NCBI RefSeq assembly: GCF_003628555.1
Contig: NZ_CP021731.1
Coordinates: 1,550,001 to 1,614,000, forward strand
DNA length: 64,000 bases
Source of the DNA: Azoarcus sp. DN11
GTDB taxonomy: Bacteria > Pseudomonadota > Gammaproteobacteria > Burkholderiales > Rhodocyclaceae
Direction of reading: 5' to 3'
Shown piece by piece: positions 1 to 64,000 of this stretch. Every line of letters begins with the position of its first letter. Position 1 is the stretch's first letter. The notes beneath the pieces are model-generated. The model had not been told where the DNA came from. It searched no databases and saw only the letters and a list, made by a program, of their open reading frames with translations. Both the position numbers and the translations under genes were made by a program.

Positions 1-1
1 G

Positions 2-454
2 CTGCTGGTGCTCGACGGGGTGCAGGACGCCGGCAATCTCGGCACGATCCTGCGCACGGCGGCGGCGGCGGGGCTGAAGGAGGTCCTGCTCACCCCCGGA
101 TGCGCGCAGGCGTGGTCGCCGCGAGTGCTGCGCGCCGGCATGGGCGGGCACTTCTGCCTGCGGATTCACGAGCACGTACAGGTCGCCGAGGCGCTGCGCG
201 AGTATCCGGGGCAGGTCCTCGCGACCGGCCTGGGGGCGGGGGCGCGTCCGCTCTACGACTGCGATCTGCGCGGGTCGGTCGCGTGGCTGTTCGGAGCGGA
301 AGGGCAGGGGCTGTCGGCGGAGGTCGCCGCCCTGGCGAGCGGGCTGGTCGTGATCCCGATGCCGGGGGCGGTCGAGTCCTTGAACGTCGGTGCGGCCGCG
401 GCGATCTGCCTGTTCGAACAGGTCCGTCAGCAGGGCGCCGGGAGGCGCGCGTAG
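2..454 (+). CDS. TrmH/SpoU-family RNA 2'-O-methyltransferase, 3' part
   Basis: This is the C-terminal part of a SPOUT-class RNA methyltransferase, which transfers a methyl group from SAM to a ribose 2'-OH in rRNA or tRNA. The frame is open from the first bases of the window, so the N-terminus lies outside. Motif 1 is visible as LDGVQDAGNLGTILRTA. The C-terminal knot motifs are GAEGQGLSAE and IPMPGAVESLNVGAAAAICL, where the S-L-N-V segment forms the SAM-binding knot. The substrate (RlmB-like 23S rRNA or another RNA) cannot be decided from this fragment. The neighbouring bio operon is on the other strand and faces it. Confidence 0.9.
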   Translation: MLVLDGVQDAGNLGTILRTAAAAGLKEVLLTPGCAQAWSPRVLRAGMGGHFCLRIHEHVQVAEALREYPGQVLATGLGAGARPLYDCDLRGSVAWLFGAEGQGLSAEVAALASGLVVIPMPGAVESLNVGAAAAICLFEQVRQQGAGRRA

Positions 455-479
455 CCCGCTACTGCGACGGACGGCCGGA

Positions 480-1157
480 TCAGTCCGGCAGGCGTAGCGC
501 GTGGGCGGCGCTGGCCGCGTTGCCGTCGTTGACGTACGGGACGACTCCCAGCAGGGGCGCGGGAATCCTGGCATGCAGGGCAGCGAGGTTCTCGTCGAAG
601 CGCAGCATCGCCGGGTCGACGCGGTTTGCGATCCAGCCCGCGAGATGCAGGCCGCGCGCCGCGAGGGCCTCGACCGTGAGCAATGCGTGGCTGATGCAGC
701 CCAGGCGCATGCCGACGACGAGGATCACCGGCAGCGCGAAGTCCCCGGCGAGATCAGCGGTGTCGTAGCGCTCGTCGAGCGGGACGCGGAAGCCTCCGAC
801 GCCTTCGACGATCACGACGTCGGCGCTTGCGGCGAGCTCCTCGAAGGCGCGCAGAATGCGTGCCGGTTCGATGTGGACGCGCTCTTCGGCCGCGGCGATG
901 TGCGGAGCGATCGGGCTCGCGAGGCAATAGGGGTTCAGCAGCTGGAGGCCGGGGTCGAAGCTGCCGGCCGTGCGGATGCGTGCGGCATCTTCGTTGACGC
1001 GTTCGCCATCGACCAGGTCGGCGCCCGCGGCGATGGGCTTCATGCCGACGGCGCTGTATCCGGCGGCGCGAGCCGCGTGCAGCAGCGCGCAGGTGACGAA
1101 GGTCTTGCCGATTTCGGTGTCGGTGCCGGTGAGGAACCAGGCGCGGCGCTTAGTCAT
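480..1157 (-). CDS. bioD: Dethiobiotin synthetase BioD
   Basis: BioD is an ATP-dependent enzyme that closes the ureido ring of 7,8-diaminopelargonate with CO2 to give dethiobiotin, the penultimate step of biotin synthesis, in the cytoplasm. The 225-residue length is normal for the family. The P-loop GTDTEIGKT lies at residues 11-19, the VEGVGGFRVPL segment binds ATP and substrate, and KPIAAG is the conserved lysine region. Its ATG overlaps the last 8 bases of bioC, so it is translationally coupled as the last gene of the bioA-F-H-C-D operon. Confidence 0.95.
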   Translation of the reverse strand: MTKRRAWFLTGTDTEIGKTFVTCALLHAARAAGYSAVGMKPIAAGADLVDGERVNEDAARIRTAGSFDPGLQLLNPYCLASPIAPHIAAAEERVHIEPARILRAFEELAASADVVIVEGVGGFRVPLDERYDTADLAGDFALPVILVVGMRLGCISHALLTVEALAARGLHLAGWIANRVDPAMLRFDENLAALHARIPAPLLGVVPYVNDGNAASAAHALRLPD

Positions 1158-1965
1158 GGCGTATTTCCGGTTTCCTGAGGGCGAGCAGGATGAGGTCGTA
1201 GGTCGCGGGGAGAAGTCCGTCGGGGCGGCGGTGGGCCTCGTAGGCGGCTTCGAGGGTGCGCCATGCGGCGCGTCCGAGGGGTTTGCGACGTCGTTGTTCG
1301 CCGACGCTGTGTGCGCCGATGGCCTTGATGTCGCGCAGCAGGGCGCGCAGGTCGGGGGCGAGCGCCCAGGCGGGATCCAGGTCCCGGCCGATGGGCGCGA
1401 GCCCTGCGCTTTCGGCCGCCGCGATCCATTCGGTCGCCGGATGGAAGCGGATCACGTGGCTTGCCTCGTCGACAAGCGCGAAGGCCTCGCGCAGTTCATG
1501 CAGGGTCGCGGGGCCGAGGGTCGCGATCCAGGCGACGCCGCCGGGGCGCAGGGCGCGCGCGATCTGCGCGAGCGCGAGCGCGGGGTCGCACCATTGCAGC
1601 GCGAGGCTGGACCAGACTGCATCGAGGCTGCCGGCCGCCAGCGGAAGGGCTTCGAGGTCGGCGCACAGCGGTGAGATGGCGTCGCCGGGGTGCTCCTGGC
1701 GCAGGCGCGCGAGCATGGCCGGTGCGAAGTCGAGCGCGACGATGTGCACGGCCGGATGGGCGCGGGCGATCAGCTCCAGCCCGAAACCCGTGCCGCAGCC
1801 GGCGTCGAGGATGCGGGAAACCGATCCGGACGGGGGCGTCGCGGCGGCCAGCGCGGCGAGGCGATGGCAGACTTCGCGCTGCACGGCGGCGGCGCGGTCG
1901 TAGCTTTCCGCGGCGCGGTCGAAGGCCTTGCGCACCTGCTGCTTGTGACGGCGGCGCTCAGTCAT
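1150..1965 (-). CDS. bioC: Malonyl-ACP O-methyltransferase BioC
   Basis: BioC is a SAM-dependent methyltransferase that masks the free carboxyl of malonyl-ACP, so that fatty-acid enzymes can build the pimeloyl chain of biotin. The Rossmann motif I is ILDAGCGTGFGLELI. A second conserved stretch is LDAVWSSLALQWCDP, typical of BioC (L-x-W). I chose the ATG at 1965, giving 271 residues that begin MTERRRHKQQVRKAFDRAA, because family members start with the K-x-x-V-x-x-A-F-x-x-A-A-x-x-Y motif. An upstream extension lacks similarity. The start overlaps the bioH stop by 8 bases. Confidence 0.93.
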   Translation of the reverse strand: MTERRRHKQQVRKAFDRAAESYDRAAAVQREVCHRLAALAAATPPSGSVSRILDAGCGTGFGLELIARAHPAVHIVALDFAPAMLARLRQEHPGDAISPLCADLEALPLAAGSLDAVWSSLALQWCDPALALAQIARALRPGGVAWIATLGPATLHELREAFALVDEASHVIRFHPATEWIAAAESAGLAPIGRDLDPAWALAPDLRALLRDIKAIGAHSVGEQRRRKPLGRAAWRTLEAAYEAHRRPDGLLPATYDLILLALRKPEIRHD

Positions 1966-2698
1966 CGAGGCTTTCCGCGATGCGCGCGGCGCATTCGCGC
2001 GGGCGGGACAGGAAGGGCGCGTGGCCGCAGTCGTCGAAGCGCGTGAGCCGTGCGTTCGGCAGCTTTTGCGCAAACCATTCCGCCGCTGCGAGCGGCATCA
2101 GGGCGTCGCCCGTGCCGTGGATCAGGTGCGTGGGCTGCCGGATCTCCGCCAAGGTCGCGCGGAGGTCGGTGCCGGCGAGGACTTCCAGTCCGCTGGAGAG
2201 GCCCGGTACGCGGTCCGGACCGGCGTCCGCCAGGGCTGCGGCGAGGCTCGCCGCGACCGTGCGCCGGTTCGCGTCGCCGAGCGATTGCAGGGCGATGAAC
2301 TTCTTCTGCGTGCCGGCCGGGTCGGTGGCGAAGTTCGCGTTGAAGGCGGTGACCGTCGCGGCGTCGAGGCCGTGGGGCCACGGGGTCTCGCCCTCCCGGG
2401 CGACGAAACAGGGTGTGGCGCCGATCAGGATCAGGCGCGCGACCCGTTCGGGATGGCGGCGGGCGAGGTCGAGCGCGATCAGGCCGCCGAGCGACCAGCC
2501 GCACAGGACGGCGCGCTCGGGCAGGACGGGCAGCAGTGCATCGCTCCACGCCGCGAGATCGGCGGAGGGTGCCGGGAGGGCGTCGCCGTGGCCGGGCAGG
2601 GCAGGTGCGAGGGTGACGACGCGCGACGGCAGGACTTCGCGCAGGCCGGACCAGACGCTCGGGGTCAGGCCCCAGCCGTGCAGCAGGACCAGCGGCAC
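1958..2698 (-). CDS. bioH: Pimeloyl-ACP methyl ester carboxylesterase BioH
   Basis: BioH is an alpha/beta hydrolase that removes the methyl group added by BioC, releasing pimeloyl-ACP for BioF. The N-terminal HGWG oxyanion segment, the nucleophile elbow GWSLGG and the terminal GHAPFLSRP (catalytic His) give a normal order of motifs, and the acid lies in HGTGDALMP. The start is uncertain. A GTG at 2698 gives 246 residues. A TTG at 2707 that overlaps the bioF stop, with GGAG 8 bases upstream, would add three residues. It sits between bioF and bioC, as in many proteobacterial bio operons. Confidence 0.9.
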   Translation of the reverse strand: MPLVLLHGWGLTPSVWSGLREVLPSRVVTLAPALPGHGDALPAPSADLAAWSDALLPVLPERAVLCGWSLGGLIALDLARRHPERVARLILIGATPCFVAREGETPWPHGLDAATVTAFNANFATDPAGTQKKFIALQSLGDANRRTVAASLAAALADAGPDRVPGLSSGLEVLAGTDLRATLAEIRQPTHLIHGTGDALMPLAAAEWFAQKLPNARLTRFDDCGHAPFLSRPRECAARIAESLDD

Positions 2699-2703
2699 GG
2701 CGC

Positions 2704-3864
2704 TCAAGCGCTGCGCTCCAGGCCGTTCAGCGCGGCGACGAGGCGCTCGACGTCCTGATGCGTGTGCGCGGCGGTGAGCGAGACGCGCAGGCGTGCGCTG
2801 CCTTGCGGGACGGTGGGCGGGCGGATCGCCGGAACCCACAGGCCGGCGTCCCACAGCGCGCGGGCGACGGCGAGGGTTTCGGCGTTGTCGCCGATCACGA
2901 CGGGCTGGATCGGGGTGCGCGAGGGCATCAGTTGCCAGCGCCGCAGTTGCAGTCCGGTGCGGAGGTGTTCGATCAGGGTGGTGAGATGCACCCGGCGCGC
3001 GTCGCCGTGCTCGATCAGATCGAGGCTCTCGAGCAGGGCCGTCGCGAGCGCGGGCGGCGCGCCGGTCGTGAAGATGTAGGTGCGTGCCTTCTGCATCAGC
3101 CATTCGATGACGTTGTCGTGGCCGGCGATGAAGGCGCCGGAGACGCCGGCGGCCTTGCCCAGCGTTCCGATGTAGACGAGGCGCCACGAGGCGAGGCCGG
3201 CTTCGCGCAGCGCGCCGCGACCTTCAGGGCCGAGCACGCCGAAGCCGTGGGCGTCGTCGACCATCAGCCAGGCGTCGAAGCGCTCGGCCAGCGCGAGGAG
3301 GTCCGCGAGCGGCGCGACGTCGCCGTCCATGCTGAACACGGAGTCGGTGACGATCAGCTTGCGCTTCGCAGTGCTTGCGGCCAGCGCGCGTTCGAGGGGG
3401 GCGAGGTCGGCGTGCGGGTAGCGGCTCAGGTCGGCGCGCGAGAGCAGGGCGCCGTCGACGAGCGAGGCGTGGTTGAGGCGGTCGGCGAAGATCGCGTCGC
3501 CGCGGCCGACGAGGGCGGGGATCACGCCGGAGTTGGCCATGAAGCCGCTCGACAGGTAGAGCGCGCGTTCGCAGCCGACGAAGGTAGCGAGCCGGCGTTC
3601 GAGCTCGTCGTGCACGGTGTAGTGGCCGCTGACCAGGTGCGAGGCGCCCGAGCCGCAGCCCCAGCGGTCGGCGCCCGCCTTGAGCGCCGCGGCGAGCTCG
3701 GGCTCGGCGGCGAGGCCGAGGTAGTCGTTGCTGCAGAAGGCGAGCATGTCGCGGCCGTCGACGCGCGCGTGCGGGCCGCAGGGGGTATCGAGGCTGCGGC
3801 GCACGCGGCGCAGGGACTGGGCGTCGAGTTGGGCGAGGTCGGCCTTCAGCGAATCGAGCAGCAT
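2704..3864 (-). CDS. bioF: 8-amino-7-oxononanoate synthase BioF
   Basis: BioF is a PLP-dependent alpha-oxoamine synthase that condenses pimeloyl-ACP with L-alanine to 8-amino-7-oxononanoate. It has 386 residues, the usual length. Visible motifs are the CSNDYLGL segment, the glycine-rich [12 protein letters not shown], the aspartate pair in [12 protein letters not shown] and the Schiff-base lysine in [10 protein letters not shown]. Only six bases separate it from bioA upstream, and its stop abuts bioH, consistent with one operon. Confidence 0.96.
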
Positions 3865-3870
3865 GAGGGG

Positions 3871-5205
3871 TCAGGCGAGGGCTGCGGCGAGCGCGGCGCC
3901 GGCGCCGGCGACGAGGTGGGCGACGTGGCCGTCGTCGAGCACGTAGGGCGGCATGAAGTACACCGTGTTGCCGATCGGGCGCAGGAGTACGCCATGTTCG
4001 AGGCCGGCCGAGAAGAAGCGGCGCGAGAAGTCGGGGCGCTCGCTGGCGACGTCGAACGCGAGGATCATGCCGCGCTGGCGCAGGTGGCGGACGGCTGGAT
4101 GGTCGCCGAAACGGGCGCGGATGGCGTCGCCCAAGCGCTGCGCGAGGCCGCGGTTGGCGGAGAGGACGTCGTCCTGCGTGAAGATGTCGAGCGTCGCGAG
4201 TGCGGCGCGGCAGGCGAGCGGGTTGCCGGTATAGGAGTGCGAGTGCAGGAAGCCGCGGGTCGTCGCGTCGTCGTAGAAGGCGGCGTAGATCGTGTCGGTG
4301 GTGAGCACCAGCGACAACGGCAGGTAGCCGCCGGAAATGCCTTTCGACAGGCAGATGAAGTCGGGCCAGATGCCGGCCTGCTCGCACGCGAAGAAGGTGC
4401 CGGTGCGCCCGCAGCCCACCGCGATCTCGTCGGCGACGAGATGCACCTCGTAGCGGTCGCACAGCGCGCGCGCGAGGCGCAGGTATTCGGGGTCGTACAT
4501 GACCATGCCGGAGGCGCCCTGCACGAGCGGCTCGACGATCAGCGCGGCGGTGTCGGCGTGGTGTGTGGCGAGATGGGCTTCGAGGGCCGCCGCGGCGCGG
4601 CGGGCGACGTCGGCGGCCGATTCGCCGGGTTCGGCGAGGCGCGCGTCGGGTGTCGCGACGATGCTGCCGGACCGTATCAGGGGCGCGTAGGCATCGCGGA
4701 AGATCGCGACGTCGGTGACGGCCAGCGCACCCGCCGTCTCGCCGTGGTAGCTGCCGGCGAGGCTGACGAAGCGGGACTTTTCCGGTCGGCCGAGGTTGCG
4801 CCAGTAGTGCGCGCTCATCTTCAGCGCGATCTCGGTCGCGGAGGCGCCGTCGGAGGCGTAGAAGGCGTGGCCGAGGCGGTGGCCGGTGAGGGCGGCGAGG
4901 CGCTCGGAGAGCTCGACGACCGGTTCGTGCGTGAAGCCCGCGAGCATCACGTGTTCGAGGCGTTCGAGCTGGTCGCGCAGCGCGGCGTTGATGCGTGGGT
5001 TGCAGTGGCCGAAGAGATTCACCCACCAAGAACTGATGCCGTCGAGCAGGCGCCGCCCGTCCGCGTCGATCAACCACGGCCCCTCGCCGCGCACGATCGG
5101 CACCAGCGGCAGATGCTCGTGCTGCTTCATCTGCGTGCAGGGGTGCCAGACGGACTTGAGGGAGCGGTCGAGCAGGGAGCGGTCGGGCGAGGACGAAGCG
5201 TGCAT
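3871..5205 (-). CDS. bioA: Adenosylmethionine-8-amino-7-oxononanoate aminotransferase BioA
   Basis: BioA is a class III PLP aminotransferase that converts 8-amino-7-oxononanoate to 7,8-diaminopelargonate with SAM as amino donor. The family marks are [12 protein letters not shown] near the N-terminus, [15 protein letters not shown], the [17 protein letters not shown] aspartate loop and the PLP lysine in [14 protein letters not shown] chose the ATG at 5205 (444 residues) because homologues begin just before the W-H-P-x-T-Q motif. An in-frame upstream extension has no conserved content. It is the first gene of the biotin operon and is divergent from yaaA. Confidence 0.95.
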
Positions 5206-5341
5206 CAGGGGTTCCGGCGGCGTGCAACAGGGAAATGTCGCGCAACGAGGGTTTCCTGTCAAACCCGCAACAGGCGGATCGGGGCGCCGGCGGTGCGATT
5301 TGCTAACATGTGACATCCCCCAACCCGAAGAGCCGATTGCC

Positions 5342-6127
5342 ATGATTTTCGTGATCTCCCCGGCCAAGGCGCTCGACTACGAAACGCCGCCGGTGACCGA
5401 CGTGCATACGCAGCCCGACTACCTCGGCGATGCGGCCGAACTGATCGCGGTGATGCGCGAGAAGTCGCCGGCCGAGGTTTCCGCGCTGATGGATATCTCC
5501 GACCAGCTTGCGACGCTCAACGTGGCGCGCTACGAATCCTGGGCGCCGCCGTTCTCGCTCGCCAACGCGAAACAGGCCGTGCTGGCCTTCAACGGCGACG
5601 TGTACGAGGGGCTCGCCGCGACGACGTTGTCGCCGGCGGAGCTCGAATGGGCGCAAGCGCACTTGCGCATCCTGTCGGGCCTGTACGGCCTGCTGCGGCC
5701 GCTCGACCTGATGCAGGCGTATCGCCTGGAGATGGGGACGCGGCTCGCGAATCCGCGCGGGAAGAATCTGTACGCCTTCTGGGGCGACAAGCTGACCATG
5801 GCGCTGAACGGGTTGCTCGCACAGCAGCGCGAGGCCGGTGCCGTACCCGTGCTGGTCAATCTGGCGTCTGAGGAATACTTCAAGTCCGTGATCCCGGCGA
5901 AGCTTGCGGCGCCGGTCGTGACGCCGGTGTTCGAGGACTGGAAGGGTGGGCGCTACAAGATCATCAGCTTCTACGCGAAGCGCGCGCGCGGGCTGATGTG
6001 CCGCTACGCGATCCGCAACCGGGTCGAGGATGTCGAGGGCCTCAAGGGCTTCGACCTGGAAGGTTACGCGCTCGCGCCCGAGGCGTCAGACCGGGACACG
6101 CTGGTGTTCCGCCGTCGCGTCGAGTGA
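5342..6127 (+). CDS. yaaA: Peroxide stress protein YaaA (DUF328)
   Basis: This is a YaaA/DUF328 family protein of 261 residues. E. coli YaaA lowers free intracellular iron during peroxide stress and binds DNA; the same role here is inferred. It begins [17 protein letters not shown], the hallmark N-terminus. It also has [34 protein letters not shown] and the C-terminal [12 protein letters not shown] with YAL and FRR segments. The 136-bp gap to the divergent bioA should hold both promoters; I see a weak TAACAT -10 at 5304-5309 without a good -35. Confidence 0.95.
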
Positions 6128-6137
6128 GGGCCCTCGC

Positions 6138-7265
6138 ATGAAGATCAGTCACAGCTTCGACTCGGGTGCGATCGAGGTGCTGAGCGTCGACGATCCGGGG
6201 AACATCCGCCTGCGCCTGCGGGCGGACAATGCCGCGGAGTTTCGCCAGTGGTTCCACTTCCGCGTGCAGGGCGCGGCGGGGCAAAGCCTGCGCATGGTGT
6301 TCGAGAACGCCGCGGAAGCGGCTTATCCGGACGGATGGCCGGGCTACCGCTGCGTCGCGTCGTACGACCGGCGCAGCTGGTTTCGCGTTGCCGACACGCG
6401 CTACGAGGATGGCCAGCTGATCGTCGAGCACGCGCCCGAGCACGGCAGTGTCTATTACGCGTACTTCGAGCCGTATTCCTACGAGCGCCACCTCGATCTC
6501 GTCGGCTGGGCGGAGATGTCGCCCTTCGCGCAGGCGGATAGCCTGGGATGGACGGTCGAAGGGCGGGAGATCGACCGCATCGTCGTCGGGCGGGCGACGC
6601 CGGGACACCGGCCGGTGTGGGTCATCGCGCGTCAGCACCCGGGCGAGACGATGGCCGAGTGGTTCATCGAAGGCTTGCTGGAGCGGCTGCTGGATGCCGC
6701 AGACCCGGTCGCGCGCCGCATCCGCGAGCGCGCCGTGCTCCACATCGTGCCGAACATGAATCCGGACGGCGCGATCCACGGCAACCTGCGCACGAACGCC
6801 GCGGGGCGCAATCTGAACCGCGAATGGCGTGCGCCGGACGAGCAGGCGAGCCCCGAAGTCTTCCATGTCCGCCGGGCGATGGAAGCGACGGGCTGCGATC
6901 TCTTCCTCGACATCCACGGCGACGAGGCGCTGCCCTACGTGTTCTTTTCGACCGCGGAAGAGGTGCCCGGCTTTACCGTGGAGACTGCCGCGCGGCAGGC
7001 CCGCTTCGTCGCGGCGTTCGCTGCGGCGAGCCCGGATTTCCAGACTGAGGAGGGTTACAAGCCCGGCCGCTTCGGCGAGGAGCTGCTGACGCTGGCGAGC
7101 AAGTGGGTGGCGCACCGCTTCGGCTGCGTGTCGCTGACGCTGGAGATGCCGTTCAAGGACAACGCGAACCTGCCCGACGGGCATGCGGGCTGGAGCGGTG
7201 CGCGCAGCAAGCGGATGGGTGCGGCGATGCTGAACGCGATCCTCGCGCACCTGGAAGGTGCGTGA
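6138..7265 (+). CDS. M14-family zinc carboxypeptidase (cytosolic carboxypeptidase-like)
   Basis: This is a 375-residue metallocarboxypeptidase related to the M14 cytosolic carboxypeptidase (CCP/AGBL) group. An N-terminal beta domain of about 120 residues, containing the CCP-type segment FRQWFHFRVQG, precedes the peptidase domain. Zinc-ligand motifs are RQHPGETMAEWFIEG (H-x-x-E) and LFLDIHGDEALP (distal His). NPDGAIHGNLRTNAAGRNLN is the substrate-arginine region, and LTLEMPFKDN carries the catalytic Glu. It follows yaaA by 10 bases and may be cotranscribed. There is no signal peptide, so it should be cytoplasmic. The substrate is unknown. Confidence 0.88.
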   Translation: MKISHSFDSGAIEVLSVDDPGNIRLRLRADNAAEFRQWFHFRVQGAAGQSLRMVFENAAEAAYPDGWPGYRCVASYDRRSWFRVADTRYEDGQLIVEHAPEHGSVYYAYFEPYSYERHLDLVGWAEMSPFAQADSLGWTVEGREIDRIVVGRATPGHRPVWVIARQHPGETMAEWFIEGLLERLLDAADPVARRIRERAVLHIVPNMNPDGAIHGNLRTNAAGRNLNREWRAPDEQASPEVFHVRRAMEATGCDLFLDIHGDEALPYVFFSTAEEVPGFTVETAARQARFVAAFAAASPDFQTEEGYKPGRFGEELLTLASKWVAHRFGCVSLTLEMPFKDNANLPDGHAGWSGARSKRMGAAMLNAILAHLEGA

Positions 7266-7271
7266 AGATCG

Positions 7272-7368
7272 GTAGGGCGGATGAGCTGCGTGGCGGCGTT
7301 ATCCGCCGCATGTGCGGGCGGTCAGCGTAAGGCCATGCGGCGGAAGGCGCTTCGCTTTTCCGCCCTAC
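7272..7368. repeat. REP-like intergenic palindromic element
   Basis: A 10-base arm GTAGGGCGGA at 7272-7281 is matched by its reverse complement TCCGCCCTAC at 7359-7368. Internal copies of GGCGGA/TCCGCC occur at about 7310 and 7340. It lies between convergent genes and contains the serB stop codon. This matches the style of dispersed GTAGGGCGGA-type intergenic elements seen in many GC-rich proteobacteria. It may also act as a bidirectional terminator. Confidence 0.6.
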
Positions 7369-8195
7369 GCGAAAAGGTTCAGCAGCCCGTCCAGGCCGAC
7401 GTGGTCGAGGCGGCAGTCGGCGATCTGGCGCAGCACTGGCTTGGCGCGGAACGCGACGCCGAAGCCGGCTTCGGTGAGCATCGGCAGATCGTTCGCACCG
7501 TCTCCGGCGGCGATGACCTGATCCGGGCGCAGGCCGAGGCGTTCGCGCGCGGCGCGCAGGTGGGCGGCCTTGGCGGCACCGTCGACGACCGGGCCGCTGA
7601 CGCGTCCGGTGAGCTTGCCATCCACGACTTCGAGCTGGTTCGCGTGGGTTTCGTCGAAGCCCAGGCGGGCCTTGAGGCGCTCGGTGAAGTAGGTGAAGCC
7701 GCCCGACACCAGCACGGTATGGATGCCGGCCGCTTTCAGGCCGCGCATCAGCCGTTCGGCGCCGGGGTTGAGTTGCAGGCGCTGCTCGTAGACGTCGGCG
7801 AGGGCGGATTCGGGCAGGCCGGCGAGCAGGCTCACGCGGCGCGTGAGGGATTCGGTGAAGTCGATCTCGCCGCGCATCGCGGCTTCGGTGATCGCGGCGA
7901 CTTCGCCCTTCAGGCCCTGCATGTCGGCGATTTCGTCGATGCACTCGATGTTGATCAGCGTCGAGTCCATGTCGGTGACGAAGAGGCCGAAATCGGCCAG
8001 CCGGCGGCCGGGTTCGACCCAGGCCCGGTCGAGCGCCGCCGCGGCGCAGACCGCGTCGATCTCGCTGTTTTCATGGGCGCCGACGAGGCGGAACGCCTGC
8101 GGCGTGATCTGTTCGATGGCGCTCGCGCCGGTGAGCTTGGCGACGGTTTTCAGGGCGACCGAATCGACGTCCTCGCCCTGCACGACGAGATTCAT
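7365..8195 (-). CDS. serB: Phosphoserine phosphatase SerB
   Basis: SerB is a HAD-superfamily phosphatase that hydrolyses O-phosphoserine to L-serine, the last step of serine synthesis. It has 276 residues. An N-terminal regulatory domain of about 80 residues precedes the catalytic domain. HAD motif I is TDMDSTLINIECIDE (nucleophile and acid Asp), motif II is VSGGFTYF, and motif III/IV is AAGDGANDLPML. Its ATG overlaps the aroG stop as ATGA, so the two are translationally coupled. The stop codon lies inside the palindromic element at 7272-7368. Confidence 0.95.
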   Translation of the reverse strand: MNLVVQGEDVDSVALKTVAKLTGASAIEQITPQAFRLVGAHENSEIDAVCAAAALDRAWVEPGRRLADFGLFVTDMDSTLINIECIDEIADMQGLKGEVAAITEAAMRGEIDFTESLTRRVSLLAGLPESALADVYEQRLQLNPGAERLMRGLKAAGIHTVLVSGGFTYFTERLKARLGFDETHANQLEVVDGKLTGRVSGPVVDGAAKAAHLRAARERLGLRPDQVIAAGDGANDLPMLTEAGFGVAFRAKPVLRQIADCRLDHVGLDGLLNLFA

Positions 8196-9271
8196 TCCGC
8201 GGCGCTCCGGCGTTGCAGTGCGTCGCGCAGCACGGCGTGCGCCTTGCGGATGGTGTCGGCGGTGTCGTCCCAGCCGATGCAGGCGTCGGTGACCGAACAG
8301 CCGTACTTGAGCTGCGACAGATCGGCGGGAATCGGCTGGTTGCCGGATTCGAGGAAGCTCTCGATCATGAGGCCGACGACCGAGCGGTTGCCTTCGCGGA
8401 TCTGGAAGATCACGTCCTTCATGACCAGTGGCTGCAACTCGGGCTTCTTCCACGAGTTGGCGTGTGAGCAGTCGACGACGATGTTCTGCGGCAGCTTGGC
8501 CTTCGCCAGCGCCTGTTCGGCGAGCGAGATCGACACGGTGTCGTAGTTCGGACGGCCGCCGCCGCCGCGCAGCACGATGTGGCCGTAGCGGTTGCCGCGA
8601 GTGCGCAGGATCGCGGATTGTCCCGCGCCGTTGATGCCGAGGAAACTGTGCGGATGCGAGGCGGAGACGATGGCGTTGATCGCGACGTCGAGATCGCCGT
8701 CGGTGGCGTTCTTGAACCCGACCGGGGTCGACAGGCCGGACGACATCTCGCGGTGCGTCTGCGATTCCGAGGTGCGGGCGCCGATCGCGGTCCACGAGAT
8801 GAGGTCGCCGTAGTACTGCGGAGCGATCGGGTCGAGCGCCTCGGTACCCGCGGGCAGGCCGATCTCGTTCACGGCCATGAGGAAGCGGCGTGCCTTCTCC
8901 ATGCCTTCGTCGATGCGGAAGGAGTCGTCCATGTAGGGGTCGTTGATGTAACCCTTCCAGCCCGTGGAGGTGCGCGGTTTTTCGAAATACACGCGCATCA
9001 CGAGGACCATGGTCTCCGAGACGTCGTCGGCGAGTGCCTTGAGGCGGCGCGCGTAGTCGACACCGGCAACAGGGTCGTGGATCGAGCACGGGCCGACGAC
9101 CACGAACAGGCGGTTGTCCTTGCGGTCGAGGATGTCGTTGAGGGCCCGACGGCCGGCCAGGACCGTCTCGGCGGCATTTTCGGTCAGCGGGACGCGCGCC
9201 TTGATCTCTTCCGGCGAGGGCATGTGATCGAGGGCGACGATGTTGAGGTTTTCGGTGTTGGCGACAGGCAT
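8192..9271 (-). CDS. aroG: 3-deoxy-7-phosphoheptulonate synthase (DAHP synthase, class I)
   Basis: DAHP synthase condenses phosphoenolpyruvate and erythrose-4-phosphate, committing carbon to aromatic amino acid synthesis. The 359-residue length fits the AroF/G/H class I type. Motifs include VVVGPCSIHDP, the KPRTSTGWKG active-site loop, GARTSESQTHREMSSGL and DCSHANSWKKP. I took the ATG at 9271 (MPVANTENLNI); the longer upstream frame is low-complexity. The feedback-inhibiting amino acid cannot be decided by eye. The gene is coupled to serB. Confidence 0.94.
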   Translation of the reverse strand: MPVANTENLNIVALDHMPSPEEIKARVPLTENAAETVLAGRRALNDILDRKDNRLFVVVGPCSIHDPVAGVDYARRLKALADDVSETMVLVMRVYFEKPRTSTGWKGYINDPYMDDSFRIDEGMEKARRFLMAVNEIGLPAGTEALDPIAPQYYGDLISWTAIGARTSESQTHREMSSGLSTPVGFKNATDGDLDVAINAIVSASHPHSFLGINGAGQSAILRTRGNRYGHIVLRGGGGRPNYDTVSISLAEQALAKAKLPQNIVVDCSHANSWKKPELQPLVMKDVIFQIREGNRSVVGLMIESFLESGNQPIPADLSQLKYGCSVTDACIGWDDTADTIRKAHAVLRDALQRRSAAE

Positions 9272-9353
9272 GGCGCGCTCCGCAGTGCAGCAAAGAGAGA
9301 AATTGTAACCCGAAGCGCGGGCGCTCCGGGCGCGCGAGGCGTGCCTGTCGGCA

Positions 9354-10514
9354 CTACGCGAGTGCGGCAGGGGCCTGCGTCGTGAGCGCCTGTTTGCGGG
9401 CGGTGGCGGCGCCGAGCAGGGTGAAGCCGAGCAGGGTGCCGTCGGGCGCGAGAAACTGCGCTTCGACACCGGCTTCGCCGTTCGCGGCGGGGACGATGTG
9501 CCAGTTGCCCTCGGCGTTCGCCGCCGGGGGGCAGACGACGGTCGGGCAAGCGGGCGTCTTCACGACGACGGGCATCGCGGGGTAGACGATCGACGTCGGC
9601 TTGCCGGCGAGTGTCGCCGCCAGCGCGCGGGCCTGGTGCATGATCGGCATCACGAAGGGCAGCACCAGGCCTTCGACTTCGGCGCAGTCGCCGAGCGCGC
9701 GGATGTGCGCGTCGGAGGTGGCGAGCAGGCGGTCGACGCGGATGCCGCGATTCACCACCAGTCCGGCAGTGCCGGCGAGCGTGGTGCGCGGGCGCAGGCC
9801 GACTGCGGAGAGCACGAGGTCGGCCTCGAGGACGCTGCCGTCGTCGAGCGTGACGCGATAGACGCTTCCGTTGCGCGCGACGGTGGTCGCAGAGGTGTTC
9901 ATGCGGAAAGTGACCCCGGCCGCTTCCAGTTGCTGCCGGAACCACGTCGCGGCCGCTTCGGGGAGCAGGCGGCCGAGCGGCCAGGCCGCGATGTCGATCA
10001 CGACCGGCGAGATGCCGCGGGCGAGCATGTCGTTGGCGAATTCGCAGCCGATGAGGCCGGCGCCGAGTACGACGACGCGCTTCGCGCCGTCGAGCCGCGC
10101 GGCAAAGCGGGCGAAATCGTCGAGGTCGTTCACCGACAGGATGTCCGCGGCACCGTCGCCGGCGACGGGAAGGCGGATCGGATCGGCGCCGATCGCGAGG
10201 ACGAGATCGCGGTAGGCGATGCGCTCGCCGCTGGTCAGCGCGACGACGCGGTTCGCGCGATCGATGGACGCGATCTCGACCCGCGGGCGGATCGTCGCGA
10301 GCACTTCGCCGGCCATCTTGTCGGCCGATTTCATGACCAGGCTCTCGGCGGTCTTGTTGGCGGACAGCGCGTTCGAGAGCATCGGCTTGGAGTAGAAACC
10401 CGCCGCGTCGCGGCTCAGGATCATCAGCGGCGTGTCGCGGTCGAGCTTGCGGAATTCACGCGCGAGGTTGTATCCGGCGAGGCCGCTGCCGGCGATGACG
10501 ATGGGCTGGGGCAT
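9354..10514 (-). CDS. Rubredoxin-NAD(P)+ reductase (FAD-dependent oxidoreductase)
   Basis: This is a 386-residue two-dinucleotide-binding flavoprotein of the pyridine nucleotide-disulfide oxidoreductase fold. FAD binds at IVIAGSGLAGYNLAREF and NAD(P)H at VVVLGAGLIGCEFAND. The third FAD motif is IRALGDCAEVEG. The RubA/AlkT-type architecture and the rubredoxin gene just upstream (150 bases) indicate electron transfer from NAD(P)H to rubredoxin. The ATG at 10514 is chosen (GGAG about ten bases upstream); other in-frame starts would add 5-25 residues. It probably serves rubrerythrin, two genes upstream. Confidence 0.85.
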   Translation of the reverse strand: MPQPIVIAGSGLAGYNLAREFRKLDRDTPLMILSRDAAGFYSKPMLSNALSANKTAESLVMKSADKMAGEVLATIRPRVEIASIDRANRVVALTSGERIAYRDLVLAIGADPIRLPVAGDGAADILSVNDLDDFARFAARLDGAKRVVVLGAGLIGCEFANDMLARGISPVVIDIAAWPLGRLLPEAAATWFRQQLEAAGVTFRMNTSATTVARNGSVYRVTLDDGSVLEADLVLSAVGLRPRTTLAGTAGLVVNRGIRVDRLLATSDAHIRALGDCAEVEGLVLPFVMPIMHQARALAATLAGKPTSIVYPAMPVVVKTPACPTVVCPPAANAEGNWHIVPAANGEAGVEAQFLAPDGTLLGFTLLGAATARKQALTTQAPAALA

Positions 10515-10633
10515 GGGTGCGATCTCCATTCTGGTCGTTGTTCGGGAGCGCGAGCGGTGGAAGGGGCCTGCCTCCGCCCCGTACGACATTGGGGTCGGGG
10601 GTGATCTGGGGCGGGGCAGGCGTCAGGCGGAAA

Positions 10634-10659
10634 CCGGAGACTGCCACCGCAGTCTCCGG
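10634..10659 (-). terminator. Perfect 11-bp hairpin after rubredoxin
   Basis: CCGGAGACTGC at 10634-10644 pairs exactly with 10649-10659 across a CACC loop, just below the rubredoxin stop codon. On the minus strand only a short T stretch follows, so it may be a partial terminator or an RNA-stabilising stem. It could set a higher rubredoxin than reductase level. Confidence 0.6.
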
Positions 10660-10664
10660 CCAGG

Positions 10665-10829
10665 TCAGACGGCGACCATCTCGAAGTCGGCCTTGGCGAC
10701 GCCGCAGTCGGGACAGGCCCAGTCGTCGGGGATGTCTTCCCAACGCGTGCCGGGGGGGATGCCTTCGTCGGGGAGGCCGGCCGCTTCGTCGTAGATGAAG
10801 CCGCAAACGATGCATTGATAGGTCTTCAT
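10665..10829 (-). CDS. Rubredoxin
   Basis: This is a small 54-residue electron carrier with one Fe(SCys)4 centre, too short for most ORF cut-offs. The two cysteine pairs are QCIVCGF (residues 6 and 9) and ACPDCGV (residues 39 and 42). The family segments [21 protein letters not shown] and a C-terminal acidic stretch are all present, and the length is typical. It sits between rubrerythrin upstream and a rubredoxin reductase downstream, on the same strand. That is a complete NAD(P)H to rubredoxin to rubrerythrin peroxide-reduction chain. Confidence 0.95.
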
Positions 10830-10881
10830 GATTTCTGGTTCCGTTCTCTATGGGTTGTCGGGGTCTAGCGGGCGGCGCGGT

Positions 10882-11367
10882 TCAGGCGGAGATCCGGTCC
10901 AGGACTTGCTGGTAGTGGTTGGCGTGACGCTCCTCAACCTTGGCCAGCGCGGCAAAGCGCTTGGCGGCCTTCTCCAGCACGGCCTTGAATTGTTCCGCGT
11001 GTTCCTGCGATTCCGCGATCTGTTCGTCGATCTCCTGGACGGCTGCCTCGTTCCCTTCGGCAACGGCTGCGTGGCGGAAGTTCGGGTACATCTCGGTGTA
11101 TTCGTAGGTCTCGCCTTCGATCGCGAACTGCAGGGCGCGGGCCGGGCTCATCTTGTCCTTCGGGAAGAGCAGGTCGAGGTGGCCGAACGCGTGCATGACT
11201 TCCTGCTCGGCGGTCGCCTCGAAGGCCTTGGCGGTTTCCTCGTCGCCCATCTCGCGACACAGCTTGGCGAAGTAGCGGTACTTGATGTGAGCCATCGATT
11301 CGCCGGCGAAGGCCGATTCGAGGTTCTGGATCGTGACCGACTCGGGATTGTGGAAGGGGCTGGCCAT
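10882..11367 (-). CDS. Rubrerythrin-like diiron protein
   Basis: This is a 161-residue ferritin-like four-helix protein expected to reduce hydrogen peroxide using electrons from rubredoxin. The diiron ligand pattern is visible: E-S-M-A-H-I-K-Y in helix 1, EATAEQEVMHAFGHLD (E..E..H) in helix 2, and E-S-Q-E-H-A-E-Q-F (E-x-x-H) near the C-terminus. There is no C-terminal rubredoxin domain, so the separate rubredoxin downstream probably replaces it. The ATG at 11367 has a strong AGGAGA site; the longer upstream frame is spurious. The start region is divergent from the cytochrome c gene. Confidence 0.9.
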   Translation of the reverse strand: MASPFHNPESVTIQNLESAFAGESMAHIKYRYFAKLCREMGDEETAKAFEATAEQEVMHAFGHLDLLFPKDKMSPARALQFAIEGETYEYTEMYPNFRHAAVAEGNEAAVQEIDEQIAESQEHAEQFKAVLEKAAKRFAALAKVEERHANHYQQVLDRISA

Positions 11368-11646
11368 GTTTTCTCTCCTTGCGTTGTTGATGTTGCGTTG
11401 AGTGAATGCTACGCACCGACGGGCAATAATAAAAATTGAGCGTACGAATATTAATGATAGTGAGTAGCTATTCAAACGAGCTGGCCGCCTGCAACATTGC
11501 CCTCAACCTTGGCGAAAGTGTTACTGTTTATATTTGCACAAATGTTAATCGCGGGGAATCGTGTCAAATGCATTGCATGCGGCGCGAAGTGCATTGCCTG
11601 ATTCTGGGCCCCGCGGGATTTCGAGTTGATGACCAGGAGAATGAAA

Positions 11647-12105
11647 ATGAAGAAGATTTCCGTAATGGGTGCGGTGGCGGTGGCCGTCCTGCTGTCGGCC
11701 TGTGGCAAGAGTGAGCAGACCGCGCCCGCTGCACCCGCAGCGGCGCCCGCGCCTGCGGCCGCTCCGGCGCCCGCCAGTCCGGCAGCTTCCGGGGCGCAGG
11801 CTCCCGCGGCAGAGTCGCAGCCCGCGCCGGCAAGCACGGCCGTGGCCGACGATGCGGTCGGCAGCAGCACCTTCAAGAAGGTGTGCTCGCTTTGCCATGC
11901 AGCCGGCGTGGGCGGGGCACCGAAGCCCGGCGACAAGGCGGACTGGGGCCCCCGCATCGGGCAGGGCAAGGACGTGCTCTACAAGCACGCGATGGAAGGC
12001 TTCACCGGTCAGAAGGGCATGATGCCCCCGCGCGGCGGCAATCCGGCGTTGAAGGACGAAGAGGTGAAGGCCGCCGTCGACTTCATGGTTTCGAAGTCCG
12101 AGTAA
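11647..12105 (+). CDS. c5-type cytochrome lipoprotein
   Basis: This is a 152-residue secreted monoheme cytochrome. The N-terminus MKKISVMGAVAVAVLLSACG has a lipobox (L-S-A-C), so it should be lipid-anchored in the periplasm. A 50-residue Ala/Pro-rich linker follows, then a class I cytochrome domain with the heme motif CSLCH and a distal Met in GMMPPRGG. The start at 11647 is preferred to the ATG at 11641 because GGAG is then at proper spacing. It faces the 3' end of the nos operon and could carry electrons to NosZ; this role is inferred from position only. Confidence 0.88.
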   Translation: MKKISVMGAVAVAVLLSACGKSEQTAPAAPAAAPAPAAAPAPASPAASGAQAPAAESQPAPASTAVADDAVGSSTFKKVCSLCHAAGVGGAPKPGDKADWGPRIGQGKDVLYKHAMEGFTGQKGMMPPRGGNPALKDEEVKAAVDFMVSKSE

Positions 12106-12122
12106 GCTTGCCAAGTTGAACA

Positions 12123-12144
12123 AAGAGGGGCGCGCGCCCCTCTT
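12123..12144. terminator. Bidirectional palindromic terminator
   Basis: A perfect 22-base palindrome, built on AAGAGGGGCGC and its complement, lies between the convergent cytochrome gene and the end of the nos operon. On the minus strand it is followed by TTGTTC, moderately U-rich. Confidence 0.65.
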
Positions 12145-12166
12145 GCCGCCGGTCAGCGGAAAGGAT

Positions 12167-12523
12167 CTAACGCAGATCCAGTGCCGGATCGGTGATCAGC
12201 GCCTCGATGACGCGCGAGACGTTGTCGGCCGGCGTGTCGTCCGGGCGGGTGAGCGGATCGGGGCGCAGCCTGCCGTCGGCGTCGTGCAGATGGTTCGGAA
12301 AGGTCGCCAGTTCGCGGTGCAGCGGTGCGGTGTCGATGCCGAGTTCGGCGTCCCCGCAGCTCCAGCGCAGCGAGTATGCGTCGGCGGCCGCATAGCGCAC
12401 GATGAGCGTGACGCCGTTTTCGAGGTATACGACGAGGGCATCCTGCTTGTGCTCGACCGGTCGCGACAGGCGCGCTCCGAACGTACGGTCGATGTGCTCG
12501 GCGAGTTCGATGTGAAGGCTCAT
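12167..12523 (-). CDS. TumE-like (DUF6516-like) protein, putative toxin partner
   Basis: This is a 118-residue soluble protein without a signal peptide. The first half (LVVYLENGVTLIVRYAAADA, then YSLRWSCGD) looks like a small beta sheet. The second half carries TAPLHRELATFPNHLHDADG, a T-A-P-x-H-x-E-x-x-T-F-P-x-H-x-H pattern. It resembles the N-A-P-H-H-P-E-x-x-T-F-P-H-H-K-H signature that I recall for TumE/DUF6516 toxin-like proteins. Its ATG overlaps the preceding stop as ATGA, so the pair is co-translated. It is the last gene on the strand of the nos operon. The family call is by motif memory only. Confidence 0.6.
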   Translation of the reverse strand: MSLHIELAEHIDRTFGARLSRPVEHKQDALVVYLENGVTLIVRYAAADAYSLRWSCGDAELGIDTAPLHRELATFPNHLHDADGRLRPDPLTRPDDTPADNVSRVIEALITDPALDLR

Positions 12524-12792
12524 GTCCGCCTGACCTCGTTGAGGCATTCGGCCATCATTGCGCGCACGGTTTCGCGCGTATCGGCCAGGATGCGTGCGCT
12601 CAGATAGTGCTCGTAGGACGGGTGCTCCGCGACCGTGCCGGTATAGATCCGCTCCAGCAGCTCGATTTCGTCGGACGCACCGGTCGCCCGGAGGATCGCG
12701 TCGCGGCTTTCGCGCAGTTCGAAGACCAGGCGCGACAGTTGCTCGAGCTGTTGTGCGTCGGTCGGTTCCAGGTTCTCGTAGAAGTTGGCCAT
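12520..12792 (-). CDS. Small helical protein paired with the TumE-like gene
   Basis: This is a 90-residue, almost wholly alpha-helical protein without cysteines or membrane segments. Its core GASDEIELLERIYTGTVAEH, followed by PSYEHYLSA, resembles small partner proteins encoded upstream of TumE/DUF6516 genes in other prokaryotes, as far as I can recall. It starts 9 bases after nosL and overlaps the next gene by 4 bases (ATGA), so it is almost certainly transcribed with nosDFYL. It may be an antitoxin or a specific chaperone; nothing in the sequence proves either. Confidence 0.7.
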   Translation of the reverse strand: MANFYENLEPTDAQQLEQLSRLVFELRESRDAILRATGASDEIELLERIYTGTVAEHPSYEHYLSARILADTRETVRAMMAECLNEVRRT

Positions 12793-12801
12793 GATCGTCG
12801 C

Positions 12802-13344
12802 TCACATCTTGCTGTCGTGAAGAACTCCGCCGTCGAGTACCGCCATATCGGGGGTGACCGCGTCGAAGGCGAGAACCTTGCCGCCGTATGTCTCGGCAAA
12901 TGTCCGGGCGTCCGCCTGTTGCGCGAAGGAGGCGATCGTCGGCCCCATCGAGCCCGTGCGCGAGCTGCCGATGACGTACCAAGCCGTTTTCGCGTCGATC
13001 CACGAGTCGCGTGGCTGGTTCCAGTCGGCCTTGCCCATGTCCTGAACGAAGATGGCCTTCACCGGGCGAACCTGTTCCGGCTTCAGGTAGATGCTGAACA
13101 TCTCCACGGTGTCGCAGAAGAAATCCGGCTCGGGGCGGTCGCCGTAGAAAATCTGCGCCTTCGGGCCGGGGTAGTCGGCGAGCAGCATGCCGTCGAGGGA
13201 GCACGTGGTGCCGGGGTTGAGCTCGACGGCTGCGAGCTTCTTGCCGCCGTCGCTGCCTCCCTGGCTGCAGGCGGCGATGAGGCCGGCCGCGAGGGCGGCA
13301 AGCAGGGTCGTGCGGACGGGGATGCGTTGTCGATCGGGGGTCAC
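12802..13344 (-). CDS. nosL: Nitrous oxide reductase accessory lipoprotein NosL
   Basis: NosL is a periplasmic Cu(I)-binding lipoprotein that delivers copper for the NosZ CuZ centre. The 180-residue product starts with GTG, overlapping the nosY stop (GTGA). The signal peptide ends in LIAAC, a lipobox. The copper motif CSLDGMLLADY (C-x-x-D-G-M) and the second conserved C-D-T segment FFCDTVEMF are present, with a family-typical M-G-K-A-D-W-N stretch. It follows nosDFY as expected. Confidence 0.93.
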   Translation of the reverse strand: MTPDRQRIPVRTTLLAALAAGLIAACSQGGSDGGKKLAAVELNPGTTCSLDGMLLADYPGPKAQIFYGDRPEPDFFCDTVEMFSIYLKPEQVRPVKAIFVQDMGKADWNQPRDSWIDAKTAWYVIGSSRTGSMGPTIASFAQQADARTFAETYGGKVLAFDAVTPDMAVLDGGVLHDSKM

Positions 13345-14156
13345 TTGCGGAATCTCCAGGCGGCAACGCCGAGCGGCGTTGCGATCCAAGCAGTCATCAC
13401 GAGGCCGAGCAGCCAGGGCTCGGCAAGCGCGCGCGGGAACACGGTGGCGAGCCCGTACAGCGTGCGGACGTCGTCGAGGGAAAAGATGTTGAGGATGCGG
13501 AAGACATCGGCCGGGTTCAGCAACAGGAGGTAAGGGAATATCTCGCCGCCGTACTTGCCGCCGGTGACGACGAGTGCGCCAAGCAGCAGGAGGTCGAACA
13601 CCAGCACGAAAAGGAACCACAGCGCGATCGCGAAGCCGGAGGCGCGCGTGCGGTCGGCGGCGAACACCGACACCATCACGGCGAGGCTGAGGAACGCCAG
13701 TCCCAGCAGCACCGAGCTCAGCATGAAGCCGAAATAATGCATCAGCGCGGCGAGGTTGAGCTGCGCCGATAGCACGATCGCGACGAGGCCGAAGCCGGCG
13801 ATGGTTGAGAACGCGAGCGCGGCGGCGAGGCCGAGGTACTTGCCGAGCAGCAGCTCGAAGCGCGTGATCGGCATCGACAGCAGCAGGTCCAGCGAACCGC
13901 GTTCGCGTTCGCCGACGATGGCGTCGAAGCCGAGCACCAGCGCGATCAGGGGGACGAGATAGATCACCAGCGAGACGAGGCTGGCGATCGTGAATTCGAT
14001 CGAGCGGAAGCCGACCGTGCCCTGCTGCGCGCCGCCGAAGTAGGCAATCACGAGGGCGAAGACGGTGAATACAAGGGCGACCGCGAGTACCCAGCGATTG
14101 CGGATGCGGTCCCAGAATTCCTTGCCGGCGATGGCGGCGATCTGTCGCAGTTCCAT
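13341..14156 (-). CDS. nosY: ABC transporter permease NosY
   Basis: NosY is an ABC-2-type membrane protein of 271 residues with about six transmembrane segments. With the ATPase NosF and the periplasmic NosD it forms the NosDFY machine that helps assemble the copper-sulfide CuZ site of NosZ. The start MELRQIAAIAGKEFWDRIRN and the DAIVGERERGSLDLLLSMP motif, shared by ABC-2 permeases, are clear. It is 12 bases from nosF and overlaps nosL. Confidence 0.94.
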   Translation of the reverse strand: MELRQIAAIAGKEFWDRIRNRWVLAVALVFTVFALVIAYFGGAQQGTVGFRSIEFTIASLVSLVIYLVPLIALVLGFDAIVGERERGSLDLLLSMPITRFELLLGKYLGLAAALAFSTIAGFGLVAIVLSAQLNLAALMHYFGFMLSSVLLGLAFLSLAVMVSVFAADRTRASGFAIALWFLFVLVFDLLLLGALVVTGGKYGGEIFPYLLLLNPADVFRILNIFSLDDVRTLYGLATVFPRALAEPWLLGLVMTAWIATPLGVAAWRFRK

Positions 14157-14168
14157 GGGCGCGCCTCC

Positions 14169-15110
14169 TTAATCGGCGAAGCCGAAGAACACGTCTTCGA
14201 GCGAAGGCTCGTGCACGTGCAGGTCGAGTACCTTGCTGCCGAGCGAGGTGAGGGCGTTCATCACCACCATCTTCGACTCGCGCCGACACTCGACGGCGAC
14301 GTGGTCGTCGCGGGCTTCGATGGCGATCACCGGCAGGTCGCCGAGCACCTGGCGCACGTATTCGAAGTCCTCATGCGCGAGGTGGACGCGGAACCACAGC
14401 GGCAGGTCCATCTGTTCGCGCAGGTCTTGCACCGTGCCCACGGCCTGTACCTTGCCGGCAGCCATGATTGCGAGGCGATCGACACGTTCCTGGATCTCGG
14501 CGAGGATGTGCGAGGTGAGGATCATCGTCACGCCCTCGGCCTTGAGGCCGCGCAGGATCGCGTAGAACTCCCGGATGGCTTCCGGATCGAGGCCGGTGGT
14601 GGGTTCGTCGAGGAACAGGATGCGCGGGCGGCCGAGGAGCGCCTGCGCAAAGCCGAGGCGCTGGCGCATGCCTTTCGAATATTCGCGCACGCGTCGGCGC
14701 GCGGCCTGGGCGAGGCCGACGCGTTCGAGCGCGGGGCCGCATTCGCTCGCGGCAACCCCCTTCAGGCGTGCGAAGAACTCGAGCGTTTCGACGCCGGTGA
14801 GGTTGTCGTAGAGGACGACGTTCTCGGGCAGGTAGCCGATCTTGCGCCGCACGGCGCGGAAGCCGCTGCCGGTGACGGGCGAACCGTCGATACGGATGTC
14901 GCCGGCAGTGGCCGGAATCAGGCCGAGCATCATCTTGAACAGGGTGCTCTTGCCGGCGCCGTTGTGTCCGATCAGGCCGAACAACTCGCCGGGCGCGACC
15001 GCCAGGTCGACGCCGTCGACCGCGCGCACCGCGCCGTAATGCTTGGTTGCGCTGCGCACCGCGATCACCGGAGCGGCGCCTTCAGCGGGAGCCGGGGAAG
15101 TATCTGCCAA
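14169..15110 (-). CDS. nosF: ABC transporter ATPase NosF
   Basis: This is the 313-residue ATP-binding subunit of the NosDFY maturation complex. Walker A is GHNGAGKST, the ABC signature is YSKGMRQRLGFAQALL, Walker B is ILFLDEPTTGLDPE and the switch His is in MILTSHIL. Translation appears to begin at TTG (15110). That start would lie inside the original 3' end of nosD, overlapping it by 29 bases, which fits translational coupling. The amber codon in nosD at 15256-15258 now leaves 145 untranslated bases ahead of this start and may reduce nosF expression. Confidence 0.93.
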   Translation of the reverse strand: MADTSPAPAEGAAPVIAVRSATKHYGAVRAVDGVDLAVAPGELFGLIGHNGAGKSTLFKMMLGLIPATAGDIRIDGSPVTGSGFRAVRRKIGYLPENVVLYDNLTGVETLEFFARLKGVAASECGPALERVGLAQAARRRVREYSKGMRQRLGFAQALLGRPRILFLDEPTTGLDPEAIREFYAILRGLKAEGVTMILTSHILAEIQERVDRLAIMAAGKVQAVGTVQDLREQMDLPLWFRVHLAHEDFEYVRQVLGDLPVIAIEARDDHVAVECRRESKMVVMNALTSLGSKVLDLHVHEPSLEDVFFGFAD

Positions 15111-15255
15111 GCCAATCTCTCCAGTTTGCGTACTTGGGCCGCATGTGCGGCTTCGGGTCGACGACGCTGGGCGCGCGCAACAGCGGAAACTGCTGGCCGA
15201 CGAGGCGCAGCGTCTGCACCGCCGGGCTCGCCAGCAGCAGTTTCACCAGCGGGTG
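15082..15255 (-). other. Severed C-terminal coding remnant of nosD
   Basis: Directly after the TAG, in the same frame, lie 57 sense codons and a TGA at 15082-15084. The readable protein includes HPLVKLLLASPAVQTLRL, then QQFPLLRAPSVVDPKPHMRP and WRDWLGRYFPG. This has the character of the C-terminal tail of NosD, and its end overlaps the TTG start of nosF as in an intact nosD-nosF junction. No start codon with a ribosome site precedes it, so it is translated only by read-through. Confidence 0.85.
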
Positions 15256-16380
15256 CTACCAGGACAGGCGGTCGACGAGGTCGTTGGCTTCGTAGGGGAC
15301 GTCACCCAGGCCGTCGCCGTTGCGGTCCCAGCCAAGATAGTTGCTCCAGTGGTTGCCGTCCTTGACGCCCCACAACTCGTCCTTCGCGCCGACGTAGCGG
15401 ACCTGTTCGCGGTTGCTGATGAAGTCGTTGTCCTCGACCGCGTTGTTTTTCGACCCTGCCCAGAGGTGCACGCCCACGATGTTATCGACGACGAGGTTGC
15501 CGCGCAGCGTGTTGTACTCGGCGTCGTAGATGAAGAAGCCGCGGTTGTTGCCGGCGACGATGTTGTTTTCGACCACGGAGTCCTGGATCGTGCGCAGCAT
15601 GATGCCGTGGTCCGAGTTGGCCCAGGCGCGGTTGTTCCGCACCGTCTGCTCGCGCACTTCCATGAGCGCGAGGCCGCCGCGGTTCATGTATACGTCGTTG
15701 TCTTCCCACAGGTTGTAGTAGGAGTTCATGTAGTGCGTGCCGTAGCGGCTGTGGTGCAGGCGGTTGCCCCGGAACACGGCATGGTGCGAGACGTCGACGT
15801 AGATCGCGTCGCGCACGAAGCTGATGCGGTTGCCGATGATCTGTGCGCCGGTGGTGTTGTAGAGCTGGATGCCGTTGCCGCGGCTCGCGGAGCGATAGTC
15901 GCGTTTCCCGGTGATGACGTTGTTTTCGATGCGGACGTCCTTGACCCTTTCGATCCACAGGCCGAAGAGGTTGTAGGTCAGGTCGCAGTTGCGTACGACC
16001 GCGCGGTCCGCGCCGGAGGGGATGTAGACGCCGGCGTTCTGCGCTCCGAGATCGTCGCCCGAGTCGCGCACGATCAGGCCCTCGATGACGACGTCGGGGG
16101 AACTGATCCGGATCGTGTCGCCCTTCTGGCCGCCGCTGAGCGTGGGGCGGTTCACGCCGCGCAGCGTCAGCGGTTTGGTGATCAGCAGGTTTTCCGTGTA
16201 GGTGCCGCGCGCGACCTCGATCACGTCGCCCGCGGCGGCGCGCCCGATGGTGGCCTGGATCGATTCGCCCGGAACGACCGTCAGCGTCGCGGCCAGCGCC
16301 GGCAGGGCGCACGACAGCGCCAGCAGGGCCAGACAGGCGTGCCGCAGTGTGCGGGTGTGCACCGTCGCAATGGCGCGCAT
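15256..16380 (-). CDS. nosD: NosD, beta-helix copper-site maturation protein, cut short by an amber codon
   Basis: NosD is a periplasmic right-handed parallel beta-helix protein needed to insert copper into NosZ. The ATG at 16380 gives a signal peptide ending near ALPALAA, then repeated beta-helix coils rich in N-N-x-(I/V) (for example IENNVITG, VENNIVAGNNRGFFI). The frame ends at TAG (15256-15258) after DRLSW. The same frame stays open for 57 more codons, and these read like the normal NosD C-terminus. The product is therefore 374 residues instead of about 432. Function may be lost or retained. Confidence 0.85.
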   Translation of the reverse strand: MRAIATVHTRTLRHACLALLALSCALPALAATLTVVPGESIQATIGRAAAGDVIEVARGTYTENLLITKPLTLRGVNRPTLSGGQKGDTIRISSPDVVIEGLIVRDSGDDLGAQNAGVYIPSGADRAVVRNCDLTYNLFGLWIERVKDVRIENNVITGKRDYRSASRGNGIQLYNTTGAQIIGNRISFVRDAIYVDVSHHAVFRGNRLHHSRYGTHYMNSYYNLWEDNDVYMNRGGLALMEVREQTVRNNRAWANSDHGIMLRTIQDSVVENNIVAGNNRGFFIYDAEYNTLRGNLVVDNIVGVHLWAGSKNNAVEDNDFISNREQVRYVGAKDELWGVKDGNHWSNYLGWDRNGDGLGDVPYEANDLVDRLSW

Positions 16381-16381
16381 C

Positions 16382-16816
16382 TCACCCCAGGACAACGAGG
16401 AACCCGAGCGTCTTCAGCACGATGAACAAGGTCGCGCCGATCAGCAGGTTCTTGAAGCCGACGTAACACACCATGTCCATCGTGTTCGCCACGCGATAGC
16501 GGCGGCCCCACCACGGACCGTCCTTGACGTAGGGTTTGGAGCCGAGTCGCACGAAGACCTCGAACACGCTCCAGCCGAACCACCAGCCGATCACGGCGGC
16601 AGCCTGCAGGTGGCCGAGCAGCGCCAGCACCCACACGACGGTGGCGGCGAGGCCGAGCGCCATGCCGGCCCCCTGAAGGGCGCGCTGGCGCTGGAAACCG
16701 TGATGGCTCCACGGCCATAGATGATCCCACACTTCGGCCGCGATGAAGCGCGTGAGGCTCGTCGTTTCCGCGTAGGGTGGGTTCGCGGGGTCGGTCGGCA
16801 TCGTCGGGTTGACCAT
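16382..16816 (-). CDS. Conserved small membrane protein of the nos cluster
   Basis: This is a 144-residue integral membrane protein with three to four hydrophobic segments: MALGLAATVVWVLALLGHL, VIGWWFGWSVFEVFVRL, then MVCYVGFKNLLIGATLFIVL and a C-terminal VLKTLGFLVVLG. The loop GSKPYVKDGPWWGRRYRVA between them is basic. There is no signal peptide and no metal motif. It lies 17 bases after nosR, with its stop two bases from the nosD start, so it is in the nosR-nosD transcript. I do not recognise a named nos gene here; a role beside NosR in the membrane is inference. Confidence 0.8.
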   Translation of the reverse strand: MVNPTMPTDPANPPYAETTSLTRFIAAEVWDHLWPWSHHGFQRQRALQGAGMALGLAATVVWVLALLGHLQAAAVIGWWFGWSVFEVFVRLGSKPYVKDGPWWGRRYRVANTMDMVCYVGFKNLLIGATLFIVLKTLGFLVVLG

Positions 16817-16833
16817 GTCTCTTGCTCCGGAAA

Positions 16834-19014
16834 TCAGTTCTTCGCCGCCGCGCCGGCGCGCGTGGGCACCGGCTTGATCGGGATGTAATAGCCATCGGCG
16901 CCGATCGGCGTGATCGGGAGCCCGGCCTTGTCGCGGCGCTTGCGTTCCTGTGCAAGCGGCGGGCAGGCGTGGTCGTCCGTATACAGGATCATGCAGTCGA
17001 GGCAGTGCAGGCACTCGCGGTGGTCGATGCGCCCGTCCTCGTCGATCGCCTGCGAACCGCAGCCGACCGCGCAGGCCTTGCAGCTGGCGCATTCCTGCTT
17101 GCGCTTGAGTCCGAACCAGCGGAAGGTCGAGGGCATCGCGAGCGAAGCGCCGAGCGGGCACAGGTACTTGCAGAACGGCCGTTCGATGAAGATCGACAGC
17201 CCCAGCAGTCCGGCCGCGAACAGGGTGTAGGGCCAGCTGCGGTTGAACAGGCCGACGAGGAAAGTGGTCTTGAAGGGTTCGACCTCGGCGAGCTTCTCGG
17301 CCAGCCCCATCGAGAACATGGACACGGTCAGCAGCCCGAAGAACACGAAATACTTCACCCACTTCAGCCGGTTGTGCCAATGCCGCGGCAACTGGAACTG
17401 GAAGCGCTTGAGGCCCACGGCACCGCCGACCTTGTAAAGCAGTTCCGACAGCGAGCCGAAGGGGCACAGCCAGCCGCAGAAGAGGCCGCGTCCCCAGACG
17501 AACACCGTGACGATGATGAAGATCCAGAACAGGAAGATGAAGGGGTCCGACAGGAACAGTTCCCACTGCCAGTGCAGCAGCAGGGCATGGAACCAGGTGA
17601 GCACCTGCGTGATCGAGGGCTGCGCGAGCATGCCGAAGCCGACGAAGCCGATGCTGATGATCCATCCCGCGTACTTGAAGGCGTTGACCGGCCACTTGTT
17701 CTTGCGCGTCGCGCGACGCGTGAGTTTGTCGCGGAAGGCGTAGACGGTGGCGACGGCGATCAGCAGCGCGGCGAAGAGCGCGATCTCGACCGCGCGCGTC
17801 TTCCACACGCGCACCCAAGGCGCGTCCGGCTTGACGACCTGGGGACGGCCGCCCTGCAGGTACTGCGCCGGCAGCCAGTATTCGGTATCGAAGTTCGCGA
17901 AGCTGCGCGCGCCGGTGGCGCGATCGACGCGGTTGCCGAGGAAGACGAATTTCCACGGATAGGCCGCCGAGAACGCCTTCGAGCGCACGATGAAGATCGA
18001 CGATTCGGTGAAGGCCGGCGCGCCCGGAGCGGCGATCCCATAGAGGTTGGTGGCGTCGGTATCGCGGAAGGTGAAGGCGTCCCCACCCTGGCGCACCTGC
18101 ACGCGGTCGTAGATGCCGCCGCGCACGAAACCGGAGCCCTTGAATGACTGGGTGCCGCCGGTACGGATCACGAAGAGCGCCTGTTCGCCTTCCTTGAGGC
18201 TGGACATCAGGCTGTTGTACGGGCCGTCACCGAGAATCGCGCGGCCGATGTCGGGCTGGTTGAGGTAACCGAACCACAATTCGATGAACGGGTCTGCGCT
18301 GCGCGCGAGACCGGCCTGTTCGGCCGTCACGAGAACGCGCTGCACGCTGCCTTCGCGGACGAGCGTGGCCCAGTCCGGTTTCGTCCCGGTCTGGACGAAC
18401 TTGGCCTGTTCGCGGATTGTCGGCTTCAGGATGCCGACCTGGCGCGCGATCGACGTGCCCGAGGTCATCATCACCTGGTTCTGCGAGATCACCGTGACGG
18501 TTGCGCCCGAGATCGCGTCGAGACCGACGATGTTTTCCTCCGGCCGCGAGCGGCCGATCTCGATGTTGTTGCCGACGAACTGGCCCAGGTACTGCTGGTT
18601 GAAGCGGACCAGGGACGATTCGGGAATGCCCAGCAGCAAGATGGGCTCCGAGTGCTTGAGGATCTTGACGCCGACGAACTTCCCGGCGGTGTCCATGCCG
18701 ATCAGCGTGATCACCGGCTTGCCGGAATATGCCGGGGTATCGGTGATGTCGGTGGACAACATCACATAGCCGACGAGCTTCTTCTTGCCGCCTTCCTCCA
18801 CGTACCCCTCCACGTACGAAGGCTGGCCCTTGCGTTCCGAAAAACTGGTCGCACCGGGCAGCACTTCCGCGCACGGCGCGTATTTGCACAGATCGGGGGA
18901 AGTGTTCAGTTCGTCCGGAAGCTTGGCCTCATAGGTGTTGGCGAGCGCCAGGGACGCAAGAGACGAGAGCAGCAGGGGGAGCAGGGTGTTGCGCAGTGCA
19001 GCCAGGAGTTTCAT
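16834..19014 (-). CDS. nosR: NosR, membrane flavo-iron-sulfur protein of N2O respiration
   Basis: NosR supplies electrons to NosZ from the quinol pool and is needed for nosZ expression and activity. The 726-residue product has a signal peptide and a periplasmic FMN-binding domain with the flavin-attachment motif DAISGATVT. Five to six membrane helices follow. Two C-x-x-x-C-P motifs are present (CGWLCPFG and CKYLCPLGA). At the C-terminal cytoplasmic end are two ferredoxin-like clusters, CASCKACAVGC and CLHCLDCMI. The ATG at 19014 is preferred over an in-frame ATG at 19026. An FNR-like box lies 64 bases upstream, and a terminator separates it from nosZ. Confidence 0.95.
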   Translation of the reverse strand: MKLLAALRNTLLPLLLSSLASLALANTYEAKLPDELNTSPDLCKYAPCAEVLPGATSFSERKGQPSYVEGYVEEGGKKKLVGYVMLSTDITDTPAYSGKPVITLIGMDTAGKFVGVKILKHSEPILLLGIPESSLVRFNQQYLGQFVGNNIEIGRSRPEENIVGLDAISGATVTVISQNQVMMTSGTSIARQVGILKPTIREQAKFVQTGTKPDWATLVREGSVQRVLVTAEQAGLARSADPFIELWFGYLNQPDIGRAILGDGPYNSLMSSLKEGEQALFVIRTGGTQSFKGSGFVRGGIYDRVQVRQGGDAFTFRDTDATNLYGIAAPGAPAFTESSIFIVRSKAFSAAYPWKFVFLGNRVDRATGARSFANFDTEYWLPAQYLQGGRPQVVKPDAPWVRVWKTRAVEIALFAALLIAVATVYAFRDKLTRRATRKNKWPVNAFKYAGWIISIGFVGFGMLAQPSITQVLTWFHALLLHWQWELFLSDPFIFLFWIFIIVTVFVWGRGLFCGWLCPFGSLSELLYKVGGAVGLKRFQFQLPRHWHNRLKWVKYFVFFGLLTVSMFSMGLAEKLAEVEPFKTTFLVGLFNRSWPYTLFAAGLLGLSIFIERPFCKYLCPLGASLAMPSTFRWFGLKRKQECASCKACAVGCGSQAIDEDGRIDHRECLHCLDCMILYTDDHACPPLAQERKRRDKAGLPITPIGADGYYIPIKPVPTRAGAAAKN

Positions 19015-19071
19015 CGGACTTACCATTTGGCGGGACTGGAGCCAGTCTACGAAATGCCCCTTCGTGTGTAA

Positions 19072-19085
19072 TTGTTTCTGGTCAA
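19072..19085 (-). promoter_or_regulatory. FNR/DNR-type box upstream of nosR
   Basis: TTGTT-TCTG-GTCAA matches the FNR/DNR consensus TTGAT-N4-ATCAA at 8 of 10 positions. Its centre is 64 bases before the nosR ATG. With the usual -41.5 position the transcript would start about 22 bases before the gene. The spacing equals that of the perfect box ahead of the hemerythrin operon at 38158. Confidence 0.6.
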
Positions 19086-19117
19086 TTTGGGCAAATGTAA
19101 ATTGCGTGCCGGATGCG

Positions 19118-19144
19118 AAAAAAAGGAGGGGCGCAAAGCCCCTC
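19118..19144 (-). terminator. Rho-independent terminator after nosZ
   Basis: On the minus strand a GAGGGGC stem (19138-19144 with 19126-19132) with a five-base loop is followed by CC and a run of seven T (19124-19118). It lies 90 bases below the nosZ stop and above the nosR promoter, so nosZ is largely a separate transcript from nosR-nosDFYL. Confidence 0.85.
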
Positions 19145-19235
19145 GAAATGTCACCCATCGGTACCTCCATGAAAGAAGGCACTCACCTGCGCCAGAGCCT
19201 GCTTCGCCCCGGCGCAGTCCGGCTGGAGGCCTTTG

Positions 19236-21185
19236 TCAGGCCTCGACGATCATGCGGCTGCGCATCTCCAGGTGCAGGGCGTGGCAGAAGTGCGTGCAGT
19301 AGCACCAGTAGACGCCGGGCTTGTCAGCCTTGAACGTGACCGACTTGGTCTCCTGCGGGTTCACGATGAAGTTGATGTCGTACTTCGGGATCGCGAAGCC
19401 GTGCGTCAGGTCCTCGACCTTGTCGTGGTTGGTCAGGATGATCGTGACCTCGTCGCCCTTCTTCAGCTTGAACTCGGGCAGGCTGTAGGCGGGGGCCTGG
19501 CTGGTCAGCTTGACCGTGACCTTCTTGCCGTCCCGGAACACGCCGCTGTCCTTGAACTCCTTCACCGCGTTCGGGAAGTCGTCCATGTTGTAGATCTGGC
19601 GCGTCTTGATGATGTCGCGGCGGATCACGATGGAGTCGTGCGGCTCGGACAGCACCGAGTGGTCGGCCACCAGCTTCATCTTGTCGCCGCTGATGTCGAT
19701 CATCTGGGCCGTTTCGGGGTGCAGCGGGCCCACGGGCAGGAAGCGGTCCTTGGAGAACTTGTTGTCCGAGATGAAGTATTTGCCGTCGGATTCCTTCGTC
19801 TCGCCCATCGACGTGAAGCCGTGGCCCGGCTGGTAATGCACGTCGATGCGGTCGACGACGACGGTGACGTTCTTGTCGCCCTTGTAGGCCTTGATCGCGG
19901 CCTCGACGTTCCACTTCACGATCTGGCTGTCGAGGAACAGGGTGGTGTAGGCGTTGCCCTTGTTGTCGAACCCGGTGTGCAGGGGGCCGAGGCCGATTTC
20001 CGGTTCGGCAACGACGGTGTCGCGCGGTTCCTTGAGTTCACCGTCGAACCATTTCAGCACCAGCTCATGCTCGATCACCGAGGCGGTGGGCGACAGCTTG
20101 CCCGAGCAGGCGTAATACTTGCCGTCCGGGCTGATGTTCACGCCGTGCGGGTTCTTCGGGATCGGGACGTAGCAGGTCAGCGCGGTCTTCGGGTCGGCGT
20201 TCGACGCCTTGCGGCCGTCGACGACAGGAACCTTGGAATCGCCGATGTAAGTGACCTTGCCGGCCTTGACGGCTTCCTCGATCCGGGCGACGTGGAAGAA
20301 CAGGCAGGCGTCGCGTTCGGCCGCCATCATGTCCGGGTAATGGACACCCATCTCGGTGTTGTACTGGTTGGTCGCCGCGAGCTTGCCGTCGTACGAGGTC
20401 GCAACGAGGTCGCAGTTGCCGTCGATCAGCACCTGCCAGCGCACCTGCATCGATTCGCTATCCACGCAGGTGAAGAGCGAGCGGTATTCGTCGATCTTGT
20501 CCATGTTCTTGCCGACGTTCGGCAAGGGAATGGAAAACTCGGCGCCGCAGAAGACGCGGGTGGTGTAGTTGATCGCGGCGTCGACCGGGTCGCGCTTGTC
20601 CGGGAACGTGCCGTGATAGCCCTGGATGTTGGGAATCTCGGTGATCTTGTCGCACTCCATCGTGTCGAGGCGCACGCGCGCAATGCGGCCGTGGATCTTG
20701 TCGTTCACGAACAGGTACTTGCCGTCGTACGTACCATCCTTGTACGAGGGGTGGACGTGGTGCGTGTCGCCGGTCTGGTACTTGAGGCTGCCGTCGGGCT
20801 TGGTGCCGATGATCGCCTTCGATTCGTTGGTGATGCCCCAGCCGACGAGGCAGTCGGTGTTGAAGACCGGGATGCATTTCAGTTCGCGGCCCGACGGGAG
20901 GCCATAAACGCGCACGTTGCCCGAATGGCCGCCGCTCGAGAAGGAGTAGTAGGTGTCGAGCTGGCCCGGAGCGACCTCGTACTTGCCGAGCTCAGCCGCC
21001 TCGGCCGCGGGGTGGGCTGCGGGAGCCGCTGCCGGAGCGGGAGCCTGTTCCTGCTTGCACGCCGCCAGGCCGACCGACAGACCTGCACCGGCAAGACCCG
21101 CGAATGCGGCGGTATTGAGGAATTTCCGGCGGCTCGGGTCGGGTTGACCGTCGAGTTGCTGGGCGTTGGTCTTGTCCTGGCTCAT
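19236..21185 (-). CDS. nosZ: Nitrous oxide reductase NosZ (clade I)
   Basis: NosZ is the periplasmic copper enzyme that reduces N2O to N2. The 649-residue protein has a Tat signal (SRRKFLNTAAFAG), a seven-bladed propeller with the CuZ histidines (for example GDTHHVHPS), and a C-terminal cupredoxin domain with the CuA motif CYCTHFCHALHLEM. The Tat signal and overall pattern fit clade I (typical denitrifiers). The signal ends GLAAC-K followed by a Pro/Ala linker, a possible lipobox. I chose the ATG at 21185 with GGAG upstream; a TTG seven codons earlier is unlikely. Confidence 0.97.
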   Translation of the reverse strand: MSQDKTNAQQLDGQPDPSRRKFLNTAAFAGLAGAGLSVGLAACKQEQAPAPAAAPAAHPAAEAAELGKYEVAPGQLDTYYSFSSGGHSGNVRVYGLPSGRELKCIPVFNTDCLVGWGITNESKAIIGTKPDGSLKYQTGDTHHVHPSYKDGTYDGKYLFVNDKIHGRIARVRLDTMECDKITEIPNIQGYHGTFPDKRDPVDAAINYTTRVFCGAEFSIPLPNVGKNMDKIDEYRSLFTCVDSESMQVRWQVLIDGNCDLVATSYDGKLAATNQYNTEMGVHYPDMMAAERDACLFFHVARIEEAVKAGKVTYIGDSKVPVVDGRKASNADPKTALTCYVPIPKNPHGVNISPDGKYYACSGKLSPTASVIEHELVLKWFDGELKEPRDTVVAEPEIGLGPLHTGFDNKGNAYTTLFLDSQIVKWNVEAAIKAYKGDKNVTVVVDRIDVHYQPGHGFTSMGETKESDGKYFISDNKFSKDRFLPVGPLHPETAQMIDISGDKMKLVADHSVLSEPHDSIVIRRDIIKTRQIYNMDDFPNAVKEFKDSGVFRDGKKVTVKLTSQAPAYSLPEFKLKKGDEVTIILTNHDKVEDLTHGFAIPKYDINFIVNPQETKSVTFKADKPGVYWCYCTHFCHALHLEMRSRMIVEA

Positions 21186-21315
21186 GTGATGGGCTCCGTT
21201 ATTCAAGCGTCGTTTGTTTTGCCGATGAAAGGTGTGCCGTTGTGGCGGCGCACGCGTGCAGGGCGGCCCGAATCGGGCGCTGCCGCAACTCTAGTGAGGT
21301 GGTGGCGGGGCGTCC

Positions 21316-21329
21316 TTGATTTGGGATAA
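21316..21329 (-). promoter_or_regulatory. Weak FNR-like half site upstream of nosZ
   Basis: One half site is exact: ATCAA when read on the minus strand, the complement of TTGAT at 21316-21320. The other half is poor, for 7 of 10 matches in total. Its centre is 137 bases before the nosZ ATG. It is the best candidate in this interval, but not convincing alone. Confidence 0.25.
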
Positions 21330-21386
21330 GGAAAACATCTCTCTGGGAAGGGTCAAAACGCCGGAGCGCGCCTGTGCAGGCGGCGT

Positions 21387-21914
21387 TCAGGCCGGCCGGA
21401 GGGAGACGAAAATCATCACCAGGAGCGGGGTCCACATCACCACCGGGACGCTGTAGACCATGTAGGTGACATGCAGCGCCTGGACCTCGTTGCCGAGCCG
21501 GAACTCGTCGCGGACGTCGAGATAGAGCGTGCGCAGTGCGACCGCATGAGCGAGCAGATGGGTGACGACGAGCGCGCCGAGGCTCGGCACGGCGAGGACG
21601 ACGGCCGAGGCCCATAGCGGGGCTGCCGCGCGGGCGGCGATGGCGAGCGCGCGGGGACGCGAGGGGGGCATTGCGTCGGCGGGGGTCGTCAGGCGCAGCA
21701 TGCCGGCGACGATGGTCACCGACACGAGTTCGGCGACGAACACCAGCAGCGCAATCCATTCCCAGTTCGCGCTGGCCGCGTCGAGCCGGTAGGCGGTGGC
21801 ATGGTCGCGCATGGCGAACTGGATCATGATGGGGGGAATCAGCGCGAATGGCAGCACCATCCGGCTGAACACACTGCTGCGCTTGGCTTGGGTCAAGAGG
21901 CCTCCGTCGGCCAC
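21387..21914 (-). CDS. Small multi-spanning membrane protein downstream of narL
   Basis: This is a 175-residue protein with about four hydrophobic segments: MVLPFALIPPIMIQF, WIALLVFVAELVSVTIVAGM, ASAVVLAVPSLGALVVTHLL and TYMVYSVPVVMWTPLLVMIF. It has no cysteine pairs or heme motif. The overall shape recalls Yip1/DUF1282-type proteins, but I cannot assign a family. It starts (GTG at 21914, or TTG at 21896 with GGAGG upstream) next to the narL stop, so it is probably in the narXL transcript. Confidence 0.65.
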   Translation of the reverse strand: MADGGLLTQAKRSSVFSRMVLPFALIPPIMIQFAMRDHATAYRLDAASANWEWIALLVFVAELVSVTIVAGMLRLTTPADAMPPSRPRALAIAARAAAPLWASAVVLAVPSLGALVVTHLLAHAVALRTLYLDVRDEFRLGNEVQALHVTYMVYSVPVVMWTPLLVMIFVSLRPA

Positions 21915-21917
21915 CTT

Positions 21918-22607
21918 TCAAAGCTGGGGATCCTGCACGATTCCCTGTTCGACCGCAAATACCGCCGCCTGCACGCGGCTCGACAGACCGAGTTTGCGCA
22001 GGATGTTCTGGACGTGGATCTTGACCGTGCTTTCCGCCAGATCGAGTGCGCGCGCGATTTCCTTGTTGCTGTGTCCGCGCGCGACGAGGACGAGGATTTC
22101 ACGCTCGCGCGGCGACAGCTTGTTCAGTTCGGAGGCGACCACCGCGGGGGCGGCCGTTTCGTGTGCGACCTTTGGCGATCCGCCGCGAACGCCCTGCACG
22201 AGCTTGCCCATCATCTGCGGCGAGATCACCGATTCGCCGGCTGCCGCTTTCGTGATCGCAGCGGTCAGCGTGTCGGCCTCGATGTTCTTCAGGAGGTAGC
22301 CGCAGGCTCCCGCGCGCAAGGTTTCGATGAGATCCTCGGCGTCCTCGGAGACGGTCAGCATCAGGACGTGCGCCTCCGGCGCCTCCTCGGTCATCATCGC
22401 CGCGGCGTCGCGGCCCGAGAGACCGGGCATGTGCAGGTCGAGCAGCACCACGTCGGGGCGCAGCCGCGCCGCCTGCTTGACCCCTTCCATCCCGTCGCCG
22501 GCCTCGCCGACGATCTCGAACTCCGGATGGAGTTGCAGCAGGGATTTGATGCCGCTGCGGAAGAGGGCATGGTCATCGACGAGGAGCACGCGGATCGGGG
22601 CGGGCAT
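21918..22607 (-). CDS. narL: Nitrate/nitrite response regulator NarL
   Basis: NarL is a two-component DNA-binding regulator that activates nitrate respiration genes when phosphorylated by NarX. It has 229 residues. The receiver domain has the acidic pocket LLVDDHALF, the phosphorylated Asp in VVLLDLHMPGLSG, and the switch Thr and Lys in MLTVSE and YLLKN. A LuxR/NarL helix-turn-helix follows: LSPREREILVLVARGHSNKE, then IARALDLAESTVKIHVQNI. Its ATG overlaps the narX stop by one base (ATGA type), so the pair is coupled. Confidence 0.93.
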   Translation of the reverse strand: MPAPIRVLLVDDHALFRSGIKSLLQLHPEFEIVGEAGDGMEGVKQAARLRPDVVLLDLHMPGLSGRDAAAMMTEEAPEAHVLMLTVSEDAEDLIETLRAGACGYLLKNIEADTLTAAITKAAAGESVISPQMMGKLVQGVRGGSPKVAHETAAPAVVASELNKLSPREREILVLVARGHSNKEIARALDLAESTVKIHVQNILRKLGLSSRVQAAVFAVEQGIVQDPQL

Positions 22608-24559
22608 CAGTGAGGTTCCTGGCTGACTCGGGGAAGGTCGAGGCGGACTTCGGTGCCGCGGCCGGGCGCCGAATGCAGGGAGAAGTCGCCGCCGATGCGC
22701 TGCGCGCGCTCGCGCATGACCTGCAGGCCGATGTGGTTTTCCTTGTCATGTGCGGTGCATCCGGCTTCGTCAAAGCCGATGCCGTCGTCGCGCACGACCA
22801 CCGTCAGCCCATGCACGCCGCGCCGCAGCGCGACGTGTACGGATTTCGCCTGGGCGTGCTTGCGCACGTTGGACAGGGTTTCCTGGACGATATAGAGCGC
22901 CTGTGTCTCGACCTCGGCGTCGAGCGGCGCACCACCGCCCTCGAGTTCGAGGTCCGTGGCGATGCCGGTCTGGTCGGAGAGCCGCCTGAGCGTGGCGCCG
23001 ATCGCGCCGGAGAGGTCCTGCTTCGCGACACGCGTGCGGAAATGCACCAGCAGCTCGCGCACGTCGTCGTAGCTCTCCTGGACGCCCTGGCGAAGCATGG
23101 CGAGGGTGCCCTGCGCCTGGCGCACGTCGTTGTGCCGCAGCGCGTCGTCGAGCATCTGCACCTGCAGGTTCATGAAGGCGAGGCCCTGGGCGATCGAGTC
23201 GTGCAATTCGCGGGCGAGCAGGTTGCGTTCCTCCGATACCGCGAGCTCGCGGTCGCTCGCGTGCAGGCGCTGGTTCTCGACCGCGATGCCGAGCTGCTGG
23301 CCCAGCGTTTCGAGGAGCTGGCGGTCGGAGTCCTCGAGGCGTTGCGCGTCGCGGAAATACAGGTTGTAGATGCCCAGGGTCTGCTGGTTGGCGCCGATCG
23401 GGATTGCGGCGACGGCCTTGAAGCCGGCGCGGTGGCACGCGCCGAGATCGAGTCCGGGATCGGGGCCGTCGAGTTTGCACACGAGCGAAGTACCGCCGCG
23501 GGCCGCCTGGCCGCACATGCATTCGCCACAGCTCAGCGTCGCCTCGAAGTCGATGAATTGCTCATCCAGCCCGGAATGCACGGTCATGCAAAGCTGGCTC
23601 GAATCCTTGTCGAGCAGCCGCGCGGAACTCGCCGTTGCGCCGCACAACTTCTGCACGCGCTGCAGGAAGCCGCGGCACAGGGCATCCACGTCCTGCGGTT
23701 GGCGCAGGAAGGCTGACATGTCGTAAAGGATCTCGAGCTGGCGGTTCTTTTCCTCGAGGCTGCGGGTCTTGACGTCGACCCGCTCCTCGAGCGTTTCGTA
23801 CAGCCCCTGCAGGTGGACGGCCATGCGGTTGAAGCCGTCGGACAGATCGCCGAATTCGTCGTTGCCGAGGACCGGGACGCGGACGCTGAAGTCTTCCTGC
23901 TCCATCCGCTTGATGCCGGTCTGCAGTTCCGATACGGGGCGGATCACGAGTACGAAGAAGAAACGGATCAGGAACAGCGTTCCGATCACCGCCAGCGCGA
24001 TCAGGCACACCTGCGAGGCCCGCAGGATGTCGGTGTTGCGCGCGTAGCTCTGTTCCATCTTCAGCACGACGGCGTTCATGCCGGTCACGAAGCCGCGGAT
24101 CGTGTCGTCGAACGCGGGGGGGTCCGCGGGGATGGTGAGGGCGTTGGATGGATCGAGCACGCCGTCGAGCAGCGGACGGACCCGTTGGGACCAGAATTCC
24201 ACCATCCGCTGCATGTCCGCGGGAATGGCGTTGTCGCGCGGGACGAACAGCGGGCGTTGCGGGTTGCCGTGGCGCAGTTCGTCGAGGATGAAGTCGAATT
24301 CGGCGACTTCCGTCCCGAGCGTCTCCCGGATGCGCACCGTGTCGGCCGGCGAAGCCTGCGGGGCGTGCGCGAGAAGGTGGCCGATGCGATGCATGCGCAT
24401 GCGCAGGCTGCCGGCGTCGTTGATCGCCGCGGCGGCGCCTTCGAGTTGCCAGGACATGAAGAGCGTGACCCCGATCGCCGTCAGGGCGACGAGGAAGAAC
24501 ACCAGCAGGATGCCGGTGATCTTGGTGCTGAGACTCTTGCCGAGGGGAAGCATGGACAT
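22607..24559 (-). CDS. narX: Nitrate/nitrite sensor histidine kinase NarX
   Basis: NarX is a membrane sensor kinase that detects periplasmic nitrate and nitrite. The 650-residue protein has a first membrane helix, a periplasmic helical domain with the P-box-like segment SLRMRMHRIGHLL, and a second helix near residues 160-180. A HAMP domain, a GAF-like domain with several cysteines (CGECMCGQA), a HisKA_3 phosphoacceptor (ARELHDSIAQGLAF) and a HATPase domain (VRDDGIGFDE, VMRERAQRIGG) follow. The start is ambiguous between ATG codons at 24559 and 24553; neither has a clear ribosome site. It is cotranscribed with narL. Confidence 0.92.
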   Translation of the reverse strand: MSMLPLGKSLSTKITGILLVFFLVALTAIGVTLFMSWQLEGAAAAINDAGSLRMRMHRIGHLLAHAPQASPADTVRIRETLGTEVAEFDFILDELRHGNPQRPLFVPRDNAIPADMQRMVEFWSQRVRPLLDGVLDPSNALTIPADPPAFDDTIRGFVTGMNAVVLKMEQSYARNTDILRASQVCLIALAVIGTLFLIRFFFVLVIRPVSELQTGIKRMEQEDFSVRVPVLGNDEFGDLSDGFNRMAVHLQGLYETLEERVDVKTRSLEEKNRQLEILYDMSAFLRQPQDVDALCRGFLQRVQKLCGATASSARLLDKDSSQLCMTVHSGLDEQFIDFEATLSCGECMCGQAARGGTSLVCKLDGPDPGLDLGACHRAGFKAVAAIPIGANQQTLGIYNLYFRDAQRLEDSDRQLLETLGQQLGIAVENQRLHASDRELAVSEERNLLARELHDSIAQGLAFMNLQVQMLDDALRHNDVRQAQGTLAMLRQGVQESYDDVRELLVHFRTRVAKQDLSGAIGATLRRLSDQTGIATDLELEGGGAPLDAEVETQALYIVQETLSNVRKHAQAKSVHVALRRGVHGLTVVVRDDGIGFDEAGCTAHDKENHIGLQVMRERAQRIGGDFSLHSAPGRGTEVRLDLPRVSQEPH

Positions 24560-24613
24560 TCGATGAAACAGGGTGGCGTGCAGACTACGACGCCTGCCGC
24601 CACCCCGCAAGTC

Positions 24614-24632
24614 GGGGGCGCCTGCCGCCCCC
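24614..24632 (-). terminator. GC hairpin after narI
   Basis: A 7-bp stem (GGGGGCG at 24614-24620 with 24626-24632, five-base loop) lies in the 87-base gap between narI and narX. No T run follows, so it may only weaken read-through into narXL. Confidence 0.4.
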
Positions 24633-24646
24633 GGAGGATGTCCGCC

Positions 24647-25354
24647 TCAGGCCGAAGCGGGCGCCTTGATGCGCCGCTTGGAGCGCACGATCTGGTAGGC
24701 GCGGCCGACGTAGCTCAGCGGCGCGGTGAGAATGTGCACGAGGCGAGTGAAGGGAAACATCAGGAACACCGTCATCCCCAGCACCAGGTGGAAGCGGAAC
24801 ACCGGCTCCACCGAGGCGAGCAGCTCCGGTTTCGGCTGGAGGGTGAGCACGCTCTGCACCCAGCCCGCCAGCGCCAGCATCACGTCCGGATTGCCGTGGT
24901 TGGCATGTCCGATCGACACCGGCAGCGTCGACAGGCCGGCTACCAGCGTCAGCAGCAGCCAGCTCAGGATGAAGGCATCCATGCGGCGGCCGGCGGCGCG
25001 CACGCGCGGGTTGAACATGCGGCGCAGCCACAGGATCGCACCGCCGATCAGGCACATCGCGCCGAACACGCTGCCGGCGACGATCGCGATCCACTGGTGC
25101 TGCAGGTCGGTGACGCCCAGCCCGACCCACAGCGCGTGCGGCAGCACGAGGCCGGCGAAGTGCCCGGCGAAGATCGACAGGATGCCGACGTGGAACAGGT
25201 TGCTCGCGATCCACATGTTGCTCTTCGACAGCAGCTGCGAGGAGTCAGTCTTCCACGTGTACTGCTCGTTGTCGTAGCGGATCCAGCTGCCGATCGCGAA
25301 CACCGAGAGCGCGATGTAGGGATAGATCCCGAAGAAGAAGTTGATTGCGTTCAT
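24647..25354 (-). CDS. narI: Respiratory nitrate reductase gamma subunit NarI
   Basis: NarI is the membrane cytochrome b subunit (235 residues, five helices) that oxidises quinol and passes electrons through two b hemes to NarH. It starts MNAINFFFGIYPYIALSVFA. Histidine heme ligands appear in LFHVGILSIFAGHFAGL and in the last two helices (FRFHLVLGMTVFL, FTRLVHILTAP). Nine bases separate it from narJ. It is the last gene of narKKGHJI. Confidence 0.95.
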   Translation of the reverse strand: MNAINFFFGIYPYIALSVFAIGSWIRYDNEQYTWKTDSSQLLSKSNMWIASNLFHVGILSIFAGHFAGLVLPHALWVGLGVTDLQHQWIAIVAGSVFGAMCLIGGAILWLRRMFNPRVRAAGRRMDAFILSWLLLTLVAGLSTLPVSIGHANHGNPDVMLALAGWVQSVLTLQPKPELLASVEPVFRFHLVLGMTVFLMFPFTRLVHILTAPLSYVGRAYQIVRSKRRIKAPASA

Positions 25355-25363
25355 GTCGTCTCC

Positions 25364-25906
25364 TCAGGCAGCCAGGCGGGTCAGGCTGCCCTGTTTCTCC
25401 ACGATCCGGACCAGCGGCGCGTACGGGCTGGCGGATTTTTCCAGGTTGTCGGCGAGCACCTTGAGCACTTTCGCGACGTCGCCGAGGAAGATCCAGGCTT
25501 CGCCGATGCTCAGCGTCGAGCAGAACTCCAGCATCACCGGCAGGTAATCCGGGAGTTCCTTCTCGTCGGCCTGCAGGCCGTAGCTGCGGTAGAACTCGCC
25601 GAGGTCGATCAGCGCCGGTCCGCGCGTTTTTTCCTCGCCGAAGAGGTGGTGCGTCAGGTGCAGGCTGTGTTCGGCCGTGAGGTCGAAGCACTGCACGTAG
25701 GCGCCTTGCAGCTCCAGCGGGTCGGAGGCGAGCAGCATCGCGATGAAGTCGGCGATGCCGCGGTACTCCTCGACGCTGAGGGCGGTTTCCTCGTCGAGCG
25801 ACTCGACGAAGGCGTACGGGTCCTTTCCGGCGAGCTCGCGCAGGTCGGCGAGGAGGCTGTCGGTCGGGTAGTCGAGCAGGGCGGCCAGCAGGCGGAAGAT
25901 TTTCAT
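25364..25906 (-). CDS. narJ: Nitrate reductase molybdenum cofactor assembly chaperone NarJ
   Basis: NarJ is a cytoplasmic TorD-family chaperone that holds apo-NarGH while the molybdenum cofactor and the FS0 cluster are inserted. The 180-residue all-helical protein starts MKIFRLLAALLDYPTDSL and has the conserved YVQCFDLTAEHSLHLTHHL segment and the DLGEFYRSYGLQ motif. The ATG at 25906 is 11 bases after narH, with a GGAGAC-type site; longer in-frame extensions are spurious. Confidence 0.95.
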   Translation of the reverse strand: MKIFRLLAALLDYPTDSLLADLRELAGKDPYAFVESLDEETALSVEEYRGIADFIAMLLASDPLELQGAYVQCFDLTAEHSLHLTHHLFGEEKTRGPALIDLGEFYRSYGLQADEKELPDYLPVMLEFCSTLSIGEAWIFLGDVAKVLKVLADNLEKSASPYAPLVRIVEKQGSLTRLAA

Positions 25907-25917
25907 CGTTGTCTCCT

Positions 25918-27468
25918 TTAGTCGCGGGGGCCGGCAAGAGGCGCCGGTTCGCGCGGTTCGGCGGACTCGGTACGGCGTTCGGGGAAGAGGGCGAAAGTGC
26001 CGTAACCCTTGGAGTTGTCGGCGCCGAAGGTGAAGCCGTTCTGGCCCTGGAAGCCGTGGTAGTCGTCCAGCCGGATTTCCTCGTGCGCAGTCGGCACGAC
26101 GAAGCGGTCCTCGTAGTTGGCGATCGCGAGGTAGCGGTACATGTCCTTCGCGTTCTGCTCGGTGATGCCGGCGCGGTTGAGCGGGGCGAGGTCCGGCTGG
26201 CCGTCCACGTTGATCGAGCGCATGTAGGAGCGCATCGCGAGCAGGCGGTTGAGCGCGCTGGTGATGTACTCCGTCTTGCCGGCGGTGAGCAGGTTCGCGA
26301 GGTATTGCACCGGCAGGCGCATCGCCTCGGCCTTCGGGATCACGCCGTCCGATTCGGTCGGCAGGTTCTTCTGGTCGATCTGCGACTGCACGGGCGAGAG
26401 CGGCGGCACGTACCAGATCATCGGCAGCGTGCGGAACTCGGGGTGCAGCGGGAAGGCGATCTTCCACTCGACGGCCATCTTGTAGATCGGCGACTTCTGC
26501 GCGGCGTCGATCCAGCTCTGCGGCACGCCGTCCTTGAGCGCCTGGGCGATGATCGCGGGGTCGTAGGGGTCGACGAAGAGATCCAGGTGGGCCTTGTAGA
26601 GGTCCTGCTCGTTGTCGGTGGAGGCGGCGTCGAGCAGCTTGTCGGCGTCGTAGAGGATGATGCCGTTGTAGCGGATGCGGCCGACGCAGGACTCGGAACA
26701 GACGGTCGGCAGGCCGGATTCGACGCGCGGGTAGCAGCCGATGCACTTCTCGGCCTTGGACGATTCCCAGTTGAAGAACACCTTCTTGTACGGGCAGCCG
26801 GAGATGCACATGCGCCAGCCGCGGCAGCGGTCCTGGTCGGCGAGCACGATGCCGTCTTCCTCGCGCTTGTACATCGCGCCCGAGGGGCAGGAGGCGACGC
26901 AGGCGGGGTTGATGCAGTGGTTGCAGATGCGCGGCAGGTACATGTGGAAGGTGTTCTCGAACTGCTTGTACATCTCCTTCTGCATGTTCGCGAAGTTGGC
27001 GTCCTGCGAGCGCGCGGCGAATTCACCGGCGAGGTCGTCTTCCCAGTTCGGGCCCCAGGTGATCTTGTCCATCTTCTCGCCGGTGATCTGCGACACCGGG
27101 CGCGCGGTCGGCGCGGCTTCGGACAGCGGTGCGTTGTGCAGGCGCGCGTAGTCGTAGGTGAAGGGCTCGTAGTAGTCGTCGATCTCGGGCATGTTGGGGT
27201 TGGCGAAGATCTGCACGATCTTCTTCAGCTTGCCGCCGGCCTTGAGCTCGAGCTTGCCGTTGACCTTTTCCCAGCCGCCTTTCCACTTTTCCTGGTTTTC
27301 CCAGTTCTTCGGATAGCCGATGCCGGGCTTCGACTCGACGTTGTTGAACCAGGCGTACTCGATGCCCTTGCGGTTCGACCACACGTTCTTGCAGGTCACC
27401 GAGCAGGTGTGGCAACCGATGCATTTGTCGAGGTTGAACACCATCGCGAATTGCGCGCGGATTTTCAT
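25918..27468 (-). CDS. narH: Respiratory nitrate reductase beta subunit NarH
   Basis: NarH is the 516-residue iron-sulfur subunit carrying three [4Fe-4S] and one [3Fe-4S] cluster between NarI and NarG. Cysteine groups are CIGCHTCSVTCKNVW at the N-terminus, CNHCINPACVASCP, then CRGWRMCISGCP and KCIGCYPR with CSESC. The Trp replacing Cys in CRGWRMC marks the [3Fe-4S] site of true NarH. It is cytoplasmic, bound to the membrane by NarI. A 166-base gap with a large inverted repeat separates it from narG. Confidence 0.97.
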   Translation of the reverse strand: MKIRAQFAMVFNLDKCIGCHTCSVTCKNVWSNRKGIEYAWFNNVESKPGIGYPKNWENQEKWKGGWEKVNGKLELKAGGKLKKIVQIFANPNMPEIDDYYEPFTYDYARLHNAPLSEAAPTARPVSQITGEKMDKITWGPNWEDDLAGEFAARSQDANFANMQKEMYKQFENTFHMYLPRICNHCINPACVASCPSGAMYKREEDGIVLADQDRCRGWRMCISGCPYKKVFFNWESSKAEKCIGCYPRVESGLPTVCSESCVGRIRYNGIILYDADKLLDAASTDNEQDLYKAHLDLFVDPYDPAIIAQALKDGVPQSWIDAAQKSPIYKMAVEWKIAFPLHPEFRTLPMIWYVPPLSPVQSQIDQKNLPTESDGVIPKAEAMRLPVQYLANLLTAGKTEYITSALNRLLAMRSYMRSINVDGQPDLAPLNRAGITEQNAKDMYRYLAIANYEDRFVVPTAHEEIRLDDYHGFQGQNGFTFGADNSKGYGTFALFPERRTESAEPREPAPLAGPRD

Positions 27469-27527
27469 GCGTTTCTCCTGATGCTTGATCCTTTGGGGCG
27501 GGGGCGTTGTGCCGCTCCCCGCCGGCT

Positions 27528-27607
27528 GGGGTATCTGCTCCGCCGGGCTGCGGAACTCGCTCGCTGCGCTCGCTCAGACAGTCCTCGCCCGGCTCCGCAG
27601 ACACCCC
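27528..27607. repeat. Imperfect inverted repeat between narG and narH
   Basis: GGGGTATCTGC at 27528-27538 pairs with GCAGACACCCC at 27597-27607 (one mismatch), and inner GC-rich segments also pair partly. The loop holds the low-complexity CGCTCGCTGCGCTCGCTC stretch. The whole unit resembles a REP-like intergenic element. In the transcript it would form a long stem between narG and narH. Confidence 0.55.
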
Positions 27608-27634
27608 ATCCTGCGTTTGTTCGTACTCGTGGTC

Positions 27635-30600
27635 TTACCGCGGACCCACCCCGACCGGGTTGCGCTGCTGCTCGCGTTCCGGTGTCAGCGGGCGCTCCAG
27701 CCAGTCGATGTCCTGATCCGCGACCTTGTGCAGCACGACCACTTCGTCACGCTGGCAGCCCACCGTACCGTAGTAGTTGAAGCTGTACGCGAGCTGGGCG
27801 TAGCCGCCGACCATGTTGGTGGGCTTGACGATCACGCGCGTCACCGAGTTCAGGATGCCGCCGCGCTTGCCGGTGGAGGGCGAGCCCGGCACGTTCACCG
27901 TCTTCTCCTGGGCGTGGTACATCAGCGCCATGCCGCGCGGCACGCGTTGGGAGACCACCGCGCGGGCCATCGTCGCGCCGTTGGCGTTGATCGCCTCGAC
28001 CCAGTCGTTGTCCTTGAGGCCGATTTCCTTCGCGTCGTCCTCGGACACCCACACGTAGGGGCCGCCGCGGAACAGCGACAGCATGCGCAGGTTGTCCTGG
28101 TAGGACGAGTGGATGCCCCACTTGGAGTGCGGCGTGATCCACGACAGCGTCAGGTGCGGCTTCTTGCGCACCGAATCCGGGATCACGTTCTGGGCCTTCA
28201 TGTCGACCGGCGGACGGTAGGCGCAGAAGCCTTCGCCGAAGTCGAGGAACCATTCGTGATCCTGGTAGAAGTGCGCGCGGCCGGTGAGGGTGCGGAACGG
28301 GATGTGCTCGTGGATGTTGGTGTAGCCCGCGGTGTAGCTGACGGTCTCCGACTCGATCCCGGACCAGGTCGGTGCGGTGATGATCTTCCTCGGCTGGGCC
28401 TGGATGTCGCGGAAGGTGATCTTGTCCTCGTGACGGCCGGCGTACAGGTGGTGGTGGTCGATGCCGGTCTTCTTGGAGAGCGCCGACCACGACTTGTGCG
28501 CGACCTCGCCGTTGGTCTCGGGCGCCATGCGCATCACCGCGTCGCACACCGAGATGTCCTCTTCGAGCGAAGGCATGCCGAAGGAAACCCCCGGGATCTT
28601 TACCGTGTAGTTGCACTTCTTGAGCTCTTCGTACTCGGCGTCCGTGTTCCAGTCGAGACCCTTCACGTTGTTGCCGAGCTTGGTCATCAGGGGGCCAAGC
28701 GCGATGTACTTCTTGTACGTGTCGGCGAAGTTGCGCTCGACCACTTTCAGCAGCGGCATGGTCTTGCCCGGCACCGGCTCGCATTCGCCCTTCTTCCAGT
28801 CGCGCACCTGGCCGAGCGGTTGCGCGAGCTCGAACGGCGAGTCGTGCTGCATCGGCAGCGCGACGATGTCCTTGGCGACGCCCAGATGCTTCTCGGCGAG
28901 ATCGGAAAAGGTCTTCGCGATGGTACGGAAGATCTGCCAGTCCGACTTCGACTCCCAGCCCGGCGTCACGGCTTCCGACAGCGGGTGGATGAAGGGGTGC
29001 ATGTCGGTGGTGTTGAGGTCGTTCTTCTCGTACCACGTGGCCGTCGGCAGGATGATGTCGGAGTAGGCGCCGGTCGAGTTCAGGCGGAAGTTGATGTCCA
29101 CCATCAGGTCGAGCTTGCCGACGGGCGCTTCCTCGCGCCACTTCACTTCCTTCGTGCCCTTGCCGTCGCCGCCTTCCTGTAGCACGCCGTTCTGCGCGCC
29201 CAGCAGGTGCTTGAGGAAGTACTCGTGGCCCTTCGCGGACGAACCGATGAGGTTGGCGCGCCACACGAAGAGGTTGCGCGGCCAGTTCTCCTCGGCGTCC
29301 GGGTCGGCGAAGGCGACGTCGAGCTTGCCCGACTTGAGTTCGTCGACGATGTACTTGGCGATGCCGGCCTCATCCGTTGCACCGGCCTTTTCGGCGGCAG
29401 CGACGAGTTCCAGCGGGTTGCGGTTGAAGTGCGGCATGGACGGCAGCCAGCCCATGCGGGTCGCGGCGACGTTGTAGTCGGCGAGCTTGTAGCCCTTGTA
29501 CTTGCCTTTCGCGGCCGGCTGCAGCAGCTCGTCGGCGTCGATGGTCTCGTAGCGCCACTGGTCGGTGTGGAAGTACCAGTAGGAGGTCGAGTTCTGGTGG
29601 CGCGGCGGGCGCTGCCAGTCGAGCGCGAACGCGATCGGCGCCCAGCCCGCCTGTGGACGCAGCTTCTCCTGGCCGACGTAGTGTGCCCAGCCGCCGCCCG
29701 ACTGGCCGACGCAGCCGCACATGTGCAGCAGGTTCATGATCGACCGGTACTGCATGTCGTTGTGGTACCAGTGGTTGATCGCCGCACCCATGATGACCAT
29801 CGACTTGCCGCGCGTCTTGGCGGCGTTCTGCGCGAACTCGCGGCCGGTGCGCTCGATGTCGGCGGCCTTCACGCCGGTGACCTTCGACGCCCAGGCCGGC
29901 GTGTAGGCGACCTTCGCGTCGTCGTAGGAGCTCGCGACGTTGCCGCCGCCGAGGCCGCGGTCGATGCCGTACTGCGCGACCTGCAGGTCGAACACGGAGG
30001 TCACGTACACGGTTTCGCCGGAGGCGAGCTTGAGCGTGCGGACCGGCACGTTGCGGTACAGCAGGCCCGCTTCGCCCGGCTGGAAGTGCGGGAAGCCGAC
30101 CGACACGACGTCGTGGTGCTTGTCGATGCACGACAGTTCGGCGTCGATCTCGGCTTGCGTTGCGGCGTTCTTCGGCAGCAGGTTCCACTTGCCTTCCTCG
30201 CCCCAGCGGAAGCCCACCGAGCCGTTCGGCGCGACGTAGGCATTGGTCAGCGAATCGAAGACGATCGTTTTCCAGTCGGGATTGTTCATCTCGCCCAGCA
30301 GGTCGTCGAAGTCCGATGCGCGCAGGTTGCGGTCGGAGACGTAGCCTTCGCCGTGCTTGCGCAGGATCACCTGCATCGGCAGGTCGGTGTATTTCTGCGC
30401 GTACTCGATGAAGTAGGGCTCCTGGCGCTCGAGGAAATATTCCTTCAGCGCGACGTGGCCCATCGCGAGGAAGGCGGCCGCGTCGGTGCCTTGCTTGACC
30501 GGCATCCACAGGTCGGCGAACTTCACGTATTCGGCGTAGTCCGGCGCCATCGACACGACCTTCGCGCCCTTGTAGCGGACTTCGGTCGCGAAGTGCGCAT

Positions 30601-31390
30601 CCGGCGTGCGGGTCATTGGCAGGTTCGCGCCGGTGATGATGAGGTAGGTCGAGTTGTACCAGTCGGCCGCTTCCGGCACGTCAGTCTGCTCGCCCCAGGT
30701 CTGCGGGCTGGCCGCGGGCAGGTCGCAGTACCAGTCGTAGAACGAGCCGCAGGCCGCGCCGATCAGCGACAGGTAACGCGCGCCGGCCGCGTAGGAGATC
30801 ATCGACATCGCCGGGATCGGCGAGAAGCCGTAGATGCGGTCCGGGCCCCACTTCTTGATCGTGTAGATGTTCGCCGCGGCGATGATCTCGTTCACTTCCT
30901 GCCAGTCCGTGCGCACGAAGCCGCCCAGGCCGCGCACCTTCACGTACTTGTCGCGCTTCTTGCTGTCGGCCTGGATCGCCGCCCAGGCTTCGACCGGGTC
31001 CTTGCCGCTCTTGCGCTCGGCGCGATACACCTCGAGCAGGCGCCCGCGGATCATCGGATGCTTGATGCGGTGCGGCGAATACAGGTACCACGAGAACGAG
31101 GCGCCGCGCTGGCAGCCGCGCGGTTCGTGGTTCGGCAGGTCCTCGCGGGTGCGCGGGTAGTCGGTCTGCTGCATCTCGAACGACACCAGGCCGTTCTTCA
31201 CGAAGATCTTCCACGAACAGCCGCCCGTGCAGTTCACGCCGTGCGTCGACCGCACGACCTTGTCGTGGCGCCAACGGTTGCGGTAGGCGTCTTCCCAGCT
31301 GCGGTCCTCGTTGGTGACGATGCCGTGGCCGCCGGCGAAGGTGTCCTTCACCTTGTCGAAGAATTTCAGGCGGTCGAGAAAATGACTCAT
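27635..31390 (-). CDS. narG: Respiratory nitrate reductase alpha subunit NarG
   Basis: NarG is the catalytic subunit with bis-MGD molybdenum that reduces nitrate to nitrite on the cytoplasmic face. Its 1251 residues compare with about 1247 in E. coli. The N-terminus MSHFLDRLKFFDKVKDTFAG is typical. The FS0 cluster segment is HGVNCTGGCSWKIFVKNG (His and Cys ligands), with the remaining ligand in EPRGCQRGASFSWY. There is no Tat signal, as expected for the cytoplasmic enzyme. It follows narK2 by 57 bases and leads narGHJI. Confidence 0.98.
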   Translation of the reverse strand: MSHFLDRLKFFDKVKDTFAGGHGIVTNEDRSWEDAYRNRWRHDKVVRSTHGVNCTGGCSWKIFVKNGLVSFEMQQTDYPRTREDLPNHEPRGCQRGASFSWYLYSPHRIKHPMIRGRLLEVYRAERKSGKDPVEAWAAIQADSKKRDKYVKVRGLGGFVRTDWQEVNEIIAAANIYTIKKWGPDRIYGFSPIPAMSMISYAAGARYLSLIGAACGSFYDWYCDLPAASPQTWGEQTDVPEAADWYNSTYLIITGANLPMTRTPDAHFATEVRYKGAKVVSMAPDYAEYVKFADLWMPVKQGTDAAAFLAMGHVALKEYFLERQEPYFIEYAQKYTDLPMQVILRKHGEGYVSDRNLRASDFDDLLGEMNNPDWKTIVFDSLTNAYVAPNGSVGFRWGEEGKWNLLPKNAATQAEIDAELSCIDKHHDVVSVGFPHFQPGEAGLLYRNVPVRTLKLASGETVYVTSVFDLQVAQYGIDRGLGGGNVASSYDDAKVAYTPAWASKVTGVKAADIERTGREFAQNAAKTRGKSMVIMGAAINHWYHNDMQYRSIMNLLHMCGCVGQSGGGWAHYVGQEKLRPQAGWAPIAFALDWQRPPRHQNSTSYWYFHTDQWRYETIDADELLQPAAKGKYKGYKLADYNVAATRMGWLPSMPHFNRNPLELVAAAEKAGATDEAGIAKYIVDELKSGKLDVAFADPDAEENWPRNLFVWRANLIGSSAKGHEYFLKHLLGAQNGVLQEGGDGKGTKEVKWREEAPVGKLDLMVDINFRLNSTGAYSDIILPTATWYEKNDLNTTDMHPFIHPLSEAVTPGWESKSDWQIFRTIAKTFSDLAEKHLGVAKDIVALPMQHDSPFELAQPLGQVRDWKKGECEPVPGKTMPLLKVVERNFADTYKKYIALGPLMTKLGNNVKGLDWNTDAEYEELKKCNYTVKIPGVSFGMPSLEEDISVCDAVMRMAPETNGEVAHKSWSALSKKTGIDHHHLYAGRHEDKITFRDIQAQPRKIITAPTWSGIESETVSYTAGYTNIHEHIPFRTLTGRAHFYQDHEWFLDFGEGFCAYRPPVDMKAQNVIPDSVRKKPHLTLSWITPHSKWGIHSSYQDNLRMLSLFRGGPYVWVSEDDAKEIGLKDNDWVEAINANGATMARAVVSQRVPRGMALMYHAQEKTVNVPGSPSTGKRGGILNSVTRVIVKPTNMVGGYAQLAYSFNYYGTVGCQRDEVVVLHKVADQDIDWLERPLTPEREQQRNPVGVGPR

Positions 31391-31447
31391 TGCTTGCTCC
31401 TGTGAATCCGGCTGTGCGTTTCGGTCGTTGTTATGTTCGAAGTGGGG

Positions 31448-33136
31448 TCAGGGGTTGCGGATGTAGGCGTTCCTGCGCAGGTAGAACCACCAGTTGATGA
31501 GCAGGCACAGCGCGTAGAACGCGGCGAAACCGTACATCGCGTTCTCCGGCGTGCCGGCCTTGATCTGCTGGCCGATCACGACCGGCGCGATGAAGGAGCC
31601 GTAGGCGCCGACCGCCGAGGTCCAGCCCAGCACCGGGCCGCGCTGGTCCTGGTCGAAGACGAAGCCCACGGTGCGGAAGGTCGAGCCGTTGCCGATGCCG
31701 GAGGCGGCGAACAGCAGGATGAAGAGCAGCATGAACACCAGGAAATACTGCTCGGGTGCGGCCGACTGGTAGGCCAGATGCATCACGTAGCCGGTCACCG
31801 CGGAGGCCACGACGAGCACGTAGGAGATCCACTGGGTGACGATCGAGCCACCGAGCTTGTCCGAGATCCAGCCGCCCAGCGGACGGATCAGCGCGCCGAC
31901 GAAGGGGCCGATCCACGCGTACATCAGCGCGGAAGGCGCGTTCGGGTTCTTCGCGTGGATCCAGGCGTTGGTGGCGGCGTCGAAGGTGTGGGTGTTGCCG
32001 AAGATCACCGTGATCGACAGCGGCACCGCCATCGAGAAGCCGATGAAGGAGCCGAAGGTGACGAGGTACAGCGCCGTCATCGACCACGTGTGCTTGTTGC
32101 GGAAGATCGCGAACTGCTTGTCGAGGTTGGCCCTGACGTCGCTCGTCGCCACCGCCTTCATGCCGAACAGCGTGCCGATCGTCACCAGCGGCGGCACGGC
32201 CCACATGCCGTTGCCCGAAAGCAACCCGAGGCCGCTCGGCGCCGGCAGGTAGAGGTACAGGCCGATGCCGGACACGACGAGCGCCACGGCATAGAGCGCC
32301 AGGATCTTGCCCATCGCCGCGCCGGTCGAGCCGATCGCGGGCGAGACCGTGCGCAGGTTGTTCAGGCCGAACCAGCCCACCACCGCGAGCGGCACGAGCA
32401 GCAGCAGCCACAGGAAACCTGCGTTCTGCACGTAGGTCGGCGTGCCGGCGGCGATCTTGCCGATCAGCGTGGCGGAATCCTTCGTCAGCGGCAGCGCGTC
32501 ACCGCCCAGCGCGCCGAAGAGGCCGATGGTCATGACCGCGGGGATCAGGATCTGCGAGGTCGTCACGCCGAAGTTGCCGAGGCCCGCATTGAGTCCCAGC
32601 GCCGTGCCCTGCAGGCGCTTGGGGAAGAAGGTGCTGATGTTGGCCATCGAACAGGCGAAGTTGCCGCCGCCGATGCCCGAGAGCAGCGCCATCAGCTGGA
32701 ACACCCACAGCGGCGTGTTCTTGTCCTGTAGCGCGATGCCGGTGCCGAGCGCCGGGATCATCAGCAGTGCGGTGGTCAGCCACACGGTGTTGCGCCCGCC
32801 GCAGATGCGGATGAAGAAGGACGCCGGGATGCGCAGCGTCGCGCCCGAGAGGCCGGAGATCGCCGCGATCGAGAACAGCTGGTCGGGCGTGAAGGGGAAG
32901 CCCGCGTTGGCCATCTGCACCGTGAGGATCCCCCACATCAGCCACACGGCGAAGCCGCACAGCAGGCTGGGAATGGAGATCCACAGGTTGCGGTTGGCGA
33001 CGCGCTTGCCTTCGCGTGCCCAGAAGGTCTCGTCCTCGGGGCGCCAGTCCGCGATGTCCGCGCCGCGCGCGCGCTCGCCGGGGAGTACGCCGGCGGGAAC
33101 GGAACCCGGGACCGGGCGGAGTTTTGCGGGGGCCAT
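31448..33136 (-). CDS. narK2: NarK-type nitrate/nitrite transporter (NarK2-like)
   Basis: This is a major facilitator superfamily transporter of 562 residues with 12 or more helices. The NNP signature glycine-rich segments GIGGGNFACSMANISTFFPK and GLNAGLGNFGV are present, and a second signature includes GIGNGSTFRTVG. The length and the 50-residue hydrophilic N-terminus match the NarK2 nitrate/nitrite antiporter type, which exports nitrite while importing nitrate. It is the second transporter gene before narG. Confidence 0.9.
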   Translation of the reverse strand: MAPAKLRPVPGSVPAGVLPGERARGADIADWRPEDETFWAREGKRVANRNLWISIPSLLCGFAVWLMWGILTVQMANAGFPFTPDQLFSIAAISGLSGATLRIPASFFIRICGGRNTVWLTTALLMIPALGTGIALQDKNTPLWVFQLMALLSGIGGGNFACSMANISTFFPKRLQGTALGLNAGLGNFGVTTSQILIPAVMTIGLFGALGGDALPLTKDSATLIGKIAAGTPTYVQNAGFLWLLLLVPLAVVGWFGLNNLRTVSPAIGSTGAAMGKILALYAVALVVSGIGLYLYLPAPSGLGLLSGNGMWAVPPLVTIGTLFGMKAVATSDVRANLDKQFAIFRNKHTWSMTALYLVTFGSFIGFSMAVPLSITVIFGNTHTFDAATNAWIHAKNPNAPSALMYAWIGPFVGALIRPLGGWISDKLGGSIVTQWISYVLVVASAVTGYVMHLAYQSAAPEQYFLVFMLLFILLFAASGIGNGSTFRTVGFVFDQDQRGPVLGWTSAVGAYGSFIAPVVIGQQIKAGTPENAMYGFAAFYALCLLINWWFYLRRNAYIRNP

Positions 33137-33175
33137 GCTTCCTCCTTGCTCAGGATTTGATGTTGTTTTCGGGAA

Positions 33176-34429
33176 TCACTCGGTCGCGGCCGCGGGGCCG
33201 CCGTGCAACACATCGGTGCGGCGCACCTCGGTCCAGTACATCCAGATCAGCGACACCCAGGTCACGCCGTAAAGCAGCATGAAGGCGCTGGAACGCACGC
33301 CGGTCAGGTCGAGCAGCGCCCCGAACATGATCGGCAGCAGGAAGCCGCCGAGGCCGCCGACCAGGCCCACGATCCCGGAGACCGCGCCGATCTCGTGCGG
33401 GAATTCATCCGAGATGTACTTGAACACCGAAGCCTTGCCGAAGGCCCAGGCCACGCCGACGGTGAACATCAGCACCGTGAAGAACCAGACGTTGTGGTGG
33501 ATCGCGAAGGTCTTCGGGCCGGACACGGTCATCACGGTGAACTCGGTGTGCGGGTAGGACAGCAGGAACAGGCACACCCACGACACCCACATCACCCACC
33601 AAGTCACCTTGTGCGCGCCGAAGCGGTCCGAGAACCAGCCGCCGACCGCGCGCAGCACGCCGCCCGGCAGCGAGAAACAGGCCGCCAGCAGGGCAGCGGT
33701 TTCCAGTCCCAGGCCGAATTCGGTCACGTAGTACTTGGTCATCCACAGCGCGAGCGCGACGTAGCCGCCGAACACGATCGAGTAGTACTGGCAGTACTTC
33801 CACACGCGCGGGTTCTTCAGCACGCGCAGCTGATCGGCGAACTTCACGCTCGACGACACGCGGTGCTCGGGGTCTTCGTAGGTGAAGAGCCAGAAGGCGA
33901 TCGCGATCGCCAGCATCGCCGCGGCGAACGCCTTCGGCACGAATTCCCAGCCGAACGCGACGACCAGCACCGGGGCGACGAGCTTGGTGACCGCCGCGCC
34001 GGAGTTGCCGGCACCGAACACCCCCATTGCGAAGCCCTGGTTCTTGCGTTCGAACCAGCGCGCACAGTAGGCGATGCCGACCGAGAACGAGCCGCCGGCG
34101 AGGCCGACGAAGAGGCCCGCGAGCAGGAACTGCCAGTATTCGGTTGCCTGGCTGATCAGCCAGATCGGTGCGATCGTGGCGAGCATCAGCGCGAAGAACA
34201 CCAGCCGGCCGCCCAGTTTGTCGGTCAGCATCCCGAGGGGCAGGCGCACCAGCGCGCCGGTCAGCACCGGCGTCGCGGCGAGCAGCCCGAACTGCGTTTC
34301 ATTGAGGCCCAGCTGCGCCTTGATCGGAATGCCGATCACCGCGAACAGCATCCACGCGGCAAAACACATCGTGAATGCCGTCGTGCTCATCACCAGAACG
34401 GAAAACTGCTTGCGACGTTGCGAGGCCAT
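33176..34429 (-). CDS. narK1: NarK-type nitrate transporter (NarK1-like)
   Basis: This is a 417-residue, 12-helix MFS protein of the nitrate/nitrite porter family. Signature segments are GLAGGSFSVGIAYCARWFER with GFAMGVFGAGNSGAAVT in helix 5, and GAVSGIVGLVGGLGGF in helix 11. Shorter NarK1-type proteins are generally taken as nitrate/proton symporters that prime uptake before nitrite accumulates; this assignment is by family. It begins the narK1-K2-GHJI series. Its upstream region has three ACTAGT repeats instead of an obvious FNR box. Confidence 0.9.
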   Translation of the reverse strand: MASQRRKQFSVLVMSTTAFTMCFAAWMLFAVIGIPIKAQLGLNETQFGLLAATPVLTGALVRLPLGMLTDKLGGRLVFFALMLATIAPIWLISQATEYWQFLLAGLFVGLAGGSFSVGIAYCARWFERKNQGFAMGVFGAGNSGAAVTKLVAPVLVVAFGWEFVPKAFAAAMLAIAIAFWLFTYEDPEHRVSSSVKFADQLRVLKNPRVWKYCQYYSIVFGGYVALALWMTKYYVTEFGLGLETAALLAACFSLPGGVLRAVGGWFSDRFGAHKVTWWVMWVSWVCLFLLSYPHTEFTVMTVSGPKTFAIHHNVWFFTVLMFTVGVAWAFGKASVFKYISDEFPHEIGAVSGIVGLVGGLGGFLLPIMFGALLDLTGVRSSAFMLLYGVTWVSLIWMYWTEVRRTDVLHGGPAAATE

Positions 34430-34815
34430 CTTCCCCTTCCCCCAAGGCAGAGCGCGTTGCGCTCCATGCTGGCAGCAAGGTTATGCCTCGCGAGTCGCCG
34501 CGAACATTCGCCGAAAGCAGGGGTGAGGGACTAGTTCGTGGCAGGGGGACTAGTTCTTCGGTACTAGTCCGGGCCTGAGAGGCTTGTCGTTGCCAGGGCG
34601 GCCTGGCCTGTCTGGCTCAACGTGAACCGGGGCGACTCCCATTTTTCGGGCGATGTGACCTAGTTCCTGCCCCTCTGGCGTGCGATGCGGGGAAAATCCC
34701 CCAATGCCGGCTGGAGCGGCATCCATCGGCGAACGCAGCGAAAAAAATGCGCGCGGCCGTGTGGTCCGGCTTTTCCCCTCTGACCCGCGGGTGCGCCACT
34801 GAGGGAGGAGCGGCC
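34430..34815. other. Divergent intergenic region between narK1 and the ferritin-like gene
   Basis: These 386 bases hold no credible gene. Besides the ACTAGT repeats there is an ATGCCG/CGGCAT stem near 34710-34730 and a GGGGAAAATCCCC palindrome near 34690. I found no good match to TTGAT-N4-ATCAA on either strand, which is surprising for a nar operon promoter. Confidence 0.6.
34530..34568 (-). promoter_or_regulatory. Three tandem ACTAGT motifs upstream of narK1
   Basis: GGGACTAGTTC occurs at 34528-34538 and 34547-34557, and GTACTAGTCC at 34561-34570. A further CCTAGTTCC is at about 34660. TACTAGT and GACTAGT resemble the NarL heptamer TACYNMT at 6 and 5 of 7 positions. They lie 100-140 bases before the narK1 ATG, suitable for an activator array. 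Binding by NarL is a guess. Confidence 0.4.
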
Positions 34816-36147
34816 ATGATCACAGACGTTAAAGCGGGGCGTGCCGGTGCGCGCGCCCCGACCCCTTCGAGCGCCGCCGGGCTGGCTGGCGTGGCAGTGC
34901 CGGAATTGCATGAATCGCACGAATCGCGACGCCTGTTCCTGCAGCAGGCGGTGACCTGCAGCACCGTCCTCCCCGTACTGGTCGGACTCACGGGCCCCGC
35001 CTGGGGCGCCAACGCGAATCCCCCGGCGACCACCGGTCCCCGGGTGGTGCGCAGCTTCAACGATGCCTATCTGGAACTCGTTCGGCTCCTGCGCGAAGCC
35101 TGCGAGGTGGAGCACGTACTGATGCTCCAGTACCTCTACGCTGGCTTCTCCCTTACCCCTGCCTACCGGACCCTAGCGGGCAGCGGCACTCCGGGAGCCG
35201 ATACGCTGCTGGGGGTTGCCGTGCAGGAGATGCAGCACCTGGCGAGCGTCAACCACCTGCTGGTGCTCCTCGGGGCGGCCCCCAACCTGCTTTCGGCAGA
35301 GTTTCCGTACGAGCCCCAGATCTATCCCTTCGAGTTCAACCTCGAGCCGCTGAGCCCGCGGAGCCTTTCCAAGTACATCTACGCCGAGGCCCCGATCGGC
35401 TTCTTCGATGGCCCCCGAAGTCCTGCCGACGCACAATTCGCCGACAGCGTCCTGGCGATGATCGGCCCCAAGCGCCGTCCCAACCACGTGGGCAGCCTCT
35501 ACAACGCGCTCATCGCCCTCGTCGGGGAGGTGAGTCGCCGTCCGGGCATGCCCAAACTCGACGCCTGGCTGGCCAAATTGGAAGCGATCAAGGCGGAGGG
35601 GGAGAAGGAGCATTTCATCTTCTTCAAGAACGTGTTCCTGGCGCACCACCCGGCCTTCGACGGCCATCGCGACGCCTGGCAACTGGCGCCGACCGATCCC
35701 GCGTATCCTGCCTACGCGGTGCCGGTGAACCCCACGGCCTATGTGGGGCATGAGAACGAGATCCTGAACCCGGACCTGCGCGCCCTGGCTTGGCTCGCCG
35801 ACCTGCACTACTGGACGGCACTGCTGCTGCTCGACCTGCACTTCCGCAGCGGCGACGACATGCCACGGAGCCTCGCTCTGGCGCACATGTCCGGGCCGCT
35901 GTTGAGCCTCGGGCGGCACCTGCCCATCCTCGGCGGCGGGCTGCCTTTCGACCCGCTGAACTTCGGCAGTGCGCCGGCGCTCGACATGGTGGGTAGCCGG
36001 CGGCTCATCGCGAGCCTCGTGCGGGAGAGCATGGAGCTCGCCAAGGCGATGGCTCCGGCCCTGCCGGCCGATTACCCCGCGGGCGTGGCCGAAACCACTC
36101 TCGTCGCCTTGAGCGACAACAGGCAGATCGCGGCACGCGCGCCCTGA
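34816..36147 (+). CDS. Tat-exported ferritin-like protein
   Basis: This is a 443-residue protein with a clear twin-arginine signal (ESRRLFLQQA, hydrophobic to about residue 60) and a ferritin-like helical domain of the PF12902 type. Probable diiron ligands are CEVEHVLMLQYLYAGFSL (E-x-x-H), VQEMQHLASVNHLL (E-x-x-H) and GEKEHFIFF. GAGGAG lies 8 bases before the ATG at 34816. Folding before export fits a metal-containing protein. Its substrate is unknown. It stands alone on the plus strand between minus-strand respiratory genes. Confidence 0.75.
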   Translation: MITDVKAGRAGARAPTPSSAAGLAGVAVPELHESHESRRLFLQQAVTCSTVLPVLVGLTGPAWGANANPPATTGPRVVRSFNDAYLELVRLLREACEVEHVLMLQYLYAGFSLTPAYRTLAGSGTPGADTLLGVAVQEMQHLASVNHLLVLLGAAPNLLSAEFPYEPQIYPFEFNLEPLSPRSLSKYIYAEAPIGFFDGPRSPADAQFADSVLAMIGPKRRPNHVGSLYNALIALVGEVSRRPGMPKLDAWLAKLEAIKAEGEKEHFIFFKNVFLAHHPAFDGHRDAWQLAPTDPAYPAYAVPVNPTAYVGHENEILNPDLRALAWLADLHYWTALLLLDLHFRSGDDMPRSLALAHMSGPLLSLGRHLPILGGGLPFDPLNFGSAPALDMVGSRRLIASLVRESMELAKAMAPALPADYPAGVAETTLVALSDNRQIAARAP

Positions 36148-36183
36148 GTTTCAATTCACCCGCGCCACCGAATGAGGTGGCGC

Positions 36184-37446
36184 TCAGGCCGCGTGCGCCC
36201 GGCGATAGTTTCCGAGCACCTTGACGATATTCGCGAAGAGGAAGATGAACTCGGCGGTGACGAGGGCGCCGGCAAGCCGGATCAGCCAGGGATTGCCGGC
36301 GAGCGCGGCGAGCAGCAGCGCCGCGAGCGCCGCCGCGTGCACGCCCAGGTGACGCCGGATCGGCTTGTCGGGCTGCAGCTTCTTCATGTTCGGCGCCTTG
36401 CCGACGTCCTGGGTCAGGTGCAGCCACGCGAGGAAGGGCACGATCTTGTAGAGCATGCCGACAATCACGCTGACGAAGCCGCCATGCAGTACCAGGATGC
36501 CCGCGAGGATGGGCCAGGCCTGGTGGTCCGAATGATGTGCGACCAGCACACACGCGAGTCCCGCGATGAAGCTGCCCATGCCCAGCTGGAACGCCCGTGT
36601 CGTCATGTCCGGCACCGACCGGCGCGACTGGCGCTGCAGCTTCAGGGTGCTCACCGCGAACGCCACGCAGAGCACTGCGAGCGCGGTCGACAGCGCGAAC
36701 TCCGCGACGCCCAGTTCGCCGTACACCGTTGCGCTCCACAGCACCAGCACGGCGCCTGTGCCCAGCGCCCAGAAGCGCGTCAGGGGCGCCGGGTAGTTCG
36801 GCGTGATCTGGAACATCGGCACTACCACCCAGCTCGCCGCCGCGAGCAACACCCCGGCTCCGCCCAACAGCGCCCAGCCGATATGCAGCTTCAGCACCAC
36901 CAGCAGCGGCAGGGCGAGGCCGCGCGACAGGGTCAGCCCCAGCGCCATGCCCAGCGCGATCGCGACCGTGAACCCGAGCAGTGCGATGCGCATGTCGCGT
37001 GGTGTCGCCTGCGCGACGGGTATTCGCCGCAACCCGAGGAAGGCCGCTGCGACGAAGATGGCCAGTCCGCCCCCCAGCAGCACCGTCGCCGGCATGAGAA
37101 AGCCGTGGGAACCGCTGCCGAGCCCCCACGCGAGGCACAGCGCCCCGATCGTCATCGCCAGATGCACGATGGTCGCGATCGGGCCCGAGCGCGGAATCAC
37201 CGCGCCCGCCACCACCGGCAGCACCTGGAACATCGCCCCCAGCATCACCGTCAGCATGAAGCCCACGGTCACCAGATGCGTGACCGCCAGCGCCCCCGGC
37301 GTCCAGCGCGAATCGAGCAGTTCCGGTGCGGCGAGCAGCGTTGCGCCGGCAGCCACGCCGAAGATCGGTGCGGTCAGGAAGAAACGCAGCGGCGTCGAGA
37401 AAGCCGGCGCCGCGTCGTAGCTGAGGGTCTGCCCGTCGGGAATCAT
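36184..37446 (-). CDS. Polytopic membrane protein, heme-copper oxidase subunit I/NnrS-like
   Basis: This is a 420-residue protein with about 12 transmembrane helices. Conserved-looking histidines lie in helices: VTHLVTVGFMLTVMLGAMFQ, IVHLAMTIGALCLAWGLG, KLHIGWALLGG, and AHHSDHQAWP with LHGGFVSVIVGMLYKIVPFL. The H-L-x-T-x-G-F and G-x-M-x-Q-V-L-P pattern recalls NnrS and oxidase subunit I-like proteins of denitrifiers, but a full set of copper and heme ligands is not evident. Its ATG overlaps the DUF2249 stop (ATGA). The hemerythrin partner and the FNR box suggest a role in NO or low-oxygen response. Confidence 0.7.
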   Translation of the reverse strand: MIPDGQTLSYDAAPAFSTPLRFFLTAPIFGVAAGATLLAAPELLDSRWTPGALAVTHLVTVGFMLTVMLGAMFQVLPVVAGAVIPRSGPIATIVHLAMTIGALCLAWGLGSGSHGFLMPATVLLGGGLAIFVAAAFLGLRRIPVAQATPRDMRIALLGFTVAIALGMALGLTLSRGLALPLLVVLKLHIGWALLGGAGVLLAAASWVVVPMFQITPNYPAPLTRFWALGTGAVLVLWSATVYGELGVAEFALSTALAVLCVAFAVSTLKLQRQSRRSVPDMTTRAFQLGMGSFIAGLACVLVAHHSDHQAWPILAGILVLHGGFVSVIVGMLYKIVPFLAWLHLTQDVGKAPNMKKLQPDKPIRRHLGVHAAALAALLLAALAGNPWLIRLAGALVTAEFIFLFANIVKVLGNYRRAHAA

Positions 37447-37658
37447 GGGTTCAGGATGTCGATTTCGACGACGCCGTCGTCACGGATGCGGTTCTCGTAC
37501 TTGTAGCCGTCGCGGTCCAGGATCCGGAACAGCGGGTAAGGCATGCGGTCCAGCAACAAGGTCATGCTCTCGCCCTTGGGCAGGTCCGCCAGCGTATCCA
37601 TCGCCAGTTCGAAGGGTTGCGGTGGTTCCAGACCGCGCGCGTCTACGACTTTTTTCAT
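37443..37658 (-). CDS. DUF2249-domain small protein
   Basis: This is a 71-residue, cytoplasmic, TusA/SirA-like fold protein of the DUF2249 family, starting MKKVVDARGLEPPQPFE with the D-x-R-G-L-x-P-P-x-P-F signature. DUF2249 genes are commonly linked to hemerythrin and NO-related genes in denitrifiers; the biochemical role is unknown. Both ends overlap neighbours (one base with the hemerythrin stop, four with the membrane protein start), so three proteins are translated in tandem. Confidence 0.85.
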   Translation of the reverse strand: MKKVVDARGLEPPQPFELAMDTLADLPKGESMTLLLDRMPYPLFRILDRDGYKYENRIRDDGVVEIDILNP

Positions 37659-38101
37659 CAGGCCCTCGCGTGAAGGCGCTCGCTCAGCCCGGCGGCGACA
37701 TCGGAGCCGCCAAGGTGCGAGTCGCACATGGGATAAAGGATATTCTCCTCCTTCATGTTGTGCTGCTGCATCAGGATCAGCAAGGTTTCCGATTCGCCGG
37801 CATAGTCGTCGCCGTCCTTGTTCGCGAGTGCGTCGCGCATGCGGGCGAGCGCGCTGCGCATCTCGGCATGTTCGCCGCGCATCACCTTTGTCGGCCCTTC
37901 GGTCATCCCGGTGGCGGCTTCGAACTTCGGGAAGAGCAGGGATTCCTCGGCATCGAAATGGTTTTCCATTTCTGCCGCGAACTGCTCGAACGCTGCGCTT
38001 GCCTCGTCCCACTTGCCCTTGGCTGCAGCCGTCTCGGCACGGGCGAAGGTCTGGTCGCAGCTGCGGTGGTCGTCGGTCATCAGGGAAGTGATCTGGCTCA
38101 T
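37658..38101 (-). CDS. Hemerythrin-domain protein
   Basis: This is a 147-residue bacterial hemerythrin-like protein that should bind O2 or NO at a diiron site. Ligand pattern: TDDHRSCDQTF (His), HFDAEESLLFPKF (H-x-x-x-E), HAEMRSALARM (His) and QQHNMKEENILYPMCD (H-x-x-x-E and terminal Asp). I chose the ATG at 38101; the 13 upstream codons are not conserved-looking. It leads the operon with DUF2249 and the 12-helix membrane protein, behind a perfect FNR/DNR box. Confidence 0.9.
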   Translation of the reverse strand: MSQITSLMTDDHRSCDQTFARAETAAAKGKWDEASAAFEQFAAEMENHFDAEESLLFPKFEAATGMTEGPTKVMRGEHAEMRSALARMRDALANKDGDDYAGESETLLILMQQHNMKEENILYPMCDSHLGGSDVAAGLSERLHARA

Positions 38102-38157
38102 GGTCGCGGGTCTCCGGTTAGGTGATTGCAATTCTCCCAATCCGCGAAGGGGGATCC

Positions 38158-38171
38158 TTGATGCTTATCAA
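38158..38171 (-). promoter_or_regulatory. Perfect FNR/DNR box for the hemerythrin operon
   Basis: TTGATGCTTATCAA matches TTGAT-N4-ATCAA at all ten positions. The centre is 63-64 bases before the hemerythrin ATG, the same geometry as the nosR box. Class II activation at -41.5 would start transcription near 38123. Confidence 0.85.
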
Positions 38172-38406
38172 ACCGTTCGTGTATCCAATCAATTCAGGAG
38201 CGGGGCCGAATCGGGAATCCACGCGCGGTGCAATGGCAAACGCATTTACAGCCGGAAACATCCACACAGGCATGTCATGGCCAGAATGCGCACCGGGCAA
38301 GGATCGCGCGCGCAAGATTCACACCCGCGCGCGGGCCTGCTAGATTGATGTCATTGGGCGCGTGAAACGTCCGCCCACCCGTCCGGTATTCTCGTGGAGG
38401 CACTGC

Positions 38407-41400
38407 ATGTCCGTTGAAGGGCTGGCTCGCAAGTTCCGTTTCGATCCTGCGCGGCTGAAGCGCCCGGCAAAGTGGCTGGCCGGCACCGTCCTTGTCATCG
38501 CCGTGCTCGGATTCCTGGTCGCGCCGCCGCTGGTGCGCCACTTCGGGCAGAAGATCGCGTCCGACATCCTCGGCCGCCAGGTGACCATCGAGGACATCGA
38601 CATCAACCCCTTCGCGCTGTCCGTGACCGCAAAGGGATTCAGCATCGCCGAAGCCGATGGCCAACCCGGTGCCTTCTCGTTTGCATCGCTTTACGCCAAC
38701 CTCGAAAGCGAGTCGATTTTCCGCGGCGCCCTGGTCTTGCGCGAACTCCGCCTCGAGGCGCCACGCATCAATTTCGTCCGGCTCGACGAGTCCCGCCACA
38801 ACTGGACCGACGTGCAGGAGCGGCTTGCAGCGCGTCCGAAATCGCCGGACGACAAGCCGGCGCTGTTCTCGCTCAACAACATCCAGCTGGTCGACGGCAC
38901 GGTCACCGTCGAGGACCGTACGGTGGGCGTCAGGAACGAGATCACCAACCTCACCATCGGCGTGCCCTTCGTCTCCAACCTTCCGGTCAAGGTCGAACTC
39001 TTCACCGAGCCGGTCGTCTCCGCGCTGATCAACGGCCATCCGCTGCAACTGGTCGGGCGTACCCGTCCCTTCGCCAACGACCGTGACACCGTCCTCGACC
39101 TCAAGCTCGACGGCTTCGACTTCACGCCTTATGTGGCCTACCTGCCGTTCAAGCCGGCGTTCCGGCTGCCCGAAGGCCGTGTGTCGACGGACATCGAACT
39201 CGCCTTCTCGCAGGCCGCCGACGAAATGCCGAAGGTTGCGCTGAAAGGTTCGGTTGCGCTCGATTCGATCAAGCTGCAGGACGCCGCCGGCAATCCGCTG
39301 CTCGACCTTCCCAGGCTCTCGCTCGGCCTTGCCGACGTGCAGCCCCTTGCACGCAAGCTCCATTTCGACCGCCTCGAGATCAGCCAGCCGACGGTCGACA
39401 TCGTCCGCCTGGCCAGCGGACGCCTCAACTTCCAGGAGATCCTTCCCCCTCCCGCCGCGGACAAACCCGCCGCGGAGACGCCCGAGGCGACGGGGCAGGC
39501 CGCAGCGGCTACCCCGGCCGCCGAACCGCTGCTGTTCACGCTCGATAACGCAAAGATCAGCGGAGCGACGATCCGCGTCGACGACCGCGCCGCGGGCGGG
39601 CCGAACAGCGGCGGCGAGCCTTTCCGCACCGAGATCAAGGACCTGCAGTTCGAGGCCCGCAACGTCAGCACCGCGCCGGACGCGGTCGCCGAACTCGCCC
39701 TCGACTTCGGCACGGACGCCGGCGAGAAGAGCAGCCATCGTGACCGCCTGCGCCTGAATCCGCTGGAAGTCGAAGGGCGCATCGCCGCCGAGAACGTCCT
39801 CGTTTCGCGCTACCTGCCGTACTACGCCGCGCAGCTGCCGGGCGGCGACGTCCGCGGCGGCCGTGTCGATGCCACCGTGCAGTACAAGGTGAAGATGTCC
39901 GGCGACGCGCCGCAGATCGACCTTCTCGCCGAAGCGCTCGTGCTGCGCGACTTCGAACTTGCGCTCAAGGGGCAGAAGCAGCCCGTCGCGAAGCTCGCGC
40001 GCTTTGCCGTCAATGACGTCAAGGTCGTGCCGGCCGACCGCGCGGTAACTGTCGGCAGCATCGAGTCGAACGGCGCCGCGTTCGCGGCCCTCAAGGACAA
40101 GCAGGGCAAGCTCGACGTCCTCGCCCTCGTCGGCGAGCCGAAAGCGGCAAAAGCCGAACCCGCCGCGAAGCCGGCCGGGAACGCCAAGCTGGCGAAGGGC
40201 GCAGCGAAGGGCGCCAAGCCGCGGTCCGGTGACGACGGCACGGACAAGCCCTGGGCGGTAACGGTGAACAAGCTCGCCTTCGACGGCTGGTCGGCGCGCT
40301 TCGAGGACCGCACCCAGGGCACTCCGATCGTGCTGCTGGCCGACGCCATCAAGCTCGGCGCCGAAGGCCTCTGCACCGCGAAGGGGGCGACGGCGAAGCT
40401 CGACCTCACCGCGCGCGTGAACAAGCGCGGCAGCGTCGATGTGAAGGGCGCCGTCGGCCTCGATCCGCTCAAGGGCGACCTGAACCTCGACCTGAAATCC
40501 GTCGACCTCCTCCCGCTGCAACCCTATGTCGTCGAACAGCTCAACATCGCCATCTCGCGCGGCACCTTCAGCACGCGGGGCAAGCTGGCCTTCGAGTCGG
40601 CGCGCGACGGCAACCTCAAGGCGAGCTTCCGCGGCGATGCCGGCGTCGACAACTTCGCATCCATCGACAAGGCCCAGGCCGCGGATTTCCTGCGCTGGAA
40701 GAAATTCGCCGTCACCGGCATCGACTTCCGCCTCGCGCCACTCGCCGTCGCGATCAAGGATGTCTCGCTGAACGACTTCTACACCCGCCTGATCCTCGAC
40801 GATCAGGGCCGGCTCAACCTGCGCGAGATACGCCAGCACGAGACCGCCGCTGCCGCACAGCCCGCAGCGCCTGCAGCGGGCGAAGCGCCGCCCGCACCGG
40901 CACCGGCGGCACCCGCCAAGGCGGAAGCGACCATTCCGCCGCCGAGCGAGTCGCCCCCGCCGATCTCGATCGGCAAGGTCACGATCAAGCAGGGCAACAT
41001 CCAGTTCAGCGACCGCTTCATTCGGCCGAACTACGACGCCAACCTCACCGGCATGGAGGGCGAGCTCGTCGGCCTGTCGTCGGATCCGTCGACGATCGCC
41101 AAGCTCGATCTGCGCGGCAAGGTGGACAACGCTGCGCCGGTCACGGTCGCCGGTCAGCTCAACCCCTTCCGGCAGGACCGTTACCTCGACATCGCCGCGT
41201 CGGTGAAGGACTTCGAACTCACCGCCGTGTCCGCCTACTCCGGCAAGTACGTCGGCTACGGCATCCAGAAGGGCAAGCTGTCCGCGGACCTCAACTACAA
41301 GATCGAAGACCGCAAGCTCAGCGCAACGAACCGGGTGTTCCTCGACCAGCTCACCTTCGGCGACAAGGTCGATAGCCCCACGGCGCTGAACCTGCCGGTG

Positions 41401-42159
41401 CAGCTCGCGGTTTCGCTGCTGAAGAACAGCCGCGGCGAGATCGACCTCAACGTCCCCATCGGCGGTTCGCTGGACGACCCCGAATTCAGCGTCGCCGGAA
41501 TCGTCGTCAAGGCGATCATCAACCTGATCGGCAAGGCGCTCACGGCGCCGTTCTCGCTGCTCGGCTCGATGTTCGGCGGCGGCGAGGAGCTGTCGTACGT
41601 CGAATTCGCGCCGGGGCGGGCCACGCTCGACGCGGCAACCACCGAGAAGATCGCGACGCTCGCGCGCGCGCTCGCCGACCGTCCCGCGCTGAAGCTCGAG
41701 ATCACCGCCCGTGCGGATCCGGCGACCGATCCCGACGGCATCCGCCGCGTGCTGCTGGAACGCAGCGTCAAGGCGGCCAGGCTCAAGGAAATGGTGCGCA
41801 AGGGCGAGGAGGCCCCGTCGCTCGACGAGCTGACGCTCACCCCCGAGGAGTACGCGACATGGCTCAAAAAGGTCTATCGTGATGCAGACTTCAAGCGTCC
41901 GCGCAACGCGATCGGCCTGCTCAAGGACTTGCCGGTGGAGGAGATGGAGGCGCTCATCCTCGCCAACACCAAGGTCGACGACGAGGCGCTGCGCCAGCTT
42001 GCGCAACAGCGTGGGCAGGCGATCAAGGACAAGCTGCTCGCGGATGGCAAGGTGCCTGCGGAGCGGGTCTTCCTGCTCGGCCCCAAGGTCGAGGCGGCGA
42101 GCGGCGACAAGGCGGGCGAGCAGGGCGCCGCGCGGCGCACGCTGTTCTCGCTGAAGTGA
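38407..42159 (+). CDS. Large DUF748/AsmA-like envelope protein
   Basis: This is a 1250-residue protein anchored by one N-terminal helix (WLAGTVLVIAVLGFLVAPPL) with the rest periplasmic. Repeated DUF748-type stretches occur (ITIEDIDINPFALSVTAKGF-like, and DRFIRPNYDANLTGMEGEL near residue 885). Several A/P/K-rich linkers lie at about residues 350-380, 575-615 and 815-860. The last 200 residues carry an OmpA-like segment (SYVEFAPGRATLDAATTEKI). These proteins resemble AsmA/TamB bridges that move phospholipids or secure the outer membrane; the role here is inferred. GGAGG lies 7 bases before the ATG at 38407. Confidence 0.85.
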   Translation: MSVEGLARKFRFDPARLKRPAKWLAGTVLVIAVLGFLVAPPLVRHFGQKIASDILGRQVTIEDIDINPFALSVTAKGFSIAEADGQPGAFSFASLYANLESESIFRGALVLRELRLEAPRINFVRLDESRHNWTDVQERLAARPKSPDDKPALFSLNNIQLVDGTVTVEDRTVGVRNEITNLTIGVPFVSNLPVKVELFTEPVVSALINGHPLQLVGRTRPFANDRDTVLDLKLDGFDFTPYVAYLPFKPAFRLPEGRVSTDIELAFSQAADEMPKVALKGSVALDSIKLQDAAGNPLLDLPRLSLGLADVQPLARKLHFDRLEISQPTVDIVRLASGRLNFQEILPPPAADKPAAETPEATGQAAAATPAAEPLLFTLDNAKISGATIRVDDRAAGGPNSGGEPFRTEIKDLQFEARNVSTAPDAVAELALDFGTDAGEKSSHRDRLRLNPLEVEGRIAAENVLVSRYLPYYAAQLPGGDVRGGRVDATVQYKVKMSGDAPQIDLLAEALVLRDFELALKGQKQPVAKLARFAVNDVKVVPADRAVTVGSIESNGAAFAALKDKQGKLDVLALVGEPKAAKAEPAAKPAGNAKLAKGAAKGAKPRSGDDGTDKPWAVTVNKLAFDGWSARFEDRTQGTPIVLLADAIKLGAEGLCTAKGATAKLDLTARVNKRGSVDVKGAVGLDPLKGDLNLDLKSVDLLPLQPYVVEQLNIAISRGTFSTRGKLAFESARDGNLKASFRGDAGVDNFASIDKAQAADFLRWKKFAVTGIDFRLAPLAVAIKDVSLNDFYTRLILDDQGRLNLREIRQHETAAAAQPAAPAAGEAPPAPAPAAPAKAEATIPPPSESPPPISIGKVTIKQGNIQFSDRFIRPNYDANLTGMEGELVGLSSDPSTIAKLDLRGKVDNAAPVTVAGQLNPFRQDRYLDIAASVKDFELTAVSAYSGKYVGYGIQKGKLSADLNYKIEDRKLSATNRVFLDQLTFGDKVDSPTALNLPVQLAVSLLKNSRGEIDLNVPIGGSLDDPEFSVAGIVVKAIINLIGKALTAPFSLLGSMFGGGEELSYVEFAPGRATLDAATTEKIATLARALADRPALKLEITARADPATDPDGIRRVLLERSVKAARLKEMVRKGEEAPSLDELTLTPEEYATWLKKVYRDADFKRPRNAIGLLKDLPVEEMEALILANTKVDDEALRQLAQQRGQAIKDKLLADGKVPAERVFLLGPKVEAASGDKAGEQGAARRTLFSLK

Positions 42160-42186
42160 GCGCAGGCATGCGAACCGGAGGAGATC

Positions 42187-42483
42187 ATGGCCCGGAAACT
42201 CGATGACGACGAACGCGCCGCGGCGCTCGCGACGCTACCCGAATGGGCGCTGGTGGTCGGGCGCGACGCGATCACGCGCAGCATCCGCTTCAAGGACTTC
42301 AACGCCGCTTTTGCCTTCATGACGCGCGTGGCGCTGAAGGCGGAAAAGATGGATCACCATCCGGAGTGGTTCAACGTCTACAACCGCATCGACATCACGC
42401 TGTCGACGCACGATGCCGGCGGACTCACCGAGCGGGACGTGGCGCTCGCGCGCTTCATCGACCAGGTGGCCGCGGGCGCCTGA
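42187..42483 (+). CDS. phhB: 4a-hydroxytetrahydrobiopterin dehydratase (PCD/PhhB)
   Basis: This is a 98-residue pterin-4a-carbinolamine dehydratase, which regenerates dihydrobiopterin after aromatic amino acid hydroxylation and can moonlight in molybdopterin metabolism. The signature is complete: the (E/D)-K-x-x-H-H-P-x-x segment is seen as [20 protein letters not shown], then [13 protein letters not shown]. It has its own GGAGG site (GGAGGAGATC) 27 bases after the DUF748 gene and is probably cotranscribed. Confidence 0.94.
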
Positions 42484-42534
42484 AATACGATGCGCCGCGG
42501 AGCCGGGTGATCCCGGCGCGGCGGCGCATCGCGG

Positions 42535-42554
42535 GACCCGCCCGAAGGCGGGTC
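42535..42554. terminator. Hairpin between convergent phhB and metY
   Basis: GACCCGCC (42535-42542) pairs perfectly with 42547-42554 over a CGAA tetraloop. There is no T run on either side. It serves both convergent transcripts. Confidence 0.55.
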
Positions 42555-42563
42555 GGGGTGGGA

Positions 42564-43835
42564 TCAGGCCGCGGCGAGCGCCTGGTCCAGATCGGCGATC
42601 AGGTCGTCGACATGCTCGATGCCGACCGACAGGCGGATCATGTCTTCGGTGACGCCGGCGCGCACGAGTTCCTCGGGCGAAAGCTGGCGGTGCGTCGTCG
42701 ATGCCGGATGGCAGGCGAGCGACTTGCAGTCGCCGATGTTCACGAGGCGCGTCACCAGCTTCAGCGCGTCCTGGAAGCGGCCGCCGGCCTCGCGGCCGCC
42801 CTTGACGCCGAAAGTCAGGATGCCCGAGGCGCGCCCGCCCATGTAGCGCTGCACCAGCGGGTAGTCCTTGTGCTCCTCCAGGCCTGCGTAATTCACCCAG
42901 CTGACCTTGGAATGGCCGGTCAGGAAGCGGGCGATCTTCACCGAGTTCTCGCAGATGCGGTCCATGCGCAGCGCCAGCGTCTCGATGCCCTGCAGGATCA
43001 GGAAGGCGTTGAACGGCGAGATCGCCGCGCCCATGTTGCGCAGCGGCACCACGCGCGCCCGCGCGATGTAGGCGGCCGGCCCCAGCGCTTCGGTGTAGAC
43101 GACGCCGTGATACGACACGTCCGGCTCGTTCAGGCGCTTGAAGCGCTCCTTGTGCTCGGCCCACGGGAACTTGCCCGAATCGACGATGATGCCGCCGATC
43201 GAGTTGCCGTGGCCGCCCAGGTACTTCGTCAGCGCATGCACGACGATGTCCGCTCCGTGCTCGAACGGACGGCACAGGTAGGGCGAAGGCACGGTGTTGT
43301 CGACGATCACCGGGACGCCCTGGCGATGGGCGACTTCGGCGATCTTCTCGAAGTCGGTGATGTTGCCGAGCGGATTGCCGACGGATTCGCAGAACACCGC
43401 CTTGGTGCGGCCGTCGATCAGGCGCTCGAAGGCGCCCGGGTCGCGGTAGTCCGCGAAGCGCACCTCGATGCCGTATTGCGGCAGCGTGTGGGCGAACAGG
43501 TTGTAGGTGCCGCCGTAGAGCGTGCTCGAGGTGACGATGTTGTCGCCTGCTTCGGCGATCGTCTGGATCGAAGCGGTGATCGCCGCCATCCCGGACGCCA
43601 CCGCCAGCGCCGCAATGCCCCCTTCCATCGCCGCGACGCGCTTTTCCAGCACGTCCTGGGTCGGATTCATGATGCGCGTATAGATGTTGCCCTGCACCTT
43701 CAGGTCGAACAGGTCGGCGCCGTGCTGGGTATCGTCGAAAGCGTAGGAAGTCGTCTGGTAGATGGGCACCGCCACCGCCTTGGTGGTCGGATCGGGCGAG
43801 TAACCGCCGTGTACCGCGAGCGTTTCGATTTTCAT
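42564..43835 (-). CDS. metY: O-acetylhomoserine aminocarboxypropyltransferase (sulfhydrylase)
   Basis: This is a PLP enzyme of the Cys/Met metabolism family (423 residues) that makes homocysteine from O-acetylhomoserine and sulfide. Motifs: YTRIMNPTQDVLEKRVAA, the pyridoxal region ASGMAAITASIQTI, VDNTVPSPYLCRPFEHGAD and the Schiff-base lysine in VVHALTKYLGGHGNSIGG. The length of over 420 residues with the long mid-region insert fits MetY rather than MetB or MetZ. It is monocistronic. Confidence 0.92.
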   Translation of the reverse strand: MKIETLAVHGGYSPDPTTKAVAVPIYQTTSYAFDDTQHGADLFDLKVQGNIYTRIMNPTQDVLEKRVAAMEGGIAALAVASGMAAITASIQTIAEAGDNIVTSSTLYGGTYNLFAHTLPQYGIEVRFADYRDPGAFERLIDGRTKAVFCESVGNPLGNITDFEKIAEVAHRQGVPVIVDNTVPSPYLCRPFEHGADIVVHALTKYLGGHGNSIGGIIVDSGKFPWAEHKERFKRLNEPDVSYHGVVYTEALGPAAYIARARVVPLRNMGAAISPFNAFLILQGIETLALRMDRICENSVKIARFLTGHSKVSWVNYAGLEEHKDYPLVQRYMGGRASGILTFGVKGGREAGGRFQDALKLVTRLVNIGDCKSLACHPASTTHRQLSPEELVRAGVTEDMIRLSVGIEHVDDLIADLDQALAAA

Positions 43836-43878
43836 GCGTTCATCCCGGATTGTTGGCGAGGTTCAGTTGCGAACAAAA

Positions 43879-43907
43879 AGTATAGCCAGCACGGGCAGGA
43901 TGAAAAA
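43879..43907 (-). promoter_or_regulatory. Putative sigma70 promoter of metY
   Basis: TATACT (43879-43884, minus strand) is preceded 16-17 bases upstream by TTTTCA/TTTTTC. The transcript would begin about 37 bases before the metY ATG. No recognisable SAM-sensing leader follows. Confidence 0.4.
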
Positions 43908-43978
43908 GAAGGTTTTCAGGAATGCTTATGACGCTCGCGCGAACGACGTGTCTGAATGGATATGTTGCAATCCTTCTG

Positions 43979-44006
43979 TTGAATCGTTTTTGAATGCTGC
44001 TAACAT
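43979..44006 (+). promoter_or_regulatory. Putative sigma70 promoter of the Cys-rich gene
   Basis: TTGAAT (43979-43984), a 16-base spacer and TAACAT (44001-44006) form a plausible promoter in an AT-rich pocket, leaving a leader of about 65 bases before the ATG at 44081. Confidence 0.4.
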
Positions 44007-44080
44007 CAACTTTCGCGCACAACGCAACTTAACCGGACTGCAACGATCCGGACGTATAAATACAAGAGGAGGGAGATGAG

Positions 44081-44446
44081 ATGGACGCAGCGACCGCAAT
44101 TCCGGGCAAGGTGGCCACGTGGCTCGAACTTGCCGTGGCGCCCGACTGGCGCCGGCAGCAATGCAGGATCCGGGTGCACATGGTGGGGCCGCGCGAGGGC
44201 GCGTGTTATGCGATTTCGATGGACGGGCGCTGGTTGTGCGCCGGGTCGGGGGAATTGACGGTCTTCCGTGGCCTGAGCGCCGCGCTGCACTTCCTCAAGC
44301 TGCTGCGCATCGAGGATTTCGAGCCGGGTGAGCCGGCTGGCATGCCCGCGGTCGGCACGGGGCGCCATTACTGCATGTGTGCCGACAAGAAAAAGGGGCT
44401 GCTCCCCTGCGACTGCAACAGCCGGCGCTGCGCCACCACCCACTGA
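44081..44446 (+). CDS. Orphan protein with Cys-rich C-terminus
   Basis: This is a 121-residue cytoplasmic protein with no family that I recognise. Residues 1-90 look like a small alpha/beta domain (WLELAVAPDWRRQQCRIRVH, LTVFRGLSAALHFLKLL). The tail HYCMCADKKKGLLPCDCNSR then holds two C-x-C pairs and a last C with a terminal His, suggesting a zinc or iron-sulfur site. GGAGGGAG precedes the ATG closely; an ATG five bases earlier is out of frame. It is a single gene between metY and pabB, with a stem at 44475-44496 behind it. Confidence 0.65.
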   Translation: MDAATAIPGKVATWLELAVAPDWRRQQCRIRVHMVGPREGACYAISMDGRWLCAGSGELTVFRGLSAALHFLKLLRIEDFEPGEPAGMPAVGTGRHYCMCADKKKGLLPCDCNSRRCATTH

Positions 44447-44520
44447 GCACGCCCCGACAGCGAGCGGCTGGATGGCATGGCCCAATGGAGCCATGCAGCA
44501 GCCATGCCGCACCGCGATTC

Positions 44521-46332
44521 CTAGCCGGAAATCCCCGAAGGCGCGTCGGTCAGTTCGACGCGAAAGAGTCCGCGGGCCGCATTCGACAACAGGATCGCCC
44601 GCGCGCGCGTCAGATCGGCGCGGGTCAGGCGCTGTTCGCGCGCCTTTCCCTCATCCAGCAGCTTGCGTCGATAGACACCGTCGAGCACCCCGCTGTCCAG
44701 CGGCGGGGTCAGCAGGCAGTCGTCGCCGAGATCCAGATAGACGTTGCTGCGTGCCCCTTCGGCGAGTTCGCCGCGTTCGTTGAAGAACAGGGCGTCGAAA
44801 TGGCCGTTCGCCATCGCGTCGTGAAGTTCTGAGTCGTAAAGCGCCCGCGCGGTGGTCTTGTGCTGCAGCAGCGGATCGTTGCTCGCCAGGGTTCGCTGCG
44901 ACAGGACAACGGTCGGCGTGGTCGGAGCTGTGTCGTCGAGGACATGTGCCGATATCGCAAAACTGCCATCCGCCGCGAGCTCCACGCGCACGCGGTGTGG
45001 GCCGTTGAGGCCGCTCGCCCGCTCGCTCAGCGCGGCGCGGAGTGCATCGGTGTCGAGCGCAAATCCGAACGTCCCGGCCGATCGGGCGAGGCGCTCGAAG
45101 TGGCGGGCGAGCAGCGGGTAGGGGGCTGCCGTGCCGGGCTCGCAGCGCAGCGTCTCGATCAGGCCGAACTGCGGTTTCAGGTCGGTGAGGAAGCGCCCCT
45201 TGAGCAGCGACTCGGCCCATTCGCCGTGCGGCTCCGAATCGGCGACGACGCCGCTTCCGAGGCCGACGCGCACGTGCCGGTCACGGTCGATTTCGAGCGT
45301 GCGGATCGGTACGCTGAAGCGGAAATCGCCGTCAGGTGCGATCCAGCCCAGGGCGCCGCAGTAGATGCCGCGCGGTGCCTGTTCCAGTTCGCGGATGATC
45401 TCCATCGCGCGGATCTTGGGCGCGCCGGTGATCGAACCGCAGGGAAAAAGCGCCCGGAAGATCTCCGCGAGGCTTGCCGTCACCGGTTCGGCGACCACCG
45501 TCGAGGTCATCTGCCAGACGCTCGGATAGGGTTCGATCTCGCACAGCCGCTCGACCCGCACGCCGCCGCTCGGCGCGAGGCGGCCCAGGTCGTTGCGGAT
45601 CAGGTCGACGATCATGATGTTCTCGGCCCGGTTCTTTTCCGACGACGCGAGCGCTTGCGGGTCGCTGTCGCGCGCGGCAGTCCCCTTCATCGGGCGGCAG
45701 GTCAGGCGGCTACCCCGGCGCTCCACGAACAACTCGGGCGAACGTGACAGGATGGCGCCCGCCGCGTGGCTGATCAGCGCACCGTGCCGCACCGGCTGAG
45801 CCGCGCGCAGTGCCTGGTAAAGCGCCAGCGGGGCGCCGTAGAGGCGGCCGTGCAGGGCAAAGGTGAAATTGACCTGGTAGCAGTCCCCGCTCGCGATGTA
45901 GGCGCGGATGTGCGCGATCGCGCGGCAATAGTCCTGTTCCGCGATCTCGCAGCGAAGATCCATCACGCCGGCGAGCCGTTCGTGCTCGTCGAGTCGCGTC
46001 AGGGCGCCTGCGATGCATTCGTCGGTCCGGGTTGAAGACAGGTGTTCGGCACGACCGTAAACCCACGCCGTGAGGAGCGGCGAATCGACATCGGTGCCGG
46101 TGTCGCGTGCCGTACCGCGCAGGTGCGGCTCGAGCAGTTGGCCCAGTTCGTAGCTCGCCGCGATGGCGACCCATTGCCCGCGCGCCTGCGCCCGTTCAAT
46201 GGCCGCGAAAGCCGCATCGATTTCCGTGGCGTGCCTGCAGAGGATGCGCTCCTCCAACTCGAGCAGGAGAAGGTCGCCGCTGCCATCCAGGTTGTCGTCG
46301 AACAGTGCGAACTCGTGCGTGCAATCGATCAT
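44521..46332 (-). CDS. pabB: PabB-PabC fusion: aminodeoxychorismate synthase component I / lyase
   Basis: This 603-residue bifunctional protein makes 4-aminobenzoate for folate. Residues 1-370 are a chorismate-binding domain (GDCYQVNFTFALHG; KGTAARDSDP; ENIMIVDLIRNDLGR; FPCGSITGAPKIRAMEII). Residues 390-603 are a class IV PLP lyase domain like PabC (FGLIETLRC; QHKTTARALYD with the PLP lysine; GELAEGARSNVYL; ALLS-like AILLSNAARGLF). No glutaminase gene lies nearby, so PabA is elsewhere. Confidence 0.92.
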   Translation of the reverse strand: MIDCTHEFALFDDNLDGSGDLLLLELEERILCRHATEIDAAFAAIERAQARGQWVAIAASYELGQLLEPHLRGTARDTGTDVDSPLLTAWVYGRAEHLSSTRTDECIAGALTRLDEHERLAGVMDLRCEIAEQDYCRAIAHIRAYIASGDCYQVNFTFALHGRLYGAPLALYQALRAAQPVRHGALISHAAGAILSRSPELFVERRGSRLTCRPMKGTAARDSDPQALASSEKNRAENIMIVDLIRNDLGRLAPSGGVRVERLCEIEPYPSVWQMTSTVVAEPVTASLAEIFRALFPCGSITGAPKIRAMEIIRELEQAPRGIYCGALGWIAPDGDFRFSVPIRTLEIDRDRHVRVGLGSGVVADSEPHGEWAESLLKGRFLTDLKPQFGLIETLRCEPGTAAPYPLLARHFERLARSAGTFGFALDTDALRAALSERASGLNGPHRVRVELAADGSFAISAHVLDDTAPTTPTVVLSQRTLASNDPLLQHKTTARALYDSELHDAMANGHFDALFFNERGELAEGARSNVYLDLGDDCLLTPPLDSGVLDGVYRRKLLDEGKAREQRLTRADLTRARAILLSNAARGLFRVELTDAPSGISG

Positions 46333-46457
46333 CGGTGGGGTGTGCCGGGTGTCGCGAAGCGGGTTGAGGCGACGGGCATGTTAGCGCAAACGCTCTTCCG
46401 GCCGCACCGGGCGGGAGCAGGATCGGCCCGGGAGGAAACCGCAGGCGGGGGCAAGAA

Positions 46458-46497
46458 TTGTCTTGGATCAAGGCACGAAAAATTTATTTGGTATTAT
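46458..46497 (+). promoter_or_regulatory. FNR-like box and -10 upstream of the diguanylate cyclase
   Basis: TTGTC-TTGG-ATCAA (46458-46471) matches the FNR consensus at 8 of 10 positions. TATTAT at 46492-46497 would be the -10 hexamer, placing the box centre near -40 of a start at about 46504. This is close to class II geometry. Confidence 0.5.
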
Positions 46498-46560
46498 CGC
46501 AACTGCATCCACTATCATTGCTGTTTGCGCGCGGACTCTCGTCGTTTACCGGATCGGCTG

Positions 46561-47802
46561 ATGCTTCCTCCCCGTACGTCGCTGACGATCTTCCTGGTGC
46601 TGGCGTTCGCAGCGCTGACAGCCTTGGGACTCTGGATGCTGGAGGGCGTGCTTGCCGCCGAGGAACTGGGCAACACTGCGACGGTCGGGCGCAGTGTCTT
46701 CATTTCCTTCCTGGGCGTGTCCCTGGGGCTGCTGGCGGCGGTCGTAGCCTGGGCAGTGTGGCCCCTGGTGCGTTCGGCCGGCAGTCCGCCCGAGCCGAGT
46801 GCCGGACCGTCCGGCTACGCAACGCCCTCCTCCTGGACGCCGGATGGCGACGTGCAGGACTTCCGGCAGGTTCAGCTGCCGGTCAGCGAGTACGCGCTCG
46901 AAACCTACAAGGCGGCAGTCGATCACGCGCCGACCGCGATCATGATCACCAACAACCGCGGGCGGATCGAGTACGTGAACGACGCCTTCCTGAAGACGTC
47001 GGGGTATGCGCGGCGCGAGATCCTCGGCCGCAGTCCTGCGATGTTCAGCGCCGGGCATACGCGGAGCGAGGTCTATAGCGACCTCTGGCAGACGATCCTG
47101 TCGGGCAAGGTGTGGCGTGGCGAGGTCCGGAACCGCCGGAAGAGCGGCGAGGAATACTGGGAGAACATGGCCATCTCCCCCCTGCGCGACCGCTTCGGGC
47201 GCGTCTCGCACTTCGTCGCCGTGCGGGAGGACGTCACCGAACGCAAGGGGCGGGAAGAGGATCTGCGCCAGCTGGCGCTGGTGGATTCGCTGACCGGGAT
47301 CGCGAATCGCCGCTACCTCCTCGAGCGTGCGGAGCAGGAGCGGCAGCGCGCCCAGCGATTCAACCTGGCCTTGACCCTGATGATGGTGGATATCGATCAT
47401 TTCAAGTCGATCAACGACAGGCACGGGCATGCCGTGGGTGACCAGGCGATCCGGAGGGTGGCGCAAACCTGTGTCGGGAGCGTGCGCGAGATCGATATCG
47501 TCGGGCGCTATGGCGGCGAGGAATTCGTGGTCGTCCTGCCGGGCACGCTGCCGGAAGGTGCGCGCGAGCTCGCGGAGCGCCTGCGGCAGAAAATCGCGGC
47601 CATCGACATCGCGGGGGCAGACGGCGCGTCGTTCGGCTTGACGGTCAGCATCGGGCTGGCCGGGTTCCAGCCGGGCGACGAGCTCGAACAGGTGCTGGCA
47701 TCGGCGGATGCGGCGCTGTACCGGGCGAAGAGCCTCGGGCGCAACAACGTGGTGGCGGTCACCGACTGCCTGCAACAGGGGCCGGCGGGCGACGTGCAGT
47801 GA
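46561..47802 (+). CDS. Membrane PAS-GGDEF diguanylate cyclase
   Basis: This 413-residue protein makes cyclic di-GMP. Two N-terminal helices (LTIFLVLAFAALTALGLWML; VFISFLGVSLGLLAAVVAWA) are followed by a PAS domain (residues about 120-240: AVDHAPTAIMITNNRGRIEY, then GYARREILGRSPAMF). A GGDEF domain follows with the active motif RYGGEEF. The inhibitory I-site RxxD (REID) lies exactly five residues before it, so product inhibition is expected. A possible FNR box upstream suggests regulation by low oxygen. Confidence 0.92.
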   Translation: MLPPRTSLTIFLVLAFAALTALGLWMLEGVLAAEELGNTATVGRSVFISFLGVSLGLLAAVVAWAVWPLVRSAGSPPEPSAGPSGYATPSSWTPDGDVQDFRQVQLPVSEYALETYKAAVDHAPTAIMITNNRGRIEYVNDAFLKTSGYARREILGRSPAMFSAGHTRSEVYSDLWQTILSGKVWRGEVRNRRKSGEEYWENMAISPLRDRFGRVSHFVAVREDVTERKGREEDLRQLALVDSLTGIANRRYLLERAEQERQRAQRFNLALTLMMVDIDHFKSINDRHGHAVGDQAIRRVAQTCVGSVREIDIVGRYGGEEFVVVLPGTLPEGARELAERLRQKIAAIDIAGADGASFGLTVSIGLAGFQPGDELEQVLASADAALYRAKSLGRNNVVAVTDCLQQGPAGDVQ

Positions 47803-47827
47803 GGGCGCGCGCTGCACGGAGGGCCGT

Positions 47828-50800
47828 TCAATGGAAGTCGCGGCTTGGTGCCGCGAGCGTGCCGAGCAGGGCCGAATGATCGACGACGCGGCCCGCCAGC
47901 AGGTGAATGACGTCGCCCTGGCGGCTGATCTGGCCGAACACGCCCAGCAGCCGTGCGCCGAGCAGTTCCCGGCGCTGCCGTTCGATGAGCTCGGGCCGGA
48001 CGATCACGTTGGCAAGCCCCGTTTCATCCTCGATGGTCATGAAGAGCGTTCCTTTCGCGGTGCCGGGCCGCTGGCGGCAGGTCACGATGCCGGCGGCGCG
48101 GGCGAGCTGGCGGTCGGGGCAGGCGGCGATCTCGGCCGCGGTGAGAAAGCGCATCGCGCTGAGCCGTTCGCGCAGCAGCGCGAGCGGGTGGCGGCCCAGC
48201 GTGAATCCCAGCCGCGCGTAGTCGGCGAGCAGTTCCTGGGCTTCGCTCGGCGCTGCGATCTCCGCCGCACTCTCCATCACCGGTGCGCCGTGCAGGATGC
48301 CTTCCGCGGGTTGTCCGCCGGCGGCCTGCCAGAGTGCCTGACGACGGTGTCCGGCCAACCCCGCCAGGGCGCCGGCCGTGGCGAGCAGCCGGAGCTCGCG
48401 CGCATCGAGCGCGGCGCGTAGCGCGAGATCGTCCACGCCGGCGAAGGAGCCCGTGCTGCGGGCCGCGGCGATCCGTGCGGCGGCGTCGACGCTGAATCCC
48501 TTGACCATGCGTAGTCCCAGGCGTGCCGCGGGCAGGTGTGTGCCGTCCTGGGGTTCGAGCGTGCAGTCCCAGTCGCTCGCGCGTACGTCTGCACCGCGTA
48601 TCGTCACGCCGTGCCGGCGGGCATCCTGGATCAGTTGCGAAGGGGAGTAGAACCCCATCGGCTGGCTGTTGAGCAGCGCACAGAGGAAGGCGGCGGGCTC
48701 GAAGCGCTTGATCCACGCGGAGAAATACACGAGCAGCGCGAAGCTCGCGGCGTGCGATTCGGGAAAGCCATAGCTGCCGAAGCCTTCGATCTGGTTGCAC
48801 AGGCGCTCGGCGAACTCGGCCCGGTAGCCGTGATCGGCCAGGCCGGCGAGCAGTTGCGCGCGGTAGCGTTCGAGCTCGCCCTGGCGACGCCAGGCGCCCA
48901 TCGCGCGGCGCAGCTGGTCGGCCTCGCCGGGGGTGAAGCCGGCCGCGACGACGGCGAGCTGCATCACCTGTTCCTGGAAGATCGGCACGCCCAGCGTGCG
49001 CTCGAGCACGCGGCGCACGCCGTCGTCCTGCGGTGCGCCGGGCGCGCGGCATTCCGGGCGCGGGTAGTCGATTTCCTCGTCGCGTTCCTTGCGGGCGCGG
49101 GCTTCGAGGTAGGGATGGACCATGCCGCCCTGGATCGGGCCGGGGCGCACGATCGCGACTTCGACGACAAGGTCGTAGAAGCGGCGGGGCCTGAGGCGCG
49201 GCAGCATGGTCATCTGGGCGCGCGACTCGACCTGGAAGACGCCGACCGAGTCGGCCGCGGAGAGCATGTCGTAGACGGCATCGACTTCGCGCGGGATGTC
49301 CGCGAGCGTCATTTCGCGGCCGTGCCAGGCGGCCATCAGCGCGAGGCCGCGGCGCAGGGCCGAGAGCATGCCGAGGGCGAGGACGTCGACCTTGAGCAGA
49401 CCCAAGGTGTCGAGGTCGTCCTTGTCCCACTGGATGACGGTGCGTTCGGGCATCGCGGCGTTCTCGATCGGCACCAGCTCGTCGAGGCGGCCGCGGGCGA
49501 TCACGAAACCGCCGACGTGCTGCGAGAGGTGGCGCGGAAAGCCGATCAGTTCCTCCGTGAGGGCGGCGAGGCGCCGTACCGTGGGGCTGTCAGGGTCGAG
49601 GCCGGCATCGCGCAGGCGCTCGGGGAGGATGTGGCGGCCGTCGAACCAGAAGTGGTCGCGCGTGAGCCGCTCGATCTGCGCCAGCGGGAAGCCGAGCGCC
49701 CGGCCGACATCGCGCAGGGCGCTGCGTGAACGGTAGCGGATGACCGTGGCGGCGAGCGCAGCCCGTTCGCGGCCGTACTTGGCGTAGAGGTACTGGATGA
49801 TTTCCTCGCGCCGGTCATGTTCGAAATCGACGTCGATGTCGGGCGGCTCGTTGCGCTCCTTCGAGATGAAGCGCTCGACCAGCATGATGCCGAGCCCGGG
49901 ATCGACCTCGGTGATGCCGAGCGCCCAGCACACCACCGAGTTGGCCGCCGAGCCGCGTCCCTGGCACAGGATCCCGCGGCTGCGGGCGAAGCGCACGATG
50001 TCGTGCACGGTGAGGAAGTAGGCTTCGAAGCCGAGTTCTCCGATCAGCGCGAGCTCGTACTCGATCTGCTTGCGTACGCGCGGGGGCGCCTCGCCGTCCG
50101 GGCGGTAGCGCCAGCGCAGCCCGTCCTCGACCAGGCGACGCAGCCAGCTCGACGGGGTTTCGCTGTCCGGGACCAGTTCGGCGGGGTATTCGTAGCGCAG
50201 CTCGTCGAGCCGGAATCGGCAGCGGGCGGCGATGCGCAAGGTCTCTGCGAGCAGCCCGGGCGGGTAGCGGCGGGCGAGGGTGCTGCGTTCGTGCAGGCGG
50301 CGCTCGGCGTTTGGCGCGAGCCGGGCGCCGGCTTCGGCGATGGTGGCGTGGAGACGGAGCGCGGCGAGCACGTCGGCAAGCGGCCGTCGTGCGGCGTCGT
50401 GCATCAGTGCCCCGGTCGCTGCGACGGGAGGCAGGCCGGCTGCGCGGGCGATCGCGAGCAGGGTTGCGAGCCGTTGGGCATCGTCCGGGCCGCAGGCGAG
50501 TTCGATGGCGAGCCAGGACGAACCGGGAAAGCGTTCAGCCAGCCAGCGGCCGTCCTCGGCCAGCGCGGCGTGGTCCGGTTCGTCCTCGGGGGGAAGCAGC
50601 AGGGCGAGACAACCCGGCAATCCATCTCCGAGATCGGCACGGGTCAGGCGGTAGTCGCCTTTCCCGGCGGCCCGCCGGCCGATACTGATGAGGCGGGCGA
50701 GCCGGCCGTAGGCGGAACGGTCGGTCGCGAGCAACACGAGGCGGGGGCCGTCGGCGAGGCGGATCTCGGTGCCGACGACGAGGTGCAGCGGGAGCCTTTC

Positions 50801-50995
50801 GCGCCGGATCTCCTGATGCGCACGCACAACCCCTGCGAGTGAACACTCGTCGGTGATGGCCAGCGCGGTGTAGCCCAGGCTCGCTGCCCGCGCGACGAGT
50901 TCCTCGGGGTGCGAGGCGCCGCGCTGGAAGCTGAAATTGCTCAGGCAATGGAGCTCGGCATAGCGGGGTGGGAGAGCATTGTTTTGACTGTACAT
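47828..50995 (-). CDS. dnaE2: Error-prone DNA polymerase DnaE2 (ImuC)
   Basis: DnaE2 is the SOS-induced C-family polymerase for lesion bypass. Its 1055 residues are normal. An N-terminal PHP domain begins YAELHCLSNFSFQRGASHPE. The catalytic aspartates are in PPDIDVDFEHDRREE. The finger region has GRGSAANSVVCWALGITEVDP, and a C-terminal OB fold holds LFMTIEDETGLANVIV. The ATG at 50995 is the only start before the conserved PHP segment, and it lies in the centre of a LexA box with no ribosome site. imuA and imuB are not adjacent. Confidence 0.95.
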   Translation of the reverse strand: MYSQNNALPPRYAELHCLSNFSFQRGASHPEELVARAASLGYTALAITDECSLAGVVRAHQEIRRERLPLHLVVGTEIRLADGPRLVLLATDRSAYGRLARLISIGRRAAGKGDYRLTRADLGDGLPGCLALLLPPEDEPDHAALAEDGRWLAERFPGSSWLAIELACGPDDAQRLATLLAIARAAGLPPVAATGALMHDAARRPLADVLAALRLHATIAEAGARLAPNAERRLHERSTLARRYPPGLLAETLRIAARCRFRLDELRYEYPAELVPDSETPSSWLRRLVEDGLRWRYRPDGEAPPRVRKQIEYELALIGELGFEAYFLTVHDIVRFARSRGILCQGRGSAANSVVCWALGITEVDPGLGIMLVERFISKERNEPPDIDVDFEHDRREEIIQYLYAKYGRERAALAATVIRYRSRSALRDVGRALGFPLAQIERLTRDHFWFDGRHILPERLRDAGLDPDSPTVRRLAALTEELIGFPRHLSQHVGGFVIARGRLDELVPIENAAMPERTVIQWDKDDLDTLGLLKVDVLALGMLSALRRGLALMAAWHGREMTLADIPREVDAVYDMLSAADSVGVFQVESRAQMTMLPRLRPRRFYDLVVEVAIVRPGPIQGGMVHPYLEARARKERDEEIDYPRPECRAPGAPQDDGVRRVLERTLGVPIFQEQVMQLAVVAAGFTPGEADQLRRAMGAWRRQGELERYRAQLLAGLADHGYRAEFAERLCNQIEGFGSYGFPESHAASFALLVYFSAWIKRFEPAAFLCALLNSQPMGFYSPSQLIQDARRHGVTIRGADVRASDWDCTLEPQDGTHLPAARLGLRMVKGFSVDAAARIAAARSTGSFAGVDDLALRAALDARELRLLATAGALAGLAGHRRQALWQAAGGQPAEGILHGAPVMESAAEIAAPSEAQELLADYARLGFTLGRHPLALLRERLSAMRFLTAAEIAACPDRQLARAAGIVTCRQRPGTAKGTLFMTIEDETGLANVIVRPELIERQRRELLGARLLGVFGQISRQGDVIHLLAGRVVDHSALLGTLAAPSRDFH

Positions 50996-51005
50996 AAATA
51001 CAGTA
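50986..51005 (-). promoter_or_regulatory. LexA (SOS) box over the dnaE2 start codon
   Basis: GACTGTACATAAATACAGTA has the exact CTGT-N8-ACAG core and 17 of 20 matches to the E. coli-type consensus. The dnaE2 ATG (50995-50993) lies inside it. A TATACT hexamer on the minus strand ends six bases before the ATG, so the message may be leaderless. Confidence 0.85.
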
Positions 51006-51123
51006 TAAAACGTGTCTGCGGATTTTCTCCCCGCGCGACCGGTTCCTTCTGCCTTCGATGGCCGTTATCGTTGCGTACCCCGGGAGCCGTTCCCGCCGAA
51101 TAGTCCGTTGCGGAGCCGAATCG

Positions 51124-51582
51124 ATGCAGATGTGGGTTGATGCAGACGCCTGTCCGAAGGCGATCAAGGAAATCCTCTACCGCGCGGCCGAGCGCTGCGG
51201 GATCGTGTTGACCCTGGTGGCCAACCAGCCGCTGTCCGTGCCGCGGTCGCCCTGGATCAAGACCCTGCAGGTGCCGCCCGGCTTCGATGTCGCGGACAAC
51301 GAGATCGTCCGGCGCCTTTTGGCGGGCGACCTGGTCGTGACGGCCGACATTCCGCTGGCGGCGGGCGTGATCGCCAAGGGGGCGCACGCGCTCAACCCGC
51401 GTGGCGAGCTGTATTCGGCCGAGAACATCCGTGAATTGCTCAGCCTGCGCGACTTCATGGATACCTTGCGCTCGACCGGTGTGCAGACCGGCGGCCCGTC
51501 GGCCCTGAGCCAGGGGGATCGGCAGGCATTCGCGAACCGTCTGGACCAGTTTCTCGCGCGCCACCACCGGAGCGGTGGATAA
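51124..51582 (+). CDS. YaiI/YqxD family protein (DUF188)
   Basis: This is a 152-residue PIN-like-fold protein of unknown function, widespread in bacteria. The family N-terminus [20 protein letters not shown] is clear, followed by [32 protein letters not shown] and [13 protein letters not shown]. Acidic residues D6, D8 and the T-A-D-I-P-L segment suggest a metal site. An upstream in-frame extension is not supported. The start region is divergent from dnaE2 and could share the LexA operator. Confidence 0.92.
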
Positions 51583-51585
51583 GAC

Positions 51586-51689
51586 GCTTATCCCCACGCG
51601 CCGTGGGCAGTCTTGTGGACAACTTGTGGGGACGTGCTGCAGATCGCTGACGCACAAGGAATTGTTGTGTCTGCACAAAAATGAGGCAT
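51586..51689. repeat. 104-bp direct repeat, copy 1
   Basis: It starts GCTTATCCCCAC and ends AAAAATGAGGCAT. It carries three 9-mers close to the DnaA box: TTATCCCCA, TGTGGACAA (minus strand) and TTGTGGGGA. By hand alignment 88 of 104 bases match copy 2, which starts exactly 135 bases later. It lies just after the YaiI-family gene. Confidence 0.85.
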
Positions 51690-51720
51690 TCCCGCAACGT
51701 GCCCTTGGGGAAAACCCGTC

Positions 51721-51824
51721 GCTTATCCCCACCAGGCGTGGGCAGTCCTGTGGACAACTTGTGGGGATGCGGTGCAGGACCCTGACGCAAAAGGAAATGT
51801 TGCTCCTGCGCAAAAATGAGGCAT
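51721..51824. repeat. 104-bp direct repeat, copy 2
   Basis: It has the same length and ends as copy 1, separated from it by a 31-bp unique spacer. It keeps all three DnaA-like 9-mers while the central 25 bases diverge. It ends 81 bases before the M61 peptidase gene, so it forms most of that gene's upstream region. Confidence 0.85.
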
Positions 51825-51905
51825 CGACACAACATCGCCTCGACTCGTCCGGTCGCAGCCGCAACGGCTAGAATCGACAGCTTTGGTTCGTCTGCGGAAT
51901 TGTCG

Positions 51906-53717
51906 ATGCCCCACCAGCCCCGCGTGTCCTACACGATTTCCCCCGCGCGTCCGGAGGCGCACATCTTCGACGTGACCTGCACGGTCGCGGATCCCGATCC
52001 GTCCGGGCAGGTGTTTCGCCTGCCCGCGTGGATTCCTGGCAGCTACATGATCCGCGAGTTCGCGCGCAACATCGTGACGCTGAAGGCGGAGTGCGACGGC
52101 CGGCCGGTCGGGATCGAGAAACTGGACAAGCACAGCTGGCGGGCGGCCCCCGTCGCGCGCGGGCGGGCGCTGACGCTGAGCTACGAGGTGTATGCGTGGG
52201 ATCTTTCGGTGCGTGCCGCGCATCTCGATGCGACCCACGGCTTTTTCAACGGCACGAGCGTGTTCCTCGCCGTCGAGGGCAAGACCGGGGAACCCTGTTA
52301 CGTGGATATCCTGCCGCCGGCCGGCCCGGCGCTGCAGACCTGGAAGGTGGCGACGACGCTGAAGCGGCCTGCGGGCGATCCGCTGGCGGCGCCGGCGATG
52401 GGTTTCGGGCTGTATTACGCGGACAACTACGACGAGCTGGTCGACCACCCCGTCGAGATGGGCGGCTTCACGCATGCGCGTTTCGAGGCGGCGGGCGTGC
52501 CGCACGAAATCGCGCTGACGGGGCGCCACGACTGCGACCTCGAACGGCTGTGCACGGATCTGGCGCGCGTGTGCACGTGGCAGATCGAGCTGTTCGGCAC
52601 GCCCGCGCCGGTCGATCGCTACCTGTTTCTGACGATGGTCGTCGGCGAGGGCTACGGCGGGCTGGAGCACCGTTCGTCGACCGCGCTCCTGACGAGCCGC
52701 GGCGACCTGCCCTACGCCGGCATGGGCGAGCAGACCGAGGGCTACCGGACTTTCCTCGGGCTGTGCAGCCACGAATACTTCCACACCTGGAACGTCAAGC
52801 GCATCAAGCCGGCGGCGTTCACGCCCTACGACTTCGCGAGCGAGAACTACACGCGCCTGCTGTGGGCGTTCGAGGGCTTCACGTCCTATTACGACGATCT
52901 CGCGCTCGTGCGTTCGGGCGTGATCGCCGTCGAGGATTACCTCGCCCTGCTGGGCAAGACGATGTCCAACGTGCTGCGCAGCGGCGGCCGGCTGAAGCAG
53001 AGCGTCGCGGAATCGTCCTTCGACGCGTGGATCAAGTATTACCGGCAGGACGAGAACGCGCCGAACGCGATCGTCAGTTATTACGCGAAGGGTGCGCTCA
53101 TCGCGCTGGCGCTCGACCTGCAGCTGCGCGCGGCGAGTGCCGGGCGCAAGAGCCTGGACGACGTGATGCGGCTGTTGTGGCAGCGGCATGGCCAGACAGG
53201 GGAAGGGGTCGCGGAAGACGGCCTGTTCGCGCTGGTCGGCGAAGTCGCTGAAGCCGGCCTGAAGGGCGCGGGCCGGCGCCTGTCGCGCTGGCTGAAGGAC
53301 GCGGTCGAGGGCACGGAAGATCTGCCGCTGGACGAGTTTCTCAGGCCGTTCGGGATCGAATACCGCGCCGAGGCGGCGGCCAAGGGGGCGTCGCTGGGCG
53401 TGAAGCTGGCCGCCGGAAACGGTGAGGCGAAGCTGGCGAACGTGTTCGACGGCGGTGCGGCGCAGCGGTGCGGGCTTTCGGCCGGGGACGTGCTCGTCGC
53501 GCTCGACGGCCTCAAGGTGACGGCCGCGTCGCTCGACGGGCAGCTCGCCCGCCGCAGGCCGGGCGAGCTGGTCACGATCCATGCCTTCCGCCGCGACGAG
53601 CTGATGCACTTCACCGCCGAGCTGACGGCTCCGCCTGCCGACACCGTGAAGCTCGCGAGCGGCAAGCGGGTGTCCGCGCCGATGCGGACCTTGCGCAAGG
53701 GCTGGCTGGGCGCCTGA
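51906..53717 (+). CDS. M61 family peptidase with PDZ domain
   Basis: This is a 603-residue glycyl-aminopeptidase-type metalloprotease. An N-terminal beta domain (VFRLPAWIPGSYMIREFARN) precedes the zinc site CSHEYFHTWNVKRIKP (H289 and H293, with Glu 290). The third ligand is in LLWAFEGFTSYYDDL. A PDZ domain follows at residues about 490-580 (NVFDGGAAQRCGLSAGDVLV). There is no signal peptide, so it should be cytoplasmic. The ATG at 51906 begins MPHQPRVSYTISP, the usual N-terminus. Confidence 0.92.
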   Translation: MPHQPRVSYTISPARPEAHIFDVTCTVADPDPSGQVFRLPAWIPGSYMIREFARNIVTLKAECDGRPVGIEKLDKHSWRAAPVARGRALTLSYEVYAWDLSVRAAHLDATHGFFNGTSVFLAVEGKTGEPCYVDILPPAGPALQTWKVATTLKRPAGDPLAAPAMGFGLYYADNYDELVDHPVEMGGFTHARFEAAGVPHEIALTGRHDCDLERLCTDLARVCTWQIELFGTPAPVDRYLFLTMVVGEGYGGLEHRSSTALLTSRGDLPYAGMGEQTEGYRTFLGLCSHEYFHTWNVKRIKPAAFTPYDFASENYTRLLWAFEGFTSYYDDLALVRSGVIAVEDYLALLGKTMSNVLRSGGRLKQSVAESSFDAWIKYYRQDENAPNAIVSYYAKGALIALALDLQLRAASAGRKSLDDVMRLLWQRHGQTGEGVAEDGLFALVGEVAEAGLKGAGRRLSRWLKDAVEGTEDLPLDEFLRPFGIEYRAEAAAKGASLGVKLAAGNGEAKLANVFDGGAAQRCGLSAGDVLVALDGLKVTAASLDGQLARRRPGELVTIHAFRRDELMHFTAELTAPPADTVKLASGKRVSAPMRTLRKGWLGA

Positions 53718-53735
53718 AGGCCGGGACCGGGCGGG

Positions 53736-55142
53736 TCAGGGCGCGGCAGGCAGGTCCTGCCGGCGCATCACCGCGCGCAGCAGCCAGCCGAACAGCACGG
53801 CGGCGACCACGGTGGACATCACGCCCGCCTCCCAGAAACCCGCGACATGCGGGCCCGCCGTCCGCCACGGCGCGTGGAAGCTCGCCCAGTAGCCGCCGGC
53901 GAGGCCGACGCCCCAGAAGCACACGGCGTGCATCAGCATCGGCACGAACGTCACCTTGTAGCCGCGCAGGGCGTGCGCGGCGACCGTCTGCACCGAGTCG
54001 AACAGCTGGTAGATGCAGATGTAGAGCAGCAGCGCGAGGCCGATTGCGCGGACCGCTTCGTCCTCCGAGAACAGCGCGATGACCGGCTTGCGCGCGAGCC
54101 ACATGGCGATGCCGATGAGCGACGCGAGGCTGCCCGTGACGATCATGCCGACGCGGACCGTCATGCGCGCCCGTGCCCAGTCGCGCGCGCCGGCAGCCTG
54201 GCCGACGAGCACGAGCACGGCGATCGACATCGCCAGCGGCAGCATGTAGATCAGCGCGGCGAGGTTCGCGACGACGCGGTGGCCGGCCACGGCCTCGGCG
54301 CCCAGCCGTGCCGCGAACAGCGCGATCAGGGTGAAGGACGACACTTCGATGAAGGTCGACAGGCCCATCGGCACGCCCAGCCGCAGAAGCGAGAGGATCT
54401 CCCCGGGTTGCGGCCCGCGCCAATGTGCGAACAGGTGATAGGGCTGGTAGCCGGGATTGCGCGCGAGGTGGACGGTGCCGCAGGCGAAAGCCAGCCAGTT
54501 CACGATGGCCGTCGAGATGCCGCAGCCGAGCACGCCCAGCGGCGGCAGCCACAGGTGGCCATGCACCAGCGCCCAGGCGAGCGGGACGTGCGTTGCCGTG
54601 ACGATGAAGCTGATCGCCATCAGCACGCGCGGCTTGCCGACGGCGTTGTTAAAGGCATAGAAGGTGCGGTACAGCAGTACGGCGGGCAGGCCGGCAGCGG
54701 TCGCGAGGAGGTATTCGCGGGTCTTGGCGTCGACGTCGGGCGGAACGCTGCTCAGTTCGAGGAGGAAGCCGGGGAAGACCATCAGCACGATGCCCGGGAC
54801 GGCCAGCATCAGGGCCAGCCAGAACCCCTGCTGCAGCGTCGGCCCGATCCGCTCCATGCGGCCGGCGCCGAAATGGTGCGCGACGGTCGGAGCGACGGCC
54901 TGCAGCACGCCCACGACGAGCATCACGATGGAGATGTAGACGCCGCTGCCGACGGCGATCGCCGCGAGATCCACCGTGCCGTAGCGCCCGACGATGATGG
55001 TGTCGGCGATCAGCATGCTCATCGACAGGATCTGCGCAACGAGTATCGGCCAGGCGTGGTGCAGCAGCTGGCGGACGATGGTGGACGGCGAGGCGTGCGA
55101 CGAGGAGGACGGCGAGATGGACGACGAGGGGGAGGCGCTCAA
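53736..55142 (-). CDS. MATE family efflux transporter
   Basis: This is a 468-residue, 12-helix multidrug/toxic-compound exporter that uses ion gradients. The conserved N-terminal helix 1 region AWPILVAQILSMSMLIADTI and a second internal half beginning with LRLGVPMGLSTFIEVSSFTL show the MATE pseudo-repeat. A low-complexity Ser-rich start (residues 2-20) suggests the real start may be a little later. It is convergent with the M61 gene. The substrate is unknown. Confidence 0.92.
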   Translation of the reverse strand: MSASPSSSISPSSSSHASPSTIVRQLLHHAWPILVAQILSMSMLIADTIIVGRYGTVDLAAIAVGSGVYISIVMLVVGVLQAVAPTVAHHFGAGRMERIGPTLQQGFWLALMLAVPGIVLMVFPGFLLELSSVPPDVDAKTREYLLATAAGLPAVLLYRTFYAFNNAVGKPRVLMAISFIVTATHVPLAWALVHGHLWLPPLGVLGCGISTAIVNWLAFACGTVHLARNPGYQPYHLFAHWRGPQPGEILSLLRLGVPMGLSTFIEVSSFTLIALFAARLGAEAVAGHRVVANLAALIYMLPLAMSIAVLVLVGQAAGARDWARARMTVRVGMIVTGSLASLIGIAMWLARKPVIALFSEDEAVRAIGLALLLYICIYQLFDSVQTVAAHALRGYKVTFVPMLMHAVCFWGVGLAGGYWASFHAPWRTAGPHVAGFWEAGVMSTVVAAVLFGWLLRAVMRRQDLPAAP

Positions 55143-55260
55143 GCGAAAAGGGCCTTTGGGCTGCGGGTGAGGTTGATGCGCGCCGCGATAAATGCGGCAC
55201 TTCTTGCGAGATAAGTTGTACCGGGTGATTGTTGCATGCCTTGAAAGCGAATTGCAGAAG

Positions 55261-55282
55261 GAAGGGGCTGAGAGGCCCCTTC
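55261..55282 (-). terminator. Hairpin after the adenine methylase
   Basis: GAAGGGGC (55261-55268) pairs with GCCCCTTC (55275-55282). On the minus strand it is followed by a pyrimidine-rich CTTCTG stretch. It lies eight bases below the methylase stop. Confidence 0.6.
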
Positions 55283-55289
55283 GTCACGT

Positions 55290-56066
55290 CTACCAGTTCC
55301 GAATGATCAGCTCGCCCGACTTGACCTTCGCCCGGCCAGCGCCGCCCACGGTGTAGTTGATGACCACCCGATCGATGCACAGGCCGGCGAACGCCTGGTG
55401 CATCTCCGGGATGTCGTTGACCGAGATGACCATGCGGCCCTGGACGGTCTTGGCCAGGTCGCCCATGCGCTGGTACTGGTGCAGGCCGAAATCGACGCCA
55501 TAGCCCTCGGTGCCCCGGTACGGAGGGTCGCAGTAGATCAGGGCGTGCTCGCGGTCGTACTTGCGGATGCAGTCGGCCCAGTCCAGGTTCTCGATGTAGG
55601 TTCGGCTCAGGCGCAGGTGGGCAGCCGACAGGTCTTCTTCCAGGCGCAGCAGGTTGAGCCTCGGGCCTGAGGTGGTCGAGGTGCCGAACGTCTGGCCCTC
55701 GACCTTGCCGCCGAAGGCCATCTTCTGGAGGTAGAAGAACCTGGCCGCGCGCTGGATGTCCGTCAGCGTCTCCTCGGGCGTGATCTGCAGCCACTTGAAG
55801 ATTTGCCGCGAGGTCAGCGCCCATTTGAATTGCCGGACGAACTCCTCCAGGTGGTGGCGCACCACCCTATACAGATTGACCAGCTCCCCATTCACGTCAT
55901 TGAGCACCTCGACCTTGGTCGGCGCCTTCAGGAAGTAGAGAGCAGCCGCGCCGCAGAAGGGCTCGACGTAGCAGGTGTGCTCGGGGAAGAGCGGGAGGAT
56001 GTGTTTCGCCAGACGGCGTTTGCCACCGATCCAGGGGACGATGGGGGAAGCAGATTGCATTTCCAT
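55290..56066 (-). CDS. D12-class DNA adenine N6-methyltransferase (Dam-like)
   Basis: This is a 258-residue methylase. Motif I is VEPFCGAAALYFLK, an N-terminal PWIGGKRRLAKHILPLFPEH segment contacts SAM, and the catalytic motif IV is DPPY within ALIYCDPPYRGTEG. This layout is that of the Dam/DpnM (alpha) group. No restriction endonuclease is adjacent, so it is an orphan methylase, perhaps of phage or mobile origin given the IS element 60 bases upstream. An ATG at 56060 is an alternative start. Confidence 0.9.
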   Translation of the reverse strand: MEMQSASPIVPWIGGKRRLAKHILPLFPEHTCYVEPFCGAAALYFLKAPTKVEVLNDVNGELVNLYRVVRHHLEEFVRQFKWALTSRQIFKWLQITPEETLTDIQRAARFFYLQKMAFGGKVEGQTFGTSTTSGPRLNLLRLEEDLSAAHLRLSRTYIENLDWADCIRKYDREHALIYCDPPYRGTEGYGVDFGLHQYQRMGDLAKTVQGRMVISVNDIPEMHQAFAGLCIDRVVINYTVGGAGRAKVKSGELIIRNW

Positions 56067-56126
56067 TCTGTGTAAGCCCTTTTTGATTGTTGCAATTGTT
56101 GGTAGGCTTAGACCCGCCGTGTGCAC

Positions 56127-56148
56127 GTATCCGTCCGGAAATCCCCGT
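56127..56148 (+). repeat. Left terminal inverted repeat of the IS66 element
   Basis: 22 bases starting GTATCCGTCCGGAAATCC match the complement of 58390-58411 at 21 of 22 positions. Confidence 0.9.
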
Positions 56149-56210
56149 TCTTCCGCAGGCGCTCGCACTGAGGGATCGTTATCGCTCCTTGAATAGCGGA
56201 GCATGCGACG

Positions 56211-56633
56211 ATGGAAGGTCGGTTGGTTTCGGATGGGGAAGGCGGTATCGGCACGGCGGTCGGTCGGATCGACTGGCGCACGGGCAAGCGGATGATGGCC
56301 CGCGACGACACGTTCTGGCAGCAGCATGAAACGCTGCGGCGTGAGCAGGGGCTGAGCATCCCGCAGTACTGCGAGGTGAACGGCTTGGCGCTGTCGACGT
56401 TTCGGCATCGGGTCGGGCGTCTGGTGCGCACCGGGGCCGGCGTCGAGCCCGCGTCGCGGGCAAAGTCGAAGTCGGCCGATGCGCGGGGCCAGTTCATCGC
56501 GTTGCCCCATGGCGTGGACGCGCCCTCACTCAGCGCGGAAATCGAAGTGCGCCTGCCCGGCACGATGACACTGCATCTGCAAGGCGCGGCCGCGCAGCAG
56601 GTGCTCGATCGCATCCTGGCGCAGTTGCCGTGA
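56211..56633 (+). CDS. tnpA: IS66 accessory protein TnpA
   Basis: This is a 140-residue first ORF of IS66-type elements, required with TnpB for transposition. It has a helix-turn-helix-like region (WQQHETLRREQGLSIPQYCE, then NGLALSTFRHRVGRL). The C-terminal half SAEIEVRLPGTMTLHLQGAA is the usual IS66 OrfA tail. It overlaps tnpB by 4 bases (GTGA). Confidence 0.88.
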   Translation: MEGRLVSDGEGGIGTAVGRIDWRTGKRMMARDDTFWQQHETLRREQGLSIPQYCEVNGLALSTFRHRVGRLVRTGAGVEPASRAKSKSADARGQFIALPHGVDAPSLSAEIEVRLPGTMTLHLQGAAAQQVLDRILAQLP

Positions 56634-56977
56634 TCCTGTCCTCGGCGGTCAGGGCCTATGTGTATAGCGAGGCGGTCGACATGAGGAAATCGATCGACGC
56701 GTTGGCGCAGTTGGTCGCCTCCTGCATGGGCATGGACCCGCTGTCGGGGCTGGTGTTCGTGTTCATCGGCCGGCGCCGCGACAAAGTGAAGCTCCTGGTG
56801 TGGGACCGGCACGGCTTCTGGGTGCTGTACAAGCGCCTGGAACGGGGCCGCTTCGCCGATCCGGCGCGCCTTTCGGCCGGCGCTCTGGCGATGAGCGAAC
56901 GGGTGGCGTGGCTCGACGGCATCGATCTGGCCCGCGTGCGGCGACTCCCGACGGTGACTGCGTCCCGCGTGAGCTGA
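56630..56977 (+). CDS. tnpB: IS66 accessory protein TnpB
   Basis: This is a 115-residue second ORF of IS66. The family pattern is complete: VYSEAVDMRKSIDALAQLV, DPLSGLVFVFIGRRRDKVKL and WDRHGFWVLYKRLERGRF. Start is GTG, overlapping the tnpA stop. Length is normal and it appears intact. Confidence 0.93.
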   Translation: MILSSAVRAYVYSEAVDMRKSIDALAQLVASCMGMDPLSGLVFVFIGRRRDKVKLLVWDRHGFWVLYKRLERGRFADPARLSAGALAMSERVAWLDGIDLARVRRLPTVTASRVS

Positions 56978-57046
56978 GGGCGGGGCCGTGCCCTTCATGC
57001 AATCGGGGTTTGACCGACTGCCCTGGAGGCGGCACCCGCGGGCAAG

Positions 57047-57958
57047 ATGGACGCCATGAATCGCTCTGCCGTCATCGATCGCGCGACCCTGCCGAACGCC
57101 GTTGAGCCGCTCCAGGAGATGGTGCTGGAGATGGCCGCGCAGCTCGACGGGTTGCGGACGCAGTTCGACGCGCAGATGGAGAGCCTGCGCCACCCGCTGG
57201 CCGAACTGCGCCGGCGTCTGTTCGGCCCGCGCAGCGAGGCGATCCACGCGGGGCAAGGCGAATTGTGGAGCGAGGCGGTCGTAGTGCCGGTGCCGCCCGA
57301 GGCGTATCGCGAGGTCGAGGCGCACCGCCGGCGCCGGCCAGGGCGCGCCGCGATCGGTGAACACTTGCCGCGGCGGCGCGTCGAGCACGACCTGTCCGCG
57401 GATGAGAAAGCGGCCTTTGCCGCGGTTGAGCGCATCGGCGAGGAAGTCTCCGAGATGCTCGAGTACATCCCGGCGCGCCTCGAAGTCATCCAGAACGTGC
57501 GCCTGAAGTACCGCTGCGAACGCGCCGATGGCAGCAGCACGATCCGCACCGCCACCGCCCCGGGCGCGCCGATCGCCAAGAGCAACGCCGGGCCGGGGCT
57601 ACTCGCGCACGTGATGGTGTCGAAATACCTCGATCATTGCCCGCTCGCCCGTCAGCAGCGCATCCTCGCCCGCGACGGCGTCGTGATCGCGCGCCAGACG
57701 CTGTGCGACTGGGTGCTCGACGGGGCCGAGCTCTTGAGCGTGCTGATGCCAGCGCTGCATCGCCACGTGCTCGCGAGCCCGGTGATCTTCACCGATGACA
57801 CGACGCTCGCGCTGCAGGCACCGGGCAAGACCGTCACCGCGCGGATGTGGGCGTATCTGGCCGGCGGGCACCGCAAGGACGAAGAGGGCCGCTGGCAGGC
57901 GGTGGCGCCGGCGGCGCTGTACGACTGTTCCACCTCTCGACCATCCTCGAACGCCTGA
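57047..57958 (+). pseudogene. tnpC: IS66 transposase TnpC, C-terminally truncated
   Basis: Only 303 of the usual 510 or so residues remain. Present are the coiled-coil N-terminus, the region preceding the zinc finger (RLFGPRSEAIHAGQ), the HLPRRRVEHDLS segment, and the start of the DDE domain with its first Asp (PVIFTDDTTLALQAPGKTVT). Just after AALYD the IS66 frame breaks into unrelated residues and stops. The second Asp and the Glu of the catalytic triad are missing, so this copy cannot catalyse transposition. Confidence 0.88.
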
Positions 57959-58377
57959 TGTCGGACCCGGCCCGGATCATCGAAATCCGTCGCCACCTGC
58001 ATCTGGGGCAATCCGTGCGTTTCCTCGATTGGCAACAGGCCGGCCCCCAGATGGCGCTGCGCACGGGGCGGATCGTCGCGATGAAGGACACGCAACTCAC
58101 CGTGCAGGACGAGCGCACCCGGCGCGAATGGAAACTGCCCTATGCAGCGATCGAAATCCCGGACGCGGCTTCGATCCCGGCGCCATCGGTGCCCGAACCG
58201 CCGCCTCCGACCCGCGCCGACTTCCACGTGGGCGACCGCGTGAGCTTCGAGGACCGTCACCTGCAGACCCGCGTCGGGACCATCGTCCGCATCAATCAGC
58301 GCACCGCCACCCTCGACTGCGACGGTCAAAGCTGGCGCGTCTCCTTCCCGCTTCTGCGGCACCTCGTCGATCTCTGA
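57958..58377 (+). CDS. 139-residue tandem SH3-like protein inside the IS66 element
   Basis: The ATG overlaps the truncated tnpC stop (TGATG). The protein contains two similar beta modules. The first is HLGQSVRFLDWQ with RTGRIVAMKDTQLTVQDE and REWKLPYAAIE. The second is HVGDRVSFEDRH with RVGTIVRINQRTATLDCDGQ and WRVSFPLLRHL. They are joined by a Pro-rich linker (PAPSVPEPPPPT). The fold looks KOW/SH3-like. The frame is open upstream (FHLSTILERL before the ATG), so the original gene may have been longer and cut by the same event that truncated tnpC. Function unknown. Confidence 0.6.
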   Translation: MSDPARIIEIRRHLHLGQSVRFLDWQQAGPQMALRTGRIVAMKDTQLTVQDERTRREWKLPYAAIEIPDAASIPAPSVPEPPPPTRADFHVGDRVSFEDRHLQTRVGTIVRINQRTATLDCDGQSWRVSFPLLRHLVDL

Positions 58378-58389
58378 CCTGCCCCGCTG

Positions 58390-58411
58390 ACGGGGATTAC
58401 CGGACGGATAC
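58390..58411 (-). repeat. Right terminal inverted repeat of the IS66 element
   Basis: Complement of the left repeat with one mismatch; it ends 5 bases from the stop codon of the sigma54 regulator. Confidence 0.9.
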
Positions 58412-58416
58412 GCCTA

Positions 58417-60183
<1,767 letters not shown>

Positions 60184-60409
60184 GATTTCCTCGATCGCGG
60201 CCGGCGCGGTTGCAGGCACGGGAACTCGCCGCCGCGCACCGCGCGAACCGGTACGGCGACTGCCGTCCACCGGCCCACCGTGGGCCATACAGGATCCGAT
60301 TGAGAGAGCTTATGCCCTGTGGCCAGATGAGAAATTGGTTTTCATCAAATAATAACGAATCTCGAGAGGCTGGCAAGCGAACTTTGTTCGAGGGCACGCC
60401 TGGGTAATC

Positions 60410-60455
60410 GATCATTTGATGGAAAAAACCTCCGGATCGATTCGGTCAAATCATC
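60410..60455. promoter_or_regulatory. Candidate upstream activating sequence (inverted repeat)
   Basis: GATCATTTGA (60410-60419) and TCAAATCATC (60446-60455) are inverted copies at 9 of 10 positions, with centres 36 bases apart (about 3.5 helical turns). They lie about 170 bases before the -24/-12 element, a usual UAS distance for NtrC-class activators. Confidence 0.55.
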
Positions 60456-60584
60456 AAATTGCAGCTGTGCTCCGCGAGATTCTGCCCTTCTGCGTCCTGT
60501 AGCAAGGTTTCCCCGTCTTGGTGTGTCTGCGGGTTGGGCGTTTTCCTTCCAGATATCGGGGTTCCTGCCGGCCTGATCCACCTC

Positions 60585-60600
60585 TGGCACATCTTCTGCT
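60585..60600 (+). promoter_or_regulatory. Sigma54 (-24/-12) promoter
   Basis: TGGCACATCTTCTGCT has GG and GC exactly 12 bases apart and one mismatch to TGGCAC-N5-TTGCT. Transcription would start near 60611, about 53 bases before the histidine kinase ATG. Confidence 0.65.
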
Positions 60601-60663
60601 GGGAGCTACCGTCACCGTGCAGTTGCAAGTGCGGGTCCGTCAAACCACGAATGGGACATATCC

Positions 60664-62355
60664 ATGACATTCCCAACGACATTGCGGCGATCGGAAGCCG
60701 AGCGCTACCCGGTGCTCATGAGGGATGACGTGTTCGACGTAGCATTGAACGACGAGCAGGGCGAGGACGCCGCGGTCGGCTATGAGGCGATCTTTCGCAA
60801 CACGCCCGTGGCGATCTGCCACCTGTTCAACCGCAGGATCCGGCGCTGTAACCGGCGATATGAGGAATTGTTCGGGTACGGACCCGGCGAGCTCGACAAC
60901 CAGTCGGTCGGCGTGCATTACCTGAGCGACGACTCGTTTTCGACGATCGGTCAGAAATTCGGCCACTTCTTCGAGTCTCATCACACCTTCAAGGACGAGC
61001 GGCCGTTCGTGCGCAAGGACGGCACGCTGATCTGGTGCATCGTCACCGGCACCTTGCTCGATCCGGCCAACCCCAGGCTCGGCAGCATCTGGGTGGTGCA
61101 GGACATCTCCGAGCACAAGCGGATCGAGGACGAATTGAAGGCCGACGTCGAGAAGCTCGAATTCGTCGTGCAGCAGCGGACCGTGGAGCTCAGCCGGCAC
61201 GTCGCGAGCCTCGAGGCGGAAGTCGCGACGCGCCAGAGCGCCGAGGAGGTCGCGAACGAGAACCGCGAGAAATACCAGAAGCTCTTTCACATGCTGCCGA
61301 TCGGCATCTCGATCACGGATGCGCACGGCGGCATTCTCGAGGCCAATTGCCAGTTTGCCGAAATGGTCGGCTTGCGGCGGGTTTCGCCCGAGAACTGGCG
61401 CAAACTGCCGCTGCGCTTCTTCCTGCACGACGGCACCGAGATCCCGAGGCATCGCCTGCCCTGGCAGATCCGCGATTTCCAGAAGGATTCGATCGACAAC
61501 ATCGAAATCGGGATGCGCGACGAGAAGGGACGCAAGCTGCGCTGGCTGAGCGTGAGCGCGTCGCTGATCGAGCGCAAGGACGAGCAGTTCGTCGTCGCCG
61601 CCTTCACCGACATCACCTACCGCAAGCGCATCGAAGAGCTCGAACGGCTGCGCCACGCGGAGCTCACGCGCCTGGGCCGGATCAACTCGATGGCCGAAAT
61701 GGCGGCGGCGCTGGCGCACCAGATGGGGCAGCCGCTGGTGTCGGCGGTCAATTACCTGAACGGCTGCCGCTTGCGTCTCGAGCGCGTCGACGGCGTCGGG
61801 GAGATCTCCGAGTCCATGGGGCTCGCGCTGAAGTATCTCGAGCAGGCGGGCGAGATCCTGCGCCACGTGAAGGAGTTCGTGTGCAAGCACAAGCCCGACA
61901 AGGAACCCGAGAACATCAACGAGGTGATCCAGGACGCGCTCGCGTTCCTGAATTTCGAGGTCCGCCGGCATGACGTCAGCGTCGACCTGCGGCTGCTGCA
62001 GGATCCCCCGCCGGTGCCGCTCTGCAAGGTCGAGATCCAGCAGGTGCTGTTCAACCTGATGAAGAACGGCATGGAGGCGATGACGGGCCTGCCGCCGGAG
62101 GGTCGCAAGCTCGTCATCGGCAGCGAGATCATCGACGGGGGCGGGGCGATGACGGTGTTCGTCCAGGACCACGGCACGGGGCTCGAGAAGCGGTCTGCGA
62201 AGCGGGTGTTCGAGCCCTACTTTTCTACCAAGACCGACGGGATGGGGATCGGCCTGACGATCTGCCGCTCGATTGTCGAGTCGCACGGCGGACAACTTTC
62301 GTATTCGAGGATCGGCAAGGGCGGGTCGCGCTTTCAATTCACCTTGCCAATGTAG
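60664..62355 (+). CDS. PAS-domain sensor histidine kinase (TdiS/StyS/FixL-like)
   Basis: This is a 563-residue cytoplasmic kinase without membrane helices. PAS 1 is at about 35-160 (AIFRNTPVAICHLFNRRIRR, ELFGYGPGELDNQS), followed by a coiled coil at 160-205. PAS 2 is at about 205-325 (LFHMLPIGISITDAHGGILE). The dimerisation domain has phospho-His 352 in AAALAHQMGQPL. The ATPase domain holds FNLMKNGMEAM (N box), VQDHGTGLE (G1) and DGMGIGLTICRS (G2). It is followed after 70 bases by its response regulator and preceded by a sigma54 promoter. The signal may be an aromatic compound or redox state; this is inferred from similar systems. Confidence 0.88.
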   Translation: MTFPTTLRRSEAERYPVLMRDDVFDVALNDEQGEDAAVGYEAIFRNTPVAICHLFNRRIRRCNRRYEELFGYGPGELDNQSVGVHYLSDDSFSTIGQKFGHFFESHHTFKDERPFVRKDGTLIWCIVTGTLLDPANPRLGSIWVVQDISEHKRIEDELKADVEKLEFVVQQRTVELSRHVASLEAEVATRQSAEEVANENREKYQKLFHMLPIGISITDAHGGILEANCQFAEMVGLRRVSPENWRKLPLRFFLHDGTEIPRHRLPWQIRDFQKDSIDNIEIGMRDEKGRKLRWLSVSASLIERKDEQFVVAAFTDITYRKRIEELERLRHAELTRLGRINSMAEMAAALAHQMGQPLVSAVNYLNGCRLRLERVDGVGEISESMGLALKYLEQAGEILRHVKEFVCKHKPDKEPENINEVIQDALAFLNFEVRRHDVSVDLRLLQDPPPVPLCKVEIQQVLFNLMKNGMEAMTGLPPEGRKLVIGSEIIDGGGAMTVFVQDHGTGLEKRSAKRVFEPYFSTKTDGMGIGLTICRSIVESHGGQLSYSRIGKGGSRFQFTLPM

Positions 62356-62425
62356 GAGAGGCCCGCGCTGCCAAGAAGACCGAAGAGTCTCGGGCGGCGA
62401 AGGTCATGCACAAAAGGAGGAGTCC

Positions 62426-63082
62426 ATGCAGGTCGAAAAGCTTTCGCCGACGGTATTCGTCGTCGATGATGAAGAGTCGGTCCGTCATTCGTTGAAGTGG
62501 TTGCTCGGTTCGATCGCCCTCGACGTGAAAATGTACGATTCGCCCCAGGCGTTTCTCGACGGCGATGTTTCGTGTGACTACGGGTGCCTGATCCTCGACG
62601 TGCGGATGCAGGCGCTCAGCGGTCTGCAGCTTCAGGAGATGCTGTGCGAGCGCGCCTTCAAACTGCCGATCATCTTTCTCTCGGCATATGGGGATGCGCA
62701 GATGGGCGCGCAGGCCATCAAAAGGGGCGCCATCGACTTTCTGCAGAAACCTTACCGCAACCAGGATCTGCTCGATGCCGTCAATGCGGCCCTGACCCAG
62801 AGCAAGGAGGCGATGGGCCAGCAAAGCGAGCGGCACAAGTACCGCAGCTGTCTCGAAAGCCTCTCGCTGAGGGAAAAGGAAATCTTTGATCTCGTCGTTG
62901 AGGGAAACAGCAGCAAGGAAATCGCCAGAATCCTGGGAATCAGTCCGAAGACCGTGGAGGCGCACCGCGGGCGGCTGATGAGCAAGCTGGGGGTCCGCTC
63001 GTCGGGCGAGCTGATTCAGTTGTCGATGCTCACGAACAGCCACTGCCTCGAGTGCAAATGGGCGTCGCGACGCCCCAACTGA
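62426..63082 (+). CDS. FixJ/TdiR-family response regulator
   Basis: This is a 218-residue receiver plus LuxR-type DNA-binding protein. Acidic pocket VFVVDDEESVRHSL, phospho-Asp 58 in LILDVRMQALSG, Thr/Ser in IIFLSAYGD and Lys in FLQKPYRNQDL complete the receiver. The helix-turn-helix is LSLREKEIFDLVVEGNSSKE, then IARILGISPKTVEAHRGRLM. AGGAGG lies 5 bases before the ATG. It forms a two-component pair with the preceding kinase. Relatives (TdiR, TutB, StyR, TodT) control aromatic catabolism. Confidence 0.92.
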   Translation: MQVEKLSPTVFVVDDEESVRHSLKWLLGSIALDVKMYDSPQAFLDGDVSCDYGCLILDVRMQALSGLQLQEMLCERAFKLPIIFLSAYGDAQMGAQAIKRGAIDFLQKPYRNQDLLDAVNAALTQSKEAMGQQSERHKYRSCLESLSLREKEIFDLVVEGNSSKEIARILGISPKTVEAHRGRLMSKLGVRSSGELIQLSMLTNSHCLECKWASRRPN

Positions 63083-63367
63083 GGTTGAGCCCCCGAATCC
63101 ACGCGAACATCACTCATTGTCGTCCTCGTCGTCGGGTTTGAAATCCAGGCCCGCGACGACAAATGGTAAGGACCGTCCTCGCGCAAGAACAGGGTGTGGC
63201 GCTGCCTCGGTCGCATTGGCTGGTGCAGCGCCAAGTCGGCGCGCCGCGTGTCGCTCGTGTAATCCGCGCATCCCCTTCGCACACGATCTGTCCGCTAATG
63301 CGTGCGTCATGTCGCGCCGAATTCCGGTCGCGGAAGGGGCAGGTATAACTCCCTACTGATTAGGTGT

Positions 63368-63393
63368 GCGCACCAATTGTTGGTCAGGTGCGC
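63368..63393. promoter_or_regulatory. Inverted repeat operator candidate before the lipoprotein gene
   Basis: GCGCACC (63368-63374) and GGTGCGC (63387-63393) are perfect inverted arms, with a second palindrome CCAATTGTTGG overlapping at 63373-63383. TTGTTG, 17 bases and TACATT could form a promoter here. The remaining 63083-63491 interval shows no gene. Confidence 0.45.
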
Positions 63394-63491
63394 GAAGCCT
63401 ACATTCGTGCCGCCGGGTGGGGAGGTTCATATCGCGATCTGCATGATCGCGAGAGCCGCAGCGACCCGTCCTGAACGGAGGAGACATATTC

Positions 63492-64000
63492 ATGAATGGG
63501 TCCATGAAGTCATGGTGCGCCGGCTCTTTAGGCGCCTTGCTTTGCGTGATGCTGGGCGGATGCGGCGCATCGGCGAATCCGTCGAACATTGTCGCGGGCG
63601 GTTCGAATGGCGCGAAACGATCCGATGCGTTTCAGGCAGCCGCGGACAACGGGAAGACGACGGTCGTGGTCGGCGCAACGGGCGTTGTGCTGACATCGGC
63701 CGATCGCGGGAACAGCTGGTCGCGGCAACAGCTCGATCCCCTCAGTTCGTTCGTCGGCGTCTCGGCCTGTGCAGACGGAAGCTTCGCCGCACTCGATTTC
63801 TTTCATCGGGTCTGGATCGCGGATGCGGCGGGCGACAACTGGGAAGCCCGTGCGATCGAGGAGCCGGTCAATCCGCTCGCTATCGCGTGTGATGGTGAGA
63901 ACCGCCTGTGGGTGGTGGGCGGTGGCAGCACGATCGCGTCAAGCCGCGACCGTGGTGCGAGCTGGCGCACGACGGTCGTCGGTGACGACGCCATGCTTGC
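63492..64000 (+). CDS. YCF48/BNR-repeat-like lipoprotein, 5' part
   Basis: The frame is open to the window end (169 codons). MNGSMKSWCAGSLGALLCVM leads to a lipobox LGGC, so the protein should be lipid-anchored. The mature part has repeated beta-propeller units of the type T-S-x-D-R-G-x-S-W (LTSADRGNSWSRQQL, IASSRDRGASWRTTV), as in YCF48/sialidase-like proteins. GGAGGAG lies 9 bases before the ATG at 63492; an in-frame ATG at 63504 is an alternative. Such proteins often accompany RND exporters and DUF1329/DUF1302 outer-membrane proteins in hydrocarbon or steroid loci; that context is outside the window. Confidence 0.8.
   Translation, partial: MNGSMKSWCAGSLGALLCVMLGGCGASANPSNIVAGGSNGAKRSDAFQAAADNGKTTVVVGATGVVLTSADRGNSWSRQQLDPLSSFVGVSACADGSFAALDFFHRVWIADAAGDNWEARAIEEPVNPLAIACDGENRLWVVGGGSTIASSRDRGASWRTTVVGDDAML

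What the first reader, a model, noticed from the sequence alone, without database searches (positions are those of the whole stretch)
15082..15258. In-frame amber codon splits nosD before its conserved tail
TAG at 15256-15258 is followed, in the same frame, by 57 sense codons that read like the NosD C-terminus and end inside the nosF start region, as an intact nosD would. This is a very recent nonsense change, a sequencing error, or read-through. NosD is needed for the CuZ centre, so the organism may be a partial denitrifier that emits N2O. nosF translation may also suffer from lost coupling.
Basis: partly seen in the sequence, partly recalled or inferred. Interest (0 to 1): 0.7.

Follow-up and report, generated by a model that had tools for sequence, protein, structure and literature searches.

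The report
Amber stop truncates only nosD gene
In this groundwater bacterium the single gene for a helper protein that matures the N2O-destroying enzyme is cut short by one stop codon, so the strain probably releases the greenhouse gas N2O although gene lists would call it a complete denitrifier; a real but ordinary kind of mutation.

Summary
On the minus strand nosD (start 16380) meets TAG at 15256-15258 after 374 codons; 57 sense codons follow and end at TGA 15082-15084, overlapping the nosF start by 29 nt. All 95 distinct relatives' nosD genes examined continue through this codon (Arg 67, Gln 21, Lys 7) into a tail of 52-63 residues. The genome length equals that of Azoarcus (Aromatoleum) sp. 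DN11. A sequencing error is unlikely: 77x MiSeq coverage, and the exact 374-aa protein is on 9 database contigs, apparently not the chromosome. No amber-suppressor tRNA at 56 of 56 tRNA places; RF1 is present. The tail shows no excess of replacements, so the stop looks recent. It is the only nosD found in the genome; a second nosZ is frameshifted at a run of nine G. NirS-type and NorB genes are present. Most likely: a recent nonsense mutation that impairs CuZ assembly, so denitrification probably ends at N2O. That phenotype is inferred, not shown. Known kind of event; modest interest.

The parts
15259..16380 (-). nosD as translated, 374 codons (hydrophobic N-terminus and beta-helix), ATG at 16378-16380
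   Evidence: NCBIfam TIGR04247 387.5 bits, profile 1-337 of 377; Pfam NosD and Beta_helix
15256..15258 (-). in-frame amber codon TAG; Arg, Gln or Lys codon in 95 of 95 distinct relatives examined
15082..15255 (-). remainder of nosD after the stop: 57 sense codons of the conserved C-terminal tail plus TGA 15082-15084
   Evidence: 22 of the 57 positions invariant in 47 aligned NosD
14169..15110 (-). nosF (ABC ATPase), TTG start 15108-15110, intact, conserved GGAGAG ribosome site upstream
13341..14156 (-). nosY (permease), intact
12802..13344 (-). nosL, GTG start, 180 aa, intact
   Evidence: 68.6-84.4% identity over 171-175 of 180 residues in 6 of 6 relatives
16382..16810 (-). small conserved membrane-like ORF between nosR and nosD, matched in 6 of 6 relatives; no Pfam family
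16834..19182 (-). nosR, intact
   Evidence: NosR model matched below its cut-off (617 against 1000 bits)
19236..21206 (-). nosZ, 656 aa, TAT-dependent N2O reductase, intact
   Evidence: TIGR04244 1024.2 bits against cut-off 625

Best explanation
A recent single-base nonsense mutation (a sense codon, Gln in the nearest relatives, became TAG) removed the last 58 residues of the only NosD of Azoarcus/Aromatoleum sp. DN11. The tail is a conserved, structurally ordered part of NosD in the NosDFY transporter. Without it NosD is probably unstable or cannot work with NosFY/NosL, so the intact NosZ does not receive a proper CuZ centre, and denitrification in this strain probably ends largely at N2O (NirS-type and NorB genes are present). 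Shown: the stop, its absence from the relatives examined, the single nosD copy, the intact nosR, nosZ, nosF, nosY and nosL, the conserved tail, no suppressor tRNA by anticodon. Inferred: loss of NosD function and N2O release.
For: Stop and 57-codon continuation. 95 of 95 distinct relatives examined keep the tail, with 0 stops in their aligned bodies. One NosD in the genome. Tail: 22 of 57 positions invariant in 47 NosD; mean conservation of 376-414 is 0.917 against 0.871 for the mature body. It holds the last 40 positions of TIGR04247; the truncated protein covers only 1-337 of 377. It aligns to P. stutzeri NosD, whose solved chain (402 residues in 7o0y_A) is aligned out to residue 429. Recency: tail dN/dS of DN11 versus six relatives 0.23-0.31, against 0.10-0.30 among the relatives; against outgroup G014 DN11 has the fewest tail replacements (13.0; the other five 13.7-17.7). 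nosR, nosZ, nosF and nosY match 6 of 6 relatives in one uninterrupted stretch over at least 91% of their length, nosL over at least 95%. RF1 over its cut-off; no CUA anticodon at 56 of 56 tRNA places. Exact 374-aa protein on 9 contigs, longest 12,598 bp, while intact NosL lists the 4,956,835-bp chromosome. NirS-type gene and NorB present. A P. stutzeri nosD insertion mutant made N2O reductase lacking the CuZ signal (PMC7660919, passages). A second nosZ is frameshifted.
Against: No N2O or N2 measurement of DN11 was found in the papers searched. The truncated protein still scores above the NosD family cut-off (387.5 against 300) and keeps the beta-helix. The tail as a whole (375-432) averages 0.842 and its last 18 residues 0.688 conservation, below the body, and AlphaFold confidence in the tail of the isolated protein is low (10-residue blocks 33-83). 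Five of the six DN11 tail dN/dS values lie at the upper end of the range among relatives, and 57 codons give little power. PMC7825797 (passages) calls all but three Azoarcus/Aromatoleum strains, so by implication DN11, likely complete denitrifiers from gene presence. Recurrence on 9 contigs could mean that the allele does little harm.
Confidence: 0.65

Rival explanations
1. The tail is dispensable: the 374-residue NosD works well enough, and DN11 still reduces N2O.
For: The truncated protein keeps the beta-helix and scores above the TIGR04247 cut-off. The allele recurs on 9 contigs, so it may be tolerated. The tail is predicted with low confidence in the isolated protein, and its last 18 residues are poorly conserved (0.688).
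Against: Tail kept by 95 of 95 distinct relatives examined; its first 39 residues are at least as conserved as the body. It is part of the family model and lies in the ordered part of the solved NosDFY chains.
Confidence: 0.2
2. The amber codon is read through (near-cognate or cryptic suppression), giving some full-length NosD, enough for a low-demand maturation factor.
For: The downstream frame is intact and shows no excess of replacements. The stop is followed by C, a context recalled to be leaky in enteric bacteria.
Against: No CUA-anticodon tRNA at 56 of 56 tRNA places. RF1 present above its cut-off. No relative examined has a stop there, so it is not a programmed feature.
Confidence: 0.1
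3. Sequencing or assembly error.
For: One public chromosome only; the raw reads could not be inspected. The second nosZ lesion lies in a homopolymer.
Against: MiSeq reads at 77x from a PCR-free paired-end and a mate-pair library (whole text). The identical 374-aa protein is on 9 contigs of at most 12,598 bp. The other nos genes compared are intact.
Confidence: 0.04

Closest known systems
NosD, periplasmic beta-helix subunit of the NosDFY CuZ-maturation transporter (TIGR04247; P. stutzeri NosD, PDB 7o0y, 7osf, 7o17)
   Different: The translated protein stops at residue 374; it lacks the C-terminal 40 positions of the family model and the stretch that maps to about residues 382-429 of the solved chain
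Natural single-base nonsense truncation of a respiratory gene: meningococcal ccoP, CAG to TAG (PMC2924362, passages)
   Same: One transition gives an amber codon that cuts a C-terminal part off a respiratory protein
   Different: That allele was confirmed by sequencing many isolates; here recurrence is known only as a count of contigs, and the function is untested

Membership tests
Functional NosD (TIGR04247) | Score over the curated cut-off | tested here: met
   374-aa product 387.5 bits, cut-off 300
Functional NosD (TIGR04247) | Full-length match including the C-terminal tail | tested here: not met
   Product matches profile 1-337 of 377; the read-through protein matches 1-377; the tail is present in 95 of 95 distinct relatives examined
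Functional NosD (TIGR04247) | Located in a nos cluster with nosR, nosZ, nosF, nosY and nosL | tested here: met
Functional NosD (TIGR04247) | Able to support CuZ assembly | not testable with these tools
   Needs an N2O reductase assay or spectroscopy
Programmed stop-codon read-through or recoding | Stop codon conserved among relatives | tested here: not met
   0 of 95 distinct relatives examined
Programmed stop-codon read-through or recoding | Dedicated amber-decoding tRNA or loss of RF1 | tested here: not met
   No CUA anticodon at 56 of 56 tRNA places; RF1 539.2 bits, cut-off 423.25. The paper counts 57 tRNA genes, so one was not seen here
Recent nonsense allele / young pseudogene | Single stop in an otherwise intact frame with no excess of replacement changes downstream | tested here: met
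   low power, 57 codons
Recent nonsense allele / young pseudogene | Loss of function | not testable with these tools
   No phenotype data found

The most novel reading that the evidence does not exclude
This lineage is giving up, or reversibly switching off, N2O respiration: the sole nosD carries a nonsense allele that recurs beyond the published chromosome, and the spare nosZ is out of frame at a run of nine G that could slip back and forth, so that a denitrifier by gene content is an N2O source in its aquifer.
Probability: 0.12. Interest if true: 0.5.

Novelty: new member of a known kind. Interest (0 to 1): 0.3.

Why it matters
Genome surveys predict complete denitrification from the presence of nos genes; PMC7825797 does so for this group (passages). 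Here nosZ is intact but its only maturation protein NosD is cut, so nosZ presence would overestimate N2O removal. DN11 is discussed for in-situ clean-up of benzene (PMC6424213, whole text) and radioiodine (PMC10149662, passages), where N2O release would be an unseen cost. It also offers a natural truncation for testing what the NosD tail does in NosDFY.

Tried and rejected
Coupling to nosF: the GGAGAG site and TTG start are the same in 7 of 7 genomes; two stretches over the nosF start fold no better than shuffles (z 1.13 and 1.20); a strong polar effect is not indicated, though not excluded.

A second natural stop in a relative's nosD: the search listed one TGA, in G042. Read on the correct strand it lies upstream of the first ATG of the frame. 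A first reading had used the wrong strand.

Correction: the nosL row came from an out-of-frame query of mine; one search repeats it in frame, and only that and one search are used for nosL.

General poor assembly: 232 ORFs from 18 stretches of three relatives matched 52 places of the window. Many places were flagged. Besides nosD I printed six flagged places (ORFs around some of them). Five were off-frame, antisense or over-extended frames; the one at 5318-6295 was not resolved, and the remaining flagged places were not read. So I claim no pseudogene rate for the assembly.

Limits of the comparison: one search kept the best 80 of 195 related loci, and one search gave loci for 30 of its matches; tails were read only in those. 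One search lists the best 120 of 2,735 scored proteins.

Source of the 9 contigs with the truncated NosD: not readable here (no scans of metagenome contigs). They may include re-assemblies of the strain's own reads. A full-length conspecific NosD hidden as a member of another 90% cluster cannot be excluded. The second-nosZ search listed no identical entry, best 96%, uninformative for the same reason.

NorB by NCBIfam: no match to a NO-reductase model; identified instead by the solved-structure match 3o0r_B, E 3.6e-231. The 2022 NosDFY structure paper is not held, so contacts of the tail were not checked. The original DN11 isolation paper is not held.

Papers: I found no report of the nosD stop in searches (listings); passages of four papers were seen, and one paper was read whole.

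Full report
Identity. The window is bases 1550001-1614000 of a single-contig genome of 4,956,835 bp. That length is exactly the one printed for Azoarcus sp. DN11, a benzene-degrading denitrifier from gasoline-contaminated groundwater (PMC6424213, read whole; listed as Aromatoleum sp. DN11 in PMC7825797, passages). The assignment is an inference from length, with relatives in Aromatoleum at up to 87% NosD identity.

Observation. nosD lies on the minus strand. From ATG 16378-16380 there are 374 codons, then TAG at 15256-15258, 57 sense codons and TGA at 15082-15084. nosF starts with TTG at 15108-15110, inside the nosD tail, as in the six relatives compared.

Comparison. The 111 loci at hand came, (best 80 of 195 related loci kept; 30 loci). 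Two are own; the other 109 collapse to 95 distinct nosD genes. All 95 have a sense codon at the TAG site (Arg 67, Gln 21, Lys 7) and a tail of 52-63 residues counted from that codon, with no stop in the aligned body. The five nearest species have Gln (CAG or CAA). In one search, 42 of 150 genomes including the own one had a match; the single stop listed, in G042, lies upstream of the first ATG of its frame.

Real or error. The chromosome was built from MiSeq reads of a PCR-free paired-end and a mate-pair library at 77x. The protein database holds the exact 374-aa product on 9 contigs, longest 12,598 bp. As a yardstick, the neighbouring NosL is listed on 7 contigs with longest 4,956,835 bp, so the chromosome is counted for NosL and is not among the 9 for NosD, presumably because nosD is not annotated there as a protein. 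The allele therefore appears in other assemblies, but I could not read them, and some may derive from the same reads.

Read-through. Rfam finds 56 tRNA places (the paper says 57 genes). ARAGORN calls a tRNA at 56 of 56, with 39 different anticodons and no CUA. RF1 is present. With no relative examined sharing the stop, programmed recoding is not supported; accidental leakage remains possible.

Age. Tail dN/dS between DN11 and six relatives is 0.23-0.31, against 0.10-0.30 among the relatives; five of the six DN11 values lie at the upper end. Against outgroup G014 the tail replacements are 13.0 for DN11 and 13.7-17.7 for the other five. The tail thus shows no sign of long neutral drift, with the caution that 57 codons give little power.

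Consequences. There is one NosD in the genome. A P. stutzeri nosD insertion mutant yields N2O reductase without the CuZ signal (PMC7660919, passages). nosR, nosZ, nosF and nosY match 6 of 6 relatives in one stretch over at least 91% of their length, and nosL over at least 95%. Upstream steps are present: a cytochrome cd1 gene of NirS type (513 bits, 575 aa; the name NirS is recalled) and NorB. The likely outcome is nitrate reduced as far as N2O, with poor or no N2O reduction. That is inference; I found no report of the gas products of DN11, while PMC7825797 predicts complete denitrification for all but three strains of the group from gene presence (passages).

A second lesion. The genome has a second nosZ at 1806547-1808455, 81% identical to the first over residues 65-656, with no nosDFY among the ORFs I read around it. 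Its twin-arginine leader and its mature part lie in different frames, separated at a run of nine G (nine C on the coding strand); it is the only run of exactly nine G or C in the 84 kb examined. Second nosZ copies occur in 4 of 17 genomes of the genus searched (own included), and the other three have leader and mature part in one frame. Two nos genes with lesions fit relaxed selection on N2O reduction, but homopolymer miscounting cannot be excluded there.

Verdict. The kind of event is well known: a natural CAG-to-TAG truncation of ccoP in meningococci is a precedent (PMC2924362, passages). Its value is practical: it makes a testable prediction of N2O release by a strain considered for bioremediation.

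Noticed in passing
G000:C1:1806547-1808455 minus (L159:8544-10476): Second nosZ copy with its Tat leader out of frame with the mature part at a run of nine G; one base longer there than the intact copy of genome G015.
   Followed up: partly
window 21924-31450: Beside the nos cluster lie genes that look like a nitrate-responsive two-component pair and narGHJI (names recalled, not searched); the large ones match relatives uninterrupted.
   Followed up: no
protein P0001: A 666-aa database NosD with two similar beta-helix modules in one chain, either a real duplication or an assembly artefact.
   Followed up: no
window 55290-57958: A DNA-adenine-methylase-like ORF near a transposase-like ORF, perhaps a mobile element remnant (recalled resemblance).
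   Followed up: no
window 16382-16810: Small conserved ORF between nosR and nosD without a Pfam family, matched in 6 of 6 relatives compared.
   Followed up: partly
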